Assembly (NCBI GenBank): GCA_021845925.1
Contig: JAJZUW010000008.1
Location: forward strand, 114,614 to 147,473
DNA: 32,860 bases
DNA from: Pseudomonadota bacterium
Lineage (GTDB): Bacteria; Pseudomonadota; Gammaproteobacteria; Burkholderiales; Sulfuriferulaceae
Direction of reading: 5' to 3'
Position numbers and translations under genes: made by a program. Shown here in pieces: positions 1 to 32,860 of the stretch. The notes beneath the pieces were generated by a model, which saw only the letters and a program-made list of their open reading frames with translations, searched no databases and was not told the origin of the DNA. Each line of letters starts with the position of its first letter. Positions within the stretch are counted from its first letter, which is position 1.

Positions 1-360
1 GGCGGTGCCATCGTCATTCTGAACGGGCCTCTATCACCGTCATTCTGCGCGGAGCGAAGCGAAGTCGCAGAATCTCGCATAGAGCAGAGCCGGATTTATG
101 GATTCCGCAACTGCACGCGGAATGACGATGCGTGCCAGACCCATGGATTTCGCGACTGCGCGCGCAATGACGGCACCTTGAGAACAGGCGGTGCCATCGT
201 CATTCTGAACGGGCCTCTATCACCGTCATTCTGCGCGGAGCGAAGCGAAGTCGCAGAATCTCGCATAGAGCAGGGCCGGTTTTATGGATTCCGCGACTAA
301 ACACGGAATGACGGTGCGTGCCAGACCCATGGATTCCGCGACTGCGCGCGCAATGACAAA
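1..360. repeat. Tandem array of hairpin-rich dispersed repeat (left end)
   Basis: Two copies of a unit with a period of 186 bp start at 1 and 187. Each contains an 88-bp core (39-126 and 225-312) that begins with GTCATTC and ends with GAATGAC, like short terminal inverted repeats. Each core is built of two hairpins: arm ATTCTGCG...CGCAGAAT (around 41-73) and arm ATTCCGCG...CGCGGAAT (around 102-123). Extra half-copies of the second hairpin lie at about 145-171 and 331-357. No gene is supported here. The cores recur in inverted orientation near 32546-32813. The mobility class is unknown; a MITE-like or REP-like element is an inference. Confidence 0.8.
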
Positions 361-368
361 AATGCGTA

Positions 369-1832
369 TTACAAGCCCAGATCGCGCCACATGGCATCAA
401 CCCGGCTTCGCACATCCTCATTCATGCGAATCGGCGTGCCCCATTCACGAGTGGTTTCTCCTGGCCATTTGTTGGTGGCATCCAGACCCATCTTGCCGCC
501 CAGACCAGACACCGGGCTGGCGAAATCCAGATAATCGATCGGTGTGTTTTCAACCAGCAAGGTATCCCTGACCGGATCCACCCTGGTGGTCATGGCCCAG
601 ATAACGTCTTTCCAGTCGCGGATATTGACGTCATCATCCACAACCAGAATGAATTTGGTATACATGAACTGACGCAGAAAACTCCAGATACCGAACATCA
701 CCCGTTTGGCATGACCGGGATAGGATTTCCGGATACTCACCACCGCCAGCCGGTACGAACAGCCTTCCGGCGGCAGGTAAAAATCGGTGATTTCGGGAAA
801 CTGCTTCTGCAGCAGTGGCACAAACACTTCATTCAACGCGACACCCAGCACCGCCGGTTCGTCCGGCGGCTTGCCGGTATAGGTGCTGTGATACACCGGA
901 TCGCGCCGCATGGTAATGCGGCGGATGGTCAGCACCGGGAAACGTTCGACTTCGTTGTAATAACCCGTGTGATCGCCAAAAGGTCCTTCGGGCGCCATGT
1001 CATCGGGCATGATGACGCCTTCCAGCACGATTTCGCTGCTGGCTGGAACCTGCAGATCGCTGTCCATGCACTGAGCCACTTCGGTGCGAGAACCGCGCAG
1101 CAACCCGGCAAACTGGTATTCCGACAAGGCATCCGGAACCGGCGTCACGGCAGCAAGAATGGTCGCCGGATCGGCACCAAGAGCCACGGCAACCGGAAAT
1201 GGCTGGCCGGGGTGCTGTTGCTGGAATTCACGAAAATCAAGAGCACCGCCACGGTGGGCGAGCCAGCGCATGATAACCCGGTTGGGCCCGATCACCTGCT
1301 GACGGTAAATGCCAAGATTCTGCCGGCTCTGGTTCGGTCCGCGAGTAATCACCAGTCCCCAGGTAATCAGTGGACCTGCATCACCTGGCCAGCAGGTTTG
1401 CACTGGCAAACGGGACAAATCAACGTCGCGTCCTTCCCAGACAATCTCCTGGCAAGGCGGATGCCGCTTCTCTTGCGGGGGCATGTTGAGAATCTGGCGC
1501 AGAACCGGCCACTGTTCCCAGATTTGACGCAACCCGCGCGGAGGCTCGGGCGACCGCAGGAATGCCAGCAGGCGACCGACTTCGCGCAGCGATTCGACAT
1601 TGTCCTGTCCCATGCCCAACGCCACGCGCTGTGGCGTGCCAAACAGGTTGGCCAGCACAGGAATATCACTGCCCACCGGATTCTCGAACAGCAGGGCCGG
1701 GCCGGCTTTCTGCAGCACCCGATCGCAGATTTCGGTCATTTCCAGTACCGGATGAACCGGCACGCGGATCCGTTTCAACTCTCCCCGTTGCTCAAGCCCG
1801 GCGATAAAATCACGCAAATCATTGAATATCAA
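369..1832 (-). CDS. ubiD: UbiD-family 4-hydroxy-3-polyprenylbenzoate decarboxylase
   Basis: 487 aa, the usual length for bacterial UbiD. It removes the ring carboxyl of 3-polyprenyl-4-hydroxybenzoate in ubiquinone biosynthesis, using prenylated FMN, which UbiX must supply from elsewhere because no ubiX is present here. Family signatures visible are [12 protein letters not shown] in the middle, where the catalytic/cofactor-binding acidic residues lie, the [19 protein letters not shown] segment, a [14 protein letters not shown] acidic stretch, and a C-terminal [16 protein letters not shown]. The start is a TTG at 1832-1830 preceded by a GGGAG ribosome site; this TTG overlaps the TGA of hldC in a TTGA arrangement, so translation is probably coupled. 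It is the last gene of a minus-strand operon and abuts the repeat array. Confidence 0.95.
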
Positions 1833-2308
1833 AATGTCTCCCGTATCTTTCGCAACAACGCGGTGGTTGATCTCTGATATACGAAAGGAATAGAGAACAC
1901 ACGGCCGCCGGCCGCCAGAACGTCTTGCGCACCGACAATCGCCTGTACCGGCCAGTCGCCTCCCTTGACCAGCACATCGGGTCGAATCGCCTTGACTAGT
2001 GACAGCGGCGTATCTTCATCGAACGACACGACCAGATCGACGGATTTCAGCGCGGCCAGCATGGCCATGCGGTCTTCGAGCGGATTGACTGGCCTGTCGG
2101 GCCCCTTGTTCTGCCGACGGACCGAATCATCCGAATTCACCGCCACCAGCAATGCCGCACCCAGTTCGCGCGCCTGGGCAAGATACGTGACATGCCCCCG
2201 GTGCAGGATGTCAAAACAACCATTGGTCATCACCAGTGGACGAGGCAACTCAGCCAGGTTCGGCAATGCTCCTGGCGGGACGATGCGGCCCTCGTATGGT
2301 CCGCTCAT
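1829..2308 (-). CDS. hldC: D-glycero-beta-D-manno-heptose 1-phosphate adenylyltransferase (stand-alone HldE C-domain)
   Basis: 159 aa nucleotidyltransferase of the cytidylyltransferase superfamily. It transfers AMP to heptose-1-phosphate, giving ADP-heptose for the LPS inner core. The sequence has [12 protein letters not shown] with the HxGH nucleotide-binding motif near residues 28-39, [19 protein letters not shown], and the C-terminal [13 protein letters not shown] that closes the active site. It is the single-domain form (rfaE2/hldC); E. coli HldE carries the kinase and adenylyltransferase fused. It starts 2 bp after the BON lipoprotein stop and overlaps ubiD. gmhA in the same operon supports the heptose pathway. 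The matching kinase hldA and phosphatase gmhB are not in this window. Confidence 0.92.
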
Positions 2309-2310
2309 GT

Positions 2311-2883
2311 CTACTGGTATTCAAACAGCTTGACCACGCTCTTGACGCCATCGGTAACACTGGCGACATAGGCAGCCTGGTCGCCTTCCTGATGCGTCAC
2401 GAAACCCATCAGATAGACAACGCCCCGGTCAACGATCACTTTGATGGTGCCATCGGGAATCGTTTTGGCATTGATGAAACGGGTGTGAATTTTCGCCGCC
2501 AGATACAGATCGTCACTGCGTTGACTCAATGTGGTTGGCGGTCCGATTTCAATCGCGTCATGCACACTGGCCACATCGGGAACTTCACGCACCAGCTGCT
2601 CGATCCGGTCACGCGTGGCTGCATCCGGCACTTCGCCGGTCAGCAGCAAGGTACGGTTGTAACTGTTGCAACTGACATGCACATTGTCGGCCGGAAACAC
2701 CGTGTTGATGCGGTTTGAGGCACGCAGCTCGATTTCTTCATCCGACATATACGTGGCAGACGTACGACGATCTGCTGCGACAGCCACACCTGCACCTGCG
2801 CCCGCCACTACCACCGGTACACAGCCAGTCAACTGCAATGTCATCAGCGTTACGGCAATTGCCGTCATCCATCCAGTTTTCAT
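2311..2883 (-). CDS. BON-domain outer-membrane lipoprotein (DolP/YraP-like)
   Basis: 190 aa from the ATG at 2883; a longer upstream reading exists but lacks the signal. The N-terminus is a lipoprotein signal peptide, with a hydrophobic run followed by lipobox LTGC and the acylated Cys at residue 21. No Asp follows at +2, so outer-membrane sorting is expected. Two BON domains follow (about residues 48-115 and 125-190), each with a central V-x-x-G-x-V-x-L-like core (LLLTGEVPDA and VVYLMGFVTHQE). DolP homologues maintain outer-membrane integrity and support BAM function. The ATG overlaps the gmhA stop (ATGA). The order rsmI/yraN/SIS protein/BON lipoprotein matches the E. coli yra locus, supporting orthology. 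Confidence 0.9.
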   Translation of the reverse strand: MKTGWMTAIAVTLMTLQLTGCVPVVVAGAGAGVAVAADRRTSATYMSDEEIELRASNRINTVFPADNVHVSCNSYNRTLLLTGEVPDAATRDRIEQLVREVPDVASVHDAIEIGPPTTLSQRSDDLYLAAKIHTRFINAKTIPDGTIKVIVDRGVVYLMGFVTHQEGDQAAYVASVTDGVKSVVKLFEYQ

Positions 2884-3470
2884 TCCACCCCCAATATGAT
2901 CCGGTCTATCCCGTCGCACAAACAGTGCACAATCAGGCCATGCACTTCCTGAATCCGGGCCGTGTGCCCGGAAGGGACACAAATCCGGATGTCCCCGGGT
3001 TCCAGCACTTCGGCCATCATGCCTGCATTGCTGCCGGTCAGCGCAAGCACGCGCATGTCACGGCCATGCGCCGCCGCGACAGCTTCCATCACGTTGCGCG
3101 AGTTGCCGCTAGTAGACAGGGCCACCAGAACATCGCCGGCCTGACCAAGTGCAGACACCTGTTTGGAGTAGACCATACTGAAGTCATAATCGTTCGCGAT
3201 GGACGTCAATGCGGAAGAATCCGTGGTCAGTGCAATGGCAGCCAGACCTGGCCGTTCCATCTCGAAACGGTTGACCAGTTCAGCCGCAAAATGCTGTGCG
3301 TCGGCAGCCGAACCGCCATTTCCGCAAATCAGCAATTTGCCGCCGGACAGCAGACATTCGCTGAGAAGTGCCGTTGCTTCGGCAATCACGGGCGCCAGTT
3401 CGCTGGCTGCTGCCAGTTTGAGACGCGCGCTGAGATTGAAAGTTTCGGTGATATGGGCAACAAGATCCAT
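2880..3470 (-). CDS. gmhA: SIS-domain phosphoheptose isomerase (GmhA/DiaA family)
   Basis: 196 aa single SIS domain. GmhA converts sedoheptulose-7-phosphate to D-glycero-D-manno-heptose-7-phosphate, the first step of LPS heptose synthesis. Visible motifs are CGNGGSAADAQHFAAEL (residues 49-65), STSGNS (119-124) and ARIQEVH (171-177). Position favours DiaA (the replication-initiation paralogue next to dolP in E. coli), but Glu64 and His177 align with the GmhA catalytic Glu and His, and E. coli DiaA has Ser where Glu64 sits. Together with hldC downstream this favours GmhA. Overall similarity is DiaA-like, so a dual or alternative role is not excluded. There is no strong Shine-Dalgarno before this ATG. 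Confidence 0.82.
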   Translation of the reverse strand: MDLVAHITETFNLSARLKLAAASELAPVIAEATALLSECLLSGGKLLICGNGGSAADAQHFAAELVNRFEMERPGLAAIALTTDSSALTSIANDYDFSMVYSKQVSALGQAGDVLVALSTSGNSRNVMEAVAAAHGRDMRVLALTGSNAGMMAEVLEPGDIRICVPSGHTARIQEVHGLIVHCLCDGIDRIILGVE

Positions 3471-3573
3471 TTGTATTCACGGGTAACGCACAACCATCCG
3501 GCCAGGCAGAATGCACAACCGGCCAGACCAGAAGCGCGGCAGCAAGGCTCCCGCACACCAGATCAACAGCCGG

Positions 3574-3601
3574 ATTATGCCACACTTGCCTGTCCGGTGA
3601 A
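3574..3601 (-). promoter_or_regulatory. Candidate sigma-70 promoter for gmhA-BON-hldC-ubiD
   Basis: On the minus strand TTCACC (3601-3596) is followed after 16 bp by CATAAT (3579-3574), with a TG one base upstream of the -10 (extended -10). It sits in the 158-bp gap between yraN and gmhA and would give a leader of about 95 nt. The gap is otherwise empty of recognisable coding. The match to consensus is moderate. Confidence 0.4.
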
Positions 3602-3630
3602 CATGGCCCGGAAACAAGCGCCGGAACGCT

Positions 3631-3972
3631 TCATTCGGCCTGAAATGCGTTTCTGTACCAGACCGGCTGGCCGCAATCCCCTTCAAATGCCACCACATCG
3701 AACCGGCATGCCGGCATCTGGCCCAGTCGCAACAGATAATTGCGTGCAGCCAGAACAATCCGTTGGCGCTTGCGCCAGTCAACGCTGGCCGCAGCCCCGC
3801 CGAAACCGGCATGAAACCGCCTGCGCACCTCGACAAAGACCAGCATGTCGCCGTCCTGCATGACCAGATCGATTTCTCCCATCCGGCAGCGATAATTCCG
3901 GTGCAACAATCGCAAGCCTTGCTGATGCAGCCACGCCTCCGCCTGTGTTTCCCATCGACTGCCATCTGCCAT
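3631..3972 (-). CDS. yraN: YraN family protein (UPF0102, endonuclease-like fold)
   Basis: 114 aa from the ATG at 3972, preceded by AGGA; this is the normal family length, and the upstream extension in the same frame is spurious. YraN proteins have a restriction-endonuclease-like fold of uncertain function. The core is visible: an N-terminal WETQAEAWLHQQGLRLLHRNYR helix region, then GEIDLVMQDGDMLVFVEVRRR carrying the D...E-x-R/K nuclease-type triad, then KRQRIVLAARNYL. It diverges from rsmI across a 51-bp gap, the usual neighbourhood. Biochemical activity is not established for most members. Confidence 0.9.
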   Translation of the reverse strand: MADGSRWETQAEAWLHQQGLRLLHRNYRCRMGEIDLVMQDGDMLVFVEVRRRFHAGFGGAAASVDWRKRQRIVLAARNYLLRLGQMPACRFDVVAFEGDCGQPVWYRNAFQAE

Positions 3973-4011
3973 TCCCGTCCTCCTTCTGCAGCATTTCCGG
4001 TGCAATGCGAG

Positions 4012-4017
4012 TAAAAT
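4012..4017 (+). promoter_or_regulatory. Candidate -10 element for (near-)leaderless rsmI transcript
   Basis: TAAAAT lies 6 bp before the rsmI ATG at 4024, and no Shine-Dalgarno sequence lies between. If this is the -10 hexamer, transcription would start at or next to the A of the start codon. No convincing -35 was seen, so this is a weak call. Confidence 0.33.
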
Positions 4018-4023
4018 GACTGC

Positions 4024-4887
4024 ATGCAAGCGCCCGGAACCCTGTTCGTTGTTGCCACGCCAATCGGCAACCTGTCCGACATCACGCATCGTGCTGTCGA
4101 AGTGCTGCGCATGGTCGACCTGATTGCCGCAGAAGACACCCGCCACAGTGGCATGCTGCTAGCCACCCTTGGCATCTCCAGACGAATGATCGCTTTGCAC
4201 CAGCACAATGAACAGAGCGCGAGCAGCGTGGTCATCGAACAACTGCTGGCCGGGCAGCAAGTGGCCCTGATCAGCGATGCCGGCACACCAGCCATCAGCG
4301 ACCCCGGTGCCCAACTGGTTGCGCAGGCGCTGGCTGCCGGGATCCGGGTCTCTCCGGTGCCAGGCGCATCGGCTGCCGTTGCCGCCATGTCAGTGGCCGG
4401 CATGCCAGAACCCGGCTGGCTGTTCGTCGGTTTCCTGCCGGCACGCGCCGCCCAGCGTCGCAAACAGCTGGGCGAACTGGCCAGCCTGCCGCACGCGATG
4501 GTGATTTATGAAGCGCCGCACCGCATTCTTGACTGCGTGGCCGATCTGTACCAAGTGCTGGGCGACCGGCGCATCGTGCTGACCCGGGAGCTCACCAAAA
4601 TGTTCGAAACGGTGCATGCCACCACGCTGGCCGAGGCAGGCACCTGGCTTGCGGCAGACCCGCAACGTCAGCGCGGCGAATTTGTGCTGGTTGTCGGTGG
4701 TGCCTTGCCGGATACCGGCCAGGATGCCAGCAACGACCAACTGCGCCATACGCTGGCCATCCTGCTGGCCGAATTGCCAGTCAGCCAGGCAGTCCATCTG
4801 GCCGCCCGTCTGACCGGACAACGCAAGAACCTGTGTTACCAGACTGCCCTCGACATGCAGCAGCCTCAAACGAATTCCCGGGAGTAA
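4024..4887 (+). CDS. rsmI: 16S rRNA (cytidine(1402)-2'-O)-methyltransferase RsmI
   Basis: 287 aa, the expected length. It methylates the 2'-OH of C1402 in the decoding centre of 16S rRNA with S-adenosylmethionine, working beside RsmH. The tetrapyrrole-methylase-type fold is visible: [15 protein letters not shown] near the N-terminus, [22 protein letters not shown] around residues 80-93, [15 protein letters not shown], and [16 protein letters not shown] in the second half. The ATG at 4024 is the only start that preserves the conserved first strand. The downstream pyrC begins 4 bp after this stop, with its GGAG overlapping the rsmI 3' end, so the two are probably co-transcribed. The upstream region suggests a leaderless message. 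Confidence 0.95.
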
Positions 4888-4891
4888 CGTC

Positions 4892-5926
4892 ATGCAAGAA
4901 CTGACCATCCGCCAGCCCGACGACTGGCACCTCCACCTGCGTGACGGCGACATGCTCGCCTGTGTGCTGCCGGACACCGCCCGCCGGTTTGGCCGCGCCA
5001 TCGTCATGCCCAACCTGAAGCCTCCCGTGCGGACAACTGCCGATGCCAGCGCCTATCGGGAGCGGATTCTGGCGGTCAGGCCCGCTGGGTCCTGCTTTGA
5101 ACCGTTGATGACGCTGTACCTGACGGACAACACTCAGCCGGATGAAATCCTGCGCGCGCAGGCCAGCGGGTTTGTGCATGCAGTCAAATATTATCCGGCC
5201 GGAGCCACCACGCATTCAGATGCCGGACTGACCGATATTGTCCGCGGTGACAACGTGTTTGCCGCCATGCAGGATTGCGGCATGCCTCTGCTGATCCACG
5301 GCGAAGTCACCGATCCCGCCGTGGACGTGTTTGACCGTGAAGCAGTCTTCATCCAGCGCCATCTGATACCCCTGATGCAACGCTTTCCCCGCCTCAGGAT
5401 CGTGCTGGAGCACATCACCACCCGCCAGGCCGTGGAATTCATCACCCATGGCCCGGAAAACCTGGCCGCCACCATCACGCCACATCATCTGTTATATAAC
5501 CGTAACGCGCTGTTTCGCGGTGGCTTGCGTCCGCACCACTACTGCCTGCCGGTACTCAAGCGCGAAGAACATCGCCAGGCGTTGGTGCTGGCTGCGACCA
5601 GCGGCAATCCGCGCTTTTTCCTGGGCACGGACAGCGCACCTCATCCACGACAGGACAAGGAATCCGCCTGCGGATGCGCAGGCATCTACAGCGCTCATGC
5701 AGCTGTCGAACTGTATGCGGAAGCCTTTGAATCGGCTGGCGCGCTTGACCGGCTGGAAGATTTTGCCAGCCGTTTCGGCGCCGAATTTTACCGGTTGCCA
5801 CTGAACAGAAACGAACTGACACTGGTGAGACAACCCAGATCCGTGCCGGACATCTGGCCTGACGAACGCGGTCCGCTGGTCCCCCTGCGTGCGGGCGAAC
5901 TGCTGCAATGGCAAATCCGGGACTGA
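4892..5926 (+). CDS. pyrC: Dihydroorotase (type II, PyrC)
   Basis: 344 aa zinc amidohydrolase that cyclises carbamoyl-aspartate to dihydroorotate in pyrimidine synthesis. The binuclear zinc site is complete: His13 and His15 ([10 protein letters not shown]), carbamylated Lys99 ([11 protein letters not shown]), His136 (LLIHGEV), His174 (LEHITT) and Asp247 (GTDSAPH). These are each offset by three from the E. coli PyrC ligands. Length and motifs place it in the compact E. coli-like class rather than the PyrX/PyrB-partner class. The start at 4892 has a GGAG site. The hem genes follow, with hemC in the same direction. Confidence 0.97.
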
Positions 5927-5967
5927 ATTTGCGGTAGAATGTGGCGTATTCTTCAGCAGGTATTATT

Positions 5968-6906
5968 TTGAACACAAACTGCATTCCCCGCAAACTGGTC
6001 ATCGCGTCGCGCGAAAGCGCACTTGCGATGTGGCAATCCCGGCATGTTGCCGCTCGCCTCGAGACCCTCTATCCTGGACTCACCGTCGACATTCTGGGCA
6101 TGACCACCCAGGGCGACCGCATTCTGGAAGTCACCCTGTCCAAAATTGGCGGCAAGGGCCTGTTCGTCAAGGAGCTTGAAACCGCACTGCAGGAAGGGCG
6201 TGCCGACATCGCCGTGCATTCCATGAAAGACATGCCGGTCGAATTGCCGGACGGGTTCATGCTGGCGGCGATCGGCGCGCGGGAAAATCCGCTGGATGCC
6301 TTTGTGTCCTCCCGTTACGCCAGCCTGGACAACCTGCCTGACGGCGCCTGCGTGGGCACCTCCAGCCTGCGCCGCGAAAGCCAGCTGCGCGCACGCTTTC
6401 CCCACCTGCGTGTCGAACCGTTGCGCGGCAATGTGCAAACCCGGCTGCGCAAACTGGATGAAGGCCAGTACGACGCCATCATTCTGGCTGCAGCGGGCTT
6501 GATCCGCCTTGAGCTTGGCGACCGCATCCGCAGCATCATACCGGCGACCGATTCCCTGCCTGCTGTCGGTCAGGGAGCGCTGGGCATCGAATGCCTGTCC
6601 GGACGCACCGATCTGGTAGAACTGCTGGCCCCGCTCAATCATGCGGACACAACCGTCTGTGTCACAGCCGAACGTGCCATGAGCCGGCAGCTTGGCGGCA
6701 GCTGCCAGGTTCCGCTGGGTGGTCATGCCACGATTGAAGGTGACCAGATCAGGCTGGACGGCCTGGTTGCCGAACCCGATGGCTCGCGCATCATTCGCGG
6801 ACACATCAGCGGAAACCGCCATGAAGCCGCATTGCTTGGACAGCGACTTGGCCAACAGTTGATGGACGAGGGTGCGCACGACATACTGAAGAGACTGACG
6901 ACATGA
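5968..6906 (+). CDS. hemC: Hydroxymethylbilane synthase (porphobilinogen deaminase)
   Basis: 312 aa from the TTG at 5968; an in-frame GTG at 5941 would give 321 aa. HemC polymerises four porphobilinogens to hydroxymethylbilane. Visible are [16 protein letters not shown] at the N-terminus, [45 protein letters not shown], and [10 protein letters not shown] with the Cys (residue 246) that carries the dipyrromethane cofactor. I prefer the TTG because a TAGAAT -10-like hexamer at 5935-5940 would place a transcript start around 5947, inside the longer version. The Shine-Dalgarno is weak (AGG 7 nt upstream). hemD overlaps the stop by ATGA. Confidence 0.95.
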
Positions 6907-7679
6907 CGCACGATCTGCTTGGCAAGGGAATTCTCGTCACCCGTCCAGCGCAGCTGGCCGAATCATTCAGCGAGAAAATCCGTCTTGCCAACGGCCACCC
7001 GGTTGCCTTTCCGGTTCTGGAAATCCTGGATACCGCCAATCCCGATCCGCTCAACCGCATCATCGATGCCCTGGATGGTTTTGACATGGCCATCTTCATC
7101 AGTCCGACTGCCGTCAACAAGGCACTCAACCTGATCCGCTCGCGACGCGAATTGCCGGACCGCCTGATCATTGCAGCCATCGGCCAGGGCAGCCGGCGCG
7201 AGCTGGCTCGTTTCGGCATCCGCAATGTCCTTGCGCCAAGCCAGCGTTTTGATAGCGAGCACTTGCTCGCGATGCCGGAAATGCAGGAAATCAGCGGCCG
7301 GCAGATCGTCATTTTCCGCGGCGATGGGGGGCGCGAGCTGCTGGGTGATGAACTTACCCGTCGCGGAGCGCAGGTCACCTACGCCGAATGCTACCGGCGT
7401 GGCCGCCCTGATCGCGATGCCGGCATTCTGCTCAGATTGTGGTCACGCGGAGAAATCCAGGCTGTGACCATCACCAGTGCCGAAGGACTGCACAATCTGT
7501 ATGACATGGTAGGCAAACTGGGCCGGCAATGGCTCAAATCCACGCCCGTGTTCGTCAGCCATGAACGGATCCTGGATGTTGCGCGCGAACTGGGACTGCA
7601 GCATGGCGTGCTGACCCCGAGCGGCGATGAAGAAATGATTGCCGGCATGGCCGACTGGTTCGCAGCTCGGCATGACTGA
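6903..7679 (+). CDS. hemD: Uroporphyrinogen-III synthase
   Basis: 258 aa, normal length. It closes hydroxymethylbilane with inversion of ring D to give uroporphyrinogen III. The family is poorly conserved; the visible features fit: [14 protein letters not shown] at the N-terminus, FPVLEI, a [11 protein letters not shown] segment, [11 protein letters not shown], the [27 protein letters not shown] region in the centre, [10 protein letters not shown], and [15 protein letters not shown]. The ATG overlaps the hemC stop (ATGA), and the 3' end overlaps hemX by 8 bp, so translation of hemC-D-X is probably coupled. Confidence 0.94.
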
Positions 7680-8697
7680 ACAGAGCCCAGCAAAATCCGA
7701 CTGGCTTGACCGACTGGGCAACTGGCTCAACCCTGCGCTCGCCGTGGCCATCCTGACCGCCGCATTTTCTGTCTGGCAATGGTGGAACACGCACCGGCAG
7801 CTGCATGTGCTGCGTCAGGAAGTTGCACAGCAACTGACCAGAAGCGCCGACAATGCCCGTCAGGCGCGCATGCTGGCACAACAGAACAGCGACGCCCTGC
7901 ACGAACTCACCTTGCAGATGGCTCGCCTGCAAACCGAAGTCAATGAGTCACAAAGCCAGGCGCAGGCGCTGCAGGCACTGTACCGGAACATGGCCGAAAG
8001 CCGCGACGAATGGACCCTGGCTGATATTGCCCAGGTGATCCAGATCGCCAACCAGCAGCTGCAAATCAATGGCAATGTCAAGGCAGCCATCATTGCCCTG
8101 CAAAGTGCCGACACCCGCCTGCAAACCCTCAACCGTCCGCAACTGGGTAGCCTGCATCTGGCCCTGCAAAACGACATCGAGCATCTGCAGGCACTGCCGC
8201 ACATCGACACGCTGGGCATGACAGCCAGGATCGACCATCTGATTGCCATTGCCGACACACTGCCTCTGTCGGACGAACACGAAATCGCGCGACCAGCGCC
8301 CGCTTCCCCGGAACCCAAAGCCAGCGGCCTGACGCAACGCTTCGCACTGGAGCTGTGGCACGAACTGCAAGGCCTGGTACAGGTGCGCAGGCTGGACACA
8401 CCGGATACCGCCCTGCTGTTACCGGGACAGAGCTATTTCCTGCGCCAGAACCTGAAATTGCGGCTGCTCACGGCACGCATTGCCCTGTTTGCCCATGACG
8501 AACAGAGTTATCAAAGCGACTTGCGCGCCGCCGCAACCTGGCTCCATCGCTATTTCAACATCCGTGATGTGCGCACTGAAACCGCACTGGACGACATCAA
8601 CGATCTGCTGCGTTCGCCAGTCAGCCTGCAAATTCCGGGGCTGGATGCCAGCCTGCAGGCCCTGCGCGCCAGCCATCTGGTTCATGACAACGGCTGA
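7672..8697 (+). CDS. hemX: HemX-like inner-membrane protein (uroporphyrinogen C-methyltransferase-like annotation)
   Basis: 341 aa from the ATG at 7672, which overlaps the hemD stop by 8 bp. A single membrane segment near residues 20-38 (LNPALAVAILTAAFSVWQWW) is followed by a long heptad-rich, Gln/Ala-rich coiled coil (about 42-110) and a helical periplasmic domain. HemX family members are often labelled uroporphyrin-III C-methyltransferase, but nothing in this sequence resembles an SAM-dependent methyltransferase. The role is unknown, presumably membrane organisation of haem synthesis together with HemY. The hemY start follows after 12 bp. Confidence 0.85.
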   Translation: MTEQSPAKSDWLDRLGNWLNPALAVAILTAAFSVWQWWNTHRQLHVLRQEVAQQLTRSADNARQARMLAQQNSDALHELTLQMARLQTEVNESQSQAQALQALYRNMAESRDEWTLADIAQVIQIANQQLQINGNVKAAIIALQSADTRLQTLNRPQLGSLHLALQNDIEHLQALPHIDTLGMTARIDHLIAIADTLPLSDEHEIARPAPASPEPKASGLTQRFALELWHELQGLVQVRRLDTPDTALLLPGQSYFLRQNLKLRLLTARIALFAHDEQSYQSDLRAAATWLHRYFNIRDVRTETALDDINDLLRSPVSLQIPGLDASLQALRASHLVHDNG

Positions 8698-8709
8698 CGG
8701 AGCACACGA

Positions 8710-9162
8710 ATGAGGCTGTTGCTCTGGCTGATCCTGATTTTTACCCTGGCAACCGGATTCACCCTGGCGGGTAAATATGATCCGGGGTATGTCATTCTGG
8801 TCTACCCACCACTGCGTATCGAGCTTTCGCTGGCGCTGTTCGTGCTGGGGCTGGCAGCCCTGACCTTACTGATTGGTGCGCTGTTCCGCGTGTCGGCCGC
8901 CACATTCAGCCTGCCCGCCAAGGCACGCGCCTTTCGCAGACAACGACGTCTGGCTGCCGGTCAACGGGCGTTGCGCGACGCCATCGCAGCCGACCTGGCC
9001 GGACAACACGATGCCGCCATACAAGCAGCCCGCCGGGCCATCGAGCTTGACCATGAACCCCGCCTGGCAGCTCTGCTGGCAGCCCGCGCAGCAGCCCACC
9101 ACTCGCCTGCCAGCCAGCACGAATGGCTGGTATTGGCCGACAAATACAAAACTGACAAGTAA
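8710..9162 (+). CDS. hemY: Short HemY protein (HemY_N domain only)
   Basis: 150 aa starting at an ATG with GGAG upstream. Two membrane segments (about residues 2-22 and 38-62) and the adjoining basic helix match the HemY N-terminal domain, followed by a single TPR-like helical pair (about 95-135). Typical proteobacterial HemY proteins are roughly 390-400 aa with several TPRs, so about 60% is missing. The reading frame ends at a TAA, and I see no HemY-like continuation in any frame of the next 300 bp. It is therefore either a natural truncation or a decayed gene. This is not the protoporphyrinogen oxidase that is also called HemY in Bacillus. Confidence 0.75.
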   Translation: MRLLLWLILIFTLATGFTLAGKYDPGYVILVYPPLRIELSLALFVLGLAALTLLIGALFRVSAATFSLPAKARAFRRQRRLAAGQRALRDAIAADLAGQHDAAIQAARRAIELDHEPRLAALLAARAAAHHSPASQHEWLVLADKYKTDK

Positions 9163-9479
9163 CGGACATTTTTGCACTGTCACGCTTGCGTCATAATGCG
9201 CGCAGGTGTATAAAAACCCCATGTGCCCCGTGGTTTCCTGTGACGCCATCCTCAAGATGCACGGTGCGCAGCAAGAGGTTTTGCAGTTTGCGCAAAATCA
9301 ATAAAAACAGACAAGCAGATGGGTCGTTTTCCTTCGACAGCCCAGACCCGAGACAGGCGCGCTGCATCATGTTTGCATACCGGCATCTGCCGGTCGATTT
9401 GCCCATGTTTGCCAAGCAATAACCCGCCGGTGTACTGGCTTGGTGAAGTCTTACGCCCGTCGGCATAAGGGGATAATCC
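9163..9479. other. 317-bp intergenic region before the chemoreceptor
   Basis: No gene or known RNA is recognised. It contains a CATAAT hexamer (9193-9198) without a good -35, a small hairpin ACCGGC-ATCT-GCCGGT (9379-9394), and near the end a GGGGAT ribosome-binding stretch for the downstream ATG. A weak open frame at 9186-9422 has no recognisable protein character. Confidence 0.5.
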
Positions 9480-11450
9480 ATGCGCAACAATCAACCCGTC
9501 AGCCAGCGCGAATTCAGGCTGCCCGAACAAGCCCAGCTGGTCAGCGTAACCGACATCACCGGCCACATCACGTATGCCAACAGCGATTTCCTTGATGCTT
9601 GTGGTTTTTCCCAGGCCGAACTGACCGGTCAGCCGCACAACATCATTCGCCATCCAGACATGCCGGTCGAGGCGTTTCGGGACATGTGGGACACCCTGCA
9701 GTCAGGTATGCCCTGGACCGGCATTGTCAAGAACCGACGCAAAAACGGCGATCACTACTGGGTATCTGCAAATGTCACGCCAATCCGGCGTGGTGAAGAC
9801 ATCACAGGATATCTGTCTGTACGTTCTCCAGCGAGTCGCGAAGCCATTGAACACGCCGAGAGACTGTACGCTCAACTGAATGAAGAAGCCTCGCGTGGAC
9901 TGCGCCGGACTATCCTTCTGCACGGCAGACCTGTCAGCCATAACCCGCTGGGGCGCTGGGCCTCACTGCGGCATGCCGGCCTGCATGGACGATTGATGGC
10001 CCTGCAACTTGGCGCACTGGTGCTGGCCGGCCTGGCTTTGACCCACTTTCCGGGCGTGCTGGCCTGGCCGTTGAGTGTGCTGCTGGTTATGCTTGCCACT
10101 GGCATAGGGCTGCGTATGGTATTAAAGCCATTGCGCGAACTGCGCCAGCAGGCTGCCCAGATCGCCAGTGGCGACCTGTCAGTCCAGGTATCGCACAATC
10201 ATTCGGGCGAAATTGGCGAACTGGCCGATGCAGTCAGCCAGATCGCTTCAAACCTGCGCGGCATCGTACGGGACATCCGTGGCGGGGCCGACCGGTTGCG
10301 CGGCGCAGTGGCTGAAATTGCCAGCGGCAATCTGGACATGTCTTCGCGCACCGAATCACAGGCCAGCAACCTGCAGCAGACCGCGGCATCCATGGAACAG
10401 ATCAACAGCATGGTCCGGCAAAGCACGGAATCCGCCGCCACCGGCGAAGCACTGGCTGCACAAATGCTGGATATCACCCGTCAGGGCGATGCCGCAGTCG
10501 AAGCGGTTGCCGAAACCATGCGCGGCATTACGGACTCATCTGAAAAAATTGGTGAAATCATTCGCGTCATTGAAGGCGTGGCATTCCAGACCAACATTCT
10601 CGCCCTGAACGCTGCCGTGGAAGCGGCCCGTGCCGGCGAAGCGGGACGTGGTTTTGCCGTCGTTGCCAGCGAAGTACGCTCACTGGCACAACGAACTTCG
10701 GGAGCAGCACTGGAGATTCGCAACCTGATTACGGAATCTGGCGACCGGGTTGCCATTGGCAACCTGCGTACAAAGGAAGCCCGTTCCCGCATGCAGGAAG
10801 TGTTGGCATCTGTCGACAAGGTCAACAAAATGCTCCAGGAAATCAATGCGGCCAGCGATGAACAGCGACTTGGCATCGACCAGATCACCTCTGCTGTGGT
10901 GCAACTGGATTCGATCACCCAGCAAAATGCCGCCATGGTGGAAGAACTGGCTGCGTCCGCGCAGGCTTTGACAACACAAACAGCCGATCTCAACAATTCA
11001 ACCGGCATCTTCCGTCTGCATGAAACCGACCAGACCGTCGCCGAACAGGATGTCCGCCGCCTGCGTGAAGAAGCCTCGGCACGCATGCTGAACGACAAGC
11101 AGTTCAATCTCAACAAGGCCATTGCTGCACATGCGCAATGGAAAATCAAACTGCGCAATGCCGCGATGAATCATGAACATCTGGATGCGCACACCATTCA
11201 TCGCGATGACGCGTGCGCTCTCGGACAATGGCTGTATGGTGATGGCGAACAGATGCATGGCGGCAAGGACGCGTTCAAACAGCTGAAACACACCCACAAA
11301 GAATTTCACCATGCAGCTGCCATGGTTGCCGAAACCATCAATGGCGGGCAAACTGACCGCGCCCAGCGAATGCTGGGCAATGGCACGCCGTTTGCCAATG
11401 CCACCAGCCAGGTGATCAAGTCCATCCAGGAGCTGCGCAAGCAGATATGA
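9480..11450 (+). CDS. Aer-like methyl-accepting chemotaxis protein with PAS, HAMP and CZB zinc-binding domain
   Basis: 656 aa. An N-terminal cytoplasmic PAS domain (about 1-120; [30 protein letters not shown]) is the type that binds FAD or haem in Aer-like redox/oxygen sensors. Two membrane helices (about 172-189 and 194-214) form a hairpin without a sizeable periplasmic domain. HAMP follows (about 212-265), then the signalling hairpin with tip [20 protein letters not shown] near 365-385. The C-terminus (about 545-640) is a CZB domain, with zinc ligands visible in [18 protein letters not shown] and HKEFH. Other CZB receptors respond to zinc or oxidants such as hypochlorite. The start has GGGGAT upstream. 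The nitroreductase gene overlaps its stop. Confidence 0.93.
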
Positions 11451-12112
11451 CCATGACCGATACCCGCACACAAATACAGGATGCGCTTCAGTTCCGCCAT
11501 GCCTGCAAGGTATTTGATGCCGGCAGAAAAATCGACGATGGCGATTTTCACACCATTCTGGAAGCAGCCCGCCTGTCGCCCAGTTCATTTGGTTATGAAC
11601 CCTGGCGTTTTCTGGTGATCCAGAATACGGATCTGCGCCAGCAACTGCTACCAGTCACCTGGGGCGGACAACGACAGATCCCGAGCTGCAGTCATTTCGT
11701 GGCCATTCTGGCCCGCACCTCCGGTATGGAGCCGGGGGGCAGCCACACCTTGCACATGATGCGGGATATCCTGCAACTGCCGCCGGAGCGGATGGCCATG
11801 CGTGAGCCCACCTACCGGAAATTTCACCAGCAGGATTTTCATCTGGACACACCACGTCAGGTGTTTGACTGGTGCTGCCGACAGACTTATATCGCGCTGG
11901 CCGACATGATGCTGGCAGCTGCGATGCTCGGCATCGATTCCTGTCCGATTGAAGGGTTTGAAAGCGACGCAGCCAATCACGTTCTTGCTCAGGCCGGAGT
12001 GATGAATCCCGACGAGTGGGGGCTGTCGGTCATGGTTGCCTTCGGCTACCGCATCGAAGCACAGCCAGTGAAAAAACGCCAGCCAGCCACCAGCGTGATT
12101 CAATGGCTCTGA
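11447..12112 (+). CDS. Nitroreductase-family NAD(P)H-dependent FMN oxidoreductase
   Basis: 221 aa, with a typical nitroreductase-family N-terminus: [17 protein letters not shown] (FMN phosphate contact region), then [22 protein letters not shown], and a C-terminal [18 protein letters not shown] followed by [11 protein letters not shown]. These are the hallmarks of the NfsB/YdgI group, flavoproteins reducing nitro compounds, quinones or related substrates as homodimers. The physiological substrate cannot be deduced. The ATG overlaps the chemoreceptor stop (ATGA), an unusual translational coupling. The 3' end converges with clcA and overlaps it by 13 bp. Confidence 0.9.
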
Positions 12113-13434
12113 TCCGGATCTCGGGTAGAGTTGCTGGCAGCCTGAGCTGCGCGTTCCTGCGGAGAAAACATCCAGCCCAGCGCCAGATGCTGGTAGAGCT
12201 CGCGACTGAGCGACTGACTGACCATGTTGGAAATCAGGGTCGCCGCCATCAGGCTGAGCACCATCGAATGACCATCCACCATTTCCATGACGATGATCGC
12301 TGAAGTAATGGGCGACTGGGTCACCGCTGCCAGAAATGCGGCCATGAACAGCGCAATGACCGGCGCTGCAGACATGCCTTCGCCAAACAGACGTGCGATA
12401 TTCGAACCCAGTGCCGCACCGGTAGCCAGTGCCGGCGCAAAAATCCCGCCTGGAATCCCGGAATAATAGGTAATCACCGTGGCAAAAAACCTGGCAAACG
12501 GAGCATACCAGGGCAGGACAACCTTGCCGGCAACCACTTCCGATGTGATCTGATAACCGCTGCCCAACGACACGCCATGGCTGGCCACCCCGATCAGCGC
12601 AACGGCCAGTCCGCAATAACCGGCAAAACGGACGGGGTGGCAGCTGCGCCAGCGCCACACAGCATGACTGGCCGCCATCTGGGGCCACAACAGCAAACGA
12701 CTGAACAGCCCCCCCATGACGCCGCACAACACGCCTGCCGCCACCAGCGGCAACACAATGCCCGCATCCAGTTCAGGAACGGTGATTTTTCCGAAATAGC
12801 GGTAATCCCCCAGGATGGCCTGGGCAATCAGACCGGAAAAAATGATCGTGCTGAGCAACACGCCACTGGTGCGGGTTTCCAGGCGACGCCCCAACTCCTC
12901 GATGGCAAAGACAATACCGGCCAGCGGTGTGTTGAATGCGGCAGCAACGCCGGCAGCGCCACCGGCAAGAATCAGATCCTGCTGGCGCAACACTCTGGTA
13001 TGAGGCACCCAGCCATGAATCGAGTTCAGAATGGCCGCCGCCACCTGGACCGATGGCCCTTCCCGACCGGCCGAAAACCCACCGGCCAGTCCCAGCCCAC
13101 CCAGCAGAACCTTGCCTATGCCAAGTCTCAGCGACAACAAAAAATCGACCGGCTTGCCCTGTTCCGCACGTCGCGCGGCGGCAATCACTTGCGGTATCCC
13201 ACTACCCTGCGTACCGTTGAAATACCGGTTGGTCAGATAAACGGTCAGCATGCCTGCTGGCGGAGTAAGCAACAATGCAATCCACAGATGCGCCGCCGTC
13301 AACTGGTCAAAAAACGACAACGACAGATCGGCCAATTTGGCAAATGCCACCACAGCCAGTCCGGCCAGCACGGCACCGCCCCATAACAACACGCGAATCC
13401 GCCAACGAACGCTGCTTAAAGGTATACGTAACAT
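12100..13434 (-). CDS. clcA: ClC-type chloride channel/transporter, ClcA-like
   Basis: 444 aa multi-pass membrane protein of the ClC family. The anion pathway motifs are present: GSGIP with Ser78, GREGP with the gating Glu125, and GGIFAPALATGAALG. The internal proton glutamate position of E. coli ClcA is conserved in the IEEL segment (Glu180). The sequence therefore predicts a Cl-/H+ antiporter, often linked to acid resistance or charge balance. No CBS domains are present. It lies 54 bp downstream of clcB on the same strand and overlaps the convergent nitroreductase gene by 13 bp. Confidence 0.92.
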   Translation of the reverse strand: MLRIPLSSVRWRIRVLLWGGAVLAGLAVVAFAKLADLSLSFFDQLTAAHLWIALLLTPPAGMLTVYLTNRYFNGTQGSGIPQVIAAARRAEQGKPVDFLLSLRLGIGKVLLGGLGLAGGFSAGREGPSVQVAAAILNSIHGWVPHTRVLRQQDLILAGGAAGVAAAFNTPLAGIVFAIEELGRRLETRTSGVLLSTIIFSGLIAQAILGDYRYFGKITVPELDAGIVLPLVAAGVLCGVMGGLFSRLLLWPQMAASHAVWRWRSCHPVRFAGYCGLAVALIGVASHGVSLGSGYQITSEVVAGKVVLPWYAPFARFFATVITYYSGIPGGIFAPALATGAALGSNIARLFGEGMSAAPVIALFMAAFLAAVTQSPITSAIIVMEMVDGHSMVLSLMAATLISNMVSQSLSRELYQHLALGWMFSPQERAAQAASNSTRDPDQSH

Positions 13435-13488
13435 TGCATGATCCCGATATGTTTTTGGAATCCGCGCCGAGCATCATTCATGACCAGG

Positions 13489-14760
13489 TCATTCATGGTG
13501 TTCGATCGGATTACCATACAGAGGTTCTGCGCCAAAATGCGTGCTCACGGCATAAGCCACGGCGCAGGCGAGCATGACAGGGATGGTCAGATCAAACTGG
13601 CTGGTCATTTCAAGCACCATCACGATTGCCATCATTGGTGCGTGCGTCACGGCACTCAACACCGCCCCCATACAGATGACCGCCATCACGACCGGATCAC
13701 CCGTCAGGGTGCCAAACAGATAACCAATGGTTGCGCCGACAAACAGAGATGGCGTGAAAATACCGCCGATCGCACCCGAAGAAGTGCTGGCGATCGTCGC
13801 CAGCGCCTTGGCCAGCAGCACCACAGCCACCCAGCGCCAGGCCAGTCCGCCATGCAGCACCTGTGACACCACGCTGTAGCCGTTTCCCCAGACTTCCGGC
13901 ACAAACGCCGACAGAACGCCGACCACCAGACCGCCAGCGCCAAGTCGCATCCACAACGGCCCCACCACAGAAAAAACAGTCTTGCTCTTCTTGATGGCCG
14001 CCAGCAGTACCAGACCCAGCACCCCCGAAATGACGCCTGCCGCCAGCGCATCCAGCAAACCGAGCGGAGTCACTGGCAGAGGCGGCAGCACCGGCATCAC
14101 ATACAGCGGGCTTGGTTCCACCATCCAGAAAATCAGGGCACTGGCCATGGTCGCCGAGATCAGCACGGGAGCCACGGTATGACGGGCAAAAAAACCCAGC
14201 GCCAGTTCCAGCACGAATACCACACCGGCAACCGGTGCATGGTAGGCTGCCGCGATGCCTGCGGCAATACCGCATACCAGTACGGCATTGCGCTGATTGT
14301 CCGGCAACGGGAAAATGCCACCCAGCCAGGAGGCAAACCAGGCGGACAACTGCACCATCGGCCCTTCACGTCCGATTGCGGCGCCCGAACCCACCGAAAA
14401 CAAAGACGACAGCATGCGTATGGCATTACTGCGGTCATTCAACCGTGTCTGTCCCGAGCGAGCTGCTTCAATGTAATCGACGTGGGGTCCGGTAATCCAG
14501 CGTCCGCCCCACTGCAACACCGCGCCTGCCAGCACGCCACCACCCAGCGGCACCAGTATGCGCGCCCACATCGGCAATAACAGGGCATTGTGCACCAGAC
14601 TGCCGGTATGTCGCGTCAGCAGCCACTCCACGCCATCGATGAGCAGATGGAAAGAATCCATGGCCAGCGCACCCAGGATGCCAGCCAGAAAGGCTGCCAA
14701 CCAGAGTTTGGCGGTATTGGTGACGTTGTGTTTGACGGCCTGATTCATGATCGTTGTCAT
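13489..14760 (-). CDS. clcB: ClC-family anion channel/transporter, ClcB-like
   Basis: 423 aa ClC protein. GREGP is present with gating Glu132, and EVWGNGYSVV, GGIFTPSLFVGATIG and THAPMMAIVMVLEMT resemble E. coli ClcB. The first filter motif GSGIP is replaced by GPHVDYIEA, as in the ClcB clade (DYMEA in E. coli). The position of the internal proton glutamate is Leu186 (VLELAL versus IIEEMR in ClcA). It may therefore conduct anions without tight proton coupling; this is inference from alignment by eye. It is tandem with clcA; the upstream gap of about 100 bp separates it from the DUF1631 gene. Confidence 0.9.
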   Translation of the reverse strand: MTTIMNQAVKHNVTNTAKLWLAAFLAGILGALAMDSFHLLIDGVEWLLTRHTGSLVHNALLLPMWARILVPLGGGVLAGAVLQWGGRWITGPHVDYIEAARSGQTRLNDRSNAIRMLSSLFSVGSGAAIGREGPMVQLSAWFASWLGGIFPLPDNQRNAVLVCGIAAGIAAAYHAPVAGVVFVLELALGFFARHTVAPVLISATMASALIFWMVEPSPLYVMPVLPPLPVTPLGLLDALAAGVISGVLGLVLLAAIKKSKTVFSVVGPLWMRLGAGGLVVGVLSAFVPEVWGNGYSVVSQVLHGGLAWRWVAVVLLAKALATIASTSSGAIGGIFTPSLFVGATIGYLFGTLTGDPVVMAVICMGAVLSAVTHAPMMAIVMVLEMTSQFDLTIPVMLACAVAYAVSTHFGAEPLYGNPIEHHE

Positions 14761-14826
14761 CCGGACGGACGCCCGGGCTGGGCATCACTGGTCCAGCCTT
14801 GCAGTATACCCGATGACAGGTGACGT

Positions 14827-14870
14827 CACACTGAATCGGATCCGGCCGCTGCGACCGGATCAGTGTGTGG
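14827..14870 (-). terminator. Possible hairpin terminator of the DUF1631 gene
   Basis: Imperfect inverted repeat: CACACTGA...GATCCGG on the left, CCGGATC-AGTGTG on the right, around a 9-base loop, with a few unpaired bases in the left arm. The right arm covers the stop codon and last codons of the DUF1631 gene. No T-run follows on the minus strand, so intrinsic termination is uncertain. Confidence 0.35.
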
Positions 14871-17610
14871 CCATCCAGGCCGCTCCGGCAGCCCTGTGTT
14901 CCAGCTTTTCGGCCGAATGCATCACCGATTTCAGCGCGCGCTCTACCAGCGGCGCATCCTCAAGGAAGGAAATCCGCCCGGTGACGAACAGGCGACGGAA
15001 AGCAGACAAACTCATCATGATGGGCACATGCTCATCGTTGACGTTCAGCAGCAAGCGTCCGTCATTGCGATTGATCCAGCTAAGCCTTGCCTGCAAGGGC
15101 TGGCGTCCCAGCCGGATATTGATCATGACACCCGAGAAGAGACGATCATCCAGTTCATCTTCCGGCACATCCTGTGGTGGCTGCTGCACGTCATCCGGCT
15201 GGGCAAGCAGCTCTTCGACCTTGCGCTCGTCAACCGTCTGCAGCCGGTCATCCATCTTGCGCTGCACGGTTTCGTACAGCGCCCTGGACATCACTTCCTG
15301 CTCGTGACTGCTGGTGGCTGCCGGGGCCGTGTCACGGTCATTGACCAGATTCGCGAATACCGGTGCATCCGTGCGGAACATCGACAATGGTGCCCCATCC
15401 TGCACTTCGCCCACCGGAAACATCGCACGGGTGTGCAACACGAACAGCCAGTCGAGCAGATCCTTTTGCCGATCTTCCGGCCATGCAATCAAGGCCAGAC
15501 CTTCCTTCAACGTCATGACCAATCCGGTCAGCAGGACGGACATGACCTGCCGGTCCTGCGCACTTTGACAAGGCTGCAAACTCCAGATCAGTGAAGGTAC
15601 GAACTTGCGGAACCGCTGCGCAATGGCGGCGTCCAGATCATCGGCATAATCGATGACCTGAACCCAGACTTCCATCAGAAATTCGCGCAAACGGACGTCG
15701 AGGTTTGGCTGCCCGCTCAGGGCATCGCGCATCTGGCCAACAATGCGTTGCTGGCGTTCAATGCGCTTCGGAATCGTTTCCAGTGCAGAAACCACCTGAC
15801 CAGTATGCTGATTGCGCGCGTGCAGATTATCCGCAATATACTGATCGAATTCATCCAGCAAACGGGTAAATTGCGGAATGAACAGCTCCGGAACCTGTTC
15901 CGGCGTTGCCAGCAACGAATCTACCATGCCCGAAATCTTGCTGATCAGCAATTTTTCATCATCAGCCGTTTGCAGGGCCGCCAGGCTGGCCATCCGGTTG
16001 AGCAGCACGCGCACCGGATGCTTGCGATCCGTCAGCACACCAGTATCGCGCATGGCGATGTTGAGCACCACAAACTGTAACCGCGCCAGCTCAACGCGCA
16101 CGTTTTCGGGCACCGCCTGATCGCGCATGATGAATTCGAACATCATGGCGATGACATCGAGCATGATCTGCTCGTCCACCTGGCTGGTATTGCCCTGCAG
16201 CTGCTGCCGGTTATCCAGAATCAGATTGCGCGGTTTGCCCTGTTCGTCCAGCAGCACCTTCAACGAGCGGCTTGCATGGTTCAGCCGGTTGACCATCGCT
16301 GTCAGTTCGGGAGAAACCGTGCGCAACTGTCCGGATTGCGGTGCCTCTGAATAGCCTCGATAACTGGTCTTGTCGGCCCGCAGGACTTTGCGCAAACCAT
16401 CACCAATCATGCGCACGCTGCCGCTCAGCCAGCCCTCATTGCTGACGGCCGCGGGTTCCGTGTGACGTCGGTCGGGCACTGGTTGTCCGACCGGACCCGG
16501 CACCATCCGCTGGGCAGCCTGGGAAGCCGCCTGACGGCCCGCCGTGTTGTTTTCTCCCGGATACGCGGGACTACCCGCTGATGAGGCATCCTGTTGTGGA
16601 TATCCGGATACAGGATGTTCCGCGCCAGCGTCATCGCCTGTATCGGTCAATTCGCTTTCCGGCATGCCTGCACCACCGTGCTGACGGATGAAGCTCAGCA
16701 TCTGGTCCAGATGCGTCTGTTCGGCCGCATGCAAGGAACGGTAAACACCCGCGCCAGAGACCGGAGGGCGAGTCTGTCCGCCTTGCAAAACCGGGCCACT
16801 GTCTGTTGCGCCTGCCGGGAAACGCTGACCATCAGACCGTTCATGTGACAGGCCTGGCTCCGAAACCTCTTGCAAGCTATCGGTCGTGTCTTCTTCAATG
16901 TCATCCGGAATGTCTTCCTGATGCGCATCATCTACTGAGGAACCAGTTGGATCGCCGGTTTTTCGGACTTTCAGGCTGATGTCGGCCGTGATGCCGCGCT
17001 CGGTAAGGCTGCGATTGATGCTTTCATAATGCCGTTCCACCATGCCATTGATGCAGTCACCGGCCAGACGGCCAAAAGACGTGATGGCCTTGCCCTGCAG
17101 GCCAAGTCCGACTGCCGCATCCACAAGGGCTCTGGCCAGCAGGTAGGGGCGGAAAGGATTTTCCCGCTCGTTGATTTCTTCGCTGTCAAACAGCCTGGCA
17201 ACACGGATGTTCAGCTCGCGCAATTCGTCCGAAGCACGGTTGCGCAACGTTGCGGTGAGTGATTCGATCAGCATGTTGCCTTCGACCACGTTGTCTTCCA
17301 CCAGCGACAGCTTGTCACGCAGACCGGACAGAGAAAAGACGGGACGATAACTGTCGTAGGCAGTTTCCAGAGCGCGGTCAAACAGCGATTCCAGTCTGGT
17401 ACGCCAGGTTTCACGCAATACGTCGCGACGCTGTGATAACAACAGGTATACCGAACGCCAGGCTTCCCGCTCGGTATAATCACGCGCACCATCGGCCGAC
17501 GAAAGCGCTGTCTGTGCCAGACCAGGTTCACATCTGGCAAAATCTTCCAGCAGTTCCTGAACCAGCTCCGTCTGGAGTGCACGTAATAAAATCTGCTTGC
17601 TATTGGACAT
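14860..17610 (-). CDS. DUF1631 family protein
   Basis: 916 aa from the ATG at 17610; in-frame alternatives at 17652 (ATG) and 17655 (TTG) would add 14-15 residues, and neither has a good ribosome site. The N-terminal ~220 residues are helical and well structured, followed by a low-complexity linker rich in Asp, Glu, Gln, Pro and Gly (about 220-400), then a long helical region (about 420-800). A C-terminal beta-rich segment (about 815-900, LGRQPLQARLSWINRNDGR) resembles the PilZ-like end of other DUF1631 proteins. The family is common in Beta- and Gammaproteobacteria and has no established function. It has no signal peptide or membrane segment, so a cytoplasmic location is expected. Confidence 0.82.
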   Translation of the reverse strand: MSNSKQILLRALQTELVQELLEDFARCEPGLAQTALSSADGARDYTEREAWRSVYLLLSQRRDVLRETWRTRLESLFDRALETAYDSYRPVFSLSGLRDKLSLVEDNVVEGNMLIESLTATLRNRASDELRELNIRVARLFDSEEINERENPFRPYLLARALVDAAVGLGLQGKAITSFGRLAGDCINGMVERHYESINRSLTERGITADISLKVRKTGDPTGSSVDDAHQEDIPDDIEEDTTDSLQEVSEPGLSHERSDGQRFPAGATDSGPVLQGGQTRPPVSGAGVYRSLHAAEQTHLDQMLSFIRQHGGAGMPESELTDTGDDAGAEHPVSGYPQQDASSAGSPAYPGENNTAGRQAASQAAQRMVPGPVGQPVPDRRHTEPAAVSNEGWLSGSVRMIGDGLRKVLRADKTSYRGYSEAPQSGQLRTVSPELTAMVNRLNHASRSLKVLLDEQGKPRNLILDNRQQLQGNTSQVDEQIMLDVIAMMFEFIMRDQAVPENVRVELARLQFVVLNIAMRDTGVLTDRKHPVRVLLNRMASLAALQTADDEKLLISKISGMVDSLLATPEQVPELFIPQFTRLLDEFDQYIADNLHARNQHTGQVVSALETIPKRIERQQRIVGQMRDALSGQPNLDVRLREFLMEVWVQVIDYADDLDAAIAQRFRKFVPSLIWSLQPCQSAQDRQVMSVLLTGLVMTLKEGLALIAWPEDRQKDLLDWLFVLHTRAMFPVGEVQDGAPLSMFRTDAPVFANLVNDRDTAPAATSSHEQEVMSRALYETVQRKMDDRLQTVDERKVEELLAQPDDVQQPPQDVPEDELDDRLFSGVMINIRLGRQPLQARLSWINRNDGRLLLNVNDEHVPIMMSLSAFRRLFVTGRISFLEDAPLVERALKSVMHSAEKLEHRAAGAAWMATH

Positions 17611-17755
17611 GATGATGGAACGACCCTGCGGGTCGTCAAAAAACGATTGCATCAACCGATCGTTCGAAACAGGCGTCTGCTGCCAGAAACGCCGTCTGGC
17701 GGACTTCCGTCACCAACAGCAGGCATCATCAGCACGACCAGGCATGCCAGCTTCC

Positions 17756-17790
17756 CCAGCGTGCAGTCTATGATGAAACTGTCACGCTGG
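17756..17790 (-). terminator. Hairpin downstream of ureG, possible operon terminator
   Basis: CCAGCGTG-CAGT and ACTG-T-CACGCTGG form a 12-bp stem with one bulged base and a 10-base loop, 26 bp after the ureG stop on the minus strand. There is no clear T-tract after it, so it may be a Rho-dependent or 3'-end-stabilising structure rather than a classic intrinsic terminator. Confidence 0.4.
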
Positions 17791-17815
17791 CAATCCATCA
17801 TAAATGGGCAGGATG

Positions 17816-18439
17816 TCATGTCCCTGACACCAGCCCTCCCTGCTGTTCGATAAATCCGACGATGGCTTCCAGCCCCTGTCCAGTTTTCAGATTGCTGAAC
17901 ACAAATGGACGGTCCATGCGCATGCGACGAGCATCCCGATCCATCACCTCGAGTGATGCACCCACCATGGGCGCCAGATCAATCTTGTTGATCACCAGCA
18001 GATCCGACCGGGTGATGCCTGGCCCCCCCTTGCGCGGAATCTTGTCGCCAGCAGCCACATCAATCACATACAGGGTCAGATCCGACAATTCCGGACTGAA
18101 CGTAGCGGACAGGTTATCACCACCGCTTTCCACAAAAACGATATCCAGGCCGGGAAACCTGGCAGTCAAGCGATCCACGGCTTCCAGATTCATCGAAGCA
18201 TCTTCCCGAATGGCGGTATGCGGACAACCTCCGGTTTCCACCCCGATGATCCGTTCCGGAACCAGCGCTTCATGACGGGTAAGGAATTCGGCATCCTCGC
18301 GCGTGTAGATGTCATTGGTGACGACCGCAATGTTGTATCTGTCGCGCAAGGCTAGGCACAAACCCAGGGTCAATGCTGTTTTGCCCGAACCAACAGGTCC
18401 ACCAATACCAACCCGCAAGGGTTCCATTGCAACAGTCAT
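17816..18439 (-). CDS. ureG: Urease accessory GTPase UreG
   Basis: 207 aa SIMIBI-class GTPase that drives nickel delivery to urease in the UreD-UreF-UreG complex. Visible are the P-loop GGPVGSGKT (residues 13-21), the Cys72-Pro73-His74 nickel-binding motif ([10 protein letters not shown]), [17 protein letters not shown], and the base-specificity motif NKID. The start is the ATG at 18439 with a GGAGG site; the longer frame upstream overlaps ureF and is spurious. It is the last gene of the urease operon, 19 bp after ureF. Confidence 0.97.
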
Positions 18440-18458
18440 GCCAGCCTCCATTCCCGAT

Positions 18459-19142
18459 TCACGATCTGAACAACCGGCTGTACTGGGTTTCATGCCAGCA
18501 GCCGGCCATACTGTACAAAGGTGACACACTGTTCAGCATGTCATCTGGCAGATCCATGGCATTTCGCACGATCTCCGGCAACGATTTGCCGCACTGCGCC
18601 AATAAAGTCTGCCCGGCCACCTGCCCGAGGGGCAAGGTCTTCATGACCACCGCCACCTGGTTTTCCAGCCATGACCACGCGTAGCCAAGCATCGAATCCG
18701 TTTCATCCAGCTGCCAGGCCGATGTCATCCAGGCCCAGGCGCACGGAAAGGCAACTTCGGTCTGTCCAGCCAGGATAGCCAGATCATCTGCACCAAAATC
18801 AGGCATTTCTCTGGCCAGCCGCAACAGCGAATACCCCATCTGCAAGGTTTCAGCGCGTCCTTCTGTCGTATCACGCGATGCCACAAATTGGCCATTCCAG
18901 TCCGCTAGGCTATCTGCATCGCCAGCATGACAAGCACGCATCATGCGTAGCAGAACCGGCAACTCATACTGCGCCAGCGGCAATTCCATCACGCTGTGTA
19001 TCCATTGTCCGATCTGTTGCACATCTGTGAGCATTTTTTCGTCAATCAGCCATTCCATGCCCTGTGAATAGGCGTATGCGCCCACTGGCAGCATCGGGCT
19101 GGCCATCTGCAGCAAACGCACCAGCCTCAGTGTCTCATTCAT
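18459..19142 (-). CDS. ureF: Urease accessory protein UreF
   Basis: 227 aa all-helical UreF, which bridges UreD and UreG and gates GTPase-coupled nickel transfer. Typical features are [22 protein letters not shown] near the N-terminus, the [22 protein letters not shown] region, and a C-terminal [18 protein letters not shown]. The start is the ATG at 19142, which overlaps the ureE 3' end by 8 bp and restores the usual family N-terminus. ureG follows after 19 bp. Confidence 0.95.
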
Positions 19143-19626
19143 GCTGCGCCTTGGCCCGCCGCGACAACACCAGGCGCTCATCGTCGGGCGCACCATGCCG
19201 GTGACCGCCGCCATACGCCCCGGCCTCGGGTTCAAACGGAGCCACCTCATCCGTCACCATGACACCAAGACCGGTCAACATGTCGCGCAACACGTGATCC
19301 TGCTCCAGACGCAGCCAGCCTTCGCCCACCTGCAAAGGAACATGGCGGTTGCCCAGATGATAGGCGGCCCGGGCCAGATCGACCGGACTGGCTGCGCGAA
19401 CGGTCATCACCGATTCATCTGCCGCCACCACCCCGATCACGCGCCCATCGGATGCGCGCAGGCAATCCCCACCCCGCAGGATGCTGCCACGCTCCAGCAG
19501 CAACAGCACATCTTCACCGGAAGCCAGACGGGTGCGCAAACGGCTGCGCTGGCGCTTTTCAAACGGCAGAACCAGCTGGTCCTCTCCGGAAGGAAGGCCG
19601 GCAAGTTTTTCGGTCAGGCTGATCAT
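19135..19626 (-). CDS. ureE: Urease accessory nickel metallochaperone UreE
   Basis: 163 aa from the ATG at 19626. The N-terminal peptide-binding domain (about 1-75) precedes the metal-binding domain with AAYHLGNRHVPLQV, where His95 corresponds to the conserved Ni-binding histidine, and EQDHVLRDML with His111. The C-terminal tail is only modestly His-rich (GGGHRHG and a terminal AQHE), unlike the long poly-His tail of Klebsiella UreE, so nickel storage capacity is probably small. The gene starts 7 bp after the ureC stop and overlaps ureF by 8 bp. Confidence 0.95.
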   Translation of the reverse strand: MISLTEKLAGLPSGEDQLVLPFEKRQRSRLRTRLASGEDVLLLLERGSILRGGDCLRASDGRVIGVVAADESVMTVRAASPVDLARAAYHLGNRHVPLQVGEGWLRLEQDHVLRDMLTGLGVMVTDEVAPFEPEAGAYGGGHRHGAPDDERLVLSRRAKAQHE

Positions 19627-19633
19627 GTGCGCC

Positions 19634-21337
19634 TCAAAACAAAAAATACCGCTGTGCCATGGGCAACTCGCTGGCCGGTTCGCACTGCAGCAGCTGTCCG
19701 TCGGCATGCACCATGTAGGTTTCCGGATCGACTGTGATATCAGGGCAATAATCATTCAACTGCATATGCCGTTTGCCCAGATGACGGGTGTTTTGCACCG
19801 CGACCAGCGGCTTGACCAGACCAAGGTCCGCCAGCGCCGGATTGTTTAACGCGGCTGCCGAAACAAAAGTGACCGATTGTCTCAGCGCTCTGCCATAGGC
19901 GCCAAACATGTGCCGGAAATGCACCGGTTGTGGTGTCGGAATCGAGGCATTGGGATCTCCCATCGCTGCGGCGGCAATCATGCCCCCCTTGAGGATCAGA
20001 CTGGGTTTGACACCAAAAAATGCCGGTTTCCACAACACCAGATCAGCCAGCTTGCCCGGCTCCACGCTGCCCACTTCATGCGCAATGCCATGCGCAATGG
20101 CCGGGTTGATGGTGTATTTGGCAATATAGCGCCTGATGCGCAGATTGTCGTGACGCGCAGGATCGCCATCCAGCGCACCCCGCTGAAGTTTCATCTTGTG
20201 CGCGGTCTGCCAGCAACGCATGATCACTTCGCCCACCCGTCCCATGGCCTGGGAATCACTCGACATCATGCTGAGTGCGCCCAGATCATGCAGAATGTCT
20301 TCTGCCGCAATGGTTTCACGCCGGATCCGGCTTTCCGCAAACGCCACATCTTCGGCAATGGCTGGGTCCAGATGGTGACACACCATGAGCATGTCCAGGT
20401 GCTCATCAATCGTGTTGACCGTATACGGGCGGGTCGGATTGGTGGATGAAGGCAGCACATTGGCAAGACCAGCCAGCCTGACAATGTCCGGCGCATGCCC
20501 TCCCCCGGCTCCTTCAGTATGATAAGTGTGTATCGTGCGTCCTTTCAGCGCAGCGGCGGTGGTTTCCACGAACCCGGCCTCATTAAGGGTATCGCTGTGA
20601 ATAGCCACCTGCACATCCATGGCATCTGCCACCGACAGGCAATTGTCGATGGCAGCGGGTGTTGTTCCCCAATCTTCGTGCAGCTTCAACCCGATGGCAC
20701 CGGCCTCGACCTGTTCGGTCAGTGGACCGGGAAGGGACGCGTTGCCCTTGCCGAGAAACCCCAGATTCATCGGAAATGCTTCGGCAGCTTCCAGCATGCG
20801 CAGAATGTGCCATGGCCCGGGGGTACAGGTGGTCGCAAAGGTGCCCGTGGCCGGGCCGGTTCCACCTCCCAGCATGGTGGTCACGCCAGACATCAAGGCT
20901 TCTTCGATCTGCTGCGGACAAATGAAATGAATATGCGAATCAATACCTCCGGCCGTGACGATCATGCCTTCGCCGGCGATCACTTCTGTCCCGGCGCCGA
21001 TCACAATGGTGACGCCAGGCTGGATATCCGGGTTGCCTGCCTTGCCAAGGGCTTGAATACGACCATTTTTAATGCCGATGTCCGTCTTGATGATACCTTG
21101 ATAATCCACCACCAGCGCATTGGTAATCACCGTGTCCGCCACGTCGGCGGACAACCGCTGGCTCTGACCCATGCCATCGCGAATCACCTTGCCGCCACCA
21201 AATTTCACTTCCTCACCGTAAATCGTGTCATCACGCTCCACTTCAGCGATCAATGCGGTATCTGCCAGACGCACCCGATCACCAACCGTGGGGCCAAACA
21301 TCTCGGCATAGGCTCTTTTATCCATGGAAACTGCCAT
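19634..21337 (-). CDS. ureC: Urease alpha subunit UreC
   Basis: 567 aa catalytic subunit, full length. Urease hydrolyses urea to ammonia and carbamate at a two-nickel centre. All ligands are present, each one residue beyond the Klebsiella numbering: His135 and His137 (SHIHF), carbamylated Lys218 (GLKLHEDWG), His247, His273 and Asp361 (SSDSQ). The catalytic flap carries Cys320 and His321 (VCHHLD). Nothing is degraded, so an active enzyme is predicted. The ATG at 21337 has GGAGAG 4 nt upstream. It lies 10 bp after ureB and 7 bp before ureE. Confidence 0.98.
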
Positions 21338-21347
21338 GATCTCTCCG

Positions 21348-21665
21348 TTACAAATGCCCCATTACCCGCCCTTGAAACCCATACACGATGCGGTCGCCGG
21401 CCAGTTCCACCAGTTCCACCTGCCGGTGCTGACCTGGCTCGAACCGGACTGCGGTCCCTGATGCAATGTTGAGCCGGAATCCGCGTGCAGCCTGCCGATC
21501 AAATTCCAGCGCATCATTGACTTCAAAAAAATGAAAATGCGATCCCACCTGCACCGGACGATCACCGGTATTGGCCACATTGACAATCACGGTCCGCCGC
21601 CCAACATTCAGACAGATGTCTCCGTCTGCCACCCACATTTCGCCTGGTATCATGCTGATCCTCAT
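21348..21665 (-). CDS. ureB: Urease beta subunit UreB
   Basis: 105 aa, the normal length for a separate bacterial beta subunit. Family motifs are [16 protein letters not shown] at the N-terminus, [23 protein letters not shown] in the centre, and [25 protein letters not shown]. The protein is structural, holding the (alpha-beta-gamma)3 urease trimer. The ATG at 21665 overlaps the ureA stop by ATGA, so the two subunits are translationally coupled. Confidence 0.97.
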
Positions 21666-21964
21666 ACCACTGGCTGGTGCACCGTCACCAGCTTGGTTCC
21701 ATCCGGAAATGTGGCTTCCACCTGAATTTCCAGAATCATCTCCGCCACGCCTTCCATCACGTCCTCACGGCCCAGCACCATTGCACCTTGGCTCATCAGT
21801 TCTGCCACACTGCACCCGTCACGCGCCCCTTCCATGATGGTGGCCGTAATCAGGGCCACTGCTTCGGGATAATTCAGTTTCAGCCCGCGAGCGCGTCGTC
21901 GTTCGGCCAGCAACGCTGCAGTAAAAATCAGCAACTTGTCTTTTTCCCTTGGTGTCAGTTCCAT
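21662..21964 (-). CDS. ureA: Urease gamma subunit UreA
   Basis: 100 aa, exactly the usual gamma-subunit length when started at the ATG at 21964 ([14 protein letters not shown]). The upstream in-frame extension overlaps ureD and is not family-like. Conserved [22 protein letters not shown] and [18 protein letters not shown] are visible. It begins 17 bp after ureD and overlaps ureB. Confidence 0.97.
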
Positions 21965-21981
21965 GGTTGTGTCCGCTTCAT

Positions 21982-22803
21982 TCAAGTATTCCAGATACGT
22001 GGGCGACAGTATTCCCGCTGCGCATACCATGGTCTGAGCAATCGCCTGATCTGGTCAAAACAGGCACGGGCCTCGCTGGCATGCCAACCCACATAACGGA
22101 TGATCAGCAATTCAGGCATTGCACTCAGCGCAGCTCTGGCTGGCGTAACCGCTCGCAATACCGCGCGACATTGTTCCAGCAGTGCTTCGGGCACCGGTCC
22201 AGCACAGATCACAAAGCTGCCATGCACCGGCATTCCGGCCAGTCCGGCCAGCGAATGCTGCAGACCACCTCCTGCCTGAAGCAGGATCTGGTCCAGGAAC
22301 AACCGTCGACCTCCACGCCAAAGCTCTGTCTTTCCCTGAACCCGCCCCTGATCGAACGTTTCTCCCGATGCCCTGCGCCCAAGACAAGCAATTTCCCAGC
22401 CAGCATAGTGCGCATCGCCATCCAGTTCGACGCGCAAGCCCGTCCGCGCATCACAATCCCGAAAATACTGGCTTTCCTGCGGCAGCCATTCCAGCATCGC
22501 ATCCGGCGCCAACCTGAAATGCATTTGCTGAGAAGCAGGTCTGCCATTGGCTTTGTACCATTTGCCGGAACCGGGGGTCGTCATCAGCACCTGCGCACCA
22601 GAACGGAGCTCGGCGCACAGATTCAGCGCATCCCCACCAGCGATTCCGCCAGGCGGATGCAGAATGATGGCATGGCATACCGCATCACCTTCCGGATAAA
22701 GCATTTTTTGCACCCGAAGCGGTCCTTCATGACTGTTGCAAACCAGTCTGGTGCTATCGTCGCGGCGATCAAACGCCAGCCACAACCTGGCATGCCAGCT
22801 CAC
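21982..22803 (-). CDS. ureD: Urease accessory protein UreD
   Basis: 273 aa from the GTG at 22803. UreD (UreH) is the scaffold that docks UreF-UreG on apo-urease and channels nickel. Visible are [15 protein letters not shown], the [12 protein letters not shown] segment and a C-terminal VRYVGWHA-type motif ([13 protein letters not shown]). An ATG at 22839 would give 285 aa, but the GTG has GGAGAG 6 nt upstream, overlaps the gntR stop in a GTGA arrangement and gives the family-like N-terminus [10 protein letters not shown]. The overlap ties urease translation to the regulator gene. Confidence 0.93.
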
Positions 22804-23531
22804 TTGCGCTCTCCGGGCTCGTTTGGGTTCACTAGCCAACCAGTTGCCGTTTGCCGTTCGCGTGCCTCATGCAAACGATGCAGGGTGATTTTTCTGACTT
22901 CGGCCTTGCTGGCATCAATATGTGATTTGAGAAGAATGGCAGCCTGTGCCTGTTTGCGCTGCAACAACATGCGCAATATTTCCGCATGCTCGGCATAAGT
23001 CGCCTGAATACGGTCGCTGCTAGTAAAATCCAGATGCCTGATGATGCGGATTTTTTCAGTCACCTCCTGATGCACCCGCGCCATTTCCCGATTGCCTGTT
23101 GCCTGAACGAGCCCCTGGTGAAAAGCTTCGTCCAGCGCAGCCACCTGGATCCCGTCGTCCAGCCGGTGTTCTGCCGGCACCAGCCAGATATCCGAAAAAA
23201 CGTCCAGGCTGATGGATTCGGGAGATTCACAAATCCGCTGTATGGCGGCCAGTTCAAGCACGATGCGCAAATCATACAACTGCTCAAAGCGTTGAAAATC
23301 AAACGGACAAACCGCCCAGCCACTCCGGAAAGAAACCTGCAGATAGCCTTCGCGCTCCAGTCGATACAAGGCATCGCGCAACGGCGTACGCGAAACACCA
23401 TGAACTTCGGCCATACCGCTTTCGGTAAACCGGTCTCCGGGCAGCAGCCGGAATGAATAGATATCTTCCTTGAGCAACGCATACAATCTGGTTGCCAACG
23501 CATTTTCCTTGCGGGCAGAAGATCCGGTCAT
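22800..23531 (-). CDS. GntR-family transcriptional regulator (FadR/VanR type, FCD domain)
   Basis: 243 aa. The N-terminal winged helix (about 10-75; RLLPGDRFTESGMAEVHGVSRTPLRDALYRLEREGYL) is classic GntR. The C-terminal all-helical FCD ligand domain (about 85-225) carries the Asp/His metal- or ligand-binding pattern (LDEAFHQGL, later AEHAEIL and KSHIDASK). It sits inside the operon with 4-bp overlaps on both sides (atzH-like upstream, ureD downstream), so it is made with the genes it presumably controls. The two TTGCATrCAA palindromes before atzF are the natural candidate operators. The ligand is unknown; a urea oligomer or allophanate would be logical. Confidence 0.92.
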   Translation of the reverse strand: MTGSSARKENALATRLYALLKEDIYSFRLLPGDRFTESGMAEVHGVSRTPLRDALYRLEREGYLQVSFRSGWAVCPFDFQRFEQLYDLRIVLELAAIQRICESPESISLDVFSDIWLVPAEHRLDDGIQVAALDEAFHQGLVQATGNREMARVHQEVTEKIRIIRHLDFTSSDRIQATYAEHAEILRMLLQRKQAQAAILLKSHIDASKAEVRKITLHRLHEARERQTATGWLVNPNEPGERK

Positions 23532-23923
23532 ACCACCTGTGTCTCCAGCATGCTGACATGCGCGGACACCACCCGCCAGCCTTGTGGAAACCTTACCCAG
23601 ACCTGGCTTTGCCGGCCCACCGGCTCGTTGTCGCGCAAAAACTCGACATCGGCTGTTGCAAACGCATCCCCAAACGTTTTGATTACCAGATTGCGTAGAC
23701 TACGCGCGAGCGAAAACGATGGCAGCCAGTTTTCACGCCATCGGTAAATCGCTTCCGCCCCGTACTGAATCTCAGCAATGCCAAAACGCACTGTCAGCTG
23801 GTTGTTCCAGAACAGATGGTTCAACGTATCGGTATCATTGCCCAGAAATGCCCGTTCATATTGCCAGAATACGGCAGTCACCGCTGACAGCACCTCCGGC
23901 TGGTTGATTGCGACATCATTCAT
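23528..23923 (-). CDS. AtzH-like protein (DUF3225, NTF2-like fold)
   Basis: 131 aa. It matches the small NTF2/SnoaL-like family that includes AtzH of the Pseudomonas sp. ADP cyanuric-acid operon: EVLSAVTAVFWQYERAFLGN, the TLNHLFWNNQLTVRFG core and C-terminal GRQSQVWVRFPQGWRVVSAHVS. In strain ADP the gene lies beside atzF; here it lies beside the probable triuret hydrolase. Its function is not settled; a role on an unstable carboxylated intermediate would be inference. It has a GGAG site, starts 2 bp after the upstream gene and overlaps gntR by 4 bp. Confidence 0.85.
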   Translation of the reverse strand: MNDVAINQPEVLSAVTAVFWQYERAFLGNDTDTLNHLFWNNQLTVRFGIAEIQYGAEAIYRWRENWLPSFSLARSLRNLVIKTFGDAFATADVEFLRDNEPVGRQSQVWVRFPQGWRVVSAHVSMLETQVV

Positions 23924-23925
23924 GC

Positions 23926-24591
23926 TTATTCTCCAAATGCTTCGCGCACGGCAGCCAGAGGCGCAGTCCAGCCAACAATGCCCCCCTGCGCCCGGATCAT
24001 GGCCAGTGTCGCCAGTTTGAATTCCTCAAAATAACTGGCCGTGGCATCCTCGACCAGCAGACACTCATAACCACGGTCATTGGCTTCGCGCATGGTTGTC
24101 TGCACACAGACTTCTGTGGTAACACCAGCCAGCAGCAACGAGCGAATATTGTGCCAACGCAACATCTCTGTCAGCGCAGTGGCATAAAAAGCTCCCTTGC
24201 CGGGCTTGTCGATGACCATCTCGCCCGGTCTCGGCGCAACCTGCGGAATAATATCCGCACCAGGCTCACCACATACCAGAATACGCCCCATAGGCCCATC
24301 GTCACCGATATGCAACAACGGATCGCCACGCAGCCGTTTGGTGGATGGGCAATCTGCCAGGTCCGGCCGGTGACATTCCCTGGTATGAATCACTGTGAGA
24401 CCTGCCTGACGTGCTATCTGCAGCAGTTCCGCTACCACTGGCACAGCAGATTGCAGAAGTGAAACATCGTTGCCCAGACTCGCCCCGAATCCTCCGGGCT
24501 CAATGAAATCCCGCTGCATGTCAATCACAAGCAATGCGGTCGTGGCCGGATCAAACTGCCAGTCAAACGGTAAAGCCTTTATTCTGTGCAT
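23926..24591 (-). CDS. trtA: Isochorismatase-like cysteine hydrolase, probable triuret hydrolase
   Basis: 221 aa from the ATG at 24591 (GGAGAG upstream); the ATG at 24603, directly after the ATPase stop, would give 225 aa. The catalytic triad is complete: with 225-aa numbering Asp28 (VIDMQRDF), Lys133 (IDKPGKGAF) and Cys166 (TTEVCVQTT). It is a paralogue of BiuH encoded 1.6 kb upstream but differs in substrate-facing stretches: [17 protein letters not shown] instead of [16 protein letters not shown], and [13 protein letters not shown] instead of [13 protein letters not shown]. Characterised TrtA enzymes hydrolyse triuret and are encoded next to biuH, so this assignment follows family plus context. 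Alternatives are a second biuret-like or guanylurea-type amidohydrolase. Confidence 0.7.
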
Positions 24592-24603
24592 GCCACTCTC
24601 CAT

Positions 24604-26196
24604 TCATGCGTGACCACCAGCCATGTGATGCCCAATTGCAACCGGATCCGCATCCGCTGTCGCAACGGCATGCACAATGCGACCGGCAGACATCACCACC
24701 AGTCGATCCGTCAATGCCAGCAATTCATCGAGATCTTCGCTAACCAGCAAAATGGCAGCCCCGGCTTCGCGCGCCATCTGCAATCGTTGATGGATCGCAG
24801 CCGCAGCCGCAAAATCAAGCCCGAAAACAGGGTTTGCCACAATCAGCAGATTCACTGGCTGGCCAAGTTCGCGTGCCAGAACGGCTCGTTGCACATTGCC
24901 ACCGGACAGCCCATCAATCGGCAACATGGGATCAGGCGGACGAACACCAAATTCGGCGATCAGTGAGCGACTGCGGGCAACCATCCGTCTGCGACTCAAG
25001 AACCAGCCTGTTTTCCAGCCTGCAGTGACAGGAACCTGGTCAAAGTTTCGCAATGCCATGTTCTCCGCTACGGTCATGCTGGACACACATGCATTGCGCA
25101 AAGGTTCTTCCGGCAGACTGTATACGCCATGCAGACGCATTTCGTGACGTGTTGCCCGATAGGGCAAACCATCCACCAGAATCTCTCCTGCGCTGGCATC
25201 GCGCTGACCGAGCAAAATTTCAACCAACTCTTTCTGGCCATTGCCAGAGACGCCCGCCACGCCAATCATTTCTCCGGAACGCACCACCAGATCCAAATCG
25301 GTGACAGCCGGCACACCACGGTCATTGCTGCCATGCAGGCCGCGTATGATCAACCGCTCGGCAGCCAGATTCATGCTCTGCGCTTTGGCAGGGATTGTGC
25401 GTTCAGGTCCGGTTTGCACTGGTCTGTTTTCAGGGTTGCCCATCATCATGCTGGCCATTTCATCGGTTCCAGTTTCCGGCAGGCGGCCAGTGCCGGCCAA
25501 TCGCCCCCGGCGCAACACAGTCACGGCATCGGCGTAAGCGGTGACTTCGCGGAATTTGTGCGTAATCATCAACACCGTCAGTTTTCGCTGCCGGGTCAAC
25601 TGGTGCAGCATGCCGAGCACTTCATCCGCTTCGGCAGGCGTCAGCACAGACGTTGGCTCATCTAGAATCAGCAGACGTCGCTTTTGGTACAGCTGTTTCA
25701 GGATTTCCAGCTTCTGCTTTTCGCCAGCCGAAAGATCAGCTACCCTGGCTGACAAATCCAGTCGGAATGACATGTCTGCCATGAACGACTGCAACGCCTG
25801 ATGTTCCCTGGCCAGATTAAGCAACCACGGCAGGTCATCACGTGCCAGCATCAGGTTTTCTGCCACCGTCATGCCGGATGCAACCGTGAAATGCTGGTAA
25901 ACCATGCCAATGCCCAGCTTGTGCGCATCCCGTGGACTACGGATATCCTGCTCGCGCCCGGCCAGCAAGAAACTGCCGCCGTCCTGCCGATAGAAACCAG
26001 CCAGACATTTCACCAGCGTACTCTTGCCAGCCCCGTTCTCGCCAAGCAGGCAATGAAAACTGGCAGCATCAACCTGCAGGCTGACCTGGTCCAGGGCATG
26101 AATGTCACCAAACCGCTTGCTGATTTCGATGGCCTGAATTGACAATGGGCCATCAGGCATCAACGAAGCAGCATGATCCGGCAGACGGCCGTCCAT
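24604..26196 (-). CDS. ABC transporter ATPase, two nucleotide-binding domains (BMP/nucleoside-type importer)
   Basis: 530 aa from the ATG at 26196 (GGAG upstream, 4 bp after the biuH stop). It carries two ABC domains, as in RbsA-like ATPases. Domain 1 has Walker A GENGAGKST (residues 52-60), signature LSAGEKQKLE and Walker B LLILDEPTSVL. Domain 2 has a degenerate Walker A (GVSGNGQKEL), signature LSGGNVQRAVLAREL and Walker B LLIVANPVFGLD, the asymmetric arrangement usual for this subfamily. It would energise the two permeases encoded upstream. The ATPase gene is split from the permeases by biuH, which ties transporter and hydrolase into one unit. Confidence 0.93.
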   Translation of the reverse strand: MDGRLPDHAASLMPDGPLSIQAIEISKRFGDIHALDQVSLQVDAASFHCLLGENGAGKSTLVKCLAGFYRQDGGSFLLAGREQDIRSPRDAHKLGIGMVYQHFTVASGMTVAENLMLARDDLPWLLNLAREHQALQSFMADMSFRLDLSARVADLSAGEKQKLEILKQLYQKRRLLILDEPTSVLTPAEADEVLGMLHQLTRQRKLTVLMITHKFREVTAYADAVTVLRRGRLAGTGRLPETGTDEMASMMMGNPENRPVQTGPERTIPAKAQSMNLAAERLIIRGLHGSNDRGVPAVTDLDLVVRSGEMIGVAGVSGNGQKELVEILLGQRDASAGEILVDGLPYRATRHEMRLHGVYSLPEEPLRNACVSSMTVAENMALRNFDQVPVTAGWKTGWFLSRRRMVARSRSLIAEFGVRPPDPMLPIDGLSGGNVQRAVLARELGQPVNLLIVANPVFGLDFAAAAAIHQRLQMAREAGAAILLVSEDLDELLALTDRLVVMSAGRIVHAVATADADPVAIGHHMAGGHA

Positions 26197-26200
26197 TGGC

Positions 26201-26884
26201 TTACTCCAACGCTGCCAGCAACCGTGCCGCATTCGCCACGGCACCAAATACACCGCCTTGCATGGTCACCATTTTCACCGCTGCCCGATGATTGCCAGGA
26301 TCGGTTGCCCCGCAACAATCTTCCAGCAACAGGCATTCATAGCCCATGTCATTGGCCACGCGCATTGTGGTGTGAACACACACATCAGTGGTAATGCCCG
26401 TCAATATGAGATTTTTGATCTGTCGGTTGCGCAAAACCAGGTCCAGATCAGTGGCATAAAATGAACCTTTTCCTGGCTTGTCAATCACGACTTCGCCGGG
26501 TAGAGGTTGCAATTCCGGGATGATTTCCCAGCCAGCCTCTCCCCTGACCAGAACCCGACCACACGGCCCCGGGTCACCGATGCCAGCGCCAATTCTTTGC
26601 GAACGCCAACGCTTGTTTGCCGGAAGGTCGGACAAATCCGGCCGATGACCCTCACGGGTATGAATGATCATAAAGCCCATCTGGCGCATGATTTCCAGGA
26701 CCTTGCGAATCGGCTCCACTGGCGCACGCGTCAGACTCAGGTCATAGCCCATCTGGTCGACGTAACCACCAAACCCGCAAAAATCGGTTTGCATGTCAAT
26801 AATCAGCAGTGCGGTATCGGCAGAGGACCAGGTTCCATTCCATGGCCAGGGATAAGGATTGGCATCCACATAACGTTCCGGCAT
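26201..26884 (-). CDS. biuH: Biuret amidohydrolase BiuH (isochorismatase-like cysteine hydrolase)
   Basis: 227 aa from the ATG at 26884 (AGGA upstream; a GTG lies one codon earlier). It hydrolyses biuret to allophanate and ammonia. The catalytic Asp30 (IIDMQTDF), Lys136 ([10 protein letters not shown]) and Cys169 (TTDVCVHTT) sit at the same mutual spacing as Asp36, Lys142 and Cys175 of Rhizobium leguminosarum BiuH. The substrate-region stretches DMGYDLSL-like, [33 protein letters not shown] and [13 protein letters not shown] are those I associate with true biuret hydrolases. It lies between permease and ATPase genes. The product is passed to AtzF, encoded by the first gene of the operon. Confidence 0.9.
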
Positions 26885-26897
26885 CACAGCATTCCTT

Positions 26898-27827
26898 TCA
26901 GGAGCGGTTGGTCAGCGACAGCTCGCCCGGAGACCCGGCAAGGGTCTGGCCAGGCCGCCAGCTGAGTGTCATCAATATCAGGGTCAGCACATAGGGTGCG
27001 GCATTGAACAGGTAATATCCCTGGGTCAACCCCTGCGATTGCAGGGCCGGCCCAAGTGCACCAGCGGCGCCAAACAACAATGCTGCCAGCGCGCAACGCA
27101 CAGGATCCCAGCGTGCAAATATGACCAGTGCAACCGCCATCAGCCCCTGTCCACTGGATAGCCCTTCATTCCAGCCACCCGGATAGTACAGGGACAAAAA
27201 TGCGCCTCCGATCCCGGCAAGAAATCCACCGGCAACCGTCGCCAGAATACGCAAACGGACCACGTGATACCCCAGCGCCCTGGCAGCCGCCGCATTGTCA
27301 CCGACCAGACGAAGCACCAATCCCAAACGCGTACGCTTGAATGCCAGGCGCAGCAGAGCTGCCAGGCCAAGGCCTAGTGGCAGCAGAGCATTCACCCGCA
27401 GTGCATCCCTGACTTGCGGATCATGGCTCCAGCTGCCCAGATGCCAGGATGGCAACATGGCCGCTTCCGGCTGGATCAGCGGTTTGCCGATGAAAAACGA
27501 AATTCCGGTACCAAACAGCATCATGGCAATGCCAACCGCAATGTCATTCACTTTCGGCAATGAACACAACAAACCATGAATCAGCCCCAGCAGCATGCCG
27601 CTGACGCCAGCGGCCAGTACACCAAGCCAGGGCGAACCGGTCAGCCAGGAAACGCCATATCCGCTCATGGCGCCAAACACCAGTGTTCCTTCCAGCCCCA
27701 GATTGATACGTCCTGATATTTCGGTGATGCATTCTCCCAGACTGACAAACAGAAAAGGCGTACTGACCCGCATGATGCCCCCCAGCAACGCGAGCAACAG
27801 ACTGCCCAACGCGACTCCGTCATGCAT
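26898..27827 (-). CDS. ABC transporter permease (BPD_transp_2 type), second subunit
   Basis: 309 aa from the ATG at 27827, which has a strong GGGGAGG site and overlaps the first permease gene by 8 bp. It is a multi-pass protein with the conserved [21 protein letters not shown] near residues 38-58, a [18 protein letters not shown] segment, and [27 protein letters not shown], the typical coupling and core region of nucleoside-type permeases that pair with BMP-family binding proteins. It forms a heterodimer with the upstream permease. The location predicts uptake of a urea oligomer rather than a nucleoside. Confidence 0.9.
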
Positions 27828-28854
27828 GCCGGCCTCCCCTGCGATTGAGCGTTTCAAATGCCAGCAAACTGACAAACAACAATCCCTGCAGCACCTGGGC
27901 CGCCGCATCCGGCAAATCCAGATGTCGCTGCAACAGACTATTGGACGCACCAAGTCCCCCGATCAGGATTGCCCCAGCGATGACGCCAAGCGGGTGATGC
28001 CTGGCCGCAAACGAGACCAGAATGCCCTGATAACCGTAACCAGCCATCAGGTCCGCGTTGGCACAGCCTTGCACGGCAGCAACTTCGAACATGCCGGCAA
28101 GTCCGGCAAAACCACCGCCAAGTACACTGGCAGCAAGCATCAGCCGTCCGACCGGCAAACCAGTCATTTTTGCAGCACGCGGATTGCCGCCAACAATGTC
28201 AATGGCAAACCCGAATACGGTATGGCGCAACAGCCACCACGCTGCCAGACAAGCCAGCACTCCCCACGCCAGCCCCCAGTGCACTTCCATACCAGGGATG
28301 TTGCCAATCATGTCGCGCGAATCGAGTGGTGCTGTCGATGGTTTGTTCAGGCTGGCCGGATCGCGCAGCCAGCCTTCGACCAGGAAATTGAACACCGCCT
28401 GACCGATATACGCTAGCAACAGACTGGAGATGGTTTCATTGACACCGCGCCGGTAGCGTAGCCAGCCCGAGATCCCGATCCACAGGCCCCCTGTCACCCA
28501 GGCCGCCAGTGCCATCCCGGCCAGCACCATAACCACTGGCCGGGATGCCCACCATACACCCACCATGGCAGCCGCCAGCCCACCCAATGCCAGCGCTCCT
28601 TCACCACCAATGATAACCATACCTGCTCGTGCCGGCACAGCAACGCACAGTGCGGTAAACATGATCGGCGCTGCACGGGACAGAGTGTTCTGCCAGGCAA
28701 ACCCGGAGCCGAAAGCACCCTTTCCCACCAGCATCAGGGCTTCGACTGCTGGGTAGCCGCTGGCCGCCACAAACAATGCAAATGCGCCAGCAGTTACCAC
28801 GATCGCTGCCACGATTGGTCGCAAGGAATCCAGTGCCTGTCGATACATGTTCAT
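27820..28854 (-). CDS. ABC transporter permease (BPD_transp_2 type), first subunit
   Basis: 344 aa, about eight to ten hydrophobic segments. It has MVIIGGEGALALGGLAAAMVGVW (the GGEG signature of this permease subgroup), RRGVNETISSLLLAYIGQAVFNFLVEGWLRDP and GGNPRAAKMTGLPVGRLML, all usual in the YufP-like partner of nucleoside-type importers. It begins 12 bp after the BMP protein stop; the Shine-Dalgarno is weak (GGGCAG), and MYRQAL two codons later is an alternative start. The overlap with the second permease supports a heteromeric membrane pore. Confidence 0.9.
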   Translation of the reverse strand: MNMYRQALDSLRPIVAAIVVTAGAFALFVAASGYPAVEALMLVGKGAFGSGFAWQNTLSRAAPIMFTALCVAVPARAGMVIIGGEGALALGGLAAAMVGVWWASRPVVMVLAGMALAAWVTGGLWIGISGWLRYRRGVNETISSLLLAYIGQAVFNFLVEGWLRDPASLNKPSTAPLDSRDMIGNIPGMEVHWGLAWGVLACLAAWWLLRHTVFGFAIDIVGGNPRAAKMTGLPVGRLMLAASVLGGGFAGLAGMFEVAAVQGCANADLMAGYGYQGILVSFAARHHPLGVIAGAILIGGLGASNSLLQRHLDLPDAAAQVLQGLLFVSLLAFETLNRRGGRHA

Positions 28855-28866
28855 CTGTCTGCCCGA

Positions 28867-29997
28867 TCAGACATGACCAATCACGCCATCGACCAGATAA
28901 TTCATGCTTTCCAGTACTTCATCCCGCTGTGCCTGAACCACACCGGCCGGAATCACTGTCTTGCCAGAATTGTCCAGCAATGGCCCTTTGAAGATGACAA
29001 AGTCTCCTGCCATCATGCGGGCTTTGACAGCCAGCGAATGCTGTTTTGCCTTGGCCGAAACAGCCGGGCCAAATGGAGATGTCCTGACAAACCCTTCTTT
29101 GAGTCCGCCGCGCAGGAAATTGATCATCGGCTTGCCAGCCATGGCATTGTTCACCAGGATGGTGTAAGGCGTTTCCCAGTTCCATTCGGCACCGGTCAAA
29201 TAACCTTTCGGTGCCAGCACCGCCTGATTGACGTGATATCCGCAGCAATAGATTCCCCGTCGCTCGGCTGTTTCGATCACTACCTTCGGGCTGTCCACAT
29301 GACAGGTCAACACATCCACGCCCTGGTCGACCAGACTATTGGATGCTTCGGCTTCCTTGACCGGCAACGACCAGTCACCCGTAAAAATCACGCTCACGGT
29401 GCATGCCGGATTGACTGAACGCGCGCCCAGCAAGAAGGCATTGATATTACGAAGCACCTGTGGAATCGGCTTTGCAGCCACAAAACCAAGTTTTTTACTC
29501 TTGCTGGCGTAAGCAGCAGCCATTCCGTTCAAATACACGCATTCATCAATATAACCGAAGAAACTGCCAGCATTTTTCGGCATGCCAGGTTTCCACAAAC
29601 CGCCGCAATGGGAAAAATCAACCGATGGATATTCCTGGGCAACTTTCAGGACATAGGGACTGAAATAACCGAAAGACGTGGCAAACACCATGCCGGCCCC
29701 ATCTTCGTTCACCATGGCTTCCATGGTTTTCTGCACGGCGATGGTTTCCGGAACCCGTTCTTCTTCGACCACCCGGACGCCTGGTAATTTGCGCAACGCG
29801 GCTGCTGCTTCGGCCTGCGACTGGTTATAGCCAAAATCATCCTTGGCACCGACATAAATCGCGCCAACCACCAATTTTGAGGCTGCCATTGCTTGACGGA
29901 CTCCATCAGGAATGAACTGCGAAACTGCACCCGCCCCAAGAGCCGCCATCATTCGTAACCAGTTGCGACGACTTGCCGAATATTTCATTTCTTTCAT
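28867..29997 (-). CDS. BMP-family ABC transporter substrate-binding protein
   Basis: 376 aa from the ATG at 29997, with AGGAGA 7 nt upstream. The N-terminal 40 residues form a signal peptide with a twin-arginine-like SRRNWLRMMAAL, a hydrophobic stretch and an alanine-type cleavage site (MAASK); no lipobox Cys, so a soluble periplasmic protein, possibly Tat-exported. The mature domain matches the BMP/PnrA family: VGAIYVGAKDDFGYNQSQAEA, VFATSFGYFSPYVLKVAQEYPSVDF, GYIDECVYLNGMAAAY and a hinge LGFVAAKP. Characterised members often bind nucleosides; the operon here suggests triuret, biuret or a related ureide. That specificity is inference. Confidence 0.9.
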   Translation of the reverse strand: MKEMKYSASRRNWLRMMAALGAGAVSQFIPDGVRQAMAASKLVVGAIYVGAKDDFGYNQSQAEAAAALRKLPGVRVVEEERVPETIAVQKTMEAMVNEDGAGMVFATSFGYFSPYVLKVAQEYPSVDFSHCGGLWKPGMPKNAGSFFGYIDECVYLNGMAAAYASKSKKLGFVAAKPIPQVLRNINAFLLGARSVNPACTVSVIFTGDWSLPVKEAEASNSLVDQGVDVLTCHVDSPKVVIETAERRGIYCCGYHVNQAVLAPKGYLTGAEWNWETPYTILVNNAMAGKPMINFLRGGLKEGFVRTSPFGPAVSAKAKQHSLAVKARMMAGDFVIFKGPLLDNSGKTVIPAGVVQAQRDEVLESMNYLVDGVIGHV

Positions 29998-30037
29998 CAC
30001 TATTCTCCTGTTGATTCAAAATGATTCTGCTTACCGC

Positions 30038-31843
30038 TTATACCAGCGATGCGTTGTATGCCCGCCAGCCACCGCTTGCGGTGATATCTTCCGCACACAT
30101 GACAGCTGCTGATTCACATAAAAACCCACAAACCTGTTCGCCATCATCCAGATGCAATTTGCCGATTCCGAGCGGGGCCGGTATTTCCATGACAAATTCC
30201 CCAAACAGCCTTACCGGCATTTCCCATATTTCAACACTGATTCGGCTGCCACCTTCTGGAACCCGCACCAGCCCTGGCTTCGTATCGGTCAACTTGAACA
30301 GCCGATACATCGGAGCGGTATGTCGCGTCGACACATACAGTGCGCAACGTTGAGTCAACTGCTTATTCAGGGGAAATCCTGATAAATGAGCACCTGCCAC
30401 CGCAACTTGAACCATCGGCTCGAATGCAGGCAGGGGTTTCAACGCTTGTCGCGATCTGGGAGGAATGGAGCGACCGGTTCCCAGCCGCAAATGAATCACC
30501 GGTTCTGCCTGTCGTGCCAGTTCGGCCAACCGCTGGTCAGCGCCAGCCAGCCCGATCCAGGTTACACCAGCCGGCAAACCGTCCTGACGAAACAGACCTG
30601 GCATGGACAAAGCGCACATCCCCAACAAGTTGACGAAGTTGGTAAACCGGCCCAAGCGTGCGTTCAACGCCAATGGCTCCGCTGCAACCTCTGCCAACGT
30701 TGGAAACAGTGGGGCCGTCGGTAACAACAGCGCATCAACGTCATCAAACCTGTGCCAGCATCTGTCGGCCAAGTCCGCCAGTTCATATTCAGCTGCGAAC
30801 ACATCCATTGCTGAATACCGACCGGCCGTTCTCATGACTGAGGCAACAGCAGGATCCATTGCCTCGGGAAATCCTGCCATCCACGCCCCAAAAGCCAATT
30901 GACGCTCGGCCAGCCACGGACCGTCATACAACAGGTCAGCTACCTGATAAAAATCCGTCAAGTCTGTTATGACCGGATCGATCAGACCTGCATGTTCCAA
31001 CGCACTGACCGAAGCCACATAAGCTTCCCATGCCATGTCATCCATACTGGCGTCCTGTTCAGCCAGCACCCCGACCCTGACTGGAACGGACACCGGGCCA
31101 AGCGGGTAAATCCGTGACCATGGGTGGCTCGGATCGACCATCATCTGCTGCAATACCAGCCACGCATCTGCCACTGTATGTGCGAACACCGAGATGCAAT
31201 CCAGACTCTTGCAGGCTGGAAAAACGCCATCCGTGCCAATCAGGCCTGGCGTTGGCTTTAGCCCAACCAGATTACACATACCTGCGGGTACCCGACCGGA
31301 ACCGGCGGTATCAGTCCCCAACGCAAATGCAACAAGACCGGAGGCGCAGGCAACAGCCGAACCAGAACTGGAACCACCCGGGATTCTGTGTCTGGCAAAT
31401 GGATTGGCCGGCGTGCCCATGGGTGAGCGCGTACCCACCAAGCCAGTAGCAAACTGGTCCATATTGGTCTTTCCTACCAGAATGGCACCAGCTGCCAGCA
31501 ACTGATCAACAACACGAGCCGAATCTGACGGCACCAATTGCATGGCCGGACAAGCGGCTGTGGTAGGCAAATCCGCTACGTCTATATTGTCCTTGACAGC
31601 AAACGGCACACCCAGCAAAGGATATCGACGAAATGCTGCTTCTGGATCAGTTTGCAACGCTCGCAATAACGCCGTTGCGCGCTCCATCAGATGTTTTTTT
31701 GGAATGAATGACAACCAGACTCGGCTGTCACCCGATTCCATCCGATTTGTGATACCCAACATCACTTGAACTGGATCTAGTTGTTGAGTGCGATACGCGT
31801 CCAGCAGTCCACTGATAGTTGGAAATTCCGGCAGATCAAACAT
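30038..31843 (-). CDS. atzF: Allophanate hydrolase AtzF
   Basis: 601 aa, close to the 605 aa of Pseudomonas sp. ADP AtzF. It hydrolyses allophanate to ammonia and CO2, the last step of biuret breakdown. The amidase-signature domain (about 1-440) has the Ser-cisSer-Lys triad at Lys84 (AVKDNID), Ser158 (PGGSSSGSA) and Ser182 (TDTAGSGR), with the same spacing as Lys91, Ser165 and Ser189 of AtzF. The C-terminal ~150 residues (VAVAGAHLSGFPLNKQL onward) form the extra AtzF/DUR2 domain, which separates it from ordinary amidases. The start at 31843 has AGAG upstream; a longer in-frame start at 31876 would begin upstream of the predicted transcription start. First gene of the operon. Confidence 0.93.
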   Translation of the reverse strand: MFDLPEFPTISGLLDAYRTQQLDPVQVMLGITNRMESGDSRVWLSFIPKKHLMERATALLRALQTDPEAAFRRYPLLGVPFAVKDNIDVADLPTTAACPAMQLVPSDSARVVDQLLAAGAILVGKTNMDQFATGLVGTRSPMGTPANPFARHRIPGGSSSGSAVACASGLVAFALGTDTAGSGRVPAGMCNLVGLKPTPGLIGTDGVFPACKSLDCISVFAHTVADAWLVLQQMMVDPSHPWSRIYPLGPVSVPVRVGVLAEQDASMDDMAWEAYVASVSALEHAGLIDPVITDLTDFYQVADLLYDGPWLAERQLAFGAWMAGFPEAMDPAVASVMRTAGRYSAMDVFAAEYELADLADRCWHRFDDVDALLLPTAPLFPTLAEVAAEPLALNARLGRFTNFVNLLGMCALSMPGLFRQDGLPAGVTWIGLAGADQRLAELARQAEPVIHLRLGTGRSIPPRSRQALKPLPAFEPMVQVAVAGAHLSGFPLNKQLTQRCALYVSTRHTAPMYRLFKLTDTKPGLVRVPEGGSRISVEIWEMPVRLFGEFVMEIPAPLGIGKLHLDDGEQVCGFLCESAAVMCAEDITASGGWRAYNASLV

Positions 31844-31854
31844 TGTTTCGTCTC

Positions 31855-31876
31855 TTGCATGCAATCTTGCATACAA
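31855..31876 (-). promoter_or_regulatory. Tandem GntR-type operators at the atzF transcription start
   Basis: Two palindromic 10-mers lie 12 bp centre to centre: TTGCATGCAA (31855-31864, perfect) and TTGCATACAA (31867-31876, one mismatch), each preceded or followed by C/G to extend the CTTG...CAAG pattern. FadR/VanR-type GntR proteins commonly bind TTGTATACAA-like sequences. The sites cover roughly -8 to +13 relative to the predicted sigma-54 start, a position suited to repression by the GntR protein encoded in this operon. Binding is inferred. Confidence 0.6.
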
Positions 31877-31878
31877 GA

Positions 31879-31894
31879 AGCAATCAACGTGCCA
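31879..31894 (-). promoter_or_regulatory. Sigma-54 promoter upstream of atzF
   Basis: The minus strand reads TGGCACGTTGATTGCT, matching the sigma-54 consensus TGGCACG-N4-TTGCW, with the invariant GG (-24) and GC (-12) correctly spaced. Transcription would start near 31868, giving a leader of about 25 nt before the atzF ATG. Sigma-54 control fits nitrogen-scavenging genes, normally activated by NtrC under nitrogen limitation. Confidence 0.75.
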
Positions 31895-32078
31895 ACAGTA
31901 ACGTGAGGAATATCCGCGAATATGCCAGCATTAACGTTGATCCGGGGCTGGACACGCACCCATGTTGATCGTCATGCACCACAGACAGGCGACCTGTAAC
32001 GCAATATCGGGTATCGAAGAGAAATAACCGTCCGGCGGCGGTATGCGACCCGGCAACGGAATCCGGGATTGTGCAGCC

Positions 32079-32426
32079 TCAGGCGCGCATCGGAGCCAAT
32101 GCCGCCACTGACGACACTGGCCAGCGCAATGCCGCTGACCGCCGCTTGCCAGACAGGGTTATTTCGATCATGCTGCCAACAGATGATGGCTGTTCTTGCT
32201 GGACTGACACCGGCACCAGCTTGATGGCTGCATTGGCTCGGACAGGCAGCGTATCACCCCCGGCACGGTGCTGCCTGATCCAGCGCTGCAGCAGATTCGT
32301 ATTGATGCCATTGGCCATGGCAATGCCCGCTACGGATACGCCAGGTTGGCATTGATCAACCAATTGGCGCTTGAATTCCCTGCTGTGGTGCCGGCGTTGG
32401 CGGGGTGGATAAGCGTCAGGAAGCAT
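32079..32426 (-). pseudogene. tnpA: IS66-family TnpA-like fragment
   Basis: 115 aa. RRHHSREFKRQLVDQCQPGVSVAGIAMANGINTNLLQRWIRQHR is the helix-turn-helix of IS66-type accessory transposase TnpA, and the C-terminal IEITLSGKRRSAALRWPVS resembles the end of that protein, but the last residues look unlike the usual WLR-type terminus. No tnpB or tnpC follows on the minus strand before atzF, so this is an orphan remnant rather than a complete element. The ATG lies only 3 bp from a strong palindrome (32430-32458), with no normal ribosome site, so expression is doubtful. Confidence 0.75.
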
Positions 32427-32429
32427 GTT

Positions 32430-32458
32430 AAGTCCCCACTAAAAACAAGTGGGGACTT
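32430..32458. repeat. Perfect palindrome next to the IS66 remnant
   Basis: AAGTCCCCACT and AGTGGGGACTT form an 11-bp perfect stem around the loop AAAAACA. It touches the 5' side of the tnpA fragment. It could be an insertion-sequence end, a bidirectional terminator or a hairpin left by a recombination event; the sequence does not decide. Confidence 0.75.
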
Positions 32459-32462
32459 TGCA

Positions 32463-32860
32463 CGCTAATGAAACCTTATGGAAGGTGAACCGGCTCGCTG
32501 CTTACAGAGCGGCATCATTCAGCGCGTAGTCGCGTTGTGGATTACGTCATTCCGCGCGCAGTCGCGGAATCTGTCGTTCTTGTTCATACACCATGCGAGA
32601 TTCTGCGACTTCGCTTCGCTCCGCGCAGAATGACGAAGGCGGGACGGCTGGTCGCTAATCAAGGTGAGCCGGCTGGCTGCTTACAGAGCGGCATCATTCC
32701 GCGCGCAGTCGCGTTAAGTATTGCGTCATTCCGCGCGCAGTCGCGGAATCTGTCGTTCTTGTTCATACACCATACGAGATTCTGCGACTTCGCTTCGCTC
32801 CGCGCAGAATGACGATAAGGTGGCTCCGCGCAGAATGACGAAGGTGGCACGGCTGGGGGT
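32463..32860. repeat. Tandem array of hairpin-rich dispersed repeat (right end)
   Basis: Two units with a period of about 179 bp (GGTGAACCGGCTCGCTGCTTAC at 32484 versus a close copy at 32663) fill this stretch; no gene is supported. Each contains an 89-bp core (32546-32634 and 32725-32813) beginning GTCATTC and ending GAATGAC, made of hairpins ATTCCGCG...CGCGGAAT and ATTCTGCG...CGCAGAAT. This is the reverse orientation of the cores at the left end of the window. A partial third copy (CCGCGCAGAATGACGAAGG) starts near 32826. Confidence 0.8.

Follow-up and report, generated by a model that had tools for sequence, protein, structure and literature searches.

Why should a complete set of urease genes directly follow an operon for the breakdown of triuret and biuret, and might the two be expressed together? 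The question is raised by a stretch of 32,860 nucleotides (the window) in contig JAJZUW010000008.1 of assembly GCA_021845925.1, from a member of the Sulfuriferulaceae (Burkholderiales). Biuret and triuret come from urea fertilizer and probably also from the breakdown of purines (PMC7948467).

Organization of the gene cluster

Sixteen genes, all on the minus strand and free of internal stop codons, occupy positions 31843-17816 of the window in the order atzF-bmp-perm-perm-biuH-abc-trtA-atzH-gntR-ureDABCEFG. Overlaps between neighbors do not exceed 8 bp and gaps do not exceed 17 bp, except for the ~40 bp between atzF and bmp, and the coordinates and junctions thereby confirm the tight, co-directional packing reported in the initial annotation. 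In the first nine genes the junctions are gaps of 37 or 40 bp (atzF-bmp) and 12 bp (bmp-perm1), an 8-bp overlap (perm1-perm2), gaps of 10 or 13 bp (perm2-biuH), 4 bp (biuH-abc with the ATG at 26196; 40 bp with the ATG at 26160), 0 bp (abc-trtA) and 2 bp (trtA-atzH), and a 4-bp overlap (atzH-gntR). Then follow a 4-bp overlap of gntR with ureD (GTG at 22803), gaps of 17 bp (ureD-ureA), 10 bp (ureB-ureC), 7 bp (ureC-ureE) and 7 bp (ureF-ureG, with the ATG at 18451), and overlaps of 4 bp (ureA-ureB) and 8 bp (ureE-ureF); the starts of bmp, biuH, abc, ureD and ureG were chosen among near alternatives. The window stops at the contig end, with ~1 kb visible upstream of atzF.

A scan for terminator-like hairpins yielded 11 in comparison with a shuffle mean of 14.7, i.e., no enrichment; ten lie inside genes, one (a weak hairpin with a T run, 17644..17658, minus strand) follows ureG, and none lies between genes of the unit. 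The next gene downstream, a DUF1631/PacR-like gene on the same strand (start at 17652 or 17610, stop at 14860), is separated from ureG by more than 150 bp.

It would be very surprising if the joining of the two halves were an artefact of assembly or binning. The arrangement is known from a single assembly, and no second genome with a gntR-ureD junction was found among the genomes and loci sampled; however, this junction is a 4-bp overlap in a 147-kb contig, the assembly consists of 15 contigs and is 99.94% complete with 0 contamination, and GC and GC3 are broadly alike in the biuret and urease halves.

Predicted enzymes, importer and regulator

The product of atzF (30038..31843) scores 666.3 bits on the allophanate hydrolase model TIGR02713 (cut-off 511.05), carries an amidase domain (PF01425) and a C-terminal AH_C domain (PF21986), and matches PDB 4gyr at 1.2e-140. 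The biuret hydrolase gene biuH (26201..26884) is recognized by NF050097 (414.9 bits, cut-off 370) and by PDB 6azo (3.3e-119). The candidate triuret hydrolase encoded by trtA (23926..24603) matches the Herbaspirillum enzyme TrtA (PDB 6xix, 4.2e-95) and scores merely 266 bits on the BiuH model, whose cut-off is 370. By eye, the 6azo alignment contains all of the residues that surround the key Gln in BiuH-type enzymes (Tyr at the position of TrtA F35, Tyr53, Asp173 and Val218, numbered as in BiuH of strain 3841; PMC7948467), and the 6xix alignment contains all of the TrtA-type residues (F35, N41, E160, Q202 and I205) together with the catalytic triad. Herbaspirillum sp. BH-1 and Rhizobium leguminosarum 3841 have these same three enzymes (PMC7948467), and the specificity residues are kept in the window; the residues separate BiuH from TrtA, and the enzymes named in the initial annotation are borne out. 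The gene atzH (23528..23923; PF11533, 1.4e-43), called trtB in PMC12625717, might encode a carboxybiuret or dicarboxyurea decarboxylase. Its product matches AtzH (PDB 6bjt, 5.3e-32) with the equivalents of Tyr22 and Arg46 kept, as judged by eye; NCBIfam names it HpxZ (147.7 vs 135 bits), and its substrate is a candidate assignment.

Four genes specify the importer: bmp (28867..29997; PF02608; a GTG start at 30000 is possible), for a periplasmic binding protein, perm1 (27820..28854) and perm2 (26898..27827), for ABC permeases (PF02653, 6e-33 and 3.1e-34), and abc (24604..26196), for a double-domain ATPase (PF00005, two stretches). The closest solved relative of the bmp product by sequence is the atrazine periplasmic binding protein 6pi5 (1.5e-53), i.e., AtzT, which binds hydroxyatrazine and guanine (PMC6834077). 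The ABC importer noted initially is therefore present, but it is of an AtzT- or nucleoside-like type, for which biuret and triuret would be the presumed cargo; a likely urea-binding protein, UrtA, is encoded on another contig (490.7 bits, just below the cut-off of 492.75). The last gene of this half, gntR (22800..23531; PF00392, PF07729), encodes an FCD-type regulator.

The position of urease in the chemistry

The urease set is complete by family profiles. It comprises the structural genes ureA (gamma; 21662..21964; TIGR00193, 168.2 bits vs 82.3), ureB (beta; 21348..21665; TIGR00192, 156.9 bits vs 90.3) and ureC (alpha; 19634..21337; TIGR01792, 963.4 bits vs 680; PDB 8hcn, 9.1e-270), and the accessory genes ureD (21982..22803; PF01774, 1.8e-53), ureE (19135..19626; NF009751, 190.1 bits vs 144; PF02814, PF05194), ureF (18459..19142; PF01730, 3.5e-37) and ureG (17816..18451; TIGR00101, 345.3 bits vs 204.2); ureD and ureF had no NCBIfam match. 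The catalytic motifs of UreC, whose roles we take to be those usually given for them, are present by eye, leaving the active site intact.

One paper is reportedly titled "Allophanate hydrolase, not urease...". The initial annotation spoke of a urea-oligomer series running from triuret to urea. Urease as the final step of the pathway has to be given up, because AtzF acts on allophanate directly (PMC6219798) and takes it straight to ammonia and CO2. It follows that urea is not an enzymatic intermediate and that urease would constitute a parallel or salvage branch; urea arises from the triuret-biuret chain only by spontaneous decarboxylation.

Distribution of the linkage among relatives

The first nine genes, atzF to gntR, can be recognized by their order as a widespread biuret/triuret operon, to which the urease cluster would be an addition. 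Zoogloea sp. LCSB751 has the identical order atzF-bmp-perm1-perm2-biuH-abc-trtA-atzH-gntR, at 55-81% identity, without a urease match within 20.7 kb, whereas the window has ureDABCEFG behind gntR. The genus relatives G006 and G015 have the eight-gene cassette from bmp to gntR without urease, and gntR at the same place is 69-70% identical in G015 and G006 and 68% in Zoogloea. On plasmid pRL10 of R. leguminosarum 3841, bmp, perm1, perm2, biuH, abc and trtA stand in the order of the window; atzF, gntR and ure were not matched in that stretch, whereas the co-directional run of the window opens with atzF and continues after trtA and atzH with gntR and ureDABCEFG. The word urease is absent from the main text of PMC7948467. 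The initial annotation was correct in treating biuH-trtA-atzF neighborhoods as known.

Its further claim, that direct fusion to urease is unusual, also agrees with our sample. Among 88 sampled genomes with both a BiuH-family gene and UreC, this one alone has the two within 10 kb, proximity having been judged by eye from match tables in which UreC matches below ~30 bits were not counted and in which fragmented assemblies could hide linkage. Among 80 named loci (the best 80 of 587), urease adjoins BiuH in one, a Nevskia sp. MAG (D1_Bin_28); 54 of the 80 extend at least 9.9 kb to both sides of biuH, and the absence of urease is weaker elsewhere. As in the window, the Nevskia urease stands beside biuret and triuret genes, here biuH-atzH-gntR-trtA, but ureDABCEF is divergent from biuH, and a stretch of 20.7 kb gave no match to the importer or to atzF. 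The genome G461 shows a loose urease-biuret linkage. A Nitrosomonadaceae MAG contig (GCA-2721545) is described as carrying atzF, biuH, trtA, trtB and bmpA-nupABC with ureABCDEFG nearby (PMC12625717), and thus shares with the window a complete triuret pathway, the same importer type and a complete urease; the text available from that source gives neither spacing nor strand for this urease, whereas the genes of the window abut. As to an ammonia-oxidizing host, no AMO match was found in any of 18 genus genomes, in a search that gave no match in any control genome either. The tight, direct fusion therefore looks rare in our sample, while the pairing of the complete pathway with urease on one contig is already in print (PMC12625717), as are the parts; what is new is the finding of the candidate sigma-54 promoter described below.

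UreC has its closest relative in a different family, with whose urease it clusters, and not among the ureases of three genus relatives. A chance rearrangement might have brought the urease here, leaving the gene order without meaning, a reading that is compatible with two separate operons. The rarity of the arrangement among the genomes sampled would fit such an event, as would the opposite end of the unit, where an IS66 TnpA-like ORF (68.8 bits, cut-off 74) and long direct repeats are located, but the linkage recurs in the ammonia-oxidizer contig, in the divergent Nevskia pair and, loosely, in G461, and we consider mere chance rather improbable.

Candidate promoter and operator sequences

A candidate sigma-54 (-24/-12) promoter, TGGCACGTTGATTGCT (31879..31894, minus strand), agrees with 12 of 12 scored positions of what we take to be the consensus and ends 35 bp before the ATG of atzF. 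The exact pattern occurs once in the window (0.11 expected) and at least once in 10 of 100 shuffles. Recurrence was examined in the best 80 of 587 loci, 12 of which were dropped for having no bmp match. In 47 of the remaining 68 named relatives, a site with at least 10 of 12 positions lies no more than 150 bp ahead of bmp, and 21 lack one; when 14 Bradyrhizobium-type loci are left out, the count is 34 of 54. In the same best 80 of 587, such sites precede perm1 in 0/69, perm2 in 1/70, biuH in 3/79, abc in 0/71 and trtA in 6/80; further upstream of bmp they are found in 1/67 and 0/67, on the opposite strand in 0/68, and mononucleotide shuffles gave a mean of 0.22 (maximum 2). Among the genus relatives, G012 reaches 10 of 12 at 128 bp before bmp, G013 10 at 114 bp and G014 11 at 352 bp; the best site in the closest ones, G006 and G015, is 9/12 at 155 bp, and the Zoogloea site before atzF is also only 9/12.

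The host genome encodes RpoN (222.3 bits) and NtrC (697.4 bits vs 558.6). The best NtrC-like palindrome in the window is weak (8/12). Among the relatives (n = 67, from the best 80 of 587), palindromes of at least 10/12 occur upstream in 9 vs none inside bmp, and of at least 9/12 in 31 vs 12, the bmp coding control being of different composition. In Burkholderia cenocepacia, urease is NtrC-dependent, and an ntrC mutant grows better, not worse, on biuret, a comparison with a strain that is not known to carry the biuret cassette (PMC5491218).

Near the expected transcription start of atzF are two palindromes (31867-31876 and 31855-31864, minus strand), the only exact TTGYATRCAA sequences in the window and candidate GntR-type operators; the motif was picked after this site had been seen, and the binding protein is a presumption. 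In the best 80 of 587 loci the motif is commoner before bmp than before internal genes, 13 of the 19 exact loci being Bradyrhizobium-type. The motif does not track a nearby GntR gene: exact copies precede bmp in 1 of 18 loci with a close GntR vs 19 of 57 without. In several of the former, that of the window among them, atzF stands before bmp, so that the promoter lies elsewhere.

Proposed expression and role of the unit

The sigma-54 site before atzF and its recurrence in relatives support one nitrogen-starvation promoter for the run, as predicted from sequence. The single control of the initial annotation, conjectural as worded there, thus gains a candidate promoter. We regard it as reasonably probable that a nine-gene triuret/biuret operon (AtzT-like importer, TrtA, AtzH, BiuH, AtzF and GntR) gained a urease cluster directly behind gntR and that transcription of all sixteen genes most likely begins at this promoter when nitrogen is short, with NtrC-type activation; a GntR-type repressor acting near the transcription start probably makes expression responsive to substrate as well. 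Triuret would pass by way of carboxybiuret, biuret and allophanate to ammonia and CO2. Urease would act beside this chain and draw on two sources, urea imported by a distinct Urt system and urea set free when allophanate or dicarboxyurea decarboxylates spontaneously.

The alternative of two neighboring operons, the first closing with gntR like the Zoogloea cassette and the second read from a promoter inside gntR, seems somewhat unlikely. The urease-free nine- and eight-gene cassettes and the foreign affinity of UreC fit it, and a sigma-70-like match (9/12) inside gntR at 23298-23271 may be an internal promoter for ure, sigma-70-like matches numbering 14 in the region vs 7.5 in shuffles (sd 2.3, both strands). 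The overlap of gntR with the chosen GTG of ureD, however, favors coupled translation, and none of the 11 hairpins separates genes of the unit. That the unit serves mainly for cytoplasmic pH defence by ammonia release is improbable: the window contains a tandem pair of ClcB-like genes, and in acidophiles urease has been suggested to play a part in pH control (PMC4886054, PMC4725956), but the sigma-54 promoter points toward nitrogen control. The paired ClcB genes had also prompted the conjecture of a Ferrovum or other acidophilic host, which was dropped.

If the single sigma-54-driven unit is real, slow-release nitrogen compounds and urea would be tied to one starvation signal, urease beside an operon whose chemistry has no need of it would be explained, and the recurring site would give a direct and testable prediction of the conditions under which biuret degraders become active. 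More tentatively, and with rather less confidence than we attach to the unit itself, urease might have been recruited into the one transcript to intercept the urea that escapes from allophanate and carboxylated ureas, which are unstable; hardly any triuret or biuret nitrogen would then end up as unusable urea. Under the same reading, sigma-54 control might be ancestral to the biuret importer cassette across Proteobacteria.

Other observations on the urease and biuret genes

A match to the Rfam family 5_ureB_sRNA at ureC was rejected as an antisense RNA, as 8 of 8 other ureC loci tested match too; most likely it reflects conserved coding sequence. Among plasmid records, no relative closer than the genome relatives came up, and no plasmid origin was drawn. 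By tblastn, relatives of UreC are found on 164 plasmid records (best, Hydrogenophilus thermoluteolus, 80.3%) and relatives of BiuH on 201, of which 133 are from Rhizobium; relatives of ureC and biuH are both common plasmid cargo.

Organization of the gene unit

Between the ATG of atzF (31843) and the stop codon of ureG (17816), all on the minus strand, lie sixteen open genes with no internal stops, in the order atzF-bmp-perm1-perm2-biuH-abc-trtA-atzH-gntR-ureDABCEFG. The window runs up to the right-hand end of its contig, which has 147,473 bases and belongs to a 2.34-Mb genome. With the start codons that we picked, on which the junction distances depend, neighboring genes overlap briefly or are separated by gaps of no more than 17 bp, except for the 37-40 bp between atzF and bmp, which encodes an AtzT-like binding protein; the choice of GTG at 22803 as the ureD start gives a 4-base overlap with gntR. 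The 16-gene unit is genuine and as tightly packed as the initial annotation described it. GC and GC3 are broadly similar in the biuret and urease halves, and are mostly below those of the other window genes measured.

Predicted enzymes and the place of urease

AtzF, BiuH, AtzH (as HpxZ), UreA, UreB, UreC, UreE and UreG all score above the curated NCBIfam thresholds, and UreD and UreF are recognized by Pfam alone. Alignment to 8hcn indicates that UreC retains the motifs that we take to serve metal binding and catalysis. The matches of the importer proteins to models for a "B6" transporter fell far under the cut-offs, and this label was therefore dropped. The two cysteine hydrolases are cleanly distinguished by their sequences as predicted BiuH and TrtA: the first matches R. 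leguminosarum BiuH (6azo, 3.3e-119), the second Herbaspirillum TrtA (6xix, 4.2e-95), and in alignments read by eye each has the expected type of residue at the discriminating positions named in PMC7948467. Equivalents of the AtzH residues Tyr22 and Arg46 (PMC6219798) are also present. The nearest solved relative of the putative binding protein is AtzT, for which guanine and 2-hydroxyatrazine are described as ligands (PMC6834077).

TrtA converts triuret to carboxybiuret, which loses CO2 to yield biuret; BiuH converts biuret to allophanate, from which AtzF frees ammonia and CO2, and urea is not an enzymatic intermediate of this route (PMC7948467; PMC12625717; PMC6219798). The triuret-to-urea nitrogen series proposed initially thus stands in its enzyme identities and fails in treating urea as a step, since AtzF yields ammonia and CO2 directly. 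Urea can form from the pathway intermediates by solvent-mediated decarboxylation, and is then a dead end in cells that have no urea hydrolase (PMC6219798). Because any urea would arise spontaneously rather than enzymatically, urease here represents a side branch. Urea uptake probably rests on a UrtA homologue predicted on a different contig, which at 490.7 bits is slightly short of the cut-off (492.75).

Distribution of the cassette and rarity of its fusion to urease

The first nine genes, atzF to gntR, form a standard cassette, which Zoogloea sp. LCSB751 carries in identical content and order, with no urease match in the 20.7 kb covered. Within the genus, G006 is collinear with the window from bmp to gntR (59-84% identity), and G015, a genome just 77% complete, has these genes split across two contigs; both are without a UreC match. 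G012, G013 and G014 carry bmp-perm1-perm2-biuH-abc-trtA and, behind it, a weak match of AtzF-like (amidase) type and then atzH. G011, G014 and G012 each have a further BiuH-like gene, 44-51% identical to the window's BiuH (split into two matches in G011), with an AtzF-like gene 4-7 kb away. BiuH relatives are also present on 201 plasmid records.

BiuH-family matches at E<=1e-60 were found in 56 of 399, 45 of 398 and 14 of 369 genomes in partly overlapping order, phylum and class samples. With the addition of G011 (only 1.7e-43), G015 and G016, 109 distinct genomes were pooled and searched for UreC in two sets, in which it was above cut-off in 45/59 and 43/50. The window's genome alone, from tables read by eye, has UreC within 10 kb of a BiuH-family match (4.9 kb from BiuH, 2.6 kb from TrtA). 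The next-closest spacings are 15 kb (G091), 18 kb (G461), 20 kb (G011) and 24 kb (G065); for G091, G011 and G065 the match in question is to a BiuH-like gene of lower score. Linkage in G461 is loose, with urease genes, ABC-transporter matches and a biuret cassette all within ~25 kb. UreC occurs in 4 of the 18 genus genomes, the window's and G011, G013 and G014, where the BiuH-family match closest to it on its contig lies at a distance of 20, 31 and 40 kb. The suspicion that the direct fusion is unusual is thus upheld within the sampled genomes, and none of these genomes or loci has the same abutting order; one of 80 named BiuH loci (the best 80 of at least 587 relatives), a Nevskia MAG, has urease adjoining biuH divergently. 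On a published ammonia-oxidizer contig with atzF, biuH, trtA, trtB and bmpA-nupABC, a complete urease cassette is placed "nearby on the same contig" (PMC12625717); co-location is therefore not new, and the abutting same-strand arrangement may be. The unit is a common nitrogen-scavenging operon with urease added, its parts known and their arrangement rare.

In a 22-protein UreC tree, the window sequence joins that of G063, which belongs to a different family within the order (87% identity; support 100/99), and G011, G013 and G014 form a separate group, at 80-81% to the window. This single gene tree of 22 rows fits a separate acquisition of the window's urease, and is no proof of transfer. An Rfam 5_ureB_sRNA match antisense to ureC (20899-21184, plus strand, 87.9 bits) probably reflects coding conservation, since the model also matched 8/8 other ureC loci.

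A putative sigma-54 promoter

The sequence TGGCACGTTGATTGCT, 35 bp before atzF, agrees with the sigma-54 consensus at 12/12 scored positions, and is the sole exact match in the window (0.11 expected; at least one in 10/100 shuffles). With one mismatch allowed there are four matches against 3.09 expected, so that by itself only the perfect site carries weight. Independent sequence came from the 68 named loci in which bmp is present (from the best 80 of at least 587 BiuH relatives): a site of at least 10/12 lies within 150 bp before bmp in 47/68, and of at least 11/12 in 30/68. The former count is 34/54 when the 14 Bradyrhizobium-type loci are left out. Control counts at 10/12 or better were 0/69 before perm1, 1/70 before perm2, 3/79 before biuH, 0/71 before abc and 6/80 before trtA, 1/67 and 0/67 farther upstream of bmp, and 0/68 on the opposite strand, and mononucleotide shuffles gave a mean of 0.22; trtA probably starts its own unit in some loci. 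Sites scoring 10-11 precede bmp in G012, G013 and G014, and the weak points are G006 and G015, whose best is just 9/12, and Zoogloea, with just 9/12 before atzF. The window's genome encodes both RpoN and NtrC. NtrC-like palindromes of at least 10/12 occur upstream in 9/67 relatives versus 0/67 inside bmp, a modest enrichment, but the window's best, at 8/12, is weak. The region has more sigma-70-like matches than its shuffles do (14 vs 7.5), so additional promoters are possible. Taken as a prediction from sequence patterns, a sigma-54 promoter for the unit is well supported. In Burkholderia cenocepacia urease is NtrC-dependent, yet an ntrC mutant grows better on biuret (PMC5491218). No report of sigma-54 control of a biuret cassette was found in a search of open-access papers, which lack most subscription journals.

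Directly after the -12 box are two exact TTGYATRCAA palindromes, the window's only ones (0.25 expected; two or more in 4/100 shuffles). The motif looks like a candidate GntR-family operator, but does not track a close GntR (1/18 loci with one, 19/57 without). Exact copies lie within 300 bp before bmp in 19/68 named loci, 13 of them Bradyrhizobium-type (again from the best 80 of at least 587), and none was found in the 150-bp stretches before five internal genes of named loci.

Flanking genes

Between atzF and the contig end, at 32079-32860, there is an IS66 TnpA-like ORF, along with a pair of direct repeats of 155 nt (94%). Beyond ureG, the minus strand carries a gene for a 930-residue DUF1631 (PacR-like) protein (14860-17652) and two adjacent genes for ClcB-like chloride channels/antiporters (12100-14760).
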